From Nostoc sp. FACHB-280 (GTDB taxonomy: Bacteria; Cyanobacteriota; Cyanobacteriia; Cyanobacteriales; Nostocaceae), in contig NZ_JACJSD010000008.1 of NCBI RefSeq assembly GCF_014697615.1, positions 62,001-126,000 on the forward strand: a DNA stretch of 64,000 bases, in the 5' to 3' direction. Of the stretch, positions 1 to 64,000 are shown piece by piece; position 1 is the first letter of the stretch, and every line of letters starts with the position of its first letter. Both the position numbers and the translations under genes were made by a program. The notes under the pieces were generated by a model. That model saw only the letters and a list, made by a program, of their open reading frames with translations, was not told the DNA's origin and did no database searches.

Positions 1-401
1 TGAGGTAGCCAAACATCTCCATAACTTTCTACTTCTAACTTCCACCATCCAGCAATTCCACTCAGGGCAAATCTGCTGTTACTTAATTGATTTTGAATGT
101 TTGCACTCACATTGGCAACCACCGCAGGTAGTTTAAAACCAGGTTGTACAGCTGCCACAATCTTGATGTTCTTGGTGTTCAAACTGGCTAAAGCTGCCGT
201 AATCCATGCGTCAGCGACATTATAGTCAGGCCCATGAACTGCATTCAAGTAATGTTCAGGAATGTAATAGAAGTCATAGCCTAACTTGTCTGCTTCAATT
301 GCCAACTTTACCAAATCTTGTGTAGATACATTAGCCTCGTGATTCACAACCCGCAACCATCCACCACAGACAGGCGACCAAATTCCAAACTGAAGTGGCA
401 T
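1..401 (-). CDS. LLM-class flavin-dependent monooxygenase, C-terminally truncated by window edge
   Basis: Only the first 133 codons are inside the window; the gene runs off the left edge. The start is the ATG at 401, preceded by a purine-rich GGAGA site. The visible protein begins MPLQFGIWSPVCGGWL and continues through IPEHYLNAVHGPDYNVADAW to SGIAGWWKLEVESYGDVWLP, the pattern of bacterial-luciferase-like TIM barrels of the SsuD/alkanesulfonate monooxygenase group (GWWK..E..G..WL). Such enzymes use FMNH2 and O2 to cleave C-S bonds of sulfonates or sulfones. It is divergent from sfnG at 945 and so probably belongs to the same organosulfur locus. The exact substrate cannot be told from the N-terminal third. 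Confidence 0.85.
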   Translation of the reverse strand, partial: MPLQFGIWSPVCGGWLRVVNHEANVSTQDLVKLAIEADKLGYDFYYIPEHYLNAVHGPDYNVADAWITAALASLNTKNIKIVAAVQPGFKLPAVVANVSANIQNQLSNSRFALSGIAGWWKLEVESYGDVWLP

Positions 402-944
402 AAATATTTCTCCTATGCTTTTTCTCCAAGGCATTAATTAAACTACGGTATTTTTATCTTGCCACCGTAGTTTAGTAGTTCACACTACCATATTTATTTC
501 TGCTGTGTATAGTTGAAAAGCATTCACTTATCACGATCTGGAATAGTAGCCATCTTTTGTTGAGTCCTGTATTTCGGGCTTCTTTGACATAATCAGGATG
601 ATAACTAGCAAATATAAAATAATAATTAAATATTCAGCAAAAGTAGGCAGTATTCCAAAATGGAATACAGAAATAGAATTTAAGTATATGCAGTCACGAC
701 ATCGGAAAAATTGTCGTGATAAAGTCTGATCCAAAGAAAATACGGTAGCCCAATCGGTTTATGATATATTGCCAATATCAAATCCTGAGATTGTCTACTT
801 GTAAACTCAGAGGACTTTGCAGCCGCTATCAAGCTTTAGATTTTTTGGATAAGTGATTTGCCTAGTGATGGCAAATTCGGACTTGTTGCATCACAAGCAA
901 ACTTCCACAAATAACCAAGCTGTCTCATTCTCAAACACACAATT
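402..944. promoter_or_regulatory. Divergent intergenic region between two monooxygenase genes
   Basis: This 543-bp stretch separates the leftward LLM gene from rightward sfnG. It contains a perfect 10-bp inverted repeat (440-449 and 464-473, described separately) and a related TACGGTAG at 741-748. I see no credible gene: a 67-codon minus-strand frame at 531-734 lacks a ribosome site and recognisable sequence. Both promoters should lie here, but no strong -35/-10 pair could be fixed. Confidence 0.5.
440..473. promoter_or_regulatory. Inverted repeat AAACTACGGT-N14-ACCGTAGTTT, candidate operator
   Basis: Two perfect 10-bp arms (440-449, 464-473) are separated by 14 bases, placing the repeat 39-72 bp upstream of the leftward monooxygenase start. 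Arm length and spacing fit a dimeric regulator or a stable hairpin in the 5' leader. There is no T-tract after it, and it lies before a start codon, so a terminator is unlikely. The link to sulfur control is inference from the neighbouring genes. Confidence 0.45.
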
Positions 945-2042
945 ATGGTAGATATTAAGTTCGCATACTGGATTCCCAACGTCAGTGGTGGGTTAGTAGT
1001 TAGTAAAATTCCCCAACGGACGAACTGGACTTACGACTATAATGCTCAACTAGCGCAAACTGCTGAAGAGGTTGGGTTTGAATATGCGTTAGCCCAAGCT
1101 AGATTTATCGCCAGCTATGGGGCTGAGTACCAGCTAGAAGCATTTACAACCGTATCAGCCCTCGCTCCAGTCACCAAAAAATTGAAGTTGATTGCGGCGG
1201 TTCATCCTGGATTATGGCATCCCGGAGTAGTTGCCAAAATCGGAGCTAGTATTGATTTTCTCTCTAACGGACGATTTGCTTTGAATATAGTTAGCGGCTG
1301 GTTCAAAGATGAATTCACTATCTATGGTGAACATTGGTTAGACCATGACGAACGCTATCGCCGTTCCGAAGAATTTATCCGCGTCCTCAAAGGCTTATGG
1401 ACTGAGGATGAGTTTCACTTTAAAGGCGACTTTTACCGGATTAACGGTGGTTGGGTCAAACCTAGACCAGTCAATCAGAATCCCCATCCAGAGATTTTCC
1501 AAGGTGGTAACTCCAAAGCAGCTCGACGGATGGCTGGCCGCGTCTCTGATTGGTATTTCATGAATGGTAATACCCTAGAAGGTGTGAAAGAGCAGATTGC
1601 CGAAGTGTCGGAATTAGCTCGTCGAGAAGGACGCACAATTAAGTTTGGGCTAAATTCCTTTATCATTGTGCGAGATACGGAAGCAGAAGCCCATGAAGTA
1701 TTGCGCGAGATTATTGCTCAAGCTGATGTGGAAGCAGTGAAAGGATTTGGCGAAGCCGTCAAACAAGCTGGCGCTGCAACTCGTGAACGTGAGGGAATGT
1801 GGGCAAATTCCAATTTTGAAGATTTAGTACAGTACAACGATGGCTTCAAGTCAGGTTTGATTGGTACTGCTGAACAAGTAGCAGAGAAGATTCGCCAATT
1901 CCATGAAGCGGGAGTTGATTTAATTCTCGGTGGCTTCTTACACTACACAGATGATTTGCCAGCATTTGGTAAGAACGTCATCCCCATTGTGCGCGAACTG
2001 AAAACTCATCGTCGGACAGCTGATGAGTTGGCTGTGGTGTAG
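945..2042 (+). CDS. sfnG: FMNH2-dependent dimethylsulfone monooxygenase SfnG
   Basis: A 365-aa luciferase-like TIM-barrel monooxygenase. The N-terminus (KFAYWIPNVSGGLVVSKI, then QRTNW.YDYN..LAQ.AE) and the blocks IVSGWFKDEF, GEHWLDHDERYRRSEEFIR, HPEIFQGGNS, RVSDWYFMNGN and DLVQYNDGFK match my memory of Pseudomonas SfnG over the whole length. SfnG converts dimethylsulfone to methanesulfinate and formaldehyde using reduced FMN supplied by a separate reductase; no such reductase is in the window. The ATG at 945 gives the usual N-terminus. It is followed by a symporter and sfnB, which supports a role in using organic sulfur under sulfate limitation. Length is normal and no damage is visible. Confidence 0.88.
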   Translation: MVDIKFAYWIPNVSGGLVVSKIPQRTNWTYDYNAQLAQTAEEVGFEYALAQARFIASYGAEYQLEAFTTVSALAPVTKKLKLIAAVHPGLWHPGVVAKIGASIDFLSNGRFALNIVSGWFKDEFTIYGEHWLDHDERYRRSEEFIRVLKGLWTEDEFHFKGDFYRINGGWVKPRPVNQNPHPEIFQGGNSKAARRMAGRVSDWYFMNGNTLEGVKEQIAEVSELARREGRTIKFGLNSFIIVRDTEAEAHEVLREIIAQADVEAVKGFGEAVKQAGAATREREGMWANSNFEDLVQYNDGFKSGLIGTAEQVAEKIRQFHEAGVDLILGGFLHYTDDLPAFGKNVIPIVRELKTHRRTADELAVV

Positions 2043-2060
2043 ATTCACAGTCACATAGCT

Positions 2061-2119
2061 TGTAGGAGTGGGTTTTGTAGAGCCAAGCTGTTGCGATCGC
2101 AGCTAAACCCGCTTCTACA
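2061..2119. repeat. Imperfect hairpin after sfnG
   Basis: Arms 2061-2075 (TGTAGGAGTGGGTTT) and 2105-2119 (AAACCCGCTTCTACA) pair at 13 of 15 positions around a loop that includes a HIP1 site. It sits 18 bp after the sfnG stop. It resembles the REP-like dispersed hairpins common in Nostoc and may also end transcription, though no U-tract follows. Confidence 0.4.
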
Positions 2120-2334
2120 GCAACAGGGAAACGCTACGCAGATATCAACGTTTAATGAATCGATTTTTACGTAACTAAAATCGATTCGCCCAACTCAAAT
2201 CATCTTCATAATTGCATAAATTTTAGTAGCAAATTAAATTTGGGATAACTTAGTGTACCTCTGCGTTTAAAAAAGCTACAAAGGCAATTTCATTCTCTCA
2301 TTAGTCAGAGAAACAAATAACAGGAGAGAAAGTA

Positions 2335-3834
2335 ATGCTAGGGATTACCCTGACTGCAAGTGCATCCCTTGGTCAGACAGAAGGTATCATCACATTAATT
2401 GCGATGGGGTTGACAATGCTAATTGTCTCCTACTACGCCAAATGGAAACTCGTGAGGAACACCCATGATTTTGTGATTGCAGGTCGCAAATTGGGATTAG
2501 GCTTTGGGATTGCTGGCTTGCTTTCAGTGTGGACATGGGTAATTGGCATTTTATTGCCCATTGGTGTCACGTATAAATACGGTTTATCAGGATTGTGGTG
2601 GTTTACTGTACCCAATGGTTTATCAGTCGTCGCTGTCATTCCATTCGCCAAAAAGCTCAGAAGGCTGATGCCTCATGGCTATACCATTAGTGAATTTGTA
2701 TCTGTGCGTTATGGCGGTGCTAAATTAGCGCGGATTGTCGTAGTTGCAGGTATCCTTTTTGGGGCTGTGCAAATTGTGACAGTGAATTTAAAAGGTGCAT
2801 CTTTGATGGTGGCAACGATTTTTGGCATGAATGAGGGAGTTGTGGCGGCGATCGCATCTACTGTGATTCTCGGCTATATCATGCTAGGTGGGCTATGGGC
2901 ATCTATGTCAACTTCTACACTGATGTGCTTACTAATTATGGTTCCGTCCGTCTTAGTTACAGCAGCAGTAGTTAGTCAAGTTGGTGGTTTACAAACCATT
3001 TGGCAGGCGGTAGAAAGTAATGGCAATGGGTTACTTTCCGTCACTCGGCCTGATGCGTTCCAGAGTTTTGGTTTAACCTTCTGCTTGGCATTGATTACAG
3101 CAACCATCGCCGGACAAGAATTTTGGCAAGTCGCCTGGGGGATTCGCGAAAAAGAACTAGGTAAGACTTTTTTCTGGGGAGGTGCGCTTTACTATCCAGT
3201 GGCTCTGTGTTTAGGAGTGATTGGGCTAGTGGGAATTGCCCTGAAGGTAGATTTAGCAAAAGACTTGGGAGGCGATCCCGCAGCCTTGGGGCCTTTTCTC
3301 ATCTCTCATTTAGGCTTACCAAGTTGGGTAATTTATCTGTTTGTGATTATCGTCCTTTCGGCTTGTTACTCAACCTGTGATGGCACACTGGCGGCCGTAA
3401 GTTCCGTTTCAGCCATAGACGTAATTAAGCCATTATTTCCCAACATATCCGAGCGATCGCTTTTTGCCTGGACAAGGATTTCTATGGTGATTGCCGCCCT
3501 GATTTCCATATCGGTTATTTTATCTGGTATTGATTTAGTGACCTTGGTGTTAGGAACCTCGGTAATTCGAGCCGCAGTCCTGGTACCACTCATCCTTTCA
3601 ATCATCTGGACAAAGATGAATGCAACTGCATTTACCGCCGGTACAATTAGCGGGTTAATTGCCGGAGTGATTACCCTCCTGACTTTAGGAGAAGAAATTA
3701 GCACATATACAGTAGTTGTTGTTAGTGCAGTAGTCCCCATCATCATTGCTGCCAGAAATTCAGAACGGTTTGATTACAGCAAGCTCAAACAGGCTCATGA
3801 TTTATCTGAAGTCTCTGAATCCAATACTAGGTAA
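2335..3834 (+). CDS. Sodium:solute symporter family transporter
   Basis: A 499-aa multi-pass inner-membrane protein with about 12-13 hydrophobic helices, beginning after the strong ribosome site AGGAGAG. Family marks of the SSS/solute-sodium symporters are the DFVIAGRKLGLGFGIAGLLSVWTW segment near residues 45-70 (the xAGRxxG motif of helix 1-2), AGQEFWQVAWGIREKE near 258-275, and the ACYSTCDGTLAAVSS sodium-site helix near 342-356. The closest family feel is the urea/short-chain solute branch. The substrate cannot be read from sequence; its position between sfnG and sfnB suggests an organosulfur compound, which is inference. A 292-bp gap separates it from sfnG, so it may have its own promoter. 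Confidence 0.82.
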   Translation: MLGITLTASASLGQTEGIITLIAMGLTMLIVSYYAKWKLVRNTHDFVIAGRKLGLGFGIAGLLSVWTWVIGILLPIGVTYKYGLSGLWWFTVPNGLSVVAVIPFAKKLRRLMPHGYTISEFVSVRYGGAKLARIVVVAGILFGAVQIVTVNLKGASLMVATIFGMNEGVVAAIASTVILGYIMLGGLWASMSTSTLMCLLIMVPSVLVTAAVVSQVGGLQTIWQAVESNGNGLLSVTRPDAFQSFGLTFCLALITATIAGQEFWQVAWGIREKELGKTFFWGGALYYPVALCLGVIGLVGIALKVDLAKDLGGDPAALGPFLISHLGLPSWVIYLFVIIVLSACYSTCDGTLAAVSSVSAIDVIKPLFPNISERSLFAWTRISMVIAALISISVILSGIDLVTLVLGTSVIRAAVLVPLILSIIWTKMNATAFTAGTISGLIAGVITLLTLGEEISTYTVVVVSAVVPIIIAARNSERFDYSKLKQAHDLSEVSESNTR

Positions 3835-3850
3835 TTTAGTGAAACTTTTG

Positions 3851-3926
3851 GGCATTGCTGAATTAAAGCATGAAATTTGATGAAATCTAAAACTCCTTAT
3901 TCTCTCTGCGCCTCTGCATGAGATTA
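3851..3926. repeat. Dispersed repeat, copy A (inverted relative to 63163-63252)
   Basis: GGCATTGCTGAAT at 3851, CTCCTTATTCTCTCTGCG near 3892 and CCTCTGCATGAGAT at 3911 reappear as the reverse complement in the same order at 63163-63252. The copies share their ends and a core about 18 bases long, with small indels between. It looks like a Nostoc-type short dispersed element in the spacer between two genes. Confidence 0.55.
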
Positions 3927-3931
3927 ACATC

Positions 3932-4462
3932 ATGAACAACATATTGAGGTTAGGTAGCATTACTAAACGCATTGGTTTTTTTATTCTGGGTACTGTTTTA
4001 ACAGTTATCTATGCACAGCTTTTTCATCCTCAAAGTTCTGCTAGTGTTGGTAGCCCTGCCACCAATAACCCATATTCCCTAGAAACAATTATTACCGCAA
4101 TTATTAGTGCCATCATCACTATCTTTTATCTCAGAGCAATGTATCTTGTTCTCACCTATGCTTCTAAAACCTATGGGCTTGATGATCAAGACCTAGATGA
4201 AAACGAGGACAACGAATCAAATGCCAACAAGATATTAGGGTTTGGTGCATTTTTCTTAGTTGTTGTTTCTGCCTTGATTATTGCTTCCTATGGTTTCGGC
4301 TGGGGATTCTTGTATCTTGGCCCAATTATTTGCTTACTCGGCCCCATTGTTCCCATTGTGGCAATGGAAATGGATCTCAACCGCTACAAAAAAGTCCTGG
4401 CCTCAAAAGCAGCACAGCAAGCAATTAGAGGAAGAGCAAGTCAGTATTTCAAGGAGCCGTAA
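3932..4462 (+). CDS. Small four-helix membrane protein of unknown function
   Basis: A 176-aa protein with hydrophobic segments near residues 12-30, 50-75, 105-125 and 127-150, and a charged acidic stretch (DDQDLDENEDNES) between helices 2 and 3. It has a basic C-terminal tail. I do not recognise a family. It starts at an ATG 97 bp after the symporter stop, in the same direction, and is followed by sfnB, so it may be an accessory subunit or membrane factor of the same locus; that is inference. An overlapping frame at 4281-4613 is a shadow. Confidence 0.6.
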   Translation: MNNILRLGSITKRIGFFILGTVLTVIYAQLFHPQSSASVGSPATNNPYSLETIITAIISAIITIFYLRAMYLVLTYASKTYGLDDQDLDENEDNESNANKILGFGAFFLVVVSALIIASYGFGWGFLYLGPIICLLGPIVPIVAMEMDLNRYKKVLASKAAQQAIRGRASQYFKEP

Positions 4463-4467
4463 GTATT

Positions 4468-4527
4468 TTGAAGGATGGCTATCTTGTCCATCTCAAAACG
4501 CTTATGGGCAAGATGTCCATCCTTCAA
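4468..4527. terminator. Inverted repeat after the small membrane-protein gene
   Basis: TTGAAGGATGG (4468-4478) pairs perfectly with CCATCCTTCAA (4517-4527), and the inner part (TCTTG/CAAGA) adds pairing. It lies just after the stop at 4462 and 69 bp before sfnB. It could attenuate read-through or be a REP-type repeat; there is no clear U-run. Confidence 0.4.
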
Positions 4528-4596
4528 GATGGGATTTGCTGATTAACTTAGCACTGGCAATTATCAATTACTCAATCAAAAACAGGGTAATACATC

Positions 4597-5805
4597 ATGA
4601 CATCACTAATTAATACAGAACAGAAGGCATATATTATTCGTGATGACAAAGAAGCGATCGCGATCGCCCACGAATTAGCGGCGGAGTTTGCCAAGGGTGA
4701 CTCAGAACGCGACCAAACTCGGCGTTTACCTGCCGAAGAAGTGCAGAAGTTCTCGCAAAGCGGATTGTGGGGAATTACAGTCCCGAAAGAATATGGCGGG
4801 GCTTTTGTCTCAAACGTCACCCTAGCAGAAGTAATTAAAATCATCTCCGAAGCCGATTCTAGCCTCGGTCAAATTCCCCAAAACCACCTCTACATGGTAG
4901 AAGCAGTCAGGTTGGATGGTACGGACGATCAGAAAAAGTTCTTCTTTGATTTAGTTCTACAAGGCAAACGCTTTGGTAACGCCTTCTCGGAAATTGGCAC
5001 TAAATCTGTCACTGATGTGCAAACCAAATTAACACCAGATGGTTCTGACTACGTACTCAATGGACGCAAATACTACTCGGCTGGCGCATTACTAGCACAT
5101 TGGGTTCCTGTGATTGCAAGCAACCCAGATGGTAAAACAGTAGTGGCATTTGTCGAGAGAGATGCCCAAGGACTAACTCTACTTGATGACTGGACAAGCT
5201 TTGGACAGCGCACCACAGCTAGTGGCACTACCATTATTGAAAATGTCAAAGTCAAGGCAGAACACGTTATACCGCACTACTTAGCCTTTGAGAGAGCAAC
5301 ACCAATGGGTGCGATCGCTCAAATCATCCAAGCCGCCGTAGACGTGGGAATTGCCAAAGCCGCAGTCCGTGACACCATTCACTTTGTCCGTAAATATACG
5401 CGCCCTTGGGTTGACAGCAATTTAGAAAAAGGCTACGAAGACCCCCTGACACTATATGAATTTGGTAACGTGCAGATTCAAGTCCACGCTGCTGAAGCTT
5501 TGCTGCGTCGTGCAGGCGAATTTCTTGACATTGCTAACGAGTCAGGTTTAGAAGAACCCAAGGTAGTTGAAGCGTCAATAGCAGTTGCAGAAGTCAAAGC
5601 CTTAGCCACCGAAGCCGCAATTCTAGCTACCAACAAGTTATTTGAACTAGCAGGTACTAAATCCACATTAGAGGAATTCAACTACAATCGCCACTGGCGA
5701 AATGCCCGCGCTCACACACTCCACGATCCCGTCCGTTGGAAATACTACGCTGTTGGTAACTACTTCCTGAATGGTGTTTATCCCCCGCGCCATCCTTGGC
5801 TGTAA
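4597..5805 (+). CDS. sfnB: SfnB-family sulfur acquisition oxidoreductase (acyl-CoA dehydrogenase fold)
   Basis: A 402-aa flavoprotein of the acyl-CoA dehydrogenase superfamily. Visible blocks are GLWGITVPKEYGG (about 60-72), the FAD-contact segment GNAFSEIGTKSV (about 127-138), GRKYYSAGALLAHWVPVIA, TSFGQRTTASGTT and the C-terminal NRHWRNARAHTLHDPVRWKY. The last block is typical of the SfnB/DszC-like group. These proteins occur with SfnG and take part in acquiring sulfur from sulfones; the chemical step is not firmly settled. The gene starts at an ATG, is full length, and lies 134 bp after the preceding gene. A second, more divergent member is at 9284. Confidence 0.8.
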   Translation: MTSLINTEQKAYIIRDDKEAIAIAHELAAEFAKGDSERDQTRRLPAEEVQKFSQSGLWGITVPKEYGGAFVSNVTLAEVIKIISEADSSLGQIPQNHLYMVEAVRLDGTDDQKKFFFDLVLQGKRFGNAFSEIGTKSVTDVQTKLTPDGSDYVLNGRKYYSAGALLAHWVPVIASNPDGKTVVAFVERDAQGLTLLDDWTSFGQRTTASGTTIIENVKVKAEHVIPHYLAFERATPMGAIAQIIQAAVDVGIAKAAVRDTIHFVRKYTRPWVDSNLEKGYEDPLTLYEFGNVQIQVHAAEALLRRAGEFLDIANESGLEEPKVVEASIAVAEVKALATEAAILATNKLFELAGTKSTLEEFNYNRHWRNARAHTLHDPVRWKYYAVGNYFLNGVYPPRHPWL

Positions 5806-5818
5806 TGCCCTAATTGTC

Positions 5819-5871
5819 TATTGGGGTGAAGCATTCAGAGGGAATTTTTACAGAATGTTTTGCCCCTAATA
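5819..5871. terminator. Possible hairpin terminator after sfnB
   Basis: The outer arms TATTGGGG (5819-5826) and CCCCTAATA (5863-5871), with inner AAGCATTC/GAATG, can fold into an imperfect hairpin starting 14 bp after the sfnB stop. No U-tract is evident, so termination is tentative. Confidence 0.3.
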
Positions 5872-5896
5872 AACCAATATTATTCAAGTTGATCCT

Positions 5897-6946
5897 ATGA
5901 GCGTTGCAAACCCAACCCAGAGGCGGAGTATTTGGAAAAGACAGCCATTTAAGGGGCTGCTTTTTATTGCTGTAATTGCTGTCATTAGCTATATTTTTGA
6001 ACTCATCTTTGGTCAAATTATGCAGCTAAATGTAGGCACAAAATTGACGTATATCACTATATGTTTCGTCTGGTGGTGGCATCTCGGTTTTTCCCTCAAT
6101 GGCTATCCAGGTTCCCGCTTTTCTTCTACCAGATTTGGACGAGGAACAGTGAATTTAGTAGTGCTGTTGGCGCTAGTTTACATAACTGGAGAAGTTTGGA
6201 AGTTCATTTCTGCAAAACCAATTCTCACTGATACACCTGTTGGTTTGTGGGGACAAACAGCGATTATTGCTGCCGCCGCCAGTTTATTCTTCTTTGATAA
6301 CACCATTGTCACTACTGATAAAGTCCGCAACTGGCATCCAATTAGTGGCTTTCTCAATATCTTCTTTGCCGTCTTCTTTATTGCTCCTGCCTTCACATTT
6401 TTGCCGCAAATGTGGGGGCTTCAACCTTTTTACATTCCTTGGTATTGGTATCCTTGTTCAACAGTATTCGGCAGTTTCTTTGAACGTTGGCCTCTAAACA
6501 AATTAGAACTAGGAATGCCACGTTTGGGGTTACTTCATACAGGGATTATTTTATTCCTGACTCTAATTACACAATTTTTCCTCAAACAGTTAGGACTGGA
6601 TTTGTTTACGACAACTACAGGGCCAACCTTTGCGGCAATTTGGACAACTGTTGGTTTAGGATTTGTTTGGCAATTCAATATGTGGCCTTTTACAGAACTA
6701 TCGCAACCCACAAAAGGCATAGTTGCATCTGTTGTGAGTTTAATAATTTCCGTCTTGTTGTACCTACTGACAGTATCTCTAGTAGGTCAGGACAATATTA
6801 TTCAAGGGCTTTACTGGTGGTTTAATATTCTTTGGGTTCAAGTATTTCTCATGGCTCCAGGATTATATGACGGAATTAGCCTTTGGCAAGACATACCACC
6901 ACTAATTGAAGAACAACAACCCCTAAGCTTGAATCGTAATTCGTAA
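5897..6946 (+). CDS. Polytopic tryptophan-rich membrane protein of unknown function
   Basis: A 349-aa protein with about nine hydrophobic helices, rich in Trp and Phe (for example FVWWWHLGFSLNGYPGSRF, PFYIPWYWYPCSTVFGSFFERWPLNKLE, WQFNMWPFTELS). A basic N-terminus (RRSIWKRQPFK) fits an inside start. I do not recognise a named family. It is 91 bp downstream of sfnB on the same strand and may be a transporter or membrane partner of the sulfone pathway; the sequence does not show which. The ATG at 5897 is the first in-frame start after a stop and precedes the first helix. Confidence 0.62.
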   Translation: MSVANPTQRRSIWKRQPFKGLLFIAVIAVISYIFELIFGQIMQLNVGTKLTYITICFVWWWHLGFSLNGYPGSRFSSTRFGRGTVNLVVLLALVYITGEVWKFISAKPILTDTPVGLWGQTAIIAAAASLFFFDNTIVTTDKVRNWHPISGFLNIFFAVFFIAPAFTFLPQMWGLQPFYIPWYWYPCSTVFGSFFERWPLNKLELGMPRLGLLHTGIILFLTLITQFFLKQLGLDLFTTTTGPTFAAIWTTVGLGFVWQFNMWPFTELSQPTKGIVASVVSLIISVLLYLLTVSLVGQDNIIQGLYWWFNILWVQVFLMAPGLYDGISLWQDIPPLIEEQQPLSLNRNS

Positions 6947-7033
6947 TTTTTAGCTCATGTAAAGTGCTGTATGCCTGAAAAAAATTTACTTTTCAATCAG
7001 CAACGCCAAAACTTTTAACGTTGCTGATATTGC

Positions 7034-8635
7034 TTAAAAAGTGAAGGTTGTTCTCACTGTGCCAATTACAGCATCCTGATTATCATTGTTTTGAGCCGGA
7101 GCCGTAATCCAAATTACGCCAGGGGTGATAGCAATATTATCTGTGAGCTGATACTTGTAAAAGCCTTCAATATGTAAGGATAAATCATTTGCAGGTGCGG
7201 GATTCCCACCCCGATAAGGCTCTGCGCCCACAATAATACCGCCAAGGTTCCCTTGCTTACCTAAATCTGGGAATGCCAATCCTAGAGCGTAATACCAAAT
7301 ATCTGCACTACCACTACCTGCTAGATTTTTGGCGTTAGTGTAGCCAAAAAACCCATTGACTGCAAATCGAGGACTAAATTTATAAAAAGCTTCTACCCCG
7401 TAGGAGTTGGTAATCATCCTCTCAAATGGCCTATTAGCTTGTTCTGTACCGACAAGTGTAAAACTACTACCCAAGTCAAATATTGCTCCTCGATTTTGGT
7501 AGGCATTTACATAGGTCAAACCAATACCAGAGTTATTGTTGGGGTTCCATGTTATTTGTCCAAATGCGCTGTATTGACCATTAAAAAAGCCGCTATCTGG
7601 TTGAGGACTGGCATGATCTCCGGCTAAGTAACCCAAGCTCAATAGCAATGTGTCATTCAATCGATAATTGATTCCCCCACCGGCACCACCACCAATACGG
7701 TAGATAGGACTAGAAGAGGCAAATTCTGTCAAAGCACGACCACCCCCTGATGCACTATCCAAATAAGGACTGAGAGTCGGAACAAAATCATAAATTACTC
7801 CGTTGACGGCTCCTATATAAGCATTGATGTTGTGGCTAATTGGGAAGTAATAAGACAACCAATCTAAAGACACATTATTGTTACTCGGCGAAAGATTAAA
7901 AGTTTGCAAGCCTTCGGCTGTACCACCAGGAAACTGCAAAAGATTAGTGTTACCAGTGCTTATCCGAGTATTTAGATTATCTCTACCTGTAAAACTACTT
8001 TTGAAAACGAGGCGGACTCTATCTTGAAAAACTGTGTTGCTACCATTAACTGAGCCACTAAAGGCATTTGTGACGGCAAAGATGGCTTCTCCTACTAGCT
8101 TTGTGGTTGGAGAAAACTGATTGGCTTCTAGTTCCGCAGTCCGAGATTCTAAACTATCAACGCGACCCTGTAGGGTTGCTAGTTCAGTAGTAAACTCTGC
8201 TTGCAGTCTTTGTATGGTAGTTAAATCTTCTTTGGTAACTAAGTCCGATGTAGCTGTGGCAATTAGCTCGTTAATTCGAGATAAACAAGCATTTAAGCCT
8301 GCGGCAAATTCATAGCGAGTGATGGCGCGGTTTCCTTGATAAGTGCCATTTGGATAGCCTGCAATACATCCATAACGCTCAACTAAAGACTGGAGTGCGC
8401 CAAAAACCCAATCAGTTGGCTGTACATCAGAAAACTGCGATACAGATGTTATCTGAGACATATTATTTGTCTGTTCAAGGCTTTCATCATTATTGATTGC
8501 AGGAATTTGAGGCGTTTGTGCGATGGTTATAGTCGCTAAATTACTATCTTCAGCATAAACTGATGTGCTGGTTAGTAAAGTAGTACCCAAAATCATCGAT
8601 TCCATAAATAAATTATGAAATGAACGATTGAACAT
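7034..8635 (-). CDS. SLH-domain outer-membrane porin (OprB / iron-uptake porin type)
   Basis: A cyanobacterial porin of about 533 aa. After a signal peptide ending near VYA-EDS come an SLH domain (about 65-125: VQPTDWVFGALQSLVERYGCIAGYPNGTYQGNRAITRYEFAAGLNACL, shown here in part), a coiled coil (about 135-165, LQAEFTTELATLQGRVDSLE) and an OprB-like beta barrel ending in the outer-membrane signature TFTF. The SLH domain binds wall-linked polysaccharide and the barrel is a passive channel for small solutes or iron. I prefer the ATG at 8635, which lies 8 bases after GGAG, over an in-frame GTG at 8644 that overlaps that site. It is convergent with the membrane-protein gene at 5897 and may feed solutes to the sulfur locus. 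Confidence 0.86.
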   Translation of the reverse strand: MFNRSFHNLFMESMILGTTLLTSTSVYAEDSNLATITIAQTPQIPAINNDESLEQTNNMSQITSVSQFSDVQPTDWVFGALQSLVERYGCIAGYPNGTYQGNRAITRYEFAAGLNACLSRINELIATATSDLVTKEDLTTIQRLQAEFTTELATLQGRVDSLESRTAELEANQFSPTTKLVGEAIFAVTNAFSGSVNGSNTVFQDRVRLVFKSSFTGRDNLNTRISTGNTNLLQFPGGTAEGLQTFNLSPSNNNVSLDWLSYYFPISHNINAYIGAVNGVIYDFVPTLSPYLDSASGGGRALTEFASSSPIYRIGGGAGGGINYRLNDTLLLSLGYLAGDHASPQPDSGFFNGQYSAFGQITWNPNNNSGIGLTYVNAYQNRGAIFDLGSSFTLVGTEQANRPFERMITNSYGVEAFYKFSPRFAVNGFFGYTNAKNLAGSGSADIWYYALGLAFPDLGKQGNLGGIIVGAEPYRGGNPAPANDLSLHIEGFYKYQLTDNIAITPGVIWITAPAQNNDNQDAVIGTVRTTFTF

Positions 8636-8644
8636 TTCTCTCAC

Positions 8645-9283
8645 TCCTTATATTGGTGTTTGCAAAGATTTAGTGTAAATAATCAGTATTTCCCTAACTT
8701 AGCAAGGCAGAAATTCAGGCTTGGCTAGGATAAACCTTGATGTTATCTAACACTCAAAAAATTTTATGAAATCGCTAAACTTCCAGATATATCAGTAGCT
8801 TTCTCGTAGTTCAATCTGCATGTTTCCGTGTAATAAGGACTTGTTCTTCTAAAAATAAAAGCCTTAAACAAGATGCTCTATTTGCCTAGATAGTCTCTAT
8901 CTATCCGTGAATACAATATGGCAATTTTTTAGAGAACTCTGATTTGCTGGTGATTATCTAGAAACTACTGCGTCAACATCGATTTAGAGTAGTTTTGCGA
9001 ATTTAATTTAATAATATTGCATATCTGGACTACAAAAACAAGTGAATAAAAAATATTATCAAAGGTTAAATTTTTACTTTGCCGTGAATAAAATATTTTT
9101 CATGGAGTAACAATAACGTGTGATTTTGCATAAAAATATTTTTATTCAAGCTTGATTTATTGGCTCGTATATGTAATACTAACTTTGTGGTAAGAAGGTG
9201 GATTCAAAAACCTACTCCGAATCTTTTTTTAGAAAAATTATATTTACTCCTCAACAGAGTATTTGCAGGAGAAATTGCGAAGT
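8645..9283. other. AT-rich intergenic region without a recognisable gene
   Basis: About 640 bp between the leftward porin and the rightward SfnB-like gene. It must hold both divergent promoters. I see A/T runs and short palindromes (AAAAATATTTTT near 9133) but no convincing operator, small gene or RNA. Confidence 0.4.
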
Positions 9284-10468
9284 ATGCAATTAATCAAGAC
9301 TAAAGAATCTCAAAATTATCTGGAACTAGCTAAATCTTTAGCGCAGGAATTTGCTGCTACTGCTGTAGAGCGAGATGTCAAAGGGGGAACGCCAAAGTAT
9401 GAACGCGATCGCCTGCGCCAAAGCAACTTGCTAAAATTGATCGTACCAACAGAGTACGGTGGTTTAGGAGAAAGCTGGATTACCGTTCTCAGAATTACCC
9501 GTGAGTTTGCCAAGGTTGATAGTTCTATTGCTCACGTCTTTTCTTACCACCATCTAGGCGTAGTAGTTCCGCATATATTTGGTTCAACAGAGCAGAAGCA
9601 GCGATATTATACAGAAACTATTCACAACAATTGGTTTTGGTGCAACGCTCTCAACCCTTTAGATAGAAGAACGACGCTGACACCAGAAAATGATTATTTC
9701 CGTCTTAATGGCATCAAAAGCTTTTGCTCTGGCTCCCACGATTCGGATATATTACCCATCACCGCTACTGATCAAGAAACTGGTGAATTCAAAATTCTGG
9801 CAATTCCTACCCAACGCCAAGGTGTGACTGTTCATGATGATTGGGATAACATGGGGCAACGCCAGACAGATAGCGGTACTGTGACATTTGAAAATGTGCT
9901 GGTATACCCAGACGAAATTCTGGGTATTAGAGATAAACCCAGTCAACCCTTTACCACGATTCGCGCCTGCTTAACTCAATTGAATCTGGCTAATATCTAT
10001 TTAGGAATTGCCCAAGGAGCATTTGAAGCTGCTAAAACCTATACTGGCACTAATACCAAACCTTGGCTGACATCAGGTGTAGAAAGTGCTACCCAAGATC
10101 CATACATTATCCAGCATTACGGCAATATCTGGGTTGAGCTTCAGACTGCTACTTGTCTAGTTGACCAAGCAGGAGAATTATTACAACAAGCTTGGGATCA
10201 GGAATGGTCACTCACCGCAGAACAACGGGGAGAATGTGCGCTATTTATCGCTACAGCCAAAGTCGTCGCTACTAGAGTCGGATTAGATATCACCAACCGC
10301 ATCTTTGAAGTTATGGGCGCACGCGCTACTAATACCAAGTATGGTTTCGACCGCTATTGGCGGAATCTCCGCACATTCACTCTCCATGATCCTGTTGATT
10401 ATAAAATCCGAGATATAGGAAATTGGGCGTTAAATGATCAACTGCCAAAACCCAACTTTTATTCTTAA
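9284..10468 (+). CDS. SfnB-like acyl-CoA-dehydrogenase-fold oxidoreductase
   Basis: About 394 aa from the ATG at 9284, which has a GCAGGAG site 12 bases upstream; an in-frame TTG at 9263 would add seven residues but lacks such a site. The fold marks are KLIVPTEYGGLGESW (about 50), FWCNALNPLDRRTTLTPENDYF, IKSFCSGSHDSDILPITA, WDNMGQRQTDSGTVTFENV and the C-terminal FDRYWRNLRTFTLHDPVDYKI. That ending is shared with sfnB at 4597, so both belong to the DszC/SfnB branch, with modest overall identity. Likely a flavin-dependent oxidase or monooxygenase acting on a small sulfur compound; exact substrate unknown. It has its own long upstream region. Confidence 0.75.
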   Translation: MQLIKTKESQNYLELAKSLAQEFAATAVERDVKGGTPKYERDRLRQSNLLKLIVPTEYGGLGESWITVLRITREFAKVDSSIAHVFSYHHLGVVVPHIFGSTEQKQRYYTETIHNNWFWCNALNPLDRRTTLTPENDYFRLNGIKSFCSGSHDSDILPITATDQETGEFKILAIPTQRQGVTVHDDWDNMGQRQTDSGTVTFENVLVYPDEILGIRDKPSQPFTTIRACLTQLNLANIYLGIAQGAFEAAKTYTGTNTKPWLTSGVESATQDPYIIQHYGNIWVELQTATCLVDQAGELLQQAWDQEWSLTAEQRGECALFIATAKVVATRVGLDITNRIFEVMGARATNTKYGFDRYWRNLRTFTLHDPVDYKIRDIGNWALNDQLPKPNFYS

Positions 10469-10618
10469 GAATGACAAGACTGATAAAGTTGGCAGGAGAT
10501 GGGTTGCAGCGTATGAATTAACAGATGAATTGCGTCTGTCTGTGTAGCTGCGATTTTAGTCGTTTGGTGCAAGATGTGAATATAATCAAATTTCTTTCCT
10601 ACTCCCCACTCCCCAATT

Positions 10619-11644
10619 TTGAAACGACGCAACTTTATTACCACCTGTGGTTTAACCACCTTAGCTACACAGATACCTCTAGCTAAAGTTCAAGGTCAAC
10701 TATCGCCAAACACCATTATCAAGCCACCCCGCCTCCAAGCGGGAGATACGGTAGGATTAATTTCTCCGGCTGGTGTCATTGATGCGGAAGATTTAGCCAA
10801 TGCCAAGCGATCGCTCACTGAGTTAGGATTAAAAATTAAATTAGGCAACCATATTTTAGATAAGTATGGCTATTTAGCTGGTACAGATGCTAACCGCGCC
10901 AACGATGTAAACGCGATGTTTGCAGATGATTCCGTCAATGCCATTATGACTATGCGCGGCGGTTGGGGTTGTAATCGCATTTTACCTTTACTGAACTATT
11001 CCCAGATTCGCGCCCATCCTAAAATTATTATGGGGTTTAGTGATATTACTGCTTTGGTGTTGGCTATTTATGCCCGTAGTCGAGTCCTGACTTTTCATGG
11101 GCCGAATGCCACATCTACTTGGAATGACTTTACAGTAGATTATGCCAAACGCATATTATTTGATGGCGAAGCAGTCACAATGGAAAATCTCAAAACTGAA
11201 GATGTCCAATTTGAGACGATTGCATCAGGAAAAGCCACAGGCAAACTAATCGGTGGTAACTTATCTGTGATAGCAGCAATGGTGGGTTCGCCTTATCTAC
11301 CTGCTTGGTACAAAAGTATTTTATTTGTGGAAGATGTCAGAGAAGATGTTTATCGCATAGACCGAATGTTAACTCAGCTTAAAAATGCTGGGATTCTCAA
11401 TCAAGTTTCTGGTTTTATCTTTGGTAGATGCACTGACTGTAGTATTGGTGATGAACCAGCTTTTAAATTGAATCAAGTCTTACGTGACCATATTATTCCC
11501 TTAAAAATTCCCGCTTGGTATGGTTCGATGATTGGTCATATCAAAGATAAATTTACATTACCAATCGGTTTGAATGTCGAAATAGATGCCGATGCTGGCA
11601 CAATTAAAATGTTGGAATCGGCTGTGGCGAGAGGGGATAGGTGA
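10619..11644 (+). CDS. LD-carboxypeptidase, peptidase family S66 (LdcA-like), with Tat-type signal
   Basis: A 341-aa exported enzyme. It starts at a TTG and the N-terminus MKRRNFITTCGLTTLATQIPL has the twin arginine and hydrophobic run of a Tat signal. Family S66 blocks follow: GDTVGLISPAG (about 42), AIMTMRGGWGCNRILP (about 110), the nucleophile loop IMGFSDITAL (about 140), GGNLSVIAAMVGSP (about 217), the glutamate segment FVEDVREDVYRIDRML (about 239) and the histidine segment GSMIGHIKDKFTLPIG (about 302). These are the three places expected for the Ser-Glu-His triad. It would remove the terminal D-alanine from murein tetrapeptides in recycling or remodelling. It is 150 bp after the SfnB-like gene and probably unrelated to it. 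Confidence 0.85.
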   Translation: MKRRNFITTCGLTTLATQIPLAKVQGQLSPNTIIKPPRLQAGDTVGLISPAGVIDAEDLANAKRSLTELGLKIKLGNHILDKYGYLAGTDANRANDVNAMFADDSVNAIMTMRGGWGCNRILPLLNYSQIRAHPKIIMGFSDITALVLAIYARSRVLTFHGPNATSTWNDFTVDYAKRILFDGEAVTMENLKTEDVQFETIASGKATGKLIGGNLSVIAAMVGSPYLPAWYKSILFVEDVREDVYRIDRMLTQLKNAGILNQVSGFIFGRCTDCSIGDEPAFKLNQVLRDHIIPLKIPAWYGSMIGHIKDKFTLPIGLNVEIDADAGTIKMLESAVARGDR

Positions 11645-11692
11645 CAGGGGATAGGTGACAGGTGACAGGTGACAGGGGATAGAGTTCAAATT
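11629..11692. repeat. Short tandemly repeated repeat (GATAGGTGACAGG / GGTGACA units)
   Basis: Seven-base units of the type GGTGACA alternate with GGGATA for about 60 bp, overlapping the end of the LD-carboxypeptidase gene (its last codons are ARGDR). A degenerate reverse copy is at about 11833-11862. This is the STRR type known in heterocystous cyanobacteria. Confidence 0.7.
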
Positions 11693-11863
11693 CTCATAGC
11701 AATTTTCTAAAATAAGACAACAGAATAAAATCAATTTGTAGCGATCGCAAAACCTAACAAATTCTATAGCAGTAGCCAAGTTGGTTAGGACATCGATAAA
11801 TCATAAAACTTAGACAAGCTTGTAGGACTATAACCTGTCCCCTGTAACCTATAACCTATCACA

Positions 11864-13192
11864 TCACCGCTTAATCCCCTTAAATCGTTCTTTCGCGGCT
11901 TGAAATTCGGCTTGCATCACAGATTGGATTTTTTGCGGATCAGGTTTTTTCCCACCCATAACATCACCAAAATAAACACAAGCTGCTTCACCTAAAGACC
12001 AAGTATAAGCCGCCGCCCAAGAAGCCGCGATCGCACTGCCAAAACCAGGGATAATTTTGACTAACTCTCGTCCTATGGCTTGGGCGAAAAATCCGCCGGC
12101 GATCGCACTGACAATTCCGCCTGCTTGCGATGGTGTGATGGTTTGCCCGTATAATTTACCTAACAGTCCTACCATCGATACTTGCAATGCTGTCAAGACA
12201 GGCATAGTTGCAAATGGTAAAGGGATAGCTGCTAAAGTTGCTGCCATCACAGAAAAAGTCAACATATACCGCCGTCCCGCATCACGGTAGATATTACCAA
12301 TTTCTTTACCTACTCCCTGTGATAATAACTGATTAATGGCACGAGCTTCGGCTTCTGGCAACAATTCCGCTAAAGCATCTCGAAACTCTTCTAAACCATA
12401 AAATACCGGGTTGTAACCATCTTCTTCTAAAGTAAAGTCTATCAGCACAGCGCGATCGCACAATCCACTAAAAGCTTGCTGAATTTCGGCAAAAGCGCGT
12501 TGAACTTCATCATACTCTGGTGGATAATTTGGATGATCTACCACATCCACAGGATAAACTTCGTGTAAGCAAGTCACCGCCAGTAAACAAGGAATGTCAG
12601 GATATTGCTGACGTAGGTTTTGGGCAATTTGGCGTAACGTATCAGTGGCAAAATCGTTAATCTTAACGGTGAGAATTAACACCCTCGCACCGCGACTAGA
12701 CTTTTGCAAATCACCCAACAACTCTTGAATAATAATTTGAGTTTCCTGATTAACATCTCCTAACCCTACCGTATCGGTAAAAATCAGCAACGGTAAATCA
12801 TTAGAAGGATAGGCGTAGCGTTCAGTATGTTGGGTATGGGGACGAAAACCTTGTCCGATAATTTCTGCTGAAACTCCAGTCAGTCCCCGCACAATCGAAC
12901 TTTTACCAGCTTGGGGTTTACCAATTAACAAAGCCTCCGTAGTTGGCAGTTCAGCGCGGACAGCTTCTAAAATCTCTGCTACCTGAGCTTCACTGACACT
13001 ATACCATTCAACTACAGTCTGCGATACTTGTTCCACAGGTAGAAACTGCATCAAACTCGATGTAGCTTTTTGCCAGATTCCTGTAATGCGGTTTTTCCAA
13101 TCATTATTAGCCGACTGCGTTTGACCTCCAGACGGTTCATTGGTAGATTGAGAATCTGCTGATGGCAAATTAGTATTAGGTTGCTCAGTCAT
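11864..13192 (-). CDS. Era-like GTPase with DUF697 C-terminal domain
   Basis: About 442 aa from the ATG at 13192 (MTEQPNTNL); an in-frame GTG at 13267 would add 25 residues of little character. The G domain shows the P-loop GKPQAGKSSI, the G3 motif DTVGLGD and a strand ending LLAVTCLHE in place of a canonical NKxD. The C-terminal third has small-residue-rich helices (MAATLAAIPLPFATMPVLTALQVSMVGLLG is part, then GGIVSAIAGGFFAQAIGRE) of the DUF697/YcjF type, which associate with the membrane. It probably acts at the inner membrane; no specific role is known. The weak G4 motif is notable. Confidence 0.78.
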   Translation of the reverse strand: MTEQPNTNLPSADSQSTNEPSGGQTQSANNDWKNRITGIWQKATSSLMQFLPVEQVSQTVVEWYSVSEAQVAEILEAVRAELPTTEALLIGKPQAGKSSIVRGLTGVSAEIIGQGFRPHTQHTERYAYPSNDLPLLIFTDTVGLGDVNQETQIIIQELLGDLQKSSRGARVLILTVKINDFATDTLRQIAQNLRQQYPDIPCLLAVTCLHEVYPVDVVDHPNYPPEYDEVQRAFAEIQQAFSGLCDRAVLIDFTLEEDGYNPVFYGLEEFRDALAELLPEAEARAINQLLSQGVGKEIGNIYRDAGRRYMLTFSVMAATLAAIPLPFATMPVLTALQVSMVGLLGKLYGQTITPSQAGGIVSAIAGGFFAQAIGRELVKIIPGFGSAIAASWAAAYTWSLGEAACVYFGDVMGGKKPDPQKIQSVMQAEFQAAKERFKGIKR

Positions 13193-13371
13193 GGTAATCA
13201 AAACAGCAGATAGATGGCAGTTTGAGTTGAGATACTCACTGGCCATTTTAGATGATTCACCACTCACCTAACCTGCACCTTTATAGCAATCTTCCAATCA
13301 ACAAAAATCACACCGGAGATTATATAGGACTCATATTTGATTTATGAAAAAAATCATTACACCCAGATAAA

Positions 13372-13401
13372 CCTGGATTTCTCACAAGAGAGAAATCTAG
13401 G
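13372..13401. promoter_or_regulatory. Hairpin upstream of the ZnuB-like gene
   Basis: CCTGGATTTCTC (13372-13383) pairs with GAGAAATCTAGG (13390-13401) with one mismatch and a 6-base loop. It is about 100 bp upstream of the preferred start at 13499. The text AATCACACCGGA.GATTATAT also occurs twice, near 13306 and 13481. Either could be a control element; no T-tract follows. Confidence 0.35.
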
Positions 13402-13498
13402 TGTGTGGGAGGATAGTAAAGAAATCTTTCCCCCCTCTCTTCCCACACTCCCCACACTCCCCACACAAATAGATTCAACAATCACACCGGATGATTAT

Positions 13499-14356
13499 AT
13501 GAGTTACCCCATTGCAGAGTTAGCCATTGCCAACAGTCAAGATTTAGTGAGTTTATTACAATTTCCCTTTATGCAACGGGCGCTGATTGGTGCGGTGTTG
13601 ATGGGCATACTGGGAGGGTTGCTGGGTAGTTTTGTCACTTTACGGCAATTATCGTTTTTTAGCCATGCCGTTGGTCATGCGGCTTTAGTTGGTGTAGCCT
13701 TGGGTGTGCTGCTACAGTTAAACCCTACTTGGATGCTACTGCCTTTTACCTTGGTTTTTGGTGTTGTTGTCCTTTACTTTGTCGATAAAACCGATTTAGG
13801 CAGTGATAGCGTACTGAGTATAGTTCTTTCTGGTGCATTGGCGATCGGTGTAATTCTTTCTAGCTTGATTCAGGGATATCGGGGCAACTTGATGGGCGTG
13901 CTGTTTGGCGATATTCTTGCTATTGATGCCACCGATTTGGTTTTAACACTACTCATACTTGTAGGCGGCGCTATATTTTTATTCTCGACTTTACGCCAGC
14001 AAATTTTACTCACCCTCAATCCTGATGTTGCCAAAGTCCAAGGTATTCCCGTGGAATTGTACCGTTACGCTTTTGTAGTGCTGCTGTCACTAGCCGTTGC
14101 TGTGGCAATAAAAGCCGTGGGAGTTTTACTAGTTAACGCCTTTTTAGTGATCCCCGCCGCGACAGCCAAGCTGATGAGTCAACATTTTAGCCGCTTTTTA
14201 TGGATGTCGGTAATAATTGGTTCAATTAGCAGCATTGCAGGTATTCTGGTTTCCGGGATTTTTAACCTTGCTTCTGGCCCTAGTATTGTACTGGTTCAGT
14301 TTTTGCTATTCATCGCTGTGTTCGTTGTCATTAAGCTGGGTTGGCAAACTGCATAA
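13499..14356 (+). CDS. Zinc/manganese ABC transporter permease (ZnuB-like)
   Basis: An integral membrane permease of the ABC-3 family, about 285 aa from the ATG at 13499 (MSYPIAELAIANSQDL). The longer frame from a TTG at 13337 adds a low-complexity N-terminus (LPTLPTLPTQ) and is unlikely. Eight or so helices are visible. The segments MGILGGLLGSFVTLRQLSFFSHAVGHAALVG, of which FFSHAVGHAALVG is diagnostic, and DVAKVQGIPVELYRY, then AVAIKAVGVLLVNAFLVIPAATA, are typical of ZnuB/MntB. It would pair with an ATPase and a metal-binding protein encoded elsewhere, since neither is adjacent. Zinc versus manganese cannot be settled from sequence. Confidence 0.85.
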   Translation: MSYPIAELAIANSQDLVSLLQFPFMQRALIGAVLMGILGGLLGSFVTLRQLSFFSHAVGHAALVGVALGVLLQLNPTWMLLPFTLVFGVVVLYFVDKTDLGSDSVLSIVLSGALAIGVILSSLIQGYRGNLMGVLFGDILAIDATDLVLTLLILVGGAIFLFSTLRQQILLTLNPDVAKVQGIPVELYRYAFVVLLSLAVAVAIKAVGVLLVNAFLVIPAATAKLMSQHFSRFLWMSVIIGSISSIAGILVSGIFNLASGPSIVLVQFLLFIAVFVVIKLGWQTA

Positions 14357-14374
14357 CTTTTTTTTGGATGACCC

Positions 14375-14403
14375 TTGCACAACCATTTTTTGTTTGCTAA
14401 GAT
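14375..14403 (+). promoter_or_regulatory. Sigma-70-type promoter of tRNA-Phe
   Basis: TTGCAC (14375-14380), a 17-base spacer, and TAAGAT (14398-14403) form a near-consensus promoter. Transcription would begin near 14410, about 24 bases before the mature tRNA. Confidence 0.7.
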
Positions 14404-14433
14404 TATAAATCGTGGCGCAAAAACAAAGCACAC

Positions 14434-14506
<73 letters not shown>

Positions 14507-14511
14507 TCACT

Positions 14512-14549
14512 AAAAACCTCTTGAAATCCAACGATTTCAAGGGGTTTTT
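14512..14549 (+). terminator. Rho-independent terminator of tRNA-Phe
   Basis: AAAAACCTCTTGAAATC and GATTTCAAGGGGTTTTT form a long, almost perfect stem with a 4-base loop, followed in the stem itself by a T5 run, starting 5 bases after the tRNA. Confidence 0.9.
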
Positions 14550-14723
14550 GCTTTATGAAGCCTGATTCATCAAGAAAAATGTTCTAAATCCTACAAAAAT
14601 TTTGGTCAGCCATTGTGTAAAGCGATCGCCCACTCAATAAGTTGCTACTACATACAGATATGAATAGCGATCGCATTCTCCTGGCAGGCTTAAGTTTTGG
14701 GAAATATACTGGTAAGTTGTGCT

Positions 14724-16409
14724 TTACTTGAGTGCCTGAATTTGGGCCAAAATATCAGGGGAAAGTTGAGTAACTAAACAAATTGGAAATGCCTGAGTCG
14801 AAGCAAAACGGGCATACTCTGGAGTGAGAAAAATAGCATATTCTTTAGCTTCTGGTGTCATTTGAGCAGCAAAGGCTAAAGCAATAGCTTTCATATATTT
14901 GCGAATATCCGCAGCTTGTTCACCAACTACTTCGCCACCACCAAAAACAGAATTTTGTTTTTTCTCTTCTCGCTCCATAGTAGTGTTAGGGTCTTTGACA
15001 CTTGCATGGGTGGCTCCAATGATGCCGACAAGCCATTTTGGTGAGGGAATTTGGTTAAAACCAATAACCTGTTCGGTGAGGGCTGGGGCTGTTTTATCTT
15101 CTGATGATGCCAGGACTAAGGTAGGGATTTCCACCTTTTGTAAACCAGTTTTGCCAAACATGAGTGAACTGGTGGGATTTAGAGCTATGACTTGTTTTAC
15201 ACGCGGATCTCGGAGTTGGTAGCGATTTTCTGGTAGTTCTGCGGCTTTACATTGCAAACCTTCGGCAAAATTCACACTTGTTAAATCTTTTTGGCAGCGT
15301 TGTTTTAAGTAATCAATTTGCAATTCGGCTCCAGCTATGGATAAGGCTGTTCCACCACCAAAGGAATGACCAATGACTATAGCGCGGTCAGTTGCAAGTT
15401 TATTTTGAAGTGGACTATTGGCTTTTTGGTTGAGTTTTGCAAGTTCATCTAAAACAAAACTAATATCTTTAGGACGTTCTAAAAACTCTTTTGGGTTCAT
15501 TAGTGGTGGTGCAATACCGGGTTTTTGCAAATCTATTTGATAAGCTTGATTACTACCGATATGTTCTATTGCGGCTACAACATAACCATGAGATGCTAAA
15601 TGTTCTGCTAAGTAGCGCATATCTTTGCGCCCAGATGTATAACCGTGCGACAAAATAATTACTGGTTTAGCTGAAGTTGCAGTGCTAGACCAATAAAGGT
15701 CAACGGGAACCTGACGTTGGCGTTTTTGATCATTCCAGTTAAATTCTTCCAACTGGACTTTACCGCTTCCTAGTTGGCTGGGATCTAAGGGTAAATTTAA
15801 GTTTGGTTTTTGACCAGATAATTGGGGCGAAATCGCTTTGACAAACTGTTGAGTTTGTTGATAAGACTTGTTGAGATTACCTAATACTTCAAAAGCCTGC
15901 TTGATATCAATGCGGATATTTTCGCTAGGATAGGCTTGAATAAATTTGATAATCGAAAGTTCTCCATTTTTAGAGCCTGTTACTAAAGCCGCTCTTAAAG
16001 CTTGCAATCCTTCAGCATCTTTCCGTATAGTTACTTTAGATAAGTCTTGAAGAATTTTGCTACCAATATTTGTGTTAAGTAATTTACTTAAGGTAACAAA
16101 ATTAATTTTTGTTGATTGCTTTAGTGCTTCTATAATTAGGCTGCGTTGTTCTGGAGGTAATTGCTTGAGATACCTCTGATAATTATCAGGGATTTTTCCT
16201 GTATCTGCGATAGTTTGTAACTCTTTAACTGAGATGAATTCTTCTGAAATACCGTAATTAAAATATACAGTATTTGCTGCTTTTGCTGGAGTGAATTGGG
16301 TGGTGGCAACAGCACAAAATAAACTTAGAGCTAGTCTGGAAATTAGGCTTTTATGCAGGTTTTTAATGGCTATAAAAGCGTGGGTTTTGATTTTTGAGTG
16401 TTGGTGCAT
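14724..16409 (-). CDS. Exported alpha/beta hydrolase with DUF1400 N-terminal domain
   Basis: A 561-aa protein. After a basic N-terminus and hydrophobic signal (SRLALSLFCAVATTQFTPAKA, cleavage near residue 44) comes an alpha-helical DUF1400 domain (about 45-190) with the typical SVKELQTIADTGKIP and LPPEQRSLIIEAL. The hydrolase domain starts near 215 with VPVDLYWSS; HGYTSGRKDMRYLAEHLASHGY forms the oxyanion region (in part), GHSFGGG (about 350) carries the nucleophilic serine, and GATHASV (about 486) the likely catalytic histidine. This is the predicted dienelactone-hydrolase-like group found across cyanobacteria, whose substrate is unknown. Its first codons are duplicated 271 bp upstream (see the tandem repeat). 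Confidence 0.82.
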   Translation of the reverse strand: MHQHSKIKTHAFIAIKNLHKSLISRLALSLFCAVATTQFTPAKAANTVYFNYGISEEFISVKELQTIADTGKIPDNYQRYLKQLPPEQRSLIIEALKQSTKINFVTLSKLLNTNIGSKILQDLSKVTIRKDAEGLQALRAALVTGSKNGELSIIKFIQAYPSENIRIDIKQAFEVLGNLNKSYQQTQQFVKAISPQLSGQKPNLNLPLDPSQLGSGKVQLEEFNWNDQKRQRQVPVDLYWSSTATSAKPVIILSHGYTSGRKDMRYLAEHLASHGYVVAAIEHIGSNQAYQIDLQKPGIAPPLMNPKEFLERPKDISFVLDELAKLNQKANSPLQNKLATDRAIVIGHSFGGGTALSIAGAELQIDYLKQRCQKDLTSVNFAEGLQCKAAELPENRYQLRDPRVKQVIALNPTSSLMFGKTGLQKVEIPTLVLASSEDKTAPALTEQVIGFNQIPSPKWLVGIIGATHASVKDPNTTMEREEKKQNSVFGGGEVVGEQAADIRKYMKAIALAFAAQMTPEAKEYAIFLTPEYARFASTQAFPICLVTQLSPDILAQIQALK

Positions 16410-16485
16410 AAGTCATTAATGTGTAGTTGATTAATATTGTTGATAATGTTTAAAAAGTATTTATCTGTCGTTTTAAGCACTTATT

Positions 16486-16561
16486 GATCCCCCTAAATCC
16501 CCCTTAAAAAGGAGGACTTTGAGATTAATTCCCCCCTTTTTAAGGGGGGCTAGGGGGGATC
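16486..16561. mobile_element. 76-bp palindromic MITE-like element, copy 1
   Basis: It begins GATCCCCCTAAATCCCCC and ends with the reverse complement form GGGGGGCTAGGGGGGATC, with an A/T-rich middle. It has no coding capacity. This kind of GATCCCCCTAAATC element is widely dispersed in Nostoc-type genomes. Confidence 0.75.
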
Positions 16562-16756
16562 TAGAGTGTTTTGCTACCAACAAGCAGACTTTTAAAACAA
16601 CCTCTTAGAAGTAATGACTAAAAGCTGATTTGGTATGGGGCTATAAAAGTGTGTCTTTTGATGTTTGAGTTTTGTTGCATAAGTCATTAATGTGTAGTTG
16701 ATTAATATTGTTGATAATGTTTGAAAAGTATTTATCTGTCGTTTTAAGCACTCATT

Positions 16757-16832
16757 GATCCCCCTAAATCCCCCTTAAAAAGGGGGACTTTGAGATTAAT
16801 TCCCCCCTTTTTAAGGGGGGCTAGGGGGGATC
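16757..16832. mobile_element. 76-bp palindromic MITE-like element, copy 2
   Basis: The same element as at 16486, exactly 271 bp further on, with one or two changes (AAGGGGGAC against AAGGAGGAC). The identical offset shows that it arrived by tandem duplication of its surroundings and not by a second transposition. Confidence 0.75.
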
Positions 16833-16956
16833 TAAAGTGTTTTGCTACCAACAAGCAGACTTTTAAAACAACCTCTTAGAAGCAGATGACTAAAAGCTTA
16901 TTTGGTATGGGGTGATTGAGATATGTTTGTACTCAATCACTGTTGAAGAGAAAGCA

Positions 16957-18170
16957 TTATTGCTGGAGATGCCAATATTGTTCACAAGTTGCTTTAGCTT
17001 CTTTGGCGACGGCATCTTTAGGTGTGGCAAGAATAACGTGATAGCTTAATTGTTCACAGGCACTTTTCATCCAATGGTCAAAATTAATATCCCACAACCT
17101 GACTGTGCTATCATCTCCACCACTGACAATAGTTTTGCCATCACTGCTGATTGCTACTGAATTGATATAACCCTGATGACCTTTGAATGGTTCAGGCAGG
17201 GGCTGACCATTGATGCGCCACAACCTGAGTGTGCCATCTTCTCCACCACTGACAATAGTTTTGCCATCACTGCTGATTGCTACTGAACTGACACGACCCT
17301 GATGACCTGTGAATGGTTCAGCCAGGGGCTGACTATTGCTGCGCCACAACCTGAGTGTGCCATCACTTCCACCACTGACAATAGTTTTGCCATCACTGCT
17401 GATTGCTACTGAACGGACACCACCCTGATGACCTTTGAATGGTTCAGCTAGGGGCTGACCATTGCTGCCCCACAACCTAACTATGCCATCATCTCCACCA
17501 CTGACAATAGTTTTGCCATCACTGCTGATTGCTACTGAACTGACACGACCCTGATGACCTGTGAATGGTTCACCCAGGGACTGACCATTGATGCCCGACA
17601 ACCTGAGTGTGCCATCAATTCCACCACTGACAATAGTTTTGCCATCACTGCTGATTGCTACTGAACTGACATCACCCTGATGACCTTTGAATGGTTTACC
17701 CAGGGGCTGACCATTAATGCCCCACAACCTAACTATGCCATCATCTCCACCACTGACAATAGTTTTGCCATCACTGCTGATTGCTACTGAACTGACACGA
17801 CCCTGATGACCTTTGAATGGTTCACATCTATAGGGGCGCACAACCTTTCCCAATGTAAAGTTCTAATTTCATCGCGATCGGCAGCTTCAATAGAAAGTAA
17901 AATCCGTAAAGGGCAATCATGGCTACTCTTTGGCAAAACACGTAAAAATGTATCACGCACATTGTCTCGAAAAAGATGTTTGCCCAGTAAAATGCCATAT
18001 TCTTTTTCGTTTTCTTGTTTTTCTGTCAGCTTATAAAAATCTTCCTCACCTAGCTGAAGAATTCCCCTCGAATGAAGAGTCAAGCCATCTGGTTGCTTAC
18101 ACCTGATAACAATCGGCCAGCCATTACTCGACTTGCTTTGAATCGTAATCTCAAACTCAAAGCTATTCAT
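16957..18170 (-). pseudogene. Remnant of a CHAT-WD40 gene with internal out-of-frame deletion
   Basis: From 18170 the frame reads MNSFEFEITIQSKSSNGWPIV through HWERLCAPID, the same N-terminal module that opens the CHAT-NTPase genes at 37127 and 42028. Just after APID (near 17830) this frame turns to nonsense and stops at 17784. A shifted frame then carries six nearly identical WD40 repeats (about 41 residues each: GHQGxVSSVAISSDGKTIVSGG.DGxxRLW) and a cyanobacterial WD40-tail (FDHWMKSACEQLSYHV). The CHAT catalytic part, the NTPase and perhaps one blade are gone. The 17853 start of the WD40 frame has no ribosome site. Most likely a deletion product; a short WD40 protein could still be made but is doubtful. 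Confidence 0.72.
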
Positions 18171-18752
18171 ACAGTCTCTCCTCCTTCAATTTTTGGTTCT
18201 GTGCCGAGAATGGATTTGTAGGCAGATTAAATTTACACAAGAAACAGGTAGGTCTACTCTACCATCTTGATCAGCTACATCAATACCAAGCATAATAACT
18301 TTCTATTTTCTCGAAAATTAACTTTTTATTTAACAAGGTAGAAAACGCAGATACAAGAATTTATTTATTATCTAATTATCCGATTTTTTTGGAAAACCGG
18401 ATAGAGATAATGTGTTCAGGTAGAGTTTGAGACTATCCGAACTAAACTCTATATCCTCTGTCTGCTGCCTTCTTGAAAAATGATAAAATTTACTTTTTCT
18501 ACGTTTTATATTAAATAGATTAGATTAAATATGAAATCTATAAAACTCATATATTTTAATCAATATGAGTTTAATACCTCATAAAAATCCTAATTTCTAC
18601 ACTAAGAGAAATTTATTCAATCCACAGCAAGGTGTGTTTTTTTGATTCAGACAATAAAGCCTGATGAAGAATATCTCCGCTATTTTACGCCAAAAAACGG
18701 TAATTTGATTATGGACACGTTTATCTATAAACAAAATGAGCTTTGAGTCTTT
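18171..18752. promoter_or_regulatory. AT-rich divergent region with a perfect inverted repeat
   Basis: About 580 bp between the CHAT-WD40 remnant and the ATPase at 18753. The inverted repeat AAACTCATAT (18543-18552) / ATATGAGTTT (18563-18572) has perfect 10-bp arms and a 10-base gap. Its half-site recurs before other genes of this island. TATCCG/CGGATA near 18376-18403 is a weaker repeat. No gene was seen. Confidence 0.45.
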
Positions 18753-20105
18753 ATGAATCTTGATTCTTTAATTGAAATAATTAACCGTAAGTTGATAGAG
18801 AGCCAAAATCGTCCCCTCAGTTCCACAGAAGTTTTGATTCTGCGCGGCATCTGGGAATATCAAACTTATAACAAAATTGCTGAGTACGGTGGCTATAGTG
18901 CTGGCTACTTAACTAACGTGGTAGCCCCAGAGTTATGTCAACGGCTTTCTAATTTAGTTGGACAACGGGTTACTAAAAAAAACTGTCGGATGCTATTAGA
19001 GGCTTATGTTGCTTCTCAAACAGCTTCAGACTTAAAAACTCAAAAATCACAGTTTAAAGCACTTTCTGGCGAAATTGCTCAAGATTTTTCCCATCGCTAC
19101 CCTAATGGTGCAGTTCCCCTTGATTCTGCCATTTACGTTGAACGTACTTTAATTGAAGAACAGGTTTATGCAGAAATTAGCAAACCAGGAGCATTAGTGC
19201 GAATAAAAGCTCCCAAAGAAATGGGTAAAACTTCACTCATGCTCAGGACTTTAGAATATGGAGAAAATTTAGGTTACTGTACCGTCAGCCTAAATCTAGA
19301 GCAAACTGACCAAGCAATATTGAGTGATTTGAATCGGTTTCTACGCTGGCTATGTGCCAATATAAGTAGTCAGCTTCATTTAGAACCAAAACTAGATAAT
19401 TACTGGGATGAAGATATTGGTAGCAAAGTTAGCTGTAGTTTGTATATTAGAAACTATTTATTAGAGAACATTAATGCTCCTTTAGTTTTGGCATTAGATG
19501 AGGTGAACCAGATTTTTGAGTATCCGCAAATAGCTAAGGATTTTTTACCTCTGCTACGTTCTTGGTATGAAGAAGCTAAAAGATTACCTATCTGGCAAAA
19601 GCTACGCTTGATCATAGTTCATTCAACTGAAATTTATGTTCCTCTCCAAATTCAACAGTCTCCGTTCAATGTTGGCTTACCAATTCAATTAACCAGTTTT
19701 AATTTAGAACAGGTGCAGCAGTTAGCCCAGCAATATGGAATTGACTGGACTGATGGGGATGAACCTAGACAACTTATGGAGATGGTTGGCGGACATCCTG
19801 CATTAGTGAACATCGCACTCTATCATCTTAATCGTGGGGAGATAAATCTTCCACAATTGCTAGAAACTGCTCATACCTCGACTGGGGTTTATTTTCATCA
19901 CTTACAACGTCATTGGGTAAGTTTACAACAGCAAGCTGAATTAGCGATCGCACTTACTACTGTCCTAAATTCTACTCAACCAACACAGTTAGAACCTATC
20001 ATTGCTTACAAGTTAAGCAGTATGGGGCTGATTAAGTTAGATAATAACCAAGCTACACCTAGTTGTCGGTTATATCAACAGTATTTTCAGTCAAAGCTTC
20101 TCTAG
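18753..20105 (+). CDS. AAA-like ATPase with vMAP-type N-terminal HTH domain
   Basis: A 450-aa protein. Residues 1-85 (LSSTEVLILRGIWEYQTYNKIAE, then GYSAGYLTNVVAPELCQRLSNL) resemble the helix-turn-helix domain found at the start of vWA-MoxR-associated proteins in cyanobacteria. From about 110 the protein is an AAA-like (AAA_35) ATPase: the P-loop variant APKEMGKTSLML near 154 and Walker B LVLALDEVNQIF near 245. The P-loop has GxxxxMGKTS where classical AAA has GxxxxGKT, usual for this family. Such proteins are conflict or signalling components that couple to effectors elsewhere. The C-terminal AAA_35 portion is related to that of the protein at 31152. It has an ACTCATAT inverted repeat upstream. 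Confidence 0.78.
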   Translation: MNLDSLIEIINRKLIESQNRPLSSTEVLILRGIWEYQTYNKIAEYGGYSAGYLTNVVAPELCQRLSNLVGQRVTKKNCRMLLEAYVASQTASDLKTQKSQFKALSGEIAQDFSHRYPNGAVPLDSAIYVERTLIEEQVYAEISKPGALVRIKAPKEMGKTSLMLRTLEYGENLGYCTVSLNLEQTDQAILSDLNRFLRWLCANISSQLHLEPKLDNYWDEDIGSKVSCSLYIRNYLLENINAPLVLALDEVNQIFEYPQIAKDFLPLLRSWYEEAKRLPIWQKLRLIIVHSTEIYVPLQIQQSPFNVGLPIQLTSFNLEQVQQLAQQYGIDWTDGDEPRQLMEMVGGHPALVNIALYHLNRGEINLPQLLETAHTSTGVYFHHLQRHWVSLQQQAELAIALTTVLNSTQPTQLEPIIAYKLSSMGLIKLDNNQATPSCRLYQQYFQSKLL

Positions 20106-20431
20106 CAATAGCATCAAATATTAATAGTGAATATTGGTAATTTTTATCTAACTTTACTTGTTTAAAATGGCAACATATTTTTCTCATATAAAAACTCATA
20201 TTTTTAATATGAAAATCTTTGAAAACTCATAATAATTACAATTATAAAAAAATGTATCGTTATTAATATTTTATATTCGTAAAATATTAATAACGATATG
20301 ATTAACTGTAGTTAAGCAAATGTAGGTTTGATGAGTTATTGCTTTTTAGTTAGTTATAAATTTCGCTAAATCAAACTCATCTTTCTATTTGCCAAATGAG
20401 AATATTTTCCAATTTTTAGGATGCACAAACG
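20106..20431. other. AT-rich gap upstream of the two-module protein
   Basis: The 326 bp hold copies of the AACTCATA motif (AAACTCATAT at 20192-20201, AAACTCATAA at 20223) and a very strong hairpin (20255-20298, listed separately). No small peptide gene with a ribosome site was found; a 21-codon frame at 20168 is not convincing. Confidence 0.4.
20255..20298. promoter_or_regulatory. Perfect 19-bp inverted repeat with 6-base loop
   Basis: TATCGTTATTAATATTTTA (20255-20273) and its exact complement (20280-20298) enclose TATTCG. It is 133 bp upstream of the ATG at 20432. It is too A/T-rich and lacks a T-tract for a standard terminator; an operator, transcript-end hairpin or processing site is possible. 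Confidence 0.6.
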
Positions 20432-21325
20432 ATGAGTCTACCGAATGCTTATAATATTCTTATTCCCCAAAAAAGGCTCTCCCAGCTAATCGCTCAGTCA
20501 TGGTTAGATGGTAAGACTATTCCTTTAGAAAATAAAAGCTTTCTGATTGAACAGAAAATCTTGTCTCCAGAAGAAGCTGAAGTGTTTCGGATAATTTTAG
20601 TAGAAATCAGTCAAGTTGAAATAGATGAGGTAGATAAGAAAATTGTCATGCCTGCTTATCGACCAGACCCAGAAGTATTAGAGGATTTAGATATCAGAGA
20701 TTGGCTTTATAATTGGGTTGCAAGTGATCCGAAAAGTTCTCCTTGGATAGCACCACCACCGCCAAAACCAGAGGTGAATATAGAAAAGCCAGGAAAAGTC
20801 ATAGTTTTTGATTCACCTAATGAACAGAATCTTCTGAATGAAAATGCCAGCGAAATCAAAAATTTGCAAGTTCCTTTACTACCAAGTGTAAAAGTTTTCC
20901 AAGGGGCTAATGCCAACATAGCACCAGATGAACAAGAAGTCAGAGATGACCAAAAAGCAATAGACATAGAAATAGCACCCTTCAATACTCTGATTCCCAA
21001 TAAAAAACTTTCTCAACTGATTGCTAAATCATGGCTAGAAAATAGGGAAATTAATATCGATAAAGACTTTCTGGTTAATAATGGCATTATCTCTGAATTT
21101 GAGGCTCAATTTAAGATTGATATTCACGTTGAGCGGAATCAGCCACCGCGTGAATATAAAGGAGGAATAACACCACAACAATATGGTTACAAGATAAATG
21201 TACCTTATCCTCCAAAACCTAGCAGTGAGAATTTACCAGAAGATGTTTTACGGGAATGGGTAGAAAATGACTCATATTCTGCTCCTTGGACACCAAGCAA
21301 TGAATGGATTCCTTACACTTGCTGA
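20432..21325 (+). CDS. Two-module protein next to a YcaO cyclodehydratase; possible RiPP substrate
   Basis: A 297-aa hydrophilic protein with no signal peptide and no family I recognise. It contains two related modules: residues 8-110 (YNILIPQKRLSQLIAQSWL ... IRDWLYNWVASD.KSSPWIAP) and about 183-297 (FNTLIPNKKLSQLIAKSWL ... LREWVENDSYSAPWTP). A proline-rich, acidic linker joins them. The only cysteine in the whole protein is the very last residue (ending WIPYTC). It starts at an ATG and lies 189 bp upstream of the cyclodehydratase at 21515 on the same strand. YcaO enzymes act on Cys/Ser/Thr next to a leader recognised by an RRE domain, so it may be the substrate; equally it could be a structural or regulatory partner. 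That role is inference. Confidence 0.6.
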   Translation: MSLPNAYNILIPQKRLSQLIAQSWLDGKTIPLENKSFLIEQKILSPEEAEVFRIILVEISQVEIDEVDKKIVMPAYRPDPEVLEDLDIRDWLYNWVASDPKSSPWIAPPPPKPEVNIEKPGKVIVFDSPNEQNLLNENASEIKNLQVPLLPSVKVFQGANANIAPDEQEVRDDQKAIDIEIAPFNTLIPNKKLSQLIAKSWLENREINIDKDFLVNNGIISEFEAQFKIDIHVERNQPPREYKGGITPQQYGYKINVPYPPKPSSENLPEDVLREWVENDSYSAPWTPSNEWIPYTC

Positions 21326-21399
21326 TGGTTGATAAATAGTGTTTTTAGGATTTATTACCCTAAAGATATTGAAATCAAACATTTAAGTCTGGTAAAAAT

Positions 21400-21432
21400 G
21401 ATGGTGGGAGAATAGTTTTTTATTCTCTCATC
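21400..21432 (+). terminator. Hairpin between the two-module gene and the cyclodehydratase
   Basis: GATGGTGGGAGAATA (21400-21414) pairs with TATTCTCTCATC (21421-21432) around GTTTTTT. The T-run is in the loop, not after the stem, so it may attenuate read-through or separate a highly expressed first gene from the enzyme gene. Confidence 0.4.
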
Positions 21433-21514
21433 TTAAGATTGGTGCTTGAATTTGTAAAAAATAATAATTAGCTTATCAAACAGTGTTCGATTTAACGAAC
21501 TGAGGTGAAGAAAT

Positions 21515-23785
21515 ATGTTGACTCGTCCAAAATTAAAAACTAGCTTTAAATATTTTGAATTTCTAAATAAAAATAATGAGCATACATTATTACTGTCTGA
21601 AAGAAAGGCTAATTTCCTCAATGGTTCTGTATATCAAATGTTAATTCCATTAATTAATGGCAAGTATACAGTTGATGAAATTGTTGACTTACTTATGCAA
21701 AAAAGTATATCTGCTAGTGAAATTTATTATGCTCTGATGGTCATGGAAAAAATGGGCTATATTATTGATAGCAATGAATGTCTACCATCTAATTTAGAAA
21801 TTTTTTGTGAAAATTTAAATATTAATACACAGATTGCTTATCAAAGATTACAAACAACTAAAGTAGCAATCAAATCTTTTAGCTCTTATCTTCCTGTTGA
21901 TGAATTTAAAAATACTCTTGAATCTTTACATATTGGAGTAACATCCGAATTAGGAGATATAGAGATAGTTTTAACTGATGATTATTTGCATAATGAGTTA
22001 AAAAGCTTTAACGAGGAAGCCTTAAAATTAAATAAGCCTTGGATGTTAGTGAAACCAGTAGGCACAATAGTTTGGATAGGGCCTATCTTTATTCCTGGTA
22101 AAACAGGTTGTTGGCATTGTCTAGCTCAACGTTTGCGAAATAATAAACCTGTAGAAAGATTTATCGAAAGACATCAAGGAATGTCCACATCTTTAACTCC
22201 TCCTCTGGGTTCGTTAGCTACCACTTATCAAACTGCATTAGGAATGGCTGCTACTGAAATTTTTAAATGGATAGTTCAAGGTGAAAATAAACGCTTGGAG
22301 GGGATGCTAGTTACCCATGACACTATTTCTTTAGAAATACAAAACCATGTTTTAGTAAAGCGTCCTCAATGCCCATGCTGTGGTAATAGCAATGGATTTA
22401 ATGCTGAACCATATCCAATAGTTTTAGGACATCGGCAGAAAACATTTACATTAGATGGAGGACACCGATGTATTTCTCCAGAGGAAACATTCAAGAAATA
22501 TCAACACCATATTAGTCCTTTAACAGGAGTAGTTAGAGGGCTAGGTAAAATAGATCAAAATTTCCACACTTTAATTCATACCTATGTAGCTAGGCATCAC
22601 TTTGCTACGATATTTGATGATTTAAATGCTTTACGGCAAAATATTAGCGGTAGAAGTGCAGGAAAAGGAAAAACTGACCAGCAAGCAAAGGTTAGTGCCT
22701 TATGCGAAGCTATTGAACGGTATTCTGGGGTATTTCAAGGAAATGAAAATAGGCAAACAGGAAGTTATCAACAACTTATAGATAAAGCGATTCATCCTAA
22801 TGCCTGTATGAATTTTAGTGAAGCACAATATAGCGATCGCCACAACTGGAATGCAAATTGTTCTGGCTGGTTCCAAAAAATTCCTGAACCTTTTGATGAA
22901 GAAAAAGAAATTGAGTGGACACCAGTTTGGTCTTTAACTCATCAAGAATTTAAGTATTTACCAACAGCCTATTGTTATTACGGCTATCCTAACTTGTTAA
23001 TGCCTGAGTGTTGGGCTGACTCTAATGGTTGTGCTGCTGGTAATACTTTAGAAGAAGCAATCCTTCAAGGTTTTCTGGAATTAGTAGAACGTGATTGTGT
23101 GGCTTTGTGGTGGTATAACCGACTCAAAAAACCACAGGTAGATATAGAAAGTTTTGAAGACCCTTATTTTCTAGCTCTCAAGAAATATTACCAAACAATT
23201 CATCGGGAACTGTGGATTTTAGATATTACTAACGATTTAAACATCCCAACCTTTGCTGCTATCAGTCGCAGAACAGATAGCCCAGCAGAAGATATTATCC
23301 TTGGTTTTGGCACTCATTTTGATCCGCAGATTGCTATGAGCAGAGCTTTAAGCGAAATAAACCAAATTCTTCCTAATGTTTTATCTGCGAACGCTGATGG
23401 TAGTACGAAATATCCTGCTTCTTCAGATTCCCTCGCTCTTAAATGGTGGAAAACAGCAACAGTAGAAAATCAATCTTATCTGTTTCCCGATAAAAATATC
23501 ACACCTAAATTATGTACTAATTATCCTCATAATTGGAGCGAAGATTTACTGGAAGATATCATGCTCTGTCAGCAATTAGTTGAAAAGAATGGTATGGAAA
23601 TGCTGGTTTTGGATCAAACCCGTGCAGATATTAAACTGAGGGTAGTTAAAGTAATTGTTCCGGGAATGCGTCATTGGTGGAGACGTTTAGGTTCAGGTAG
23701 ATTGTATGATGTTCCTGTAAACATGGGTTGCTTGAAGCAGCCACTAACTGAGAATCAACTTAATCCTTTTCCCATGTGGATGTAA
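21515..23785 (+). CDS. Fused RRE/E1-like and YcaO cyclodehydratase (TOMM type)
   Basis: A 756-aa enzyme. Residues 1-90 form a winged-helix, PqqD-like RiPP recognition element (LLLSERKANFLNGSVYQML, then IYYALMVMEKMGYI). Residues about 95-300 are the E1-like partner, with zinc cysteines CWHC (about 199) and CPCC (about 288). The YcaO domain starts near 370 with SGRSAGKGKTDQQAKVSALC and EAIERYSG, and continues with DSNGCAAGNTLEEAILQGFLELVERDC (in part), the ATP/Mg site residues. It ends NPFPMWM, close to the proline-rich tail expected. Such fusions use ATP to turn Cys/Ser/Thr into azolines. The ribosome site GAGGTGAAG precedes the ATG. No flavin dehydrogenase, which would oxidise azolines to azoles, is seen nearby. 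Confidence 0.88.
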   Translation: MLTRPKLKTSFKYFEFLNKNNEHTLLLSERKANFLNGSVYQMLIPLINGKYTVDEIVDLLMQKSISASEIYYALMVMEKMGYIIDSNECLPSNLEIFCENLNINTQIAYQRLQTTKVAIKSFSSYLPVDEFKNTLESLHIGVTSELGDIEIVLTDDYLHNELKSFNEEALKLNKPWMLVKPVGTIVWIGPIFIPGKTGCWHCLAQRLRNNKPVERFIERHQGMSTSLTPPLGSLATTYQTALGMAATEIFKWIVQGENKRLEGMLVTHDTISLEIQNHVLVKRPQCPCCGNSNGFNAEPYPIVLGHRQKTFTLDGGHRCISPEETFKKYQHHISPLTGVVRGLGKIDQNFHTLIHTYVARHHFATIFDDLNALRQNISGRSAGKGKTDQQAKVSALCEAIERYSGVFQGNENRQTGSYQQLIDKAIHPNACMNFSEAQYSDRHNWNANCSGWFQKIPEPFDEEKEIEWTPVWSLTHQEFKYLPTAYCYYGYPNLLMPECWADSNGCAAGNTLEEAILQGFLELVERDCVALWWYNRLKKPQVDIESFEDPYFLALKKYYQTIHRELWILDITNDLNIPTFAAISRRTDSPAEDIILGFGTHFDPQIAMSRALSEINQILPNVLSANADGSTKYPASSDSLALKWWKTATVENQSYLFPDKNITPKLCTNYPHNWSEDLLEDIMLCQQLVEKNGMEMLVLDQTRADIKLRVVKVIVPGMRHWWRRLGSGRLYDVPVNMGCLKQPLTENQLNPFPMWM

Positions 23786-23813
23786 TAGTTAATTGAAATT
23801 AAGTGATAGATTA

Positions 23814-24914
23814 ATGGTAAAAGAATATTCAATTATTGATGCAGATTCCCATGTATTTGAACCTTTTGATATGTGGGCAAAGTATTTAGAACCTGCTTAT
23901 AAAAGCTTTGCACCATCACCAGACATGAAAATTCAAGGTGAAGATATTTATTATAAAGCTTCCGGTGAAGTTGTCGCTCAATGGAATAAACAGATCATGC
24001 AAGCTCATCCAATGGCTCGACTTAATGGCTTCACTAATGAGCTTCATGTTTTAGAAACAAAAAGAATGGGCGCTGATATTTCTTTTATTTACCCAACATT
24101 GGGAATGTCAATCATAGCAATTGATACGATGGAACCTAATTTAGCAGGTGCATTTACCCGCGCTTACAACAACTGGTTGTACCAAGATTTTTGCAGTTAT
24201 GACCCAAAAATTCTTAAAGGAGTAGGGATGATTAATCTTCATACGCCTGAAGAAATGGTATCAGAGTTGCATCGCATTGCAGAATTTGATTGCAAAGCAG
24301 TCTGTTTACGTCCCAACCCAGTTAAGGGAAGGTTATTGAGCGACTCTGCTTATGAACCTTTTTGGACAGAGTGTGAACAACTGGGAATAGCCGTCAGCAT
24401 TCACGAAGGCACTCATAGCCGCTTGCCTACAGTTGGTGCAGATAGGTTCAATACTCGTTTTGCCTTGCGTTCTTGCTCCCATCCTATGGAGCAGATGATG
24501 GCTATGCTTGCTTTAATTGAAGGAGGAGTACTAGAACGTCATCCTCAGCTAAGAGTAGGTTTTCTAGAGTCTGGTTGTGGTTGGTTAGTTTACTGGCTAT
24601 GGCGTTTAGATGAAGAGTATGAATGTCATTACTGGGAAGTTAAGGATAATGTCAAGCTCAAACCTTCAGAATACTTTAAACGCCAATGTTTTATCGGGTA
24701 TGAACTAGGAGAACCTGGCGTTGAGTCGGTAATTAAGTATATTGGTGCAGATCAGTTAATTTTTGGTTCTGACTACCCTCATGTTCATTGGAGTCAAACA
24801 GAAGGAGAAGGTGGATGTTTCCACATTCAAAAAACTCTTCACGAACTACTACCAGAAGAAACTGTAAAAAAAATTCTTTGGGATAATCCGTCCCGTTTTT
24901 ATGGTTTACAATAA
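23814..24914 (+). CDS. Amidohydrolase family 2 metal-dependent hydrolase
   Basis: About 366 aa from the ATG at 23814, 28 bp after the cyclodehydratase stop; a TTG at 23793 would add seven residues. TIM-barrel amidohydrolase_2 (ACMSD-like) signs are the metal motif IIDADSHVFEP at the start, CLRPNPVKGR, SIHEGTHSR with a metal histidine (about 197), FLESGCGWLVYWLWR, and the C-terminal FGSDYPHVHW aspartate. This family hydrolyses or decarboxylates small cyclic or acidic substrates. Tight linkage to the YcaO enzyme suggests it acts on the modified peptide, as amidohydrolases do in the bottromycin pathway; that is analogy and not shown. Alternatively it is a decarboxylase for a small molecule. Confidence 0.82.
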   Translation: MVKEYSIIDADSHVFEPFDMWAKYLEPAYKSFAPSPDMKIQGEDIYYKASGEVVAQWNKQIMQAHPMARLNGFTNELHVLETKRMGADISFIYPTLGMSIIAIDTMEPNLAGAFTRAYNNWLYQDFCSYDPKILKGVGMINLHTPEEMVSELHRIAEFDCKAVCLRPNPVKGRLLSDSAYEPFWTECEQLGIAVSIHEGTHSRLPTVGADRFNTRFALRSCSHPMEQMMAMLALIEGGVLERHPQLRVGFLESGCGWLVYWLWRLDEEYECHYWEVKDNVKLKPSEYFKRQCFIGYELGEPGVESVIKYIGADQLIFGSDYPHVHWSQTEGEGGCFHIQKTLHELLPEETVKKILWDNPSRFYGLQ

Positions 24915-25027
24915 TTTTTCTTTGCTTATACTCAGCAGCATATAATTAAACTAGGATTACAGGAAATATTCATAAATAAATTACTCTGCTAGATACTTTA
25001 AATATTGCAACATAATCCATACCAATT

Positions 25028-28000
25028 ATGAATACCATTGCTGGCTGCCAAATTATAGCCAAAATCTATGAAAGTGCTAACTCTTTAGTCTATAGAGCTA
25101 TACGTAGCCAGAATGGTCAGCCTGTAATATTGAAGATTCTTAAAGAAGATTATCCTCTGCCATCAGAATTGATTAGGTATAAACAAGAATATGAAATTAC
25201 CCATTGTTTAAATTTAGATGGGGTAATCCGAGCTTATGAATTACACAGATATAAAAATAGTTTGCTTATAGTTTTGGAAGATTTTGGTGGTGAATCTTTA
25301 AAAGTATTAATGCAAAGGCAACAGTTTACATTAAGAGAGTTTTTGACACTTGCTATCAAAATTACCGAAAGCTTGAGTGCTATTCATACTGCCAATATTA
25401 TCCATAAAGATATCAACCCGTACAATATCGTTTTTAACCCAAAAACTGGACAAATTAAAATTATTGATTTCGGCATTTCTAGCATTTTACCGAGAGAAAA
25501 CCCGATAATTCGTAATCCTGAACATTTAGAAGGAACCTTAGCTTATATTTCACCAGAACAAACTGGCAGAATGAATCGGGTGATAGATTACCGGACTGAT
25601 TTTTATTCTTTGGGAGTGACTTTTTATGAGTTACTAACTCAGCAATTACCTTTTGTAACTACTGAACCTATAGAGTTGGTACATTGTCATATAGCTCAAT
25701 TACCTCTACCACCACATATTGTAGTAGGGGAAGAAATTTGCCCTAAAATTATCTCAAATATCGTCATGAAATTAATGGCGAAAACTTCAGAAGAGAGATA
25801 TCAAAGTACTGGGGGAATAATAGCAGATTTAAAAACTTGTCTGAATCAATTAGAAAAATCTGGTAAGTGTTCTAATTTTAGTTTAAGAAGCCAAGATATT
25901 TCAGATAAGTTTAAAATATCGCAAAAACTCTATGGTAGAGGAAAAGAAGTAGAGCAGCTATTAACAACTTTTGAGAGAGTAAGCCTTGGCTCGACAGAAA
26001 TGGTAGTTGTAGCTGGTTATTCTGGTAGCGGTAAATCAGCTTTAGTTCAGGAAATTCATAAAGCAATTGTTCAGAAACAGGGTTATTTTATTTCCGGTAA
26101 ATTTGACCAATTGCAGCGTGATATTCCCTACACTTGCCTGATACAAGCATTTCAACAATTAATTCAGCATTTACTCACAGAAAGCCAGACGCACCTTTAT
26201 AAATGGAAACAGAAATTATTAGCAGCACTTGGAACAAATGGTCAAGTTATTATTGATGTTATTCCTGAAGTAGAATTAATTATTGGCAAACAACCTTCAG
26301 TACCACAGTTAAGCTCAACTGCATCTCGAAATCGTTTCAACTTAGTTTTGCAAAAATTCCTGGGTGTATTTACAAAAAAAGAACATCCTTTAGTTATTTT
26401 TTTAGATGATTTACAGTGGGTAGATTCTGCTTCTTTAAAATTAATTGAACTATTCATGGCTAATATCGATAGCCAATACCTTTTAATGATTGGAGCGTAT
26501 CGAGATAATGAAGTTAGCTCTACTCATGCTTTGATGCAAACTTTAGATAAAATTCAAAATGCTGGAATTAATCTAAATAAAATTATTGTCCAGCCTTTGA
26601 AGTTAGAGAATGTAGAAGAATTAATTGCTGATACACTGGGTTGCTCAATTGAAGAGTCAAAAACCTTAGCTGAACTAGTATTTAATAAAACTGATGGAAA
26701 CCCTTTCTTTTTGACTCAGTTACTTCAAGCTTTATATACACAAGAATTTTTGTTATTTGATCATAGTAATCGTTGTTGGCAATGGAACATTGCAGAGATT
26801 CAACGGGTAGAGATAACTGATAACGTAGTTGATTTAATGGTGACTAAAATTGAGAGGCTAGATAAAAGTGTTCAAGATTCTTTAAAGTTAGCTGCTTGCA
26901 TTGGTAATGAATTTGATTTAGATGTACTTGCGATAGTCAATGAAAAGTCTCTTAGAGATACAGCTATTGAACTTTTCCCAGCTATTCAAGAAGGCTTAAT
27001 TATACCTCTGAGTGAGGCGTATAAAATTCCAATTCTTTGGCGGGAACAAAAGAGCGATCGCACAGTAATATCTTCTGCTAAGATACCTGATGTTCCAGCT
27101 TCCATATCATACAAATTTTTACACGACCGAGTTCAGCAAGCTGCTTATACTTTAATTCCAAATGAGCAAAAGCAAGAAGCTCATTTCAAAGTCGGTCAAC
27201 TTCTGTTAGAAAATATTACACAAGATAAATTAGCAGAAAATATATTTAATATTGCCAATCATTTAAATATCAGTTTATCTTTAATTACTAATCAAACAAA
27301 AAAAGATAATCTGGCTCGTCTAAATTTAATAGCAGGTAGAAAAGCTAAGAATGCTGCTGCTTATGAAACAGCTATTAGATATATTAAAATTAGCTTAGAA
27401 TTACTTTCAGCAAATACTTGGAATGTTCAGTATGAATTAACATTGGCTCTTTATGTAGAAGCTGTAGAATTACAATACCTGAATACTAATTTTGAGGAAG
27501 CTGAAAATCTATCTAATATTGTCTTATCCGAAGCTAAGTCTCTGCTTGATAAAGTCAGAATTTATGAACTCAAAATTCAATCTTATATTGCTAAAATTCA
27601 AATGCAACTAGCTATAAATACTGCATACCAAGTTTTAGCACAGCTAGGAATTAATCTACCTCAAATACCAGACATCACTCATATTAATCAAGAGCAAGAA
27701 ACTGTAAAATTACTTTTGCAAGATAAGCAAATTGAGGATTTGTCTAATTTACCAAAGATGGCAGATCCGTATAAACTTGCAGCAGTCAGAATCTTAATGA
27801 TTGTTACTACTGCGACAATTATTAGTAATCCTCTTTTATATTCTTTAGTAACTTTAACGGCGGTGAATCTTTGCATTAAGTATGGTAATCCACCACAAGC
27901 TACTAGTGTTTATACTTTTTATGGCAAACTTTTGTGTGGAATGATGCAAGATATTGATACTGGTTATCGATTTGGTCAATTAGCTTTAAACTTACTAGAA

Positions 28001-30490
28001 AAATTTGATATTAAAGAAGCTAAACCACTCGTATTCCACTATACAAGCGGTTTTATTCGACACTGGAAAGAACCTATTCGTGAAGGTAGCATAATTGAAA
28101 CATTACAAGAAGCTATTAACATAGGACTTGATACAGGACATATAGAATATACTTCTTATGCAGCTTCAGCATATTGCTTATTTTTAATGTTTAGTGGATA
28201 TAATCTTGCCGAATTAAATCATAAATATCAAGAGTACATTAATTTAAATATTGAGTTAAAACAACAATATACAATTTTCTACATGAGAAACTGTAGAAGT
28301 ATTGTTGTTAATTTAATAAATGAATCTGAAGACGGAAATTTTGCCATAATTGGAAATTCTCTGGCAGAAGAGCAAAAATTACTAGAGCAATGGAATCAAA
28401 ACAAGGCTGTATGGTTATTATTTAGTGCTTATTTAGCGAAAACAATATTATATTATCTATTTCATGACTATCACCAAGCTGTTAGTTATGCTATTCAAGC
28501 AAAAAATAATTCAGAGAGTTCTGCTTCTTATATAGTTGCAGTACAACATAATTTCTACTATTCCCTGGCGCTACTTGCTTGCTGCTTTGATAGAGAAAAT
28601 AATTGTCAAGATGAATTTTTAGCAAAAGTAGCATTGAATCAAGAGAAAATGAAAATCTGGGCTAATCATTGCCCAGACAATTATCAACACAAATATGAAT
28701 TAATAGAAGCAGAGAAAGCACGAGTATTAGGACAGCATTGGGAAGCTCAAGATTTTTATGAAAAAGCTATTCAAGGAGCAAAAAAACAAGGCTTTATTCA
28801 GGAAGAAGCTTTAGCTTATGAACGTGCGGCAGAATTTTATCTCTCTATTGCCAGAGAGGAGATAGGACAGTTATATATGAAGAATGCACACCATTTTTAT
28901 GCCTACTGGGGTGCAGCAGCTAAAGTTAAAGATTTAGAGTCTAAATACTCACATTTTTTTGTGGGTGTAACAAAACGAACGGGTGCTGAAACTATTAATA
29001 CCACTTACTCTACTACTAACAGTAATATAGAAGTGTTAGACTTAACAACAGTTATTAAAGCATCCCAAACTCTAGCTGATGAAATAATTCTCAGCAAGCT
29101 GCTCAAAAAGTTGATGAGGATCATCATTGAAAATGCAGGCGCTCAAAAAGGTTTATTGATCCTTGATAAGAATTGTAGTTTAGTTATTGAAGCTGAAGGT
29201 GTAGTTAATACAGAAGAAGTTACTACACTACAATCAATTCCTGTAGATACTGTTGATGCTGATAGTAAAAGACATCTTTTATCAACTACTATTATTAACT
29301 ATGTATTTAACACACATAAAAATGTCGTTTTAGATGACGCTGCTAATCAAGGTCAATTTATTCATGATCCATATATTATTACTACTCAACCTAAATCTAT
29401 CCTTTGTACACCCTTACTTTATCAAGGTAAACTTAGCGGTATTGTCTATTTAGAGAATAATTTAACCACTGGTGCATTTACTGTCGAGCGTGTCGAAGTT
29501 TTAAAAATTCTTTCGGCTCAAGCTGCTATTTCTATAGAAAATTCTCGTCTTTACGAACAATTAGAAGACTATAATCGGACTCTCGAACAAAAAGTTAAGG
29601 TAAGGACTCAAGAATTAGAAGAAAAAAATGATGAGTTAGCAAGTATATTGCAGACATTAAAAGCTACACAAGCTCAGATTATTGCTCAAGAGAAATTAGC
29701 TTCACTAGGAGCTTTAGCTGCTGGTATCGCTCACGAAATTAAAAACCCTTTAAATTTCGTGAATAATTTTGCTGAACTATCCATAGAATTAGCTCAGGAA
29801 CTAGCAGAAGAGATTGAAAATCAAAAAGACTCTTTAGACTCGACAAGCAAAAAATATATAGAAGAAATTTTAAATGATATTAAACAAAATGCCCAAAAAA
29901 TATATGAGCATGGCAAAAGGTCAGATAATATTGTAAGTGGAATGCTGATGCACTCACGGGGGCAAACTGGTGAGCGTCAACTAGTAGAAATTAACGTTTT
30001 GTTGGCAGATGCTATTGACCTAGCCTATCACGGAATGCGTGCCAAGAATGCAGCTTTCAAGATAACTATAAAAACAGACTATGATCCTAGTCTTGGTCAA
30101 ATAAACGTCGTACCCGAAAATATTAATCGCGCTTTAATAAATATCATTAATAATGCTTGCTACGCAGCACATCAAAAGAAAATGTGTTTGCAAGAAAAAA
30201 CAGAGTTTATCGCTGAGGAATTTGCACCTACGCTCTCAGTGAGTACAAAAGATTTAGGTGAGGAAGTAGAAATCTGCATTCATGATAACGGTGAAGGTAT
30301 TCCGCCAGAGATAATAGATAAAATTTTTAATCCTTTTTTTACTACGAAGCCTACTGGTGAAGGCACCGGTTTAGGACTATCTATAACTCATGATATTATT
30401 GTCCAGCAGCATCAGGGAAAAATTAAAGTCAATAGTGAAGTAAATAATTATACTGAATTTATTATCACTTTGCCAAAGATGATTGGCTAA
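25028..30490 (+). CDS. Trifunctional Ser/Thr kinase / AAA ATPase / sensor histidine kinase
   Basis: An 1820-aa cytoplasmic signalling protein. Domains in order: a eukaryotic-type kinase (1-275) with the lysine in ILKILKED, catalytic loop IHKDINPYN (Asp about 128) and DFGIS; an AAA_16-type ATPase with P-loop GYSGSGKSAL (about 331) and Walker B VIFLDDLQW; a long helical TPR-like region (about 700-1290); a GAF domain (about 1340-1510); a coiled coil; and a histidine kinase with HEIKNPLNF (His about 1569), N-box NINRALINIINNACYAAHQ and G-boxes DNGEGIPP and GTGLGLSI. This arrangement is common in Nostoc. The two response regulators directly downstream are the likely phosphoryl acceptors. All key residues are present. 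It is 113 bp after the amidohydrolase and may be its own unit. Confidence 0.92.
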   Translation: MNTIAGCQIIAKIYESANSLVYRAIRSQNGQPVILKILKEDYPLPSELIRYKQEYEITHCLNLDGVIRAYELHRYKNSLLIVLEDFGGESLKVLMQRQQFTLREFLTLAIKITESLSAIHTANIIHKDINPYNIVFNPKTGQIKIIDFGISSILPRENPIIRNPEHLEGTLAYISPEQTGRMNRVIDYRTDFYSLGVTFYELLTQQLPFVTTEPIELVHCHIAQLPLPPHIVVGEEICPKIISNIVMKLMAKTSEERYQSTGGIIADLKTCLNQLEKSGKCSNFSLRSQDISDKFKISQKLYGRGKEVEQLLTTFERVSLGSTEMVVVAGYSGSGKSALVQEIHKAIVQKQGYFISGKFDQLQRDIPYTCLIQAFQQLIQHLLTESQTHLYKWKQKLLAALGTNGQVIIDVIPEVELIIGKQPSVPQLSSTASRNRFNLVLQKFLGVFTKKEHPLVIFLDDLQWVDSASLKLIELFMANIDSQYLLMIGAYRDNEVSSTHALMQTLDKIQNAGINLNKIIVQPLKLENVEELIADTLGCSIEESKTLAELVFNKTDGNPFFLTQLLQALYTQEFLLFDHSNRCWQWNIAEIQRVEITDNVVDLMVTKIERLDKSVQDSLKLAACIGNEFDLDVLAIVNEKSLRDTAIELFPAIQEGLIIPLSEAYKIPILWREQKSDRTVISSAKIPDVPASISYKFLHDRVQQAAYTLIPNEQKQEAHFKVGQLLLENITQDKLAENIFNIANHLNISLSLITNQTKKDNLARLNLIAGRKAKNAAAYETAIRYIKISLELLSANTWNVQYELTLALYVEAVELQYLNTNFEEAENLSNIVLSEAKSLLDKVRIYELKIQSYIAKIQMQLAINTAYQVLAQLGINLPQIPDITHINQEQETVKLLLQDKQIEDLSNLPKMADPYKLAAVRILMIVTTATIISNPLLYSLVTLTAVNLCIKYGNPPQATSVYTFYGKLLCGMMQDIDTGYRFGQLALNLLEKFDIKEAKPLVFHYTSGFIRHWKEPIREGSIIETLQEAINIGLDTGHIEYTSYAASAYCLFLMFSGYNLAELNHKYQEYINLNIELKQQYTIFYMRNCRSIVVNLINESEDGNFAIIGNSLAEEQKLLEQWNQNKAVWLLFSAYLAKTILYYLFHDYHQAVSYAIQAKNNSESSASYIVAVQHNFYYSLALLACCFDRENNCQDEFLAKVALNQEKMKIWANHCPDNYQHKYELIEAEKARVLGQHWEAQDFYEKAIQGAKKQGFIQEEALAYERAAEFYLSIAREEIGQLYMKNAHHFYAYWGAAAKVKDLESKYSHFFVGVTKRTGAETINTTYSTTNSNIEVLDLTTVIKASQTLADEIILSKLLKKLMRIIIENAGAQKGLLILDKNCSLVIEAEGVVNTEEVTTLQSIPVDTVDADSKRHLLSTTIINYVFNTHKNVVLDDAANQGQFIHDPYIITTQPKSILCTPLLYQGKLSGIVYLENNLTTGAFTVERVEVLKILSAQAAISIENSRLYEQLEDYNRTLEQKVKVRTQELEEKNDELASILQTLKATQAQIIAQEKLASLGALAAGIAHEIKNPLNFVNNFAELSIELAQELAEEIENQKDSLDSTSKKYIEEILNDIKQNAQKIYEHGKRSDNIVSGMLMHSRGQTGERQLVEINVLLADAIDLAYHGMRAKNAAFKITIKTDYDPSLGQINVVPENINRALINIINNACYAAHQKKMCLQEKTEFIAEEFAPTLSVSTKDLGEEVEICIHDNGEGIPPEIIDKIFNPFFTTKPTGEGTGLGLSITHDIIVQQHQGKIKVNSEVNNYTEFIITLPKMIG

Positions 30491-30758
30491 AAGAGGTAGT
30501 CTTGGTTAATGCTGAAGCGATCGCTTATCAACCACAAACCCAATTAAAATTACGTTTATATACTTTACAATATTACATTTTTCTAAATAAATTTTAGCAA
30601 TAAAAAATCTTATAGCTGTAAGACGTTACCTTGATTAATATTAGCCTCATTTCTGCATAATATACTCTAGTTTTAACGATAATATTCTATAAACACTGTA
30701 TTTTAATAGCTCTTTAAAATACATGTTTCATTCAATTTGTCAAATCATATTTTAGTAA

Positions 30759-31127
30759 ATGAAGATCATGGTTGTAGATGACGAACAAGATGTCCAATTC
30801 TTGTTTAAACAAAAATTTAGGAGAGAACTTAAAGAAAATCAAATTAAACTATATTTTGCTTTCTCAGCAGAAGAAGCACTGGAATATTTACAAAGTAAGC
30901 GAACTAATTGTCTAAACTTAATTGTCACGGATATTAATATGCGTGGAATGAATGGTTTAGAAATGCTCAAACTAATTAAAGAAAAATATCCAGCTTTGAA
31001 AGTATTCATTATTACTGCCTATGGTGATGAAGAAAATTATTTAACTGCAAAACAGTATGGTGCTGATGGCTATATTACTAAGCCAATTGAATTTAATCAA
31101 CTCAAGCAAAAAATCCTAAATTTATAA
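30759..31127 (+). CDS. Single-domain response regulator
   Basis: A 122-aa CheY-like receiver. The acidic pair is in VVDDEQD (near 6), the phospho-acceptor Asp in LIVTDINMRG (about 60), the Thr/Ser in FIITAYG and the Lys in YITKPIE. It has no output domain, so it acts by protein contact or as a phosphate shuttle. It lies between the hybrid kinase at 25028 and the receiver-ATPase at 31152, 24 bp before the latter, so the three likely form one relay. Confidence 0.9.
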   Translation: MKIMVVDDEQDVQFLFKQKFRRELKENQIKLYFAFSAEEALEYLQSKRTNCLNLIVTDINMRGMNGLEMLKLIKEKYPALKVFIITAYGDEENYLTAKQYGADGYITKPIEFNQLKQKILNL

Positions 31128-31151
31128 ATTAGCTTAATCAGGTAATAAACT

Positions 31152-33347
31152 ATGCCAGCTAAAATACTGGTTGTGGATGATGAGCCTGACTTAGAAATCT
31201 TGCTCCGTCAAAAATTTAGAAAAGAAATTCGACAGAACCAATTTAATTTATTTTTTGCACATAATGGTATTGAAGCATTAGAAATAATTCAAATAGAGCC
31301 AGATATAGATGTAGTATTAACTGATATCTATATGCCGCAAATGGATGGATTAACTTTAATAAATCAACTTAATGAGTTATATCCAATGATTAAAGCGGTA
31401 ATTATTTCTGCTTATAGTGATATTGATAATATCAGAGCTGCGATGAATCGCGGTGCTTTTGATTTTTTAACTAAACCGATTAATTTTCAAGATTTAGAAA
31501 TTACTACTTACAAAACTCTGCAATATGTCCAGAAGATGAAAGGTATTAAGGAACAGGAACTAATAGCACAACAAGCTCAAGCAGAGTTATTAATTCGTCT
31601 ACAAAAAGAAGTCACAGTACGCCAACAAACAGAAGCAGCATTACGCACCAGCGAAGCCAAGTTAGCTCAATTTTTAGAAGCTGTCCCAGTAGGCGTTTTT
31701 GTAGTTAACAGCAATGGTCAACCTTTCTATGCAAATCAGACAGCCCAACAAATACTTGGTAAAGGAATTGTACCAGAAACTACACCACCTCAATTGAGTG
31801 AGTTTTATCAAGTTTATATATCGGAAAAAGAACAGTTATATCCTACAGAAAAGCACCCAATTGTACGAGCATTGAACGGTGACAGTATCACTGTTGAAGA
31901 TATGGAAGTTCGCAAAGGCGACAATATTATTCCTTTGGAGGTGTCAGCTACACCAATTTTTGATGAACAAGGAAAGATTATTTATGCCATAGCTGCTTTT
32001 CAGGATATCACACAACGCAAACGCTCAGAAGCAGAGCGATCGCAGTTAATTTGGGAATTAGGAATTAAAAATCTAGCTTTGCAAAATACAAAAGAAGAAT
32101 TAGCCCAATCTAACCAAAATTTAGAACAAAAAGTTAATGAACGCACGCAAGAATTAACACAAACATTGGCAATTCTCAAAGCTACGCAAGCAGAATTAAT
32201 ATTTGAAAATGCACTGCTGAGAAGTGCTGAACAAGCTTCAACTTTTGATTATCAAGTTGGCGGAAGCTTACCTATGGATGCACCGACTTACGTGGTGCGT
32301 TCCGCAGATCGTTATCTTTATAAAGCGTTAAAATCTGGAGAGTTTTGTTATATCCTCAATGCCCGACAAATGGGTAAATCAAGCTTGATGGTACGCATGA
32401 TACACCATCTTCAACAAGAAGGATTTAGTTGTGCAGCAGTTGATATTACTCGTTTGGGTAGTGAAAATACTACTCCTACTCAATGGTACAAAGGATTAAT
32501 ACTTGAATTGTGGCAGAATTTTAATTTGTTGGGTAAGGTTAATTTTAAAAATTGGTGGAATGAACAAAAAGATTTATCACTTATTCAATGTTTAGCTCGG
32601 TTTATTGAAAATATATTACTCAAGCAAGTTGATAGCGAAAATATTTTTATTTTTATTGATGAAATTGATAGTGTTTTAGCGTTAAATTTCCCTGTTAATG
32701 ATTTTTTTGCGTTAATTCGTTTTTGTTATAATCAGCGTAGTCTTAACCCAGAATATCGACGGTTAACCTTTGCTTTGTTTGGTGTCGCTACACCATCAGA
32801 TTTAATTAATGATTATCAAAGAACACCGTTTAATATTGGTAAAATAATTCAGTTAAATGGGTTTCAATTACACGAAGCTCAACCTTTACTGCAAGGATTA
32901 ACACCAAAAGTTAGCAATCCTCAGTTAGTGCTGAAAGAAGTATTAGCTTGGACAAATGGACAGCCTTTTTTAACGCAAAAGCTTTGTAAAATTATCCGGA
33001 GTTATACCTCGGAAATACCGCCAAACTTGGAAGCAGTTTGGATGGAAAATTTGGTGCGATCGCATATTATTGACAATTGGGAATCTCAAGATGAGCCAGA
33101 ACACTTGCGAACAATCCGCGATCGCATCCTCAAGAATACTCTCTACCCTGTTGGGTTACTAGAACTATATCAGCAAATTCTCCATCATGGGCAAGTGGGT
33201 GTTGTTGATAGTATACAAGAGAAGGAGTTGCTGTTGTCGGGGTTAGTAGTTAAGCAACAGGGAGTTTTGAAGGTTCATAATCGGATTTATGAACTGATAT
33301 TTGATAGTAGTTGGGTTGAGGATTCTGTTACATTAATTATAAATTAG
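31152..33347 (+). CDS. Response regulator with PAS and AAA-like ATPase output
   Basis: A 731-aa protein. The receiver (1-125) has VVDDEPD, the acceptor Asp in [12 protein letters not shown] (about 57) and Lys in FLTKPI. A coiled coil leads to a PAS domain (about 165-295, [25 protein letters not shown]), then a second coiled coil and an AAA_35 ATPase (about 355-725) with [14 protein letters not shown] (about 400) and [12 protein letters not shown]. Phosphorylation by the upstream kinase would control the ATPase. Its last 100 codons are duplicated as a fragment at 37269-37571. The stop overlaps the end of the convergent small gene at 33337 by 11 bp. Confidence 0.88.
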
Positions 33348-33699
33348 ATATTCTCCTATAATAATTTTGGCTCCCAGGAACGCTTATTTTTTCCTTTGGT
33401 GTTATCTTGTAAGCTTCAAATGATAAAGTAACCTCTTTCCTACTATCTACTTGAAGACGAGTAAATTTTATTTGATAATTAGCTTCTTCTTTTAAATTAG
33501 CAATATTGTTAAACCTCTGTGACTGGCCTGTACCTATTTCTAGGGAATCTATGCTTTTAGTTCCTAAATGAGTAACCTCAATAAGTTCAGCTTTGACTGC
33601 TTCTCCACCCTTTACTTTTATTTCAAAATAATCGGCATCGGAGATATCAATATTAACAATCTGACTTTTTTCTTCCGGTTTTATAGTACAGTTAGGCAT
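33337..33699 (-). CDS. Small beta-rich protein of unknown function, downstream of a CHAT NTPase
   Basis: A 120-aa protein with no signal peptide and no membrane helix. Alternating hydrophobic and polar residues ([23 protein letters not shown], in part; [24 protein letters not shown]) suggest a beta-sandwich of Ig-like type. No cysteine other than that in MPNC is present. It has the site GGAGAGC before its ATG and is 23 bp downstream of the CHAT-NTPase gene, so it is probably the last gene of that unit. It may be a partner or proteolytic target of the CHAT protein; this is inference. Confidence 0.6.
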
Positions 33700-33722
33700 T
33701 TTTTGCTCTCCTAAAAAATTTA

Positions 33723-36700
33723 TTAAATTATATTTATAAATGTATCATCCTTTTTGGATTTAGCACAACGTAGACCTGTATCTTCAGCTTGAGAATCTGG
33801 TAAAGCACTCTGACGAACTGTAATTTTTCTTCCTAGAAATCTTAAAGTTAATGGCTGATTTAATTTTAAAATTTCAGAATTGATATACCAAGGCTTTTTA
33901 GATAGTTGAAAATTGAATTGCTTAAAAAAATAAGATGAAGTCCACTCCCACGAGGGGAGAGTAGATGAAAAATTTTGAGAATTACGTGCAGCTTTTTCCC
34001 ATTCTAATTCAGTTGGCAAGCGTCTTCCCAGCCAGTCGCAATAGTCATTGGCTTGAAAAGCTGTAACTCCAACAACTGGTTTGTCTAGATTATTTTTGTC
34101 AAGAAATAATTGTGGTTGCATTACTGGTCTAGAACAAGCTCCATAACTAACACATAAACCATACTGATGATTAGAAACTTGATGCTTATCAATTTCAAAA
34201 TCATCAAGATTGATCTGTCTTACTGATATCTCATTACCACGAGGATTCTTTGCCCCAAAGTAAAATTTACCTGCTGGTATCTTCACTGTTTCTCCTAAAG
34301 AATATGCTTCTAACCGTAATTTTTCACGATAAGCAAAGTAGCTGATGAAAAGGATAGTAATGATAGTCATAGCACCAGCCAGGCATTGCCAACCAAGCCG
34401 TGCTTGTTTCTCCCGTTGTAGTTCTCGTTGTTGCCTTTGCTCTTGCTCTAAAGCCGATCGCTCTCTCAACTCCACACAAGCACTGATATAATTAGCCTCA
34501 AGCTGGTTCAAAAATCCAGCTTTCTTTAATAACGTCTCAGCATCTTCTAACCTCCCGCCTCGATGTACTAAATAATTTTCGTCTGTTGGTTTTTCTTCCC
34601 ACTCAAACGCAGCCTGACGGATAGTTTCACGCAGTTGTAAACCAGTCCGATTTTCATTCAACCAATCAATTAATCTTGGCCAGTAGCGGATTAAAGCTTC
34701 ATGAGCAACTTCCACTTCTTCAAGATTTGTAGACTCATCTACACTCGTCACTACGAGCCGCGCACCTTCCCCAGCCAATCGCTGCACCAGATTTTTAGTT
34801 CCCATCAACTCCCCACCTACAGGTACTAGCTCCTCTAACCCAACACGCCGTCGTGTATCCCGGCGTTGCTCACCTTGTACAGCTTCTTCATCCAAGCGGG
34901 TGAGGCGCACAAAGATATTCTTGATTTGCTCTCGTGCTTCTGGTTGTGAACGATTGTAAACATCATCGGCAGTTTGAGAAATTGCCTTTTTCACACCGCC
35001 AATTGCCTCATACTCTACACAACGCAACCATCTGCCGTGTCGCCGTTTCCACAACTCTAGCAGTGCGTGTTGCAGCAGTGGCATAGCACCTGGCTCACCT
35101 TGAACATCCTCTAAAATACTGTTACTCAAGCCAGCTTCAAAACGTAACCCCACTTGAGCAGCCTGCATTTCCATTGCTTTTCGCAGTTCTGAAACGTTCA
35201 TCGGCGCAATTAATTTTTGCCTTGCTTCCATCAACTCTTTGAGTTCTTGGTAAGGCGCACATTCTCCCCAAAAGTCTGCTCGCATCGTAATTACGACTTT
35301 CTGCTGCTGAGTCAGGCTTAATACTTGCTCGATAAAGACGAGGCGTTGAGCTTCATCAGTGCAGAGGGTGAACAGTTCTTCAAACTGGTCAATTACTAGG
35401 ATTAGGGATTGACGTAACCCCCTAACCCCCTTTTCTTCATGGGAAGGGGTAAAATTCAAAGCCTCTCTCTCTGCGGAGGAGAGGTTTGGAGAGGGGTTTT
35501 CTAAATAAGGTGATAGACTTATTTGCAGTTGTTCGTTGGGATTGCTACTTGGGGTCATGTAAGCGATCGCCAAACTTGGCTGCTGTTGTTGTAAAGCCGG
35601 AATCAGCCCAGCTAGTACCAATGAAGATTTACCACTCCCAGAAGCACCTAACACAGCTAAAAAGTTGTGTTCAGTCAGCTTTTGTTGCAGTTGGGCAATT
35701 AATTCGTCACGCCCAAAGAAGAACTCGCGGTTTTCTTGGCGGAACGGATATAAGCCTAAAAAGGGACAGCGAGAATCGTAATTTGGTGGTTGCTTGTCTA
35801 ACGCTAAAGCATGAAAGCTGATATCTATGGCTTCATCGCAGAGATTGTCTATTTCAGTTAAAGCCTGCTCTCGTTCTTGACGCGCTTGCTTGCTCAAGGC
35901 GGAGACATCTGCAACTATAATGTTTCTTAGCTTTTGTGCTTGCTCCTCAAATGGATGGGAGAGTACAGGCGATCGCTCTGACAGCAATTTTTTCAGATGT
36001 TCCAAGCCATACTCAATTTCTGAGTTAGTCAGTGCGCGGTCGAGTTGGTCGCTGAATAAAGGTCTTGCACCTAAGCGACTGAACAAAGCCGGGACAGTAA
36101 TATCACCGCGCTCGGCTAAACTAGCTGTGGCTTCATGCAGTGCTATGTCCACTTCTCCCGATGCTTTGAGTTGCCGATAAAAGTTTTCTGCTAATACCTG
36201 GGCTGTTTTAATTGTTACCTTATCGGTCATTGCCACCACCGCAGGCATACCCAAATCCCGCACCAAGCGTTGGGCTAATCCTCCTAATCCACCCTCTACT
36301 CCAGGGCTGGCACTTTCGCAAGCACACAAAAAGGCAAAATGCGGTAATCCTCTAGCTCCCCGTAAAGGGTCGAGCCGTTCTAGCAAGCGTGTTGCTGTGA
36401 CTGGCTCAACTGTATTATCAGCTTTTGCCCAGTAGAGGACGGTTTCGCCATCATCCAATAACTTACCGTGACAGACAAAATGCAGTATGGTGTATTGCTT
36501 TGTCCGGTCAGTCAGTTGAGAACACAGAGCGTCAAGAGTTGGGGGAGCGATCGCACCTTCCACCGTCGCCAGCACATCAGTCGGGATATTGCCTAAAGCA
36601 GTTCGTACACTGTCAACCGTAGCCTTGGCATCAAATTTAGCTAAATTATACTTGTCTGCATCCGTGGGGCTGGCTACCAAGACCAAGGCTCGCAAATCAC

Positions 36701-37127
36701 GCCGTCCAATTGGCGGAAAACGGCGATCGGTAATTGCGGGGATGTAGAAAGAAAAAGGCGATCGCTGTTGGAGAGCTAACAACTGCCAATCCCCATCAAT
36801 TGGGGCGCATAGCCTTTCCCAACGCCAAAATTTTAGTTCGCTGTCTGCGGCTTCGAGAAACAGCAGAACCCGCAGAGGGTTTTCACTCTCTCGCAAAGCA
36901 CTGACAAAAGCATCGCGTATTTGACCCTGAAACAACGCTTTGCCCAAGACTGTACCATAATCCTTTGGTCTTCCCAGCAGGCTTGTCAATTGTTGAACAT
37001 CCTCTAGAGTTACCACCAGAGTGCCTTCACTGCGAATTGGTAGCAGTTCACCAGGGCGACTGTGTTCTGCAACTATCGGCCAGCGATCGCCTGATTTGCG
37101 TTGAATGGTAATCTCAAAGGTGTTCAT
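33723..37127 (-). CDS. CHAT protease - STAND NTPase - SUMF1-like protein
   Basis: An 1134-aa multidomain protein. Residues 1-125 are an N-terminal module shared with 18170 and 42028. The CHAT caspase-like domain (about 135-370) has the catalytic His in HFVCHGKLL (about 218) and Cys in FLCACESASPG (about 269). The nSTAND1 NTPase follows: YDSRCPFLGLYPF, GRDELIAQL, P-loop [10 protein letters not shown] (about 495) and Walker [13 protein letters not shown] (about 578), with a winged-helix and helical part. A single transmembrane helix near 912-932 precedes a C-terminal SUMF1/C-lectin-like domain, which is shorter than in the paralogue (about 190 against 230 residues) and lacks its GNVEEW segment. 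A ligand sensed by the C-terminus probably triggers NTPase assembly and CHAT proteolysis. Confidence 0.85.
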   Translation of the reverse strand: MNTFEITIQRKSGDRWPIVAEHSRPGELLPIRSEGTLVVTLEDVQQLTSLLGRPKDYGTVLGKALFQGQIRDAFVSALRESENPLRVLLFLEAADSELKFWRWERLCAPIDGDWQLLALQQRSPFSFYIPAITDRRFPPIGRRDLRALVLVASPTDADKYNLAKFDAKATVDSVRTALGNIPTDVLATVEGAIAPPTLDALCSQLTDRTKQYTILHFVCHGKLLDDGETVLYWAKADNTVEPVTATRLLERLDPLRGARGLPHFAFLCACESASPGVEGGLGGLAQRLVRDLGMPAVVAMTDKVTIKTAQVLAENFYRQLKASGEVDIALHEATASLAERGDITVPALFSRLGARPLFSDQLDRALTNSEIEYGLEHLKKLLSERSPVLSHPFEEQAQKLRNIIVADVSALSKQARQEREQALTEIDNLCDEAIDISFHALALDKQPPNYDSRCPFLGLYPFRQENREFFFGRDELIAQLQQKLTEHNFLAVLGASGSGKSSLVLAGLIPALQQQQPSLAIAYMTPSSNPNEQLQISLSPYLENPSPNLSSAEREALNFTPSHEEKGVRGLRQSLILVIDQFEELFTLCTDEAQRLVFIEQVLSLTQQQKVVITMRADFWGECAPYQELKELMEARQKLIAPMNVSELRKAMEMQAAQVGLRFEAGLSNSILEDVQGEPGAMPLLQHALLELWKRRHGRWLRCVEYEAIGGVKKAISQTADDVYNRSQPEAREQIKNIFVRLTRLDEEAVQGEQRRDTRRRVGLEELVPVGGELMGTKNLVQRLAGEGARLVVTSVDESTNLEEVEVAHEALIRYWPRLIDWLNENRTGLQLRETIRQAAFEWEEKPTDENYLVHRGGRLEDAETLLKKAGFLNQLEANYISACVELRERSALEQEQRQQRELQREKQARLGWQCLAGAMTIITILFISYFAYREKLRLEAYSLGETVKIPAGKFYFGAKNPRGNEISVRQINLDDFEIDKHQVSNHQYGLCVSYGACSRPVMQPQLFLDKNNLDKPVVGVTAFQANDYCDWLGRRLPTELEWEKAARNSQNFSSTLPSWEWTSSYFFKQFNFQLSKKPWYINSEILKLNQPLTLRFLGRKITVRQSALPDSQAEDTGLRCAKSKKDDTFINII

Positions 37128-37268
37128 TGCTGAAATAGGCTAATTCTTTGGATATTGTCGCAGAGATGGCGATCGCTGTTACGAACATTAGCACTGGGAT
37201 TGTTCAGATCGTCAATCGTGTATCCAATCGCACCCATAAGTAAGTAGCCCAACTTTAAACCAGACTAG

Positions 37269-37571
37269 CTAGAGAATTTGATGCGATCGCATATTATTGA
37301 CAATTGGGAATCTCAAGATGAGCCAGAACACTGGCGAATAATGTGCGATCGCATCCTCAAGAATACTCACTACCCTGTTGGGTTACTAGAACTATATCAG
37401 CACATCCTCCATCATGGGCAGGTGGGTGTTATTGATAGTCCAGAAGAGAAGGAGTTGCTGTTGTCGGAGTTAGTAGTTAAGCAACAGGGTGTTTTGAAAG
37501 TTCATAATCGGATTTATGAACTGATATTTGATAGTAATTGGGTTGAAAGTTGTATGCGGAAATTTGTTTGA
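37269..37571 (+). pseudogene. Fragment of the AAA-like domain C-terminus
   Basis: This frame ([20 protein letters not shown] ... [20 protein letters not shown]) repeats the last ~95 codons of the protein at 31152 with about ten changes. The DNA match starts at GATGCGATCGCATATTATTG (compare 33054) and runs to about 37543. It lacks the ATPase motifs and a ribosome site. It is a duplicated, stranded gene end. Confidence 0.8.
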
Positions 37572-37712
37572 AGAATACTGACTTTGTTTAACTTGAGTTT
37601 AGGACAAGCTAAAACTTTGAGTCTGTTGTTAGTTTTGAAAGCTTATAACCCTTATTCTATTGTACAAGCAATCAGAATTTAGTCTTTAACCCTAATTGAG
37701 GTTAATTACATT

Positions 37713-38060
37713 TCAACTAATTACCCAATCTCCATTAACTCTATAGTCTGCAATAGTTGTTTCTTCCTGACGAAGCCAGTACCATTTGTTAGGATCACCC
37801 TTATCGTATGTTACTTGTATTTGACGATGTGTTTTGCTGTCACCCGTTTTAGAAGAAGTAACAGGTCTCCACTCACTCTCATTTGAATTTCTATTTGATG
37901 CTTCACATATACAAAAACTAGCACTTCCTGCGGTTATCTCAATGTTGGCAACAAGATTTTTTTTACCCTTAATAATGTGGCTAATAGATACTCTTATGGT
38001 TTCATTATCCTGGATATGCACACCACTCATCATGATTTCGTGGATATGAAAACTACTCAT
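37713..38060 (-). CDS. Small conserved protein of unknown function, duplicated copy 2
   Basis: A 115-aa soluble protein. After a variable N-terminus (MSSFHIHEIMMSGVHIQDNE) it shares about 85 residues almost unchanged with its neighbour at 38205: ISHIIKGKxNLVANIEITxG, SASFCICEASN, and the end WYWLRQEETTIADYRVNGDW. The pattern is beta-rich and has conserved Trp residues and a CIC pair. I do not recognise a family. The site GGGAGAAAA precedes the ATG. It lies between two CHAT-NTPase genes and may be co-regulated with them; a sensor ligand, lectin-like or toxin part cannot be decided. Confidence 0.65.
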   Translation of the reverse strand: MSSFHIHEIMMSGVHIQDNETIRVSISHIIKGKKNLVANIEITAGSASFCICEASNRNSNESEWRPVTSSKTGDSKTHRQIQVTYDKGDPNKWYWLRQEETTIADYRVNGDWVIS

Positions 38061-38204
38061 CTTATTTTCTCCCTTATGTTTTAATTGAGTTTAGGACAAG
38101 CTAAAACTTTGAGTCTGTTGTTAGTTTTGAAAGCTTATAACCCTTATTCTATTGTACAAGCAATCAGAATTTAGTCTTTAACCCTAATTGAGGTTAATTA
38201 CATT

Positions 38205-38534
38205 TCAACTAATTACCCAATCTCCATTAACTCTATAGTCTGCAATAGTTGTTTCTTCCTGACGAAGCCAGTACCATTTGTTAGGATCACCCTTATCGTA
38301 TGTTAATTGTATTGTACGATGTGTTTTACTGTCACCCGTTTTAGAAGAAGTAACTCTTTTCCACTCACTCTCATTTGAATCTTTATTTGATGCTTCACAT
38401 ATACAAAAACTAGCACTTCCTCCGGTTATCTCAATGTTGGCAACAAGATTTGGTTTACCCTTAATAATGTGGCTAATAGGTACTCTATTTTTTGTGCTGA
38501 CTTCACCATTGCCCTCGATATGCCAAGTACCCAT
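38205..38534 (-). CDS. Small conserved protein of unknown function, duplicated copy 1
   Basis: A 109-aa paralogue of the product at 37713, 50 bp downstream of the CHAT-NTPase gene that ends at 38585... reading leftward the order is NTPase, this gene, then its copy. Its N-terminus differs (MGTWHIEGNGEVSTKNRVP), while the rest is nearly identical, including SASFCICEASNKDSNESEW and YRVNGDWVIS. The preceding GGGGGAAAA is a ribosome site. It is predicted soluble and beta-rich. Linkage to the NTPase suggests a partner role; no function is known to me. Confidence 0.65.
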   Translation of the reverse strand: MGTWHIEGNGEVSTKNRVPISHIIKGKPNLVANIEITGGSASFCICEASNKDSNESEWKRVTSSKTGDSKTHRTIQLTYDKGDPNKWYWLRQEETTIADYRVNGDWVIS

Positions 38535-38584
38535 CTGATTTTCCCCCTTATGTTTTCATTGATAAAATCGTCTAAAATGATACA

Positions 38585-41500
38585 CTATTTCGCACAACGT
38601 ATACCAGTTTGTGGAGTATGAGATGAAGCCTCTCTACCCGTTGAAATTTTCCATGTGAGAGAATGTAACTTATCTCTCCAATTTCCTCCTCTAACAACTA
38701 AAGAATTTGATTTTAATTGCTTAGGATCGGCATCCAACCAAACTAAATTCTGATCATATTTGAAGTAAGATTCTTGATAGTAAGATGCAGTCCATTCCTC
38801 AACATTTCCAACTAAGTTGTAAATGCCTTCAGGATCAATACTTTTGTCTTTTGTAGGTTTATTTACTTCTATAATACCAGTTCCTTGTGTTTTATTTTCG
38901 GGTAAAACGTTTGCAGGAAATAGTGTAGGAGTGTCATTCCCCCACGGCCATTTATTACCTTTTCCACCACGAGCAGCCCTTTCCCACTCCAATTCTGTAG
39001 GTAAACGCATTCCTAACCAATCACAGTAAGTAGCTGCATGAAAAGCTGTTACCTGTACTACTGGGTGTTCTGAAAATTTCTCATCATATAGCTTACTAGG
39101 GTCAACTGGCTCATCACAATGTCCAGCCTTAACACAGAGACGATATAGACGATTAGAAACTTCAAATTTTTGAATTTGAAAAGCTCGTATATGAGGATGC
39201 CATTCAGGCATTTCATCTTCATTAGCATCACGATCATTTGTGCCAATAGTAGCATTACCTTCAGGGATAGATACCATTTGAGTTTGCCAAATTGTATACC
39301 AACGTAATACTTCACGATAAGCAAAGTAGCCGATGAAAGCGGTACTAATCATACCTAGCACAATTACCAACCATTGCAATCTGCGTCTTGCTTGTCGCTC
39401 TAGTGCTAGTTGTCGCTGTTGCCTTTGCTCACGTTCTAAAGCCGATCGCTCTCTCAATTCCACACAAGCACTGATATAATTAGCCTCAAGCTGATTCAAA
39501 AATCCACTTTTCTTTAATAACGCCTCAGCATCTTCTAACCTCCCACCTCGATGTACTAAATAATTGTCGTCTGTTGGTTTTTCCTCCCACTCCCAAGCCG
39601 CTTGACGGATAGTTTCACGCAGTTGTAAATCAGTCCGATTTTCATTCAACCACTCAAGCAATCTTGGCCAGTAACGAATTAAGGCTTCATGAGCAACTTC
39701 CACTTCTTCAAGATTTGTAGACTCATCTACACTCGTCACTACGAGCCGCGCACCTTCCCCAGCCAATCGCTGCACTAGGTTTTTAGTTACCGCCAACTCA
39801 CCACCAACAGGTACTAACTCCTCTAACCCAACACGCCTTCGTGTATCTCGGCGTTGCTCACCTTGCACAGCTTCTTCATCCAAGCGGGTGAGGCGCACAA
39901 AGATATTCTTGATTTGCTCTCGTGCTTCTGGTTTGGAACGATTATAAATATCATCGGCAGTTTGAGAAATCGCCTTTTTCACACCGCCAATGGCCTCATA
40001 CTCTACACAACGCAACCATCTGCCATGTCGCCGTTTCCACAACTCAAACAATGCGTGTTGCAGTAGTGGCATAGCACCGGGTTCTCCTTCGACTTCATCT
40101 AAAATGGAATTGCTCAAACCAGCTTCAAACCGCAAACCCACTTTTACAGCCTGCATTTCCATTGCTCGACGTAACTCGGCTAAATCCATAGGTGCAATTA
40201 ATTCTTGTCTAGCCTGCATCATTTCTTTGAGTTTGGGGTAAGTTGCACATTCTCCCCAAAAGTCTGCCCGCATCGTAATTATCACTTTTTGCTGCTGGCT
40301 AAAACTGATTAATTTGTCGATGAATTTTTGTCTTTGTGCTTCATCACTACAAAGAGTAAACAATTCTTCAAACTGGTCTATCACCAATACAAAATTCTGG
40401 CCTTGAAAGGTTGATAGACTTGTTTGCATTACAGCAATTGGTTCACTAGTGGGTGTCATGTAAGCCATTTGGAGGTTTGGCTGCTGGCTTTGTAGTGCTG
40501 GGATTAATCCTGCCAATACCACGGATGATTTACCACTACCAGAAGCCCCCAACACAGGTAAAAAATTGTCTTGCGCCAGTTTCTCTTGTAGTTGTGCAAT
40601 CAACTGCTCCCGCCCAAAGAAAAACTCGCGGTCTTCCAAGCGGAACGGGTACAATCCTCGAAAGGGACAGCGTGAGTCATAGGCTGGTGGTTCTTTACCC
40701 AATGCCAAAGCTGGAAAACTCAAATCCAAGACTTCGCTACATATCGTATTGATTGCGTCCAAAGCCTGCTGCTGTTCTTGCAGTGCCTCTTTGGTTTCAG
40801 TATTTAATGTTCTATTCAGCACTGTTATTTGCTGATTCAACTCATCAGACAGTATGGGCGCACGTTCTGGTAATAATTCTTTTAAAGAATCTAAAGCATA
40901 CTTGATTTCTTTGGATGTCAGAGGACGGTCTGGAGTATCACTAAATAGCGGTCTTCCTCCCAAACGGCTAAAAAGTGCAGGAACAGTTATGTCATATCTA
41001 CCCTGCAATCCTGCTGTTGCTTCGCTCAATGCTAAATCTACATTGCCATGTACTCTCAATTTTTCATAAAAAGTTGTAGCTAAAGCTTGAGCAGTTTTTA
41101 TACTAACTTTCTCCGTCATTGCCACGACGGCAGGTATACCCAATTCTCTAACTAAGCGTTGTGCTAGTCCGCCCATTGCTCCTGTTACTTCTGCTGTATT
41201 ACTGGCACTTTCACAAGTAGACAAAAATACAAAATGCGGAGCGCGGCGTAATTTACTTAGTCTATTAATTAAAGTAGTTGCGTTGACTGGTGCTACTTGG
41301 TTGTCATCAGTGGACAAATAAATGGCAGTCTCTCCATCCGCTAATAACTTACCGTGGCAGATCAAGTGAACTAATGTATAGTATTTTTCATTATTTGTGA
41401 GACACTGCAAAAGTGCATCCAAAGTGGGCAGCCCGATCGCACCATCAACTTTTGCTAGAACATCGCCAGGAATTTGATTACCAAGGGCTGTTTTTATACT

Positions 41501-42028
41501 CCCTACAGCCCCATCCACATCAAAACTATCTAATTGAAATCTACCCAAACCTGATGGACTGGCTGCTATAACCAAAGCCTGCAAGTCTCGCCGCCCAATC
41601 GCCGGAAACAGTTGCTCTGTAATTGCCGGAATGTAAAGTGAAAAAGGTGTCCTTTGGTTAAGTGATAAAAATACCCATTTTCCATCTAAGGGAATACAGA
41701 GTTTTTCCCATCGTAGTTCTTTGAGATCATCTGCTTCAATGTTGAGCAAAACATGGAGATGGTTGTTTTTATTTTCACCATCTCCCACAGTTGCTAAGGC
41801 TTTAACAAATGCGTCACGGATATCATTATGAAATAGTGCTTTACCCAATGCCGCACCATATTTCTCAGGTTGTCCAGTTAAGGCTCTGAGTGCAGCGATA
41901 TCATCATCATTAATCTCAAGGATGCCTTGATTACGAATCGGTACGAATTGACCGGGTTTGGTATGTTCGACAACTACAGGCCAGCTATCTTGATATTTAC
42001 GTTGAATAGTAATTTCAAAGATATTCAT
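38585..42028 (-). CDS. CHAT protease - STAND NTPase - SUMF1-like protein, paralogue with complete C-terminus
   Basis: An 1147-aa paralogue of 33723. The N-terminal module [19 protein letters not shown] is followed by CHAT with His in HLICHGKLL (about 224) and Cys in [10 protein letters not shown] (about 272). The nSTAND1 NTPase has P-loop [10 protein letters not shown] (about 496) and [11 protein letters not shown]. One membrane helix lies near 880-905. A full SUMF1/C-lectin-like domain (about 915-1147) contains [26 protein letters not shown] and [13 protein letters not shown]1 folds in STAND proteins serve as ligand-binding modules and not as formylglycine enzymes. The start codon overlaps the stop of the upstream peptidase gene by 4 bp (ATGA), so the two are translationally coupled. 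Confidence 0.87.
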
Positions 42029-43674
42029 GATTTCAACTCCAAGAGTAAATCATTGACTGCTGACACAGTTGCTTGAATTTGTTCAGCTTCAAAGGCTGGA
42101 GCTTGCTGGACTTTTTCTAAAAAGGTTTCTAACGATTTAATTAAATCCAACTTCGCTGGCTGTAATACTGATACTTCTGCTGTTATAGGTGCAGCACTGA
42201 AAGTCACTTTTTCCATGACTGGCCGCTCTATAGCGTTTTCATCACCAACAGGTAGCCGCACTGCGGGGTCGCCAATAATTGTGTAACTCCGAGCATCATT
42301 ATTGGCTGTCCACATAGTAGCTATAGCTGCGTCATCAGCGATCGCACCAAATTTAATTTCTTCTAGTTGAACACTCAAATCAGATGAAAGTTCAGCATAA
42401 CGCTGGTTGAAAAATTCCATCGCCGAACCCACAGGATGCCCTTCCATCAAGCGTTTTAAAGAACTTTGGAAGACTTGCAACTGCGCTCCCGCCCTCTCCC
42501 ACATAAAAGAATATCCCCAAGCTCGCTCGACATGACCAACTACAGCCAATGCTCCTCCTTGGGGATGACTCAACAAACGTCTTGGTAAAGGAGCCACAAA
42601 AGCACGCGGAGCAATAGTTAACCTTTCGTTAGTTGCTTTAAGATGGGCAAAATCATCGAATTTGGGAGTACCAGCACCATAGCAGGCAAAATGAATAGCG
42701 ATTAATCCGAGCAGGCGATCGCTTACACTAATGTCATCCGCAGAAAAATAAAAATCTTCAGGAATTTTTTCTCTCCACTGGAGTGGCCCCGGCCAATCTT
42801 GGCAGAGTAACCCCCCTTGATGGCGTTCTTGTCGTGGGTCGCCATTGGGAAAACCCATCCCATGACTCGCTGTAAACAATAAGCTAGGAGTTTGATCACC
42901 ACCTAATAATTGCCCTAACCGAGCCTTGGTAGCTTCATCTTTAAGGATACTTTGAATATTCCAGCTTGCTTGGTCTTGAGCTATCCATTCAGCTAGGGGT
43001 TTAATTAGTTGGTCAGCACTGAGTTGAGTTGCTTGGTCGCCATTGTTCCGCACGCCGAAAAAACTAGCATTGCGGGGTAGTGAGAGTTTACCTGTTTCTG
43101 CTTCGACAACACTATGAGCATACTGAGCATATTCTTCTAATGTGTCAAAATAAATTCGACCTACCGCATACTGCACATCAAGTTGGTACTGAAAGCTATA
43201 GGGAATTGTTTCTGGGTCGCCGACAATCATTAGATAGTAAGGCATCTTATCAGGGTCGGCTGGCCCTTGCCCTACTTTATGACGTGCCAAAAACGTAGTT
43301 TTCGTCTCACCTGGACGATAAGCTTTAACGCCAATATATTCCTGATAATAATGTTCTTTGTTTTGGGTAGCTTGCTTTTGACGCAGTTCTAACAATGGGC
43401 TAAGTGCTTCTTTAATTGCTGGGTCAGCACCATAAGCAAAAATTACTCCCCAACCAGTCTCTGCTAAATTTTTCGGGTCTACTCCCTCTATGGGTGCATA
43501 TTCTGGGTCTAGACCTTTGACGCGTAAATTTTTCCTTTGGAGTTCTTTGAGAAGTTCTACATCTATTTCTTCACCCTGAGCAATTTGAGAAACTTGCATC
43601 GGTGTCAGTGGCGGAAGCGAATACTTACCAGTTGCGCCATCAATTCCATTAAAAAATAGCAATTCTTCACTCAT
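42025..43674 (-). CDS. Gingipain/caspase-like cysteine peptidase (clan CD, C25-like)
   Basis: A 549-aa protein without a signal peptide. The expected catalytic dyad of the caspase-gingipain fold is visible: His in [14 protein letters not shown] (about 272) and Cys in [17 protein letters not shown] (about 330), each after a hydrophobic strand. Other family segments are [32 protein letters not shown] (in part) and the C-terminal [11 protein letters not shown]. The C-terminal ~70 residues are helical. The gene is 30 bp after the alpha/beta hydrolase gene and overlaps the CHAT-NTPase gene by 4 bp. Two cysteine peptidases of the same clan in one operon suggest a cascade; the substrate is unknown. 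Confidence 0.8.
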
Positions 43675-43704
43675 AATTTGGCTATTCCTTGATTTCTGAT
43701 TGAT

Positions 43705-45021
43705 TCAACTAGCAAGTGCAGCTTGCCACACAGCATGAGCTACTTCTGGTTTAGCTATATCATTATGAGCGCCCACAAATATTCCATCACTAGTATCACA
43801 GATATATTGAGTGCTATCCAAGTTGTAGACTTTACCTGCTGCAAACTGGTACGGTTCATTCACAGAAAGCATTTTCATATCTACAATTTCCAAACCTGGG
43901 CCACGAGCGCCAAAAGTACCAAGTGCGCCAAATTTAGGAAATTCCATAGGGTCAAAAACTACTTGCTGGCGAATTCCCGCCGCGAGAGGATACATCATCC
44001 CAACAGCTTTGTCTAACTGCGTTTGGGTAGTAATAATCGGCCCAGCAACTTTATGATTAGCGATGATGGAATGAAAGTAACCTGGACGACCTGGTAAAAC
44101 TGGGATGTCTGCACAATAAGACCACAATGATAAAGCACCTTGGATTAAAGCTACAGAATTAACTGGGCGGATTAAAGTACCGTGACCACCAGAGCCTGCT
44201 AACATGGCGGAGACAACAATACATCCAAAACTGTGACCCATGAGGTGAAACCGCACAGTATTTGCAGTTGCTTTTTGGAGTTGTGTTAGTAACTCAAAAC
44301 CTCCAGTTTCACCAATTTGACGCGCTCTATCTTTCATTTTCCAAAAAGATAGAACTCGTAGAGGCATCAAGATTCCATTTAAGTCAAACTGACCAAAATT
44401 AACTGGTTCTGCTTTAGTAGCTTCAAATATACCTTCTGGATCAAAAGAAAAGCGATCGCTCCCCGGTGCTGCTCCTTCACCATCATTACCTAAACCCGAT
44501 TCTCGGTTCAAAACTTCGTAGGCTTGACGTACCTCTAATGGCATATACTCAGGTGCAATATCTTCCATCGCTGCTTGGAAAATTGTTTTGAGTGCTTGTC
44601 GAGAAGTATCTGTGTCAGCAATCCTTTGAGCATACTCCTCAATTAAGCTCTCTAATGGAGAAATAGAGCTTGAATCAAAAGACACAGAATTACTCAGTTC
44701 CTCATTACCCCAAGGCAAACTCGGCCAATATAAACCAATTAAAAGTGGGCGAAATTCTGGGCATACTTGTTTGATGTGTGCAATATCATTTAAATTGTGG
44801 TGCATTGCACCAATCCATTTGTTATATTGCTGCCGCGCTCCAGCAACATCACTCATCCAACCATGACTAAATATAAAAACATCTGTAATTTGCTCACAAG
44901 ATAAAATATCTAATATCTTTTGGCTCATTTTACCTTGAGGATCATCACGTTGATTACCAGCAGCATCAAACGGGACTAAATAGTACTGTAATGAAGTTCC
45001 TGGTATTGGTTCAAGTGACAT
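43705..45021 (-). CDS. Alpha/beta hydrolase (lipase-like) in the peptidase operon
   Basis: A 438-aa protein. VFIFSHGWMSDVAGARQQYNKW (about 48-70) forms the oxyanion-type HGW segment (quoted in part), and HLMGHSFGCIVVSAML (about 258-273) has the GxSxG nucleophile elbow with Ser about 263. A C-terminal GAHNDIAKPEVAHAV supplies a plausible catalytic His. No signal peptide is seen, so it is cytosolic. Members of this cyanobacterial group are unannotated; a lipase or esterase effector is reasonable. It is the second gene of the leftward operon: 121 bp after the 60-aa gene and 30 bp before the peptidase gene. Confidence 0.78.
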   Translation of the reverse strand: MSLEPIPGTSLQYYLVPFDAAGNQRDDPQGKMSQKILDILSCEQITDVFIFSHGWMSDVAGARQQYNKWIGAMHHNLNDIAHIKQVCPEFRPLLIGLYWPSLPWGNEELSNSVSFDSSSISPLESLIEEYAQRIADTDTSRQALKTIFQAAMEDIAPEYMPLEVRQAYEVLNRESGLGNDGEGAAPGSDRFSFDPEGIFEATKAEPVNFGQFDLNGILMPLRVLSFWKMKDRARQIGETGGFELLTQLQKATANTVRFHLMGHSFGCIVVSAMLAGSGGHGTLIRPVNSVALIQGALSLWSYCADIPVLPGRPGYFHSIIANHKVAGPIITTQTQLDKAVGMMYPLAAGIRQQVVFDPMEFPKFGALGTFGARGPGLEIVDMKMLSVNEPYQFAAGKVYNLDSTQYICDTSDGIFVGAHNDIAKPEVAHAVWQAALAS

Positions 45022-45142
45022 ATAAATTCCCTCAAAAATAAATTAAATCTTAATTAAAAAGCCAAACAATATTAATTTTATTACTTACAATAAGAATCCA
45101 AGGGACAAGTAACAAAAGTTTTGCCACTCATCCCCCTCAAAT

Positions 45143-45325
45143 TTATAATCCAATTGCCCCAACTACAACTTCTTTATCTGGATTTCCCTGAATATACTTC
45201 AGCACAATCTGAACGCCTATTCCTTCCTGACGCACAGCAATTTGATAGTGGTCTGGGTTTAAGTCTTTATTATTTTCTTTAATAAAATCAAATAGTTTAA
45301 CTAAGTTAAATTGTGTGTTAGCCAT
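45143..45325 (-). CDS. Small 60-aa protein at the head of the peptidase operon
   Basis: MANTQFNLVKLFDFIKENNKD ... VVVGAIGL. It has one predicted N-terminal helix followed by beta strands (IAVRQEGIGVQIVLKYI). I do not recognise a family. The ATG is preceded by GGAGTAGAA, a good ribosome site. It is first in a leftward run with the hydrolase, peptidase and CHAT-NTPase genes and has ACTCATAT motifs upstream. It might be an inhibitor, adaptor or effector-associated domain of the system; that is a guess from position. Confidence 0.55.
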   Translation of the reverse strand: MANTQFNLVKLFDFIKENNKDLNPDHYQIAVRQEGIGVQIVLKYIQGNPDKEVVVGAIGL

Positions 45326-45510
45326 TTTATTCTACTCCAAATTAATTCATAAACAAAAAACAAAATTTAAGTTTCTGTTTTTTTGTTTATTGCTTTTCTA
45401 TAAAAGATAATAGTTCTAATTTTATGTATATAAAATCTATATAACTCATATTTTTTCAGGAAAAATAACCTAAAAACTCATATTAAGATAAGTTAAAATC
45501 TCATATAAAT

Positions 45511-45601
45511 AGGACTTACGCAAGAACCCTCTCAAATCCTCTTAACTTCGTGTCCTTTGCGCTCTTTGCGGTTCGTTTTTTCATGATTTTGCGTAAGTCC
45601 T
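45511..45601. mobile_element. 91-bp MITE-like element
   Basis: Perfect 13-bp terminal inverted repeats AGGACTTACGCAA (45511-45523) and TTGCGTAAGTCCT (45589-45601). It is non-coding. This terminus is a familiar dispersed repeat end in filamentous cyanobacteria. A target duplication could not be confirmed. Confidence 0.7.
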
Positions 45602-45789
45602 GATAAAATTAATATCGCTGTTATGCAAAGCAGCAGTTTATAAGCTAGTCACACAGTAGCTTTAACTGTTTTGGTGATGTTTAGCCTGCTCAGTTTTGGT
45701 GCCAGCGATCGCCAAGGCAGCCATATCATAGAGAGTATCCACTTTTGGAAGAAATACCAGGCGATAGGAAATCGCGGTTCATCTTGTAC

Positions 45790-45878
45790 ACAAACAAAGT
45801 CCACCTACGCGGACTATCTTGAAACCCGCGCAGGCGGGTTTAGTTTGTATAGCCCCAGACTTCAGTCTGAGGGCTATG
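45790..45878. repeat. Triple-hairpin dispersed repeat
   Basis: Three successive hairpins: GTCC/GGAC (45799-45814), AAACCCGC/GCGGGTTT (45822-45841) and AGCCCCAGACT/AGTCTGAGGGCT (45851-45875). It resembles REP-like elements found in many Nostoc spacers. Confidence 0.65.
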
Positions 45879-46181
45879 TGCTGAAAAGGCTTGCATAATA
45901 TGGGCGGGCAAGATGCCCACCCCACAAGAGTTTAATATAATTTAGATATGCAAACTAAATGTTTTTTGGCTTAGTAAATAAAGCTCCAAACCCTCTCCTT
46001 TCCCCCTGCTACGCCAGTGGCTACAAGTCGGGAAACCAGCCCAACGTGCTGGCTCACCTGCGGTCATAAACTGCAAATTATGTGTTTTATAGTTTATTCC
46101 CTTCACCACAGACAAAGAAATTAGTTTATGCTGGAAAAAGTGAAAGATTAAGAAAATTTAAATTTTTCTCCCAGTGTACTC

Positions 46182-47054
46182 ATGCAATGTATCGTAAATC
46201 GCCGCGCTCAATTTTCGGCTAGTCATCGCTATTGGCTACCCGAACTGAGTGAAGCTGAGAATTTTGAGAAATTTGGTGCTGGCTCAAAATTTCCTGGACA
46301 TGGACACAACTATGTCTTATTTATTTCCCTGGCTGGGGAACTAGATAAGTATGGCATGGTGCTGAATTTGTCTGATGTCAAACAAGTCATTAAACGCGAA
46401 GTTACCAGCCAACTGGATTTTTCTTATCTCAATGATGTCTGGGCAGAATTTCAAGAAACTCTACCCACCACTGAAAATATTGCACGGGTTATCTGGCGGC
46501 GGTTAGCACCCCACTTGCCTGTAGTCCGCGTACAGTTATTTGAACATCCTGAACTTTGGGCAGATTATATGGGAAATTCAATGGAAGCTTACCTCAGTAT
46601 CAGTACTCACTTCAGTGCCGCACACCGTTTGGCACATCCTGATCTCAGCTTAGAAGATAATACTGAGATTTATGGCAAATGCGCTCGGACTAATGGCCAC
46701 GGACACAACTATCATTTAGAAGTGACTGTAAAAGGCGAAATTGATCAACGTACTGGAATGATTGTTGATTTGGGTGCATTGCAGAAAGCGATCGCAGATT
46801 ATGTGGTAGAACCATTTGATCACACCTTTTTGAATAAAGATGTACCTTATTTTGCTGAGGTTGTGCCGACTGCGGAAAATATTGCTCTATATATTAGTAA
46901 TTTACTGCGATCGCCCATCCAAAACCTAGGAGCCAAGCTTTACAAAGTCAAACTCATCGAAAGCCCCAATAACTCCTGCGAAATCTACTGCACAGATACA
47001 GAATCAAATACTGTCGGTGTAGCAGATAGCCAACCTGTTTTAGCTAGGTTGTAG
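46182..47054 (+). CDS. Tandem 6-pyruvoyl-tetrahydropterin synthase / QueD-like protein
   Basis: A 290-aa protein made of two PTPS-fold domains. Domain 1 (1-140) has zinc-site histidines in SASHRYW and PGHGHNY; domain 2 (about 142-285) has SAAHRL and NGHGHNY. The catalytic cysteine is present in domain 2 (GKCARTNGHG) but the equivalent spot in domain 1 reads FGAGSKFPGHG, with no Cys. Domain 2 should be the active one, making 6-carboxy- or 6-pyruvoyl-tetrahydropterin for queuosine or pterin synthesis, while domain 1 keeps the metal ligands. The C-terminal ~25 residues are polar. It is single and not in an operon with other queuosine genes. Confidence 0.85.
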   Translation: MQCIVNRRAQFSASHRYWLPELSEAENFEKFGAGSKFPGHGHNYVLFISLAGELDKYGMVLNLSDVKQVIKREVTSQLDFSYLNDVWAEFQETLPTTENIARVIWRRLAPHLPVVRVQLFEHPELWADYMGNSMEAYLSISTHFSAAHRLAHPDLSLEDNTEIYGKCARTNGHGHNYHLEVTVKGEIDQRTGMIVDLGALQKAIADYVVEPFDHTFLNKDVPYFAEVVPTAENIALYISNLLRSPIQNLGAKLYKVKLIESPNNSCEIYCTDTESNTVGVADSQPVLARL

Positions 47055-47178
47055 TTTTTCTAGAGACGCGGAATTTTGCGTCTCTAATTTTTCATCAACA
47101 GAAATCTATGCAAAGGATGACTATCCAAGAAAAGTCACACGGAGATGATAAAATTACTCTTTAGTTATTTAGTTAATA

Positions 47179-48267
47179 ATGAGTAATTATCAAATGTCCT
47201 CGACGCTTCATCCCTTGCAAATTGGTAAACATATTGCCCGTTATCCCATTATGCAAGCGGCAATGGCAGTTAGGGTTGCTGGCGCACAATTGGCTGGCGC
47301 AGTTGCTAATGCTGGGGGCGTGGGGATGATTGCTTCTCTGGGACTGGGTTTAGATTCTCCCTACTTTAATCAACGCAAACCGAGTAGTTTTTTCACAGCC
47401 AATCGACTCGCACTGATTGATGAATTGTCTAAAGCCAGATATATCAGCCCTGATGGGGTGATAGGTGTAAATATTCTTGTCGGTACGAAAGATTACGCCG
47501 GATTAGCCACAACCGCCGCAGCTGAGGGTGCAAATTTAATTGTGACTGGGGCAGGAATGCCTTTAACTTTACCAGAGTACACGGCTGATTTTCCTGATGT
47601 TGCCCTGGTACCAACGATCGCTAATTTTGATGCAGCTCAGTTTCTTTGTCAAACTTGGAAAAATCGATATAATCGTTTACCCGATGCTTTAATTGTGGAA
47701 AACTGCCAGAAGGTAGGGGGACATTTTACCCAATGTGAACAGATAAATGTGCCAGGGTTTTCAGTTGGCTGGGTGATTTCGCAAATTCGAGATTATTTAG
47801 CCCAGACAATGGGTGCAAGGATACCTTTGATTGTCACAGGTGGAATTAGCGATCGCCACGATATTGATCAAATGTTAGCAATTGGCGCTGATGGCGTGCA
47901 GATAGGTACTCGCTTTATCACCACAATTGAATGTGATGCCAATCAGCGTTATAAAGAACGTCATTTGCAAGCGAATATAGCAGATATTGTTACTGTACCC
48001 AGTCCCGTCGGCAAACCGAGTCGGGCTTTACGCAACTCCTTCGCCGAGGAAATAATGGCAGATTCATCACAGAAAAGGTCTTGTATTGCTAACTGTTTAG
48101 AAACTTGTCTGTTTCGAGACAAAGGCAAAACCTACTGCTTACTCAATGCCCTAGCGCAAGCTGCCCGTGGTGATGTGGAACATGGTTTAATTTTTTCTGG
48201 TGCTAATGTTAGCCATCCTGGGCGCATGATGTCTGTTGCAGAATTGATGGCAGATTTGACGGCTTAA
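47179..48267 (+). CDS. Nitronate monooxygenase (2-nitropropane dioxygenase family)
   Basis: A 362-aa FMN-dependent TIM-barrel enzyme. Family features are YPIMQAAMAVRVAGAQLAGAVANAGGVGMIA (in part; the Gly-rich FMN segment), VNILVGTKDYAGLA, the catalytic-region ENCQKVGGHFTQ (His about 184 in GGH), LIVTGGISDRHDIDQMLAIGADGVQIGTRF and AANCLETCLFRDKGK near the end. It oxidises alkyl nitronates, protecting against toxins such as propionate-3-nitronate, although family members vary. It starts at ATG 47179 (a second ATG is at 47194). Full length. Confidence 0.83.
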   Translation: MSNYQMSSTLHPLQIGKHIARYPIMQAAMAVRVAGAQLAGAVANAGGVGMIASLGLGLDSPYFNQRKPSSFFTANRLALIDELSKARYISPDGVIGVNILVGTKDYAGLATTAAAEGANLIVTGAGMPLTLPEYTADFPDVALVPTIANFDAAQFLCQTWKNRYNRLPDALIVENCQKVGGHFTQCEQINVPGFSVGWVISQIRDYLAQTMGARIPLIVTGGISDRHDIDQMLAIGADGVQIGTRFITTIECDANQRYKERHLQANIADIVTVPSPVGKPSRALRNSFAEEIMADSSQKRSCIANCLETCLFRDKGKTYCLLNALAQAARGDVEHGLIFSGANVSHPGRMMSVAELMADLTA

Positions 48268-48546
48268 GATCATGTCTGGTAAAAGACTTATCATAAAAAC
48301 CGCAGGGGGCAGGGTGCAGGGGGAGAAAGAGTTTTGTCTTTCTGCACAGATTTCTCGAATCATAACTGATTAACCAAGCATGGTATCACTTATTGCTAAA
48401 TCTGCGTTGTGGCTAATGCTACGCTTTAATTAACTTGAGTTCGACAAACATCATCAAAAAGACGAAAAATGATTCATCGAACTCATATTTAATTACAATT
48501 AAGTTTTAAAGTAATTGCTGAAACTGGAAATTTTTAACATTAATTT

Positions 48547-49260
48547 ATGAACATAAATGACATTCTCAAATCCTATGTTGCTGGTAAAAGAAACTTCCAA
48601 AAACTGAATTTGCAAGAAGCAGAATTAACTAATGCCAACCTTACAGGTGTAGACTTTAGCTATGCTGATTTGCGTCAAACCAGACTGGGTAAAACTAATC
48701 TGAGCCAAGCTTGTTTACGAGAAGCAGATTTGAGTGAATCTATTCTTTGGGGTATAGATTTAAGTGAAGCAGATTTATATCGTGCTGTTTTGCGAGAAGC
48801 TGATTTAACGGGTGCGAAATTAGTTAATACTCGGTTAGAAGAAACTAACTTAATTAAGTCAAGTTTATGTGGTGCTAATTTGCATAAAGCAAACTTATCG
48901 CGTTCACTGCTGTTTCAAGTTGATTTGCGTCCTAGTTCTAACCAGCGCACAGATTTAGGATACGCACTGTTAACTGGAGCAGATTTGAGTTACGCTGACC
49001 TGAGAGCAGCTTCTTTACATCACGCTAACTTAGATCAAGCCAAGTTGTGTAGAGCTAATCTGAGTAAAACAATACAGTGGGGTAACTTAGCCGCAGATTT
49101 AAGCGGGGCTAGTTTGCAAGGTGCAGACTTGAGTTATGCCAATTTAGAAAGTGCAGTTCTCAGAAAAGCCAATCTTCAAGGCGCAGACTTAACGGGGGCT
49201 ATTCTCACAAATGCCGATTTTCAAGGAGCAATTATGCCTGATGGTAGCATTCATGATTGA
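48547..49260 (+). CDS. Pentapeptide-repeat protein
   Basis: A 237-aa protein consisting almost entirely of A(D/N)LxxA-type pentapeptides (TNANLTGVDFSYADLRQTRL, GADLSYADLRAASLHHANL, GADLTGAILTNADFQGA) from about residue 20 on. This builds a right-handed quadrilateral beta-helix. A short N-terminal stretch (NDILKSYVAGKRNFQKL) is the usual cap. A break at PSSNQRTDLGYAL near 135 interrupts the register once. No membrane or enzymatic domain is present; function is unknown, as for most such proteins. GAACTCATATTT lies about 67 bp upstream of the ATG. Confidence 0.88.
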   Translation: MNINDILKSYVAGKRNFQKLNLQEAELTNANLTGVDFSYADLRQTRLGKTNLSQACLREADLSESILWGIDLSEADLYRAVLREADLTGAKLVNTRLEETNLIKSSLCGANLHKANLSRSLLFQVDLRPSSNQRTDLGYALLTGADLSYADLRAASLHHANLDQAKLCRANLSKTIQWGNLAADLSGASLQGADLSYANLESAVLRKANLQGADLTGAILTNADFQGAIMPDGSIHD

Positions 49261-49443
49261 ATAGGAGCGATCGGGTAGTAGTCCATAGTCAAGAAGTGTT
49301 GTTAAGACCACAAAAGAGCTTGAGATTCTGCAAAAACATACATTTACGGGTAAAGAAAAGTTTGGCGTATGTAATTGCCATCATGAATATAATTTTGCAT
49401 GGCATTGATGCGCCAGCCATCATAAACGCAATACAAACCATCA

Positions 49444-49511
49444 GGTTCAGTACCGCCGAAACCTCTAGGTTCAGTGCCGCCGAAACCTCTAGGTTGAGCG
49501 AAGCCGAAACC
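49444..49511. repeat. 24-bp tandem repeat, three units
   Basis: Units beginning GGTTCAGT.CCGCCGAAAC at 49444, 49468 and 49492 (the last GGTTGAGCGAAGCCGAAAC). A single related copy GAAGCCGAAACCTCTAGG is at 50171, after the toxin gene. STRR-type repeat. Confidence 0.8.
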
Positions 49512-49540
49512 CAATTAACCATCAAATACATAAGATTTGA

Positions 49541-50159
<619 letters not shown>

Positions 50160-50267
50160 AGACTATGAATGAAGCCGAAACCTCTAGGTTGAGTCCAAAG
50201 TTTACTCAGTTCATAGTCATGGGAATACTGCTTGGGTAATATAGAAATAGAATGTCTTGAAGCAAGA

Positions 50268-51323
50268 CTAACGCACGGTTTCACGCAAAGCCTCAGCATC
50301 AATGGGTTTGATGAGATAAAGCAAGAGTAAATTCCAGACAATAGCCGCTATTAAAGGTAGTTTACGCATCAGCTTGATAAATTTAGGCTGAGAACTACGT
50401 TCAATTTCTGCAATTTGTAAGTTGTAATCTGCACAGCGTTGTAAGCGGGGGAAAAATTGGGGATGTTCGGTATTTAACATTACAGGAAAAGCTCGTCCGG
50501 CGGTTTCATTGGTGTTGTAAACCACTTGGCGGTCAAAATCTGTCGCATCTAGTCCTAAAGTTCTGTAAAAACCAGATCGTTCATGAACTGTCATTGTATG
50601 GGTAGCAAAGACCGACAGCAAGAAAAAGCGACTCCAGAGTTTAGCTTTCCAGGTCTTCCAAAGTTGTGGTTGAGAACGTAACAGCGCCTTAAATATATCT
50701 CCGTGGCGATTTTCGTCCTGACACCAACTCTCAAAGTAGCGGAAGATGGGGTAAAACTGGTTTTCCGGGTGCTGTTGTAGATGTCTGTAAATAATGATGT
50801 AACGCCAATAGCCGATTTTTTCTGAGAGGTAGACGGTGTAGAGTACCCATTCTATTGGGAAAAACGTATAGGTGCGGGTTTTCGTCACCATTGCTAAATC
50901 TAGGGAGAGCTTAAAATCCCCCATTGCTTTGTTGAGAAAGCCGGCGTGACGAGCTTCATCTCGCGCCATGAGTTGAAACATCTCTGCTAGTAAGGGGCTG
51001 CGATTTTTCAGCTTGCGCGACAACTCCTTGAACAGCAAAAAGCCAGAAAATTCGGAAATGCAAGAGCGTTCTAAATAATCAATAAACGCCTGTCTCGCTT
51101 CACCTTCAATGTGTTCCCAGGACTGTTCAAATGCTTCATCCCGAACAAAGTGGTGGCGGTTGTAGTCGGCTCGCATCTCTGCCAACATTGCCTGCAATTC
51201 TGTATCTTGAGTAGACAAATCTAGGTTGGCTGCTTTTTCAAAATCTGTTGTATAAAAGCGGGGAGTGAGTACAGTTTCTTTGGTGGGGGTTTTAATTCCT
51301 GGCTTGGGCAGAGTATTAACCAT
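50268..51323 (-). CDS. acsF: Mg-protoporphyrin IX monomethyl ester (oxidative) cyclase AcsF
   Basis: A 351-aa di-iron enzyme from the ATG at 51323 (MVNTLPKPGIKTP); an upstream in-frame TTG at 51341 is unlikely. It has the iron-binding segments ISEFSGFLLFKEL, MARDEARHAGFLNKA and WCQDENRHGDIFKALL. It makes the isocyclic ring of protochlorophyllide using O2, on the membrane surface. Cyanobacteria often have two copies; the one that sits with heme oxygenase and hemN is normally the low-oxygen form (ChlA2/ChlE2 type), which this position suggests. It is divergent from hemF, with two matching inverted repeats between them. Confidence 0.9.
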   Translation of the reverse strand: MVNTLPKPGIKTPTKETVLTPRFYTTDFEKAANLDLSTQDTELQAMLAEMRADYNRHHFVRDEAFEQSWEHIEGEARQAFIDYLERSCISEFSGFLLFKELSRKLKNRSPLLAEMFQLMARDEARHAGFLNKAMGDFKLSLDLAMVTKTRTYTFFPIEWVLYTVYLSEKIGYWRYIIIYRHLQQHPENQFYPIFRYFESWCQDENRHGDIFKALLRSQPQLWKTWKAKLWSRFFLLSVFATHTMTVHERSGFYRTLGLDATDFDRQVVYNTNETAGRAFPVMLNTEHPQFFPRLQRCADYNLQIAEIERSSQPKFIKLMRKLPLIAAIVWNLLLLYLIKPIDAEALRETVR

Positions 51324-51351
51324 AAGTAATACGGTAATCAAGTAAATAATT

Positions 51352-51371
51352 TCATAACTATCAAGTTATGA
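51352..51371. promoter_or_regulatory. Candidate operator upstream of acsF
   Basis: TCATAACT (51352-51359) and AGTTATGA (51364-51371) are perfect arms around ATCA, 29 bp before the acsF start. The same motif recurs before hemF. Confidence 0.6.
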
Positions 51372-51515
51372 TAAGTTGGATTCTTTGGCTAGACCTCTTT
51401 ACAATCCTTCAGTAAAGTCGGAAATTACCAGACTACAGATATTAGAGCAAAGCTTTAGAGGACAGGGGTTAGGATAGTTTATTAAGTTTTGAAACTTATC
51501 GGTTGCAAATTCAAT

Positions 51516-51535
51516 TCATAACTATAAAGTTATTA
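51516..51535. promoter_or_regulatory. Candidate operator upstream of hemF
   Basis: TCATAACT (51516-51523) and AGTTATTA (51528-51535) flank ATAA, 43 bp before the hemF ATG, with one mismatch between arms. It matches the repeat at 51352 in sequence and spacing. In Synechocystis the MarR-type regulator ChlR activates the comparable cluster at low oxygen; whether it binds this motif is inference. Confidence 0.6.
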
Positions 51536-51578
51536 AGTGGTGATAATTTCACCGACCTGAAATTATAGAGGTTTTACC

Positions 51579-52622
51579 ATGCGCCGTCATTCCGATAAGT
51601 CTCTGCATGAATCTTCAAATCACACAACATTGCTCACATCACCGAATAACAGCATACCCAAGGATTCACGGCAGCGAGTGTTACAATTCATGCAAAAAAT
51701 CCAGGATGAGATTTGCACAGGGTTAGAACAAATTGACGGAGAAGCACGCTTTCAACAAGATTATTGGGAGCGAGAAGAAGGTGGAGAAGGACGTACCCGT
51801 GTGATTCGAGAAGGGCGGGTGTTTGAACAGGGTGGTGTGAATTTTTCCGCAGTCTGGGGAAAAAATTTACCAGCTTCGATTTTGACGCAACGTCCAGAAG
51901 CAGCAGGACATGAGTTTTTTGCCACAGGAACTTCAATGGTGTTGCATCCTCGTAATCCCTTTGTGCCAACAGTACATCTTAACTATCGCTACTTTGAAGC
52001 TGGCCCGATTTGGTGGTTTGGTGGTGGCGCAGATTTAACGCCATATTATGCCTTTGCTGAAGATGCGGTTCACTTTCATCAGACATTTAAAAATGCTTGT
52101 GATTCTCACCATCCAGAGTATTACCCAACTTTTAAGCGTTGGTGCGATGAATACTTTTATTTGCGCCATCGTCAAGAACAGCGCGGTATTGGGGGGATTT
52201 TCTTTGATTATCAAGATGCAAGCGGTAAGCTTTACGTCGGTTCTCAAACAGATACTCCAGCCGCTATTTACAGCCAAAAAGTGGGGAATGTAGAGCGCAA
52301 TTGGGAAAATATCTTTGGGTTTGTGCAGTCTTGCGGTAAAGCTTTTTTACCTGCTTACTTGCCCATTGTAGAACGGCGACAAGGAATAGAGTATGGCGAT
52401 CGCCAGCGTAATTTCCAACTGTATCGTCGGGGTCGTTACGTCGAGTTTAATTTAGTTTACGACCGAGGCACAGTGTTTGGGTTACAAACCAAGGGCAGAA
52501 CAGAATCTATCCTGATGTCATTACCACCTTTAGCACGGTGGGAATATTGCTATGAAGCAGAAGCAGGAACCCCAGAAGCGGAATTGACGGAAGTTTTTCT
52601 TCAGCCTAGAGATTGGGTGTAA
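51579..52622 (+). CDS. hemF: Oxygen-dependent coproporphyrinogen III oxidase
   Basis: A 347-aa enzyme that decarboxylates coproporphyrinogen III to protoporphyrinogen IX with O2. Diagnostic blocks are [29 protein letters not shown] (in part), [51 protein letters not shown] and [18 protein letters not shown]. The ATG at 51579 gives a slightly long N-terminus. It is followed by heme oxygenase and hemN, so both the aerobic and anaerobic forms of this step lie in one cluster. Confidence 0.93.
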
Positions 52623-52623
52623 G

Positions 52624-52690
52624 AAAGGCAAAAGTAAAAAGTAAAAAGATTCTTTTCTTTTGCCTTTTAACTTTTACCTTTTTACTTCTC
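52624..52690. repeat. Heptamer tandem repeat and hairpin between hemF and ho
   Basis: AAAGGCAAAAG followed by AAAAAGT units, then the complementary CTTTTGCCTTTT and ACTTTTACC. It can form an imperfect hairpin, and its T-rich right arm could act as a weak terminator. Confidence 0.55.
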
Positions 52691-52745
52691 TTCCCAATCC
52701 CAAAAACATAACCAGAATTTTTTAATAATGAATGAGGTATTCGCT

Positions 52746-53495
52746 ATGAGTAGCCATTTAGATGTGCGTTTGCGAGAAGGAACAAAACATTCCCATACCT
52801 TGGCGGAAAATACTGCGTTTATGAAATGTTTCCTGAAAGGGATTGTCGAAAAGAGCTTTTTTAGGAAATTGTTGGCGGATCTTTACTTTGTCTATTCTGT
52901 TTTAGAGGCAGAATTACAACGATATCAAAATCATCCAATTGTGGGGTTGATTTATTTTCCAGAATTGAATCGGCAAGCCAATTTAGAAAAAGATTTAGCA
53001 TATTATTACGGTGAAAATTGGCAAGAAGAAATTAAACCTTCACCATCTGGAAAAATTTATGTAAATCGGCTGCGGGAAATTGCTAACACACAACCTGAGT
53101 TATTAATTGCTCATGCTTACACCCGCTATATGGGAGATTTATCTGGTGGACAAGCCCTACGAAATATTGCTCGTTCTGCAATGGATTTACCACCAGATCA
53201 AGGAACTGCAATGCACGAATTTGAACAAATTCCTACCCCAGAAGCCAAACGAGCATTTAAAGAACAATACCGTCAAGCGTTGAATTCTTTGGCGATAGAT
53301 GAAACTATAGTTCAGAAAATTGTAGACGAAGCTAACTATGCTTTTGCACTCAACCGGGATGTCGTTCATGAACTAGAAGCAGATGTGAAAGCTGTTGTTG
53401 GTGATCATGTTTTTGATTTGATGACTCGCCAAGATAAACCAGGTAGCACAGAAAATAGGACTGAACAAAATAAGGTACTTAATTACAGTATTTGA
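52746..53495 (+). CDS. Heme oxygenase (biliverdin-producing)
   Basis: About 249 aa from the ATG at 52746 (MSSHLDVRLREGTKHSHTLAEN), which follows a GAGG site; an ATG at 52728 would add six residues. The proximal heme His lies in TKHSHTLAE and the distal-helix signature YTRYMGDLSGGQAL is complete. It opens heme to biliverdin IXalpha, CO and iron, feeding phycobilin synthesis, with reduced ferredoxin. By context with acsF and hemN it is the low-oxygen isozyme (HO2 type), a judgement from position. Its C-terminus carries an extra ~15 polar residues. Confidence 0.92.
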   Translation: MSSHLDVRLREGTKHSHTLAENTAFMKCFLKGIVEKSFFRKLLADLYFVYSVLEAELQRYQNHPIVGLIYFPELNRQANLEKDLAYYYGENWQEEIKPSPSGKIYVNRLREIANTQPELLIAHAYTRYMGDLSGGQALRNIARSAMDLPPDQGTAMHEFEQIPTPEAKRAFKEQYRQALNSLAIDETIVQKIVDEANYAFALNRDVVHELEADVKAVVGDHVFDLMTRQDKPGSTENRTEQNKVLNYSI

Positions 53496-53513
53496 AGTGC
53501 TGCAAAATGAACA

Positions 53514-53544
53514 GATACCCGACTTCTTCAAGAAGTCGGATATC
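53514..53544. repeat. Near-perfect palindrome between ho and hemN
   Basis: GATACCCGACTTCTT and AAGAAGTCGGATATC flank a central C with one mismatch. It is 19 bp after the heme oxygenase stop and resembles a dispersed Nostoc palindrome; it may shape transcript ends. Confidence 0.6.
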
Positions 53545-53584
53545 TAAAAACCTGTAAACTGATGATGTGAAATTGCGAATTTTT

Positions 53585-54982
53585 ATGAACGTTTTGTCGC
53601 AAAATGTGAGATTCGATGCTGACTTGCTGAGAAAATATGATCAGCCTTTACCGCGCTACACTAGTTATCCTCCCGCTACAGAGTTAACAGAGGATTTTGA
53701 ACAAGCTGATTTTAAAGCAGCGATCGCAGTTGGCAATTACAAAAAAACACCTTTATCACTATATTGTCATATTCCCTTTTGTGAAAGTGCTTGTTATTTC
53801 TGCGGTTGTAATACTGTTATTACTCCCAATAAAATACTTGCTGAACCTTATTTAAATTATTTGATTCGGGATATTCAGCGAGTAGCATCTTTAATTGATT
53901 CCGAACGCACTGTTCAACAATTACATTGGGGTGGTGGTACTCCAAATTATTTATCACTATGTCAAGTTGAGGCTTTATGGTACGCGCTCAATCATTGTTT
54001 CGATTTTGATGATGATGCGGAAATTTCTATTGAAGTCAACCCACGATTTTTAGATAGAGATTACCTTTTTGCTTTAAAAGATTTAGGTTTTAATCGCATT
54101 AGTTTTGGCATTCAAGATTTTAATTTGCAAGTACAACAAGCTGTTAACCGAATTCAGCCGGAAGAAATGCTGTTTCAGGTAATGGATTGGGTGCGCGATG
54201 CTGGTTTTACGAGTGTGAATGTTGATTTAATTTATGGCTTGCCTTATCAAACTTTAGAGACTTTTAAAAGCACAGTTAACAAGACAATTCAACTCAATCC
54301 AGACCGGATTGCGGTATTTAATTTTGCTTATGTACCTTGGTTAAAACCAATTCAACGTTTAATTCCACAAGAGGCTTTACCATTAGCTGAAGAAAAATTG
54401 CGAATTTTGCAGATGTCGATTGAAGAATTAAGCAACAATGGCTATGTTTTCATCGGTATGGATCATTTTGCTAAACCGAATGATGAATTAGCGATCGCTC
54501 AACAAAAAGGGCAATTACACCGCAACTTCCAAGGCTATACTACCAAACCAGAATCTGATTTATTAGCATTTGGGATGAGTTCAATTAGTATGCTGCATGA
54601 TGTGTATGTGCAGAACCATAAACGCATAAAAAATTACTATCAAGCAATTAATAGTGATGAATTACCCATTGAAAAAGGAGTGAAACTCAATCAAGATGAT
54701 ATTGTCCGGCGGACAATCATTATGGAATTAATGTGTCAATTCCAGGTTTCACCAGACAAAATCGAAGAAAAATATCATCTACACTTTGATAGCAATTTTG
54801 CTGAGTATTTCCAAAGAGAGCAATTACCACTACGGCTATTAGAAGCAGATGGTTTGATTAAACTTTCTCCTAATCAGATTGAAGTTACACCAAGCGGTAG
54901 ATTACTCATTCGCAACATCGCGGCTGTATTTGATGTTTATCTGCGGGAACGAGCCAATATTGGTTATTCTAAAGCGATTTGA
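53585..54982 (+). CDS. hemN: Oxygen-independent coproporphyrinogen III oxidase (radical SAM)
   Basis: About 465 aa from ATG 53585; a GTG at 53567 would add six residues. The radical-SAM cluster is in CHIPFCESACYFCGCNT (CxxxCxxC with an extra Cys, as in true HemN), preceded by PRYTSYPPATE. SAM-contacting HWGGGTPNYLS, IEVNPRF and SFGIQDFNLQVQQAVNRIQ follow. The C-terminal HemN domain (TTKPESDLLAFGMSSIS, FQREQLPLRLLEADGLI) distinguishes it from HemW-like proteins. It carries out the same step as HemF without oxygen, which fits a low-oxygen cluster. Confidence 0.92.
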   Translation: MNVLSQNVRFDADLLRKYDQPLPRYTSYPPATELTEDFEQADFKAAIAVGNYKKTPLSLYCHIPFCESACYFCGCNTVITPNKILAEPYLNYLIRDIQRVASLIDSERTVQQLHWGGGTPNYLSLCQVEALWYALNHCFDFDDDAEISIEVNPRFLDRDYLFALKDLGFNRISFGIQDFNLQVQQAVNRIQPEEMLFQVMDWVRDAGFTSVNVDLIYGLPYQTLETFKSTVNKTIQLNPDRIAVFNFAYVPWLKPIQRLIPQEALPLAEEKLRILQMSIEELSNNGYVFIGMDHFAKPNDELAIAQQKGQLHRNFQGYTTKPESDLLAFGMSSISMLHDVYVQNHKRIKNYYQAINSDELPIEKGVKLNQDDIVRRTIIMELMCQFQVSPDKIEEKYHLHFDSNFAEYFQREQLPLRLLEADGLIKLSPNQIEVTPSGRLLIRNIAAVFDVYLRERANIGYSKAI

Positions 54983-55079
54983 GAAATTAGCAATTGGGAG
55001 TGAAAAATTCAAAAAGTTATTTAATTTTTTAGTTTTGACTCTCCGAATTTTGGCTTTTGAATTGGTATGAGGAGTGTTT

Positions 55080-55919
55080 GTGAAATTTAATTCTATGAGA
55101 ACTTGGTCAGATAATCCCCAATCATTACGTTTGGATTGGCTAACTGTCGCATTTTTTGTGATAATTCATGCTCTGGCATTGTTAGCACCGTGGTTTTTTT
55201 CTTGGTCAGCGTTGGGTGTGATGGTGTTGCTGCATTGGCTATTTGGCAGTATTGGAGTTTGCCTGGGATATCACCGAATGTTGAGTCATCGTAGCTTGCG
55301 TGTGCCTAAGTGGTTGGAATATGCGATCGCAATTTTAGGGGCGCTATCTTTGCAAGGCGGGCCAATATTTTGGGTAGCAGGACATCGTTTACACCATGCC
55401 CACACAGAAGATGAATACAAAGATCCCTACTCTGCCCGTAGGGGTTTTTGGTGGAGTCATGTTTTATGGATTTTCTATCCCAACAAAGAATTCTTTGATT
55501 ATGACTGTTACCAAAGATATGCACCTGATTTAGCACGAGATGCCTTTTACCGTTGGCTGAATCGCTACTTTTTACTATTACAAATTCCAGTCGCCTTGTT
55601 GTTGTATGCCCTTGGCGGTTGGTCATTTGTGATTTATGGTGTGTTTTTGAGATGTGTAATTCTGTGGCACACCACTTGGTTTATCAACTCAGTAACCCAC
55701 ATGTGGGGATATCGCACATTTGAGTGTAATGATAATTCACGTAATCTCTGGTGGGCGGCGATTCTCACCTATGGCGAGGGATGGCACAACAATCACCATG
55801 CTTATCCTCATGTAGCTAGGTGTGGTTGGCGCTGGTGGGAAATTGATATGACCTGGTGGGCAATTAAATTATTGAAAAACCTGCGTTTGGCACAAGATGT
55901 CAACTTGCCACCGAAATAG
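55080..55919 (+). CDS. Acyl-lipid/acyl-CoA fatty acid desaturase (Delta-9 type)
   Basis: About 279 aa. I choose the GTG at 55080, five bases after GAGGAG; a GTG at 55074 overlaps that site and an ATG at 55095 is 20 bases away. The three histidine boxes of membrane desaturases are present: HRMLSH (about 63), HRLHHAH (about 101) and HNNHHAYPH (about 238). Hydrophobic helices flank them. It introduces a double bond, most like DesC Delta-9 enzymes, using ferredoxin and O2. It is 97 bp downstream of hemN on the same strand, and a desaturase is a known neighbour of the low-oxygen tetrapyrrole cluster. Confidence 0.87.
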   Translation: MKFNSMRTWSDNPQSLRLDWLTVAFFVIIHALALLAPWFFSWSALGVMVLLHWLFGSIGVCLGYHRMLSHRSLRVPKWLEYAIAILGALSLQGGPIFWVAGHRLHHAHTEDEYKDPYSARRGFWWSHVLWIFYPNKEFFDYDCYQRYAPDLARDAFYRWLNRYFLLLQIPVALLLYALGGWSFVIYGVFLRCVILWHTTWFINSVTHMWGYRTFECNDNSRNLWWAAILTYGEGWHNNHHAYPHVARCGWRWWEIDMTWWAIKLLKNLRLAQDVNLPPK

Positions 55920-56338
55920 ATTCACATCTTGCGAAAATTTGGATTTGCCAGACTTCTAGCTTTTGTGATGGGAGAGGTAAAAATCTATCGACCTATGATT
56001 TGAAAACCTTGATTAAGAAATTGCATTGTGTTGATTGGTATGGTATGTTTTATACCAACGCCAGCACCATGAAAATTAAATCAAAGTTATTTGCTTGTAA
56101 CTGAAATAGTTAGTTTCCGATAACAAGTTTGTAAAGAAATGTAAACTGAGGGGGTCATCCACAAGCTGAAAAGCTGATTGTTTCGTAGACCCCATCAGGT
56201 TGCTTACTGTGTAAGGGTTTAGATGGCTTTGAGGTGGTACCGATTATCAATAACTGTGGCTTGTTGACAGTAAAAATATACCCCCCTCAGTTTTATAGCT
56301 CTGTAAGCCATATTGGGTAAGCTCTCTGTCAGAGTAGG
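55920..56338 (+). promoter_or_regulatory. Leader-side region of the CRISPR array
   Basis: 419 bp before the first intact repeat, at the end opposite the degenerate repeat, so presumably the leader. It contains TTGGTAT/ATACCAA (56035-56058), which may end the desaturase transcript, and two distant complementary segments, AAACTGAGGGGGT (56143-56155) and ACCCCCCTCAGTTTT (56280-56294). No gene was found. Confidence 0.5.
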
Positions 56339-56663
56339 GTTTTAAATCCTTTACCCCTCACGGGGATGGAAACTCAGCAGGTAGGCGGCGTGCTGGGCAG
56401 TGGGGTTTTCCAGTTTTAAATCCTTTACCCCTCACGGGGATGGAAACCTTAAGGTATTTTTCGTGCCTATTGAGGTATAAAAAACAGTTTTAAATCCTTT
56501 ACCCCTCACGGGGATGGAAACGCTTAAATTTTCTTCATATTCTGTTTTCAGAAACAAATGTTTTAAATCCTTTACCCCTCACGGGGATGGAAACTTGAAC
56601 GCATCAATCTGATCTTGTTCTTTTATGTGTTTTAAATCCTTTACCCCTGACGGGGATACAAAG
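56339..56663 (+). CRISPR. CRISPR array, five 35-bp repeats and four spacers
   Basis: Repeats start with GTTTTAAATCCTTTACCCC and end CACGGGGATGGAAAC, at 56339, 56413, 56487, 56560 and 56629. Spacers are 39, 39, 38 and 34 bp. The first four repeats are identical; the last has CTGACGG for CTCACGG and ends GATACAAAG, so it is the distal end and the array reads left to right. The inner CCCCtcacGGGG can form a hairpin. The GGAAAC end is like repeats of type I-D/III arrays in Anabaena. No cas gene is in this window. Confidence 0.97.
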
Positions 56664-56848
56664 ATTGAGATTAGTTAGCAGTACGATCGCATTATGGTAA
56701 TTAGAGGAAGTGCGATCGCTGTGATGTTAGGGTGTATTGTCTGAGTCAGAATCATGAATGTGCGATCGTGGTATGACCGCTATGGAGACTGTATTTGATA
56801 GAATAGATACGCAATGGTGCGATAAATACAAACAAATTTTTCTGCTAG
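56664..56848. other. Spacer between CRISPR array and xisH
   Basis: 185 bp rich in GCGATCG-type sites; presumably contains the xisH promoter. Nothing else was recognised. Confidence 0.3.
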
Positions 56849-57265
56849 ATGTCAGCTAGAGATTTATTTCATGAAGCGGTTAAAAAAGCACTCCATAAAG
56901 AAAATTGGATAGTTACTGATGATCCCCTACAAATAGAATTTGAGGAGGTGACGCTCAAAATAGACTTGGGTGCAGAAAGGCTGATAGCAGCAGAAAGAGA
57001 AGGCGAAAAAATAGCCGTGGAAATTAAAAGTTTTGCGAGTAACTCTGCGGTTAGCGACTTTCATACAGCATTGGGACAGTTCTTGAACTATCAAATTGCA
57101 CTGGAAGAAAATGAACCAGAACGTCAGTTATATTTGGCAGTTCCAATTGATGCTTATGAAACCTTTTTTCAGACTAAACTTGCTCAAATTGCCGTGCGGC
57201 GACATCAACTAAAACTAATCATATATGATCCAATTATGGAAGTGATTGTGAAATGGACAAACTAG
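56849..57265 (+). CDS. xisH: XisH family protein (element excision controlling factor)
   Basis: A 138-aa protein. It begins MSARDLFHEAVKKALHKENW and has the family core LGAERLIAAEREGEKIAVEIKSF, DFHTALGQFLNYQIAL and a C-terminal IIYDPIMEVIVKWTN. The pattern E..KIAVEIKSF resembles a restriction-endonuclease-like fold core. In Anabaena, XisH and XisI are needed with the recombinase XisF for excision of the fdxN element during heterocyst formation; many further copies exist without a recombinase, as here. It overlaps xisI by 13 bp. Confidence 0.92.
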   Translation: MSARDLFHEAVKKALHKENWIVTDDPLQIEFEEVTLKIDLGAERLIAAEREGEKIAVEIKSFASNSAVSDFHTALGQFLNYQIALEENEPERQLYLAVPIDAYETFFQTKLAQIAVRRHQLKLIIYDPIMEVIVKWTN

Positions 57266-57588
57266 AACAATATCGCCAATATATCCAAAATATTTTAACT
57301 AAACACAGTCAGTATAAACCTCACCGGGGAGAGATTGACAACGAAGTAATATTGGATACAGTACACGACCACTATCAGTTGATGCGTATAGGTTGGAATG
57401 GTTTAAGTCGCGTATATCATAGTGTTATTCATTTTGATATTAAAAATGAGAAAATCTGGATTCAGCAAAATATGACAGATGTGGACTTAGCACAAGAACT
57501 TCTGGAAATGGGAGTACCAAAAGAAGATATTGTGTTAGGCTTACAGCCACCATATAAACGTCCGTACACAGGATATGGAGTTGCATAG
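57253..57588 (+). CDS. xisI: XisI family protein (element excision controlling factor)
   Basis: A 111-aa protein beginning MDKLEQYRQYIQNILTKHSQY with the family blocks HYQLMRIGWNGLSRVYHSVIHFDI (in part), KIWIQQNMTDVDLAQELLEMGVPKEDIVLGL and PPYKRPYTGYGVA. It is the regular partner of XisH and is translationally coupled to it. No site-specific recombinase is nearby, so the pair may have a role other than element excision, for example as a toxin-antitoxin-like or regulatory unit. Confidence 0.92.
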   Translation: MDKLEQYRQYIQNILTKHSQYKPHRGEIDNEVILDTVHDHYQLMRIGWNGLSRVYHSVIHFDIKNEKIWIQQNMTDVDLAQELLEMGVPKEDIVLGLQPPYKRPYTGYGVA

Positions 57589-57970
57589 AAAGTAAATTGA
57601 AGCAGGTTAGGTTGATGAACAAAACCCAACGCCCCAAAAATCTGGATTTTGTTCCGTTTCACTGCGCTTTACCCAACCTAGACTTATTTGTTATCGATTT
57701 GAACAACAGCAATCTGAGAATGTGCGATCGCTTTTAGTCCTGAACCTTTTAAAACATATTCTTATCAATACAACTGTAGGGGTGAACAGCCATTCACCCC
57801 TACAATTTGTTTTCTTGATTTTCAAGATAGTTACTAAGCCAAAATTGGTTTTGAGTCTTAACTGAACCTTATAAAGCCAAAATGGGTAACATTCTCAAAA
57901 ACTGAGTATCCTTTTTCTCACTCAGCACTCACACTTCGACTTCGCTCAGTGTACAGCACTCAGCACTTGC
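57589..57970. repeat. Intergenic region of dispersed repeats
   Basis: 382 bp with no gene. It includes a degenerate repeat ending in ...AGGTTAGGTT / ACCCAACCTAG (57602-57682), a clean hairpin TGTAGGGGTGAA/TTCACCCCTACA (57775-57804, 6-base loop, not followed by a T-run long enough to be sure of termination) and a CACTCAGCACT-type repeat near 57920-57965. Confidence 0.55.
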
Positions 57971-58921
57971 TCAAGAAGATAGATATTGCCCCATTTCTGG
58001 TTGTTGACGACGCAGAACATTCATGGCTTGCTGCTGAATTTGACGAACACGTTCGCGGCTGACATTGAGCTTTTCGCCAATTTGTGCCAAACTCCGTTCT
58101 TGATTATCTAGCAGTCCAAAACGCAAAATTAATACTTCACGTTGTACAGGTTTCAGTGATGATAACCAGTTATCCAAGTCTTGACGCAGCATTTCTTGGG
58201 TAATTTGGTCGTTGGGAGAGACACCATCATCACTTAAAAGTTCACTGAGTTCTGTGTCTTGGTTATCGCCAACTTTTAAATCTAAAGAAATTGTCGAACT
58301 AGCAGCACTGAGATATTCTCGAATTTGGCTGGGTTCGATGTCCAATTTTTGACCAATTTCAGCCACGGAAGGACGACGACCGAGAGTTTGAAATAGTTCT
58401 CGCTGGACTTTCTTGATTTGATTGAGTTTTTCGTTAACGTGAATCGGTAGCCTAACAGTGCGGGATTTTTCAGCGATCGCTCTGGTAATAGCTTGGCTAA
58501 TCCACCAGTAAGCGTAGGTTGACAATTTATAACCACGATTGGGGTCGAATTTTTCTATCCCTCGTTGCAAACCAATTGCACCTTCTTGAATTAAATCCAA
58601 TAACTCTAGGTTGCGACGCTGATATTTTTTGGCGATAGAAACCACCAATCGGAGGTTTGCTGTCACCATTTTTTGCTTGGCGCGTTGACCAATATGGCGG
58701 ATTTGAGTGATTTCAGATTCGCTTTTGTTGACAAAAGTAGCTAACTCTGCTAATGTTGGTTCCCTATCTAATTGTTCACTCAGCTTTTGTTTCTGCTCCT
58801 CAATGGCAATCATTTGCTGTACTTGCCTGCCATAAGTGATTTCTTGGTCTGAGGTGAGTAGAGGAAACTGGCCAATCTCTCGTAAATAAACGCGTACCAT
58901 GTCAGGACTTAGGCTGGACAT
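57971..58921 (-). CDS. Group 2 RNA polymerase sigma factor (RpoD-like)
   Basis: A 316-aa non-essential type primary-like sigma factor. Region 1.2 is DMVRVYLREIGQFPLLT; region 2 has NLRLVVSIAKKYQRRNLELLDLIQEGAIGL, then STYAYWWISQAITRAI (2.3-2.4, quoted in part); region 3 starts IHVNEKLNQIKKVQREL; region 4 ends SLAQIGEKLNVSRERVRQIQQQAM, the -35-binding helix-turn-helix. Absence of region 1.1 and the short length fit the SigB/SigD/SigE set of cyanobacteria; I cannot name which one. It would serve stress or nitrogen/carbon adaptation. Start at ATG 58921. Confidence 0.9.
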   Translation of the reverse strand: MSSLSPDMVRVYLREIGQFPLLTSDQEITYGRQVQQMIAIEEQKQKLSEQLDREPTLAELATFVNKSESEITQIRHIGQRAKQKMVTANLRLVVSIAKKYQRRNLELLDLIQEGAIGLQRGIEKFDPNRGYKLSTYAYWWISQAITRAIAEKSRTVRLPIHVNEKLNQIKKVQRELFQTLGRRPSVAEIGQKLDIEPSQIREYLSAASSTISLDLKVGDNQDTELSELLSDDGVSPNDQITQEMLRQDLDNWLSSLKPVQREVLILRFGLLDNQERSLAQIGEKLNVSRERVRQIQQQAMNVLRRQQPEMGQYLSS

Positions 58922-59181
58922 ACAACTTTCAAACTGTGCTTATTTGATAATTTCAGACGAATCTAAAAGTATAAATCAAATAGACTCAGAAAAAATGCCA
59001 ATTCGCACAAGCCATTTTGTGCTGCGATCGCGCCTATAGTAGTTCATCAACCGAATATTGTCGTGTAGATCCAGCAGGGGTGCAGCGTGCAGGGGGAATT
59101 GGGGAAAGCAAAATTCTCTGGACAGGCTACTAGATGAGGGGTTTTAACGATAGACTGGGGAAAATTCTGGAGAAAACCTTC

Positions 59182-59553
59182 ATGGCAAAGTCAAACGGGG
59201 CTAAAGGCGAAACCACAACTCAAGATGTAGTTACCAATACCGAGGATACAGACACAGTACAAGATGCACCCGCACCAGCAGAAAGTAGTCAAGATATCGA
59301 TGAAATTCTCAACTCACTGAAAGCTTTACTCAGTAGTGTGGAAAAACTGCAAAAGGTACGTCAAGAAGTTGGCGACATCAAGCCTTTAGTCCAAAGAATG
59401 CTAGATGGTGAATTATTGGCTGGTGAAGAACTAGAATTACTCAAAACAGGAGTAAGCGGTTTAGTACGGTTAGTTCGGGCTTATGGTGATCATCAAACTG
59501 CACTAGCAAAAGCGCAACCCGCAAGAAACCTTTTAGACGAAATCCTGAAATAA
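59182..59553 (+). CDS. Small acidic protein of unknown function
   Basis: About 123 aa from the ATG at 59182, nine bases after GGAG; a longer frame from 59134 is possible. The first 40 residues are polar and acidic (TTQDVVTNTEDTDTVQDAPAP). The remainder is helical with a coiled-coil feel (EILNSLKALLSSVEKLQKVRQEV, in part; GLVRLVRAYGDHQTALAKAQPA). It has no membrane helix. I do not recognise a family. It sits alone between the sigma factor and an APH-fold gene. Confidence 0.6.
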   Translation: MAKSNGAKGETTTQDVVTNTEDTDTVQDAPAPAESSQDIDEILNSLKALLSSVEKLQKVRQEVGDIKPLVQRMLDGELLAGEELELLKTGVSGLVRLVRAYGDHQTALAKAQPARNLLDEILK

Positions 59554-59562
59554 GGCTAGAGG

Positions 59563-59610
59563 TAACAGGTTACAGGTTACAGGTTACAGGTTAAAGGGGA
59601 CAGGTTAGAG
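59563..59610. repeat. Short tandem repeat of ACAGGTT heptamers
   Basis: Four consecutive ACAGGTT units near 59573-59600, with degenerate units around them. An STRR-type repeat, related in style to the one at 11629. Confidence 0.8.
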
Positions 59611-59673
59611 GAAAAGAATGTGTGTAATTAATTCACTTTAATTACTTAACTCAAGTTCTGTGCGATCGCCATT

Positions 59674-60576
59674 ATGACTAGTCCACCAGAAAAAGCTCGT
59701 CTGGAAAATGCCATCCATGCTGCTTGTACAGTCGCCAAGCAACAAGGGCTGACGTTTACTGAGGCGGTGGTGCTGCAAGACAGAAGTAATTTAGTCATTC
59801 ATTTACGCCCTGCGCCTGTAGTTGCACGCATCGCCACTACAACAGGTACAGTGCGGTTTGGTGACACTTGGTTTGCTAAAGAAATTGCCGTAGCCAGCTA
59901 TTTAGCAGCCGCAGGCGCACCTGTGGTTAGTCCCAGCAAGCTCATTCTACCAGGTACTCATCAGCACAATGGGTTAGTTCTGAGTTTTTGGGAATTTGTT
60001 GAAGAAATAGATAAATTCCCAGATGCAACTGTTGTGGGAAAAACTTTGCGAGAATGCCATGAAGCTTTAGTCAACTTTGCAGGTGATTTGACAGTTTTAG
60101 ATCCTTTAACTGAGTGTGAAAGTCTGCTGCGTAATCTCATATCTCAAAACGCATTCAGCTGCAAAGATGGCGAAATGTTGCAAGCGGTCAATCATCACCT
60201 CAAAAGTCAATTTCAGCAGCTTCAGTTACCAATGCAACCTCTTCATGGTGACTCCAATTTTTCTAATGTCCTGAATACCAGAGGCGGCGTATTGTGGACA
60301 GATTGGGAAGATACTTTTATTGGGCATATTGCTTGGGATATTGCTTGTTTAATTGCTTCTAGCTATGTTTTCGGCACTGAGATGGAACTTGCAACGGCAG
60401 CTTTAAATGGTTATGGACTAGCCAGAGATCAAGAAATATTAGATTTGTTTATCGCAGCGCGGACTTTTCAAGGCGTTTTGTGGAATTTTATTATCGGACA
60501 ACAACATCCAGAGAGTCTACAACGGTTAGAAGTTCGGTTACGTTGGTTGCGCGATCGCTTCTCTAACATTGCTTAA
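59674..60576 (+). CDS. APH-fold phosphotransferase family protein
   Basis: A 300-aa protein of the aminoglycoside phosphotransferase/choline kinase superfamily. The catalytic loop is PLHGDSNFSNVLNTRGG (Asp about 189) and the metal-binding segment is VLWTDWEDTFIGHIAWDIA (Asp about 210). The N-lobe has VVARIATTTGTV in the nucleotide-binding sheet. The substrate is unknown; most environmental homologues phosphorylate small metabolites and are not resistance genes. It starts at an ATG with no clear ribosome site and stands alone. Confidence 0.8.
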   Translation: MTSPPEKARLENAIHAACTVAKQQGLTFTEAVVLQDRSNLVIHLRPAPVVARIATTTGTVRFGDTWFAKEIAVASYLAAAGAPVVSPSKLILPGTHQHNGLVLSFWEFVEEIDKFPDATVVGKTLRECHEALVNFAGDLTVLDPLTECESLLRNLISQNAFSCKDGEMLQAVNHHLKSQFQQLQLPMQPLHGDSNFSNVLNTRGGVLWTDWEDTFIGHIAWDIACLIASSYVFGTEMELATAALNGYGLARDQEILDLFIAARTFQGVLWNFIIGQQHPESLQRLEVRLRWLRDRFSNIA

Positions 60577-60780
60577 TTTTTACAGTATTTTCGGAATATT
60601 TTGCTGTTTATTGCAAAATATTATTTTTTGCCACTTATTGTTGGAACTGCTTGTTAATTAGACTGTATCTGAAAGTTAATTTCTGTACAAATAAACTATA
60701 GAATTAGAACATAAGTATTCAGTAGTCAGAATACTTAAAATTCATCGTCAAAATAGTTGCATCACTTACGCAAAAATATA

Positions 60781-63117
60781 ATGAAATACGAGGTGGTCGA
60801 GCAAATTTTCAACAAATATTCGACTTTGCGTAAATTTGAATACTTAGAACTAGATATTCATTTCCGGATTGTGGATAAATCTGAGCAAGTGCATCGTTTT
60901 GCTATGTATCCCAATGCGGTCATGTTCGGTACAGATATTCGTGTGGCTTTTCCTGAATTTGTTGGTAAAGAAGATATCTTAAAATCTATCATTCAAGGGC
61001 AGCAAGAAATATTTGAATTAGAGATAATTAGGCAAACAACTGATACTCAAGCAAATATCTATATTAATATATATATTATTGGTGAATCTCAAGAAAAATT
61101 ACCCGTCAAAAAATTGATAGTTTTTCTGGAAGATGTAACAGAAACAACTAAAAATAAACAAGATTTATCCAAAATTACTAATGCTACTAGTCTGCTTTCT
61201 ATGATGCTGGTAACATATAAAAATTATATGGAAACAGTTATCAGGTCAATGGCAGATGCTTTATTGATAACTACAAATACAGGCAAAATTAAGCAAGTTA
61301 ATTTAGCAGCTCAAAAGTTATTTGACTTTTCCGAAGCTGAGTTAATCAATCAACCAATATCTTTACTATTTGAAGATAATTTTTCATTACTGAGAATTAT
61401 TAATCATTATAGTAAACTCAATCGAGATTTACAGCAATTTGAGGTTGTCTGTCGCAAAAAAACACGAGAAAAAATGCTTGTGGCTTTTTCTTGTACAGTC
61501 ATGCAGCGAAAAAATGAAGCTTTAGAAGATATTATTTATATTGGGCGAGATGTTACCAGTCGCCAGCGTCGAGAACAACGGAATGTTGCTCAATATCAAA
61601 TCACGCGGATACTTTCAGAATCGTCCAGTATTCAACAAGCAATACCAGAAATTTTACAGGCAATTTGTCAAAGTTTAGAGTGGGATGTTGGGGAATTATG
61701 GACAGCCAGCGAATATATTACTACTGATGTACCAGCAGAAAGTGACGATGCTGTATTAAGATGTGTAGAAATGTGGTCAAGTCGGCTGATATCGGCGCGG
61801 GAATTTAAGGCTGTGACTTGGCAGACTACATATTTGCCGAATGTCGGCTTACCTGGGCAAATCTGGGGCAGACGTTCGGCTGTATGGAACAAAAATATTT
61901 TAGACTATGTAGACTTACAGCGATCGCCAACTGCCATTAACGCCGGACTATGTTCAGCCTTTGGTTTCCCCATCTTAGATGACAATAAAATCTTAGGAGT
62001 GATGACTTTCTTTAGCCGCGATATCCAACCTCAAGACGCAGATTTATTACAAATGATGGTTTCTGTAGGTAGTCAAGTCGCGCAATTTATGAAACGTAAA
62101 CAAGCAGAAGAAAAATTGTTAGAAAGTGAATTACGCTATCGGGATATTTGTGAAAATGCCAATGATTTAATTCAGTCTGTGAATGTGCATGGGCAATTTT
62201 TATATGTCAATCGAAAATGGTATCAAACATTAGGATATAGCGCCGATGAAGTGCAGCAGATGAATGTATTTGAAATTATCCATCCCGATTATCAGGCACA
62301 TTGTCGGCAAACTTTTTCTCGGTTAATGTCTGGTGAAAAAGTAGAGCAAGTAAAAACAGCTTTTATTGCTAAAAATGGTCAAACAGTTTTTTTAGAAGGC
62401 AATATCAATTGTAGATTTTCTCATGGTTTACCAGTAGCAACTAGAGGTATTTTTCGCAATATTACCCAGCGAGTTTATTTAGAAATAGCATTACAGCAAC
62501 AGCAAGCACAAACAGAACAATTCTGGCAAGCAAGAATACCAACATCTCACACCATAGCATCATCAATAGACGGTACAGAAGTAGATTTAATTAATGTGAC
62601 TGTTTTATGTGCAGATATTGTTGGGTTAAATGAAATTGCGGCTTCTGGAAGTGCGATGCAATTAGTTAGCTTACTTTGTCCAATTTTTGCAGCTTTTGAC
62701 CGCCTCTGTAATCGCTACGGTTTAGAAAAAGTTAAAACCATTAATGAAGCATATATAGTCATTGGCGGACTACCCACAAAACACCCAGATCATACCCAGG
62801 CTATAGCCCAAATGGCGTTAGATATGCAAGCGGCGATCGCTACCTTTAATATAGAAAATCAACAAAACCTGAAAATTTGCATTGGTATCCATACAGGAGT
62901 TGTCACAACAGCAGCACTGGGTTTAATAGATACCATCAATATTGCCAGAATCCTCCAAACTCAAAGCGTCGCTGATACTATCCAAGTCAGCACCACTGTT
63001 TATGAACAAATATATGATGAATTTATCCTAGAACCCCAGGATGAAATCGAAATTCCCCATCAACAGAAAATCGCAACTTATCTATTACGTGGACAACAGC
63101 AAGAGAATAGGGATTGA
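60781..63117 (+). CDS. PAS/GAF sensor with class III cyclase-like domain
   Basis: About 778 aa from ATG 60781 (MKYEVVEQIF); a TTG at 60757 would add eight residues. Order: an N-terminal sensor region (1-140), PAS (about 155-275, MADALLITTNTGKIKQVNLAA), GAF (about 285-440), PAS (about 450-575, SELRYRDICENANDLIQ, then RNITQRVYLE) and a class III nucleotide-cyclase domain (about 605-760). The metal Asp in VTVLCADIVGLN is present. The second acidic residue lies in KTINEAYIVIGGLP, where KTIGDAY is usual, and the transition-state Asn-Arg pair (IDTINIARILQ) has lost one residue of spacing. It may be a weak or non-catalytic cyclase. No membrane helix is seen. Confidence 0.83.
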   Translation: MKYEVVEQIFNKYSTLRKFEYLELDIHFRIVDKSEQVHRFAMYPNAVMFGTDIRVAFPEFVGKEDILKSIIQGQQEIFELEIIRQTTDTQANIYINIYIIGESQEKLPVKKLIVFLEDVTETTKNKQDLSKITNATSLLSMMLVTYKNYMETVIRSMADALLITTNTGKIKQVNLAAQKLFDFSEAELINQPISLLFEDNFSLLRIINHYSKLNRDLQQFEVVCRKKTREKMLVAFSCTVMQRKNEALEDIIYIGRDVTSRQRREQRNVAQYQITRILSESSSIQQAIPEILQAICQSLEWDVGELWTASEYITTDVPAESDDAVLRCVEMWSSRLISAREFKAVTWQTTYLPNVGLPGQIWGRRSAVWNKNILDYVDLQRSPTAINAGLCSAFGFPILDDNKILGVMTFFSRDIQPQDADLLQMMVSVGSQVAQFMKRKQAEEKLLESELRYRDICENANDLIQSVNVHGQFLYVNRKWYQTLGYSADEVQQMNVFEIIHPDYQAHCRQTFSRLMSGEKVEQVKTAFIAKNGQTVFLEGNINCRFSHGLPVATRGIFRNITQRVYLEIALQQQQAQTEQFWQARIPTSHTIASSIDGTEVDLINVTVLCADIVGLNEIAASGSAMQLVSLLCPIFAAFDRLCNRYGLEKVKTINEAYIVIGGLPTKHPDHTQAIAQMALDMQAAIATFNIENQQNLKICIGIHTGVVTTAALGLIDTINIARILQTQSVADTIQVSTTVYEQIYDEFILEPQDEIEIPHQQKIATYLLRGQQQENRD

Positions 63118-63162
63118 GGTTGGATAAATTTTCTCTAGCGGCGTTGCATAATTGCGGGATGA

Positions 63163-63252
63163 TTTATCTCACGCAGAGGCGCAAAGACGCAGAGAGAATA
63201 AGGAGTTAAAAATTTCCAAGACATCAAATTCATCCCCTCATTCAGCAATGCC
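63163..63252. repeat. Dispersed repeat, copy B (inverted relative to 3851-3926)
   Basis: ATCTCACGCAGAGGC, AGAGAGAATAAGGAGTT and ATTCAGCAATGCC occur in the same order as in the reverse complement of 3851-3926. An extra AAAGACGCAG is present here. It lies between two convergent genes. Confidence 0.6.
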
Positions 63253-63292
63253 AATTTTCTCTAGCCTCTAACCCCTAACCTCTAGCCTCTGT

Positions 63293-64000
63293 TTACGGAC
63301 TATTCGGAATCAGTCTACCGCAAGGATAAGTTGCAACACCTTCTTCTGCATCTCCAACCATAGCCGCAGGTACTTTGTCAGATGGTTGCGTTTTAGCTGC
63401 GAGATAATCTTTTTGCAGTGTGGCTAACATTGTTTCCCGTTGATCGTATAACCGTTTTAACGGCCGAGGCGAACATTGATTTAATGTATATGCTGTCACT
63501 AACGGTAAAGCGATCGTGCTATCGGTATAACAAACAATTGTGCTAGGTAACTCTTCTGGGTCAATCTTACCCCAGCTTACTGCTTCTGATGGAGTCGCCC
63601 CAGATAAACCACCAGTATCAGGACGCGCATCGGTAAACTGGACAAAGAAATCATGTCCGCGTTCTTCTAACCCTAGTACTTCATGAATTTGCGGTTGAGT
63701 TTGCAGTAAGAAATTCTTAGGACTACCACCACCCAGAATCACCGCCGCACTTTTACCGTCACTTTCTCTGGCATTGTAAGCGATCGCAGCTGTCTCATTC
63801 ACATCAATGGCGGGATCTAAAATTAATTGCGAACCTTCTAACGCCAACGCTGCTACGTTCATTCCAATGGAACTATCCCCAGGGGAAGAAGTGTAAATTG
63901 GTACGCCACACTCGTAAGCCGTCGCCAGTAAGCAAGAATGCTGTACACCCAATTGCTTTTCCACTTCCCGCACATACTTACCTAAAAGATAATGAAACTC
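63293..64000 (-). CDS. Deoxyhypusine-synthase-like protein, 5' end outside the window
   Basis: The C-terminal 235 codons are visible; the reading frame stays open to the right edge ([19 protein letters not shown]). Blocks shared with the deoxyhypusine synthase family are [22 protein letters not shown] (in part), [20 protein letters not shown] and [29 protein letters not shown]. Bacteria lack eIF5A, and such proteins are thought to be homospermidine- or other polyamine-synthase-like NAD-dependent enzymes; the reaction here is unknown. Whether the catalytic lysine is present cannot be judged without the rest of the family alignment. Confidence 0.82.

Follow-up and report, generated by a model that had tools for sequence, protein, structure and literature searches.

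In the DNA analysed here (64,000 nucleotides of the filamentous cyanobacterium Nostoc sp. FACHB-280, contig NZ_JACJSD010000008.1, positions 62,001 to 126,000, termed the window), a group of leftward genes was characterized that is probably a receptor cassette, mobile and apoptosome-like, with proteases and a lipase that would be turned against the cell itself. That the cassette genes form one functional unit is held with little doubt, and a role in defence or cell death is considered probable.

Organization of the cassette

The unit begins with four leftward open reading frames (ORFs) of 60, 438, 549 and 1147 residues, spaced by 121 bp and 30 bp and finally overlapping by 4 bp, a layout given in a preliminary description of this DNA and confirmed from the ORF list. 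All genes and exchanged stretches of the window named below lie on the minus strand. The first gene (45143..45325) encodes a 60-residue protein of unknown family with no Pfam match. Judged from its sequence it looks like a real gene: a counterpart of 88% identity is located at the same place in Nostoc sp. MS1, differing by 18 synonymous and 10 non-synonymous changes (pN/pS 0.15), and it is also present in G295, a genome of the same genus. Encountered in window-type cassettes alone, it was rejected as a core part; none was found in the other loci searched outside its own genome, nor in loci L110-L113. It is followed by HYD (43705..45021; 438 residues), a putative lipase-type alpha/beta hydrolase with Ser264 in a GHSFG motif and His419/His429, by PEP (42025..43674; 549 residues), a gingipain-fold (C25-like) cysteine peptidase with His271/Cys331 and a C-terminal helical hairpin (501-548), and by CST1 (38585..42028; 1147 residues), which joins a CHAT peptidase (1-390), an nSTAND1 NTPase (455-820), a predicted transmembrane (TM) segment (886-904) and a sensor of the FGE/SUMF1 fold (916-1147). 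A second CHAT-nSTAND1-TM-FGE protein recognised with Pfam, CST2 (33723..37127), is part of CST1's unit, with the paralogous ORFs B2 (38205..38534; 109 residues) and B1 (37713..38060; 115 residues) lying between both receptor genes and ORF120 (33337..33699; 120 residues) following CST2. B2 is an 89% paralogue of B1 in a tandem DNA repeat at 90%, and both were rejected as core parts, being near-orphans with one match outside their own genome (24%, E 8e-4; 60 genomes). For ORF120, the search of other loci gave no hit beyond the window, although its place in G295 holds a 116-residue ORF.

CHAT-STAND receptors

The Pfam matches of CST1 comprise the CHAT domain at 136-339 (71 bits, cut-off 24), nSTAND1 at 455-820 (370 bits, cut-off 27.1) and FGE-sulfatase at 916-1147 (138 bits, cut-off 23.3), so that effector, central STAND and C-terminal FGS domain stand in one chain, the tripartite NLR-like architecture. 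In the alignment of relatives, the CHAT dyad His225/Cys272 is kept in 19/19 rows and the Walker Lys500 in 18/18. A positive-inside bias was observed in all 19 proteins with a clear TM segment, in 3 of them by just one residue, and by this rule the tail of CST1 is predicted to face away from the cytoplasm. The FGE catalytic cysteine pair near the C-terminus was not found in the SUMF1 domain of CST1 when aligned to chain 5nxl_A, which we take to be of FGE type although its depositors call it a kinase. Where this chain has both cysteines of a C-H-E-S-Y-C stretch, presumably the catalytic pair, CST1 has a gap and a Ser. The domain occupies the position where sensors stand in relatives, in keeping with the ligand-binding role first proposed for it. 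The FGE domain of CST2 is about 56 residues shorter and, being shortened, may be without function. CST2 is a mosaic, 92-96% identical to CST1 over residues 651-850 and about 61% over residues 1-541, and for this reason its position in the core tree is unreliable. In that tree, 5 of the 22 rows (L011, L015, L024, L026, L029) were kept untrimmed at full length, columns being limited by occupancy only, and L019 was left out as too short.

HetF is a CHAT protein of heterocyst-forming cyanobacteria, and the HetF model NF045509 matches CST1 with 18.5 bits and CST2 with 22.2 bits. These weak CHAT matches, together with the single membrane span of the receptor and the position of HetF as a divisome component in Anabaena, stated in the available part of PMC8406250, are points in favour of a developmental or envelope-stress protease pathway resembling HetF, in which cleavage is regulatory and not lethal. 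We regard such a pathway as unlikely, however: the scores are far under the cut-off of 1200, the cassette is rare and partly plasmid-borne, its peptidase is spread over many other phyla, and replacement of the sensor, as described below, is judged unusual in a developmental protein.

The peptidase and the hydrolase

PEP matches Peptidase_C25 with 36.5 bits (cut-off 23), and among its aligned relatives His271 is invariant in the 92 rows that have a residue there, while Cys331 is kept in 87 of 92, the remaining 5 rows having no catalytic Cys. The C25 fold and the His/Cys dyad would place PEP in the gingipain family. AMPA-receptor-like rows in the Foldseek results were rejected as chance, with TM-scores of about 0.1-0.23 compared with 0.39-0.54 for gingipains. 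No secretion signal was seen by eye in the first 30 residues. HYD gave a sub-threshold Abhydrolase_6 match (E 0.089) and no other Pfam match. Foldseek alone was uninformative for HYD (best E 0.0042), and the fold was assigned from the VIA second look together with invariant motifs, Ser264 and His419/His429 being kept in 26/26 rows. The alpha/beta hydrolase fold, the GxSxG Ser and the C-terminal His point to an enzyme of the lipase type. Thus the two clan CD peptidases with intact His/Cys pairs and the lipase-like hydrolase of the preliminary description were both borne out, the former by dyads kept across relatives and the latter by fold comparison and motifs.

Exchange of sensor ends and mobility

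The second receptor, the exchange of sensors and the mobility of the cassette had been overlooked in the preliminary description. In Nostoc sp. MS1, plasmid pNSMS101 is colinear with a 27-kb block of the window (18253..45482, no strand assigned), with 84.5-92.4% identity over the main pieces, and the 4-bp overlap of PEP and CST1 is found in both. Nevertheless, each of the two tandem CHAT-STAND genes ends in a different sensor, WD40 in MS1 and FGE in the window. Exchanged stretch 1 (37249..39446) covers the CST1 sensor end and two small ORFs, one of them B2, and is represented by WD40 in MS1 and G295. Exchanged stretch 2 (33325..34466) covers the CST2 sensor end and ORF120; here MS1 has WD40 and G295 a near-identical FGE end, with 2 differences in 33393-34534 while the flanks are about 5% diverged. 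It can be observed that MS1, G295 and the window form a series on one chassis, WD40/WD40, WD40/FGE and FGE/FGE for the CST1 and CST2 places. From these two comparisons, therefore, recombination transfers the sensor end as one unit while the chassis stays fixed, and a receptor with a swappable sensor is very likely. That the sensing end is swapped and the rest kept among related strains is as expected if the cassette serves bacteria as an alarm in immunity or cell death.

The 19 cassette cores carry 14 WD40 ends, 2 FGE ends (both in the window) and 1 unnamed domain, and 2 are cut by the contig. Locus L112 holds a second instance of the unnamed C-terminal domain. A sharp sensor edge relative to L010 was rejected, as protein identity falls already from about residue 780-800; this gradual fall and the DNA break at 39447 are separate facts. 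Diversification of the FGE sensor by a diversity-generating retroelement (DGR) was rejected for this genome. Of the 3 RVT_1 matches, their ORFs judged by reading, one was of the group II intron type, one was a retron-like RT and one an RT without a class, none of them DGR-like. No template-like second copy was present in the assembly for the sensor-end DNA of CST1, which matched itself alone, or of CST2, which matched itself and CST1 at 66%. A donor of the first FGE domain within its own genome was likewise rejected (5 matches including itself, the best other being the FGE domain of CST2 at 43%), and in the 227 plasmid records with FGE matches, 10 of them listed, all were below 60% identity. 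Carriage by phage was rejected, as a search of 50,697 phage records at E 1e-5 gave no hit for PEP.

Sensor ends that are replaced among close relatives while the remaining chassis is conserved, and sensors predicted to lie outside the cytoplasm, are also consistent with self/non-self (kin) recognition between filaments, in which the sensor represents strain identity and a mismatch triggers the proteases and the lipase, as in fungal heterokaryon incompatibility, named as a parallel in the part of Kaur et al. 2020 (PMC7159879) available. We give this explanation a small probability. No gene for a neighbour-delivered ligand was recognised on reading the neighbourhood, and the patchy, partly plasmid-borne occurrence (5/292) and the SIR2 partner described below fit defence at least as well.

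Occurrence and partner genes

Of 292 cyanobacterial genomes, 5 contain HYD, with 6 copies in total (the same 5 by profile search), and these 5 are also the ones with PEP, which has 7 copies. All 6 HYD copies are located within 160 bp of a PEP, and close CHAT-nSTAND1 cores occur in these 5 genomes, plus two weak STAND-only matches. Distances of HYD and PEP correlate (r 0.78, n 24, 0/2000 permutations), and HYD accompanies PEP in each of the 3 plasmid records that contain the latter. The genes had been read as a unit that homologues found only singly would contradict; they co-occur and are always adjacent.

It should be noted that HYD and PEP stay adjacent where CST is on the opposite strand (L024-L026, L029), that many PEP loci have no CST relatives, and that on pRL10 a distant HYD (24% identical) follows an S8 peptidase at a spacing of 9 bp. 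Such contexts speak for the CHAT-STAND protein alone being the defence system, with PEP and HYD as a separate travelling protease-hydrolase module, as in VMAP systems. This is improbable, since among the 292 genomes the close CHAT-nSTAND1 core occurs in exactly those with HYD and PEP, since both the window and MS1 show the 4-bp overlap of CST with PEP, and since L005 has a fusion of PEP with a CHAT-like domain. A single unit remains our preferred reading. Of 83 loci, 18 contain SIR2, a partner of defence type; 16 have it in one ORF with CHAT, and in 17 the stretch includes both CHAT and STAND. In some relatives CHAT-SIR2 is split off, and the cassettes of some relatives, for instance in Nostoc paludosum, contain an additional, dedicated lipoxygenase. 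PEP so has other jobs too, because the stretch fetched around it lacks HYD, CHAT, STAND and SIR2 alike in 28 of the 83 loci, many of them truncated at contig ends, and because PEP of Chloroflexi often stands beside response-regulator-like and unknown small genes. Among the neighbourhoods inspected, defence-type genes were near the cassette in a Sinorhizobium plasmid copy only.

Comparison with known systems

Conflict proteins of the effector/EAD-nSTAND1-FGS type are in print (Kaur et al. 2021, PMC8195603), and according to the available part of that paper they share with the cassette an N-terminal effector (caspase is listed), nSTAND1, a C-terminal FGS sensor of lectin fold and, often, multiple copies. 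The cassette differs in that no EAD was recognised by Pfam, in its fixed pair of C25-like peptidase and hydrolase, in the WD40 ends of its chassis relatives, and in that no DGR, a link frequent though not obligatory in those proteins, was found in the assembly. In the DGR-diversified STAND-CLec sensors of Dore et al. 2024 (PMC10907252), nSTAND1 or NACHT with an FGE-type CLec domain is proposed, in the text available, as an antigen sensor with duplicated targets; the cassette, in contrast, varies by recombination of the whole sensor end, and no retroelement was found. For VMAP conflict systems, the available part of PMC7159879 describes a caspase-superfamily peptidase always accompanied by a neighbouring alpha/beta-hydrolase gene, the two being thought to cooperate. 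The MoxR-vWA-VMAP ternary systems resemble the cassette in the clan CD peptidase beside such a gene, the hydrolases being likened by description; however, a STAND receptor is present here, with no MoxR, vWA or VMAP among the 15 window genes scanned (18753-45325; Pfam for MoxR and vWA). The same source describes the APAF-1 apoptosome, with WD40 sensor, STAND and caspase activation, from which the cassette differs by a protease fused to the receptor, a predicted TM segment, a gingipain-type second peptidase and a lipase-like partner. The order effector, STAND, sensor also resembles that of the bacterial NLR-like antiphage proteins (Avs, bNACHT).

SAVED-CHAT proteases act in a proteolytic cascade. 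They and Craspase (TPR-CHAT) resemble the cassette in a CHAT protease under an immune sensor and in the idea of a cascade, whereas here the STAND receptor is in the same chain, with no TPR or SAVED among CST1 Pfam matches up to E 1; the PADLOC SAVED_CHAT model covers only residues 205-326, the CHAT part. Unlike the gingipains RgpB and Kgp, PEP has no visible secretion signal and is co-encoded with a receptor. In the accessible portions of the open-licence PMC literature, we recognised no description of this set of genes, of a STAND cassette that includes a lipoxygenase, or of sensor-end exchange in bacterial STAND genes, in agreement with the earlier statement that no described system of exactly this composition was known; its principles are nevertheless partly foreseen by Kaur et al. 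2020/2021, as far as the available parts of PMC7159879 and PMC8195603 extend. Several results count against the cassette reading: no DGR, a frequent means of diversifying FGS sensors, was found; PEP and HYD have no defence-type database match (PADLOC-DB 2023, E 0.01); and the loci with PEP alone, the 5 PEP rows lacking the Cys, the single inspected copy near defence-type genes and the shortened FGE domain of CST2 weigh in the same direction.

Proposed mechanism and implications

In the first step, the outward-facing tail would bind a trigger, upon which the STAND domain would bind nucleotide and oligomerise, switching on CHAT. CHAT would subsequently activate the C25-like peptidase, or both may act in parallel, and proteolysis would release or activate HYD; the strict order of CHAT before C25 before hydrolase is only tentatively proposed. 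HYD would then attack membrane lipids, with the lipoxygenase in some relatives. For the lipid effector suggested earlier, the dedicated lipoxygenase of some cassettes agrees in direction only. As the outcome, the infected or damaged cell would stop growing or die, and the filament would be spared. A speculative and rather unlikely extension is a modular receptor platform that recombines complete sensor ends at the end of the STAND domain and couples them to a single conserved killing apparatus, two clan CD proteases and a lipase, to which some lineages add a lipoxygenase or haem peroxidase. Death would then be programmed and driven by enzymatic lipid peroxidation, comparable with ferroptosis or with the hypersensitive response of plants, in cyanobacteria whose membranes are polyunsaturated.

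With a natural series of close receptors on one chassis, it becomes directly testable by swapping whether bacterial STAND proteins owe their specificity to sensors in their C-terminal domains. An output of two proteases and a lipase, with lipoxygenase in some cases, would, if true, tie caspase-like proteolysis to bacterial lipid attack. Furthermore, exchange of sensor ends may be a way of renewing FGE sensors other than by diversity-generating retroelements.

Composition of the cassette

Four leftward open reading frames (ORFs) were called where the preliminary description had placed them, with spacings of 121 bp, 30 bp and a 4-bp overlap: a 60-aa gene (45143..45325), a lipase-type alpha/beta hydrolase (HYD, 438 aa, 43705..45021), a gingipain-fold peptidase (PEP, 549 aa, 42025..43674) and a predicted membrane sensor protein (CST1, 1147 aa, 38585..42028). 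Pfam recognised CHAT, nSTAND1 and FGE-sulfatase on CST1 and Peptidase_C25 on PEP, as had been proposed. HYD gave only an Abhydrolase_6 match below the Pfam threshold, and a Pfam scan of the 60-aa protein returned zero matches. The set of four genes proved too short, as ORF calling and Pfam place a second CHAT-nSTAND1-TM-FGE gene, CST2 (33723-37127), next, with two small ORFs, paralogous to each other, in between. Purifying selection is indicated by pN/pS values (simple counts, uncorrected for multiple hits) for HYD (0.21 against the same-genus genome G295, 0.26 against Nostoc sp. MS1), PEP (0.19 and 0.18) and the 60-aa gene (0.15 against MS1).

Co-occurrence of the genes

Among 292 cyanobacterial genomes, sampled one per species, HYD was present in five (6 copies), and PEP occurred in these five and no others (7 copies), all six HYD copies lying at most 160 bp from a PEP. 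The chance of independent genes coinciding in the same five genomes is about 1 in 1.7e10, by hand arithmetic that ignores shared ancestry. A profile built from 24 HYDs recovered the same 5/292 genomes, and the CHAT-nSTAND1 core (E <= 1e-60, best three candidates per genome scored) returned them with two further, weak matches to STAND only. Within the genus, HYD was found in 8 of 11 genomes; the order HYD-PEP-CHAT-STAND is seen in six of the eight regions (L135, L137-L141), is broken or cut in L142, and in L143 HYD stands without PEP up to the contig end.

A collection scan for PEP gave 97 relatives, 80 of which were kept, from Cyanobacteria, Chloroflexi, Acidobacteria, Myxococcota, Proteobacteria and other phyla. 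Together with two own-genome paralogues and the window, these make 83 loci, whose gene counts depend on contig ends. HYD is present in 26 and accompanies CHAT and STAND in 20; another 28, many ending at contig edges, hold none of HYD, CHAT, STAND or SIR2 in the stretch examined. HYD lies on the strand of PEP within 653 bp in 25 of the 26, the exception being L037 (5.6 kb); these loci were found via PEP, and the unbiased test of adjacency is that of the 292 genomes. Distance matrices of HYD and PEP are correlated (r 0.78, n=24, 0/2000 permutations). The pairs L110/L046, L111/L034, L138/L012 and L139/L013 are non-independent, from overlapping genomes.

Plasmid settings were also observed. On Planktothrix agardhii plasmid p1 (L122 12001-22751) the order is HYD, CHAT protein, IS1634 transposase, WD40 protein, an unknown gene and PEP, the insertion separating CHAT from the WD40 part. 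On a Sinorhizobium terangae conjugative plasmid (L123 976-23170), HYD-PEP faces AAA_16, CHAT and peptidase_U41-like proteins and adjoins UvrD-type helicase, PD-(D/E)XK, WYL and DGQHR genes. A remote relative of HYD (24%) is found on Rhizobium leguminosarum pRL10 (L124 6411-9251), close to conjugation genes and separated by 9 bp from the S8 peptidase gene that precedes it; it may represent the same pairing of protease and hydrolase with a different protease.

Exchange of sensor ends

The same gene set (60-aa gene, HYD, PEP, CST1, CST2) is found on plasmid pNSMS101 of Nostoc sp. MS1, with protein identities of 88%, 82% and 92% for the first three. Window 18253-45482 is colinear with plasmid 2281-30920, the main pieces being 84.5-92.4% identical in DNA. 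Besides gaps below 200 bp, the mismatch is confined to the sensor ends of both CHAT-STAND genes: 37249-39446 for CST1 and 33325-34466 for CST2, where the plasmid has WD40 (22819-24888 and 17764-20027, respectively). Inside the first stretch, a 300-bp piece (37272-37571) matches the plasmid flank after CST2 and is duplicated flank DNA.

In G295, whose cassette pieces are 87.7-94.8% identical to the window, CST1 ends in WD40 and CST2 in FGE. Here the CST2 end differs at 2 positions across 33393-34534, against 4 to 19 in flanking 200-bp bins, and synonymous differences total 42 in CHAT and 53 in STAND, but only 1 in FGE and none in the TM part. We conclude from this near-identity within more diverged surroundings that the FGE end has spread in recent times, moving as a unit of recombination. 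Within the window, CST1 and CST2 share 88% identity in STAND 3' DNA and 93% in the flank piece, and the new end of CST1 looks partly copied from CST2. Their FGE domains are only 41% identical in protein despite these surroundings, which implies either that they diverged faster or that there was a second donor. The sensor ends would have passed from WD40/WD40 through WD40/FGE to FGE/FGE. WD40 forms the end of 14 of the 19 close CHAT-STAND cores and FGE that of two (both in the window); two are cut, and one (L046) has an end domain that Pfam does not name, also seen in L112. This third kind of end, which follows the TM, is about 170 residues long and belongs to no Pfam family, lies at L112 9016-12213 and L110 6684-10142.

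In addition, window 16957-18170 is a remnant of a third CHAT-nSTAND1-WD40 gene, pieces of both ends remaining; its G295 counterpart (L136 5227-9906) is intact, with 1559 aa. Tandem repeats of about 126 bp (window 17083-17824; L136 5353-6968) lie inside the 3' part of the intact gene in G295, in more copies there, as judged from overlapping matches. At 20432-24914, genes for a 297-aa unknown protein, a YcaO/ThiF protein (756 aa) and an amidohydrolase adjoin those for an AAA_35 protein and a kinase-AAA-GAF-histidine kinase; this group, also on the MS1 plasmid, is a possible RiPP (TOMM) cluster co-travelling in the 27-kb block. Elsewhere in the genome (contig 92, L008 1117-2691), a stand-alone reverse transcriptase of 524 aa directly follows a radical-SAM methylthiotransferase-like gene (by eye).

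Additional partners and other settings

A lipoxygenase match was found in the examined stretch of 10 of the 26 HYD loci: intact in L021, L022, L024, L025, L026, L029 and L052, in two ORFs in L023, and fragmentary in L020 and L046. Relative to HYD its position is upstream, either on the same strand (L023-L026) or divergent (L029, L052); in L020-L022 and L046 it is downstream of the CHAT-STAND gene. The eight long cassette lipoxygenases group as a single clade (100/100) apart from seven others, in a small sample and one tree search, and retain the H-x4-H, H-x3-N and terminal Ile motifs, which we take to be iron-binding. Of the 292 cyanobacterial genomes, 46 otherwise have a lipoxygenase. A haem peroxidase (PF03098) precedes the 60-aa ORF by 635 bp on the MS1 plasmid. 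Neither enzyme adjoins the window's cassette among the neighbouring ORFs read, and the single lipoxygenase of this genome lies away from it.

Near PEP, the receptor can be split into CHAT-SIR2 and nSTAND1-WD40 genes (Pfam scans, L049 and L057), in Chloroflexi, Acidobacteria, Proteobacteria, Myxococcota and Gemmatimonas. SIR2 is present in 18 of the 83 loci, sharing an ORF with CHAT in 16; CHAT and STAND are both found in 17 and a WD40 part was recognised by profile in 14. HYD also occurs in the SIR2-type loci L044, L049 and L081. SIR2 domains are common antiphage effectors, and this partner therefore points to defence.

In the own-genome paralogue L005, one chain of 1073 aa joins PEP to a CHAT-like domain. 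By eye, this chain also has a P-loop ATPase-like part, and next to it in the region (L005 509-10057) come an ATPase-WD40-like protein of 1164 aa and one of 877 aa that has a papain-like motif. Chloroflexi present a different setting of PEP, often followed by proteins of about 250 and 110 aa without a Pfam family (L051 12071-13219 and similar) and preceded, by eye, by a response-regulator-like gene.

Proposed mechanism and comparison with published systems

At the level of sequence, the active-site residues of the cassette are conserved, the architecture is that of a membrane receptor, the genes are close partners and the sensor is exchangeable. For the cassette as a whole we infer that the sensor would be engaged, STAND would then assemble, CHAT would become active, and PEP and HYD would act after it. 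We give the lipase HYD an even chance of being the terminal effector, since it is the member that is conserved without being a protease, and in some lineages a lipoxygenase accompanies it. That CHAT acts before PEP and PEP before HYD is a guess, and a rather doubtful one.

In the sections of Kaur et al. 2020 (PMC7159879) drawn on here, VMAP systems are said to have, without exception, an alpha/beta-hydrolase gene next to the caspase-superfamily domain, and the APAF-1 apoptosome (WD40-STAND-caspase) is given as a parallel. Those of Kaur et al. 2021 (PMC8195603) give a definition of nSTAND1 and an account of effector-STAND-FGS proteins, with caspases among the effectors, and count alpha/beta-hydrolases among membrane-lipid effectors. 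The corresponding part of Dore et al. 2024 (PMC10907252) puts forward STAND-CLec proteins, some of them periplasmic, as antigen sensors diversified by DGRs. The cassette follows the principles set out in these sections. No DGR was seen in this genome on checking reverse transcriptases and template-like copies of sensor ends, no MoxR or vWA in Pfam scans of 15 window genes (18753 to 45325), and no EAD was recognised by Pfam in the cassette. Relative to the systems in those sections, the gingipain-fold peptidase is an addition, and the cassette diversifies by exchange of whole sensor ends, whereas the sensors of Dore et al. 2024 are proposed to do so by DGR.
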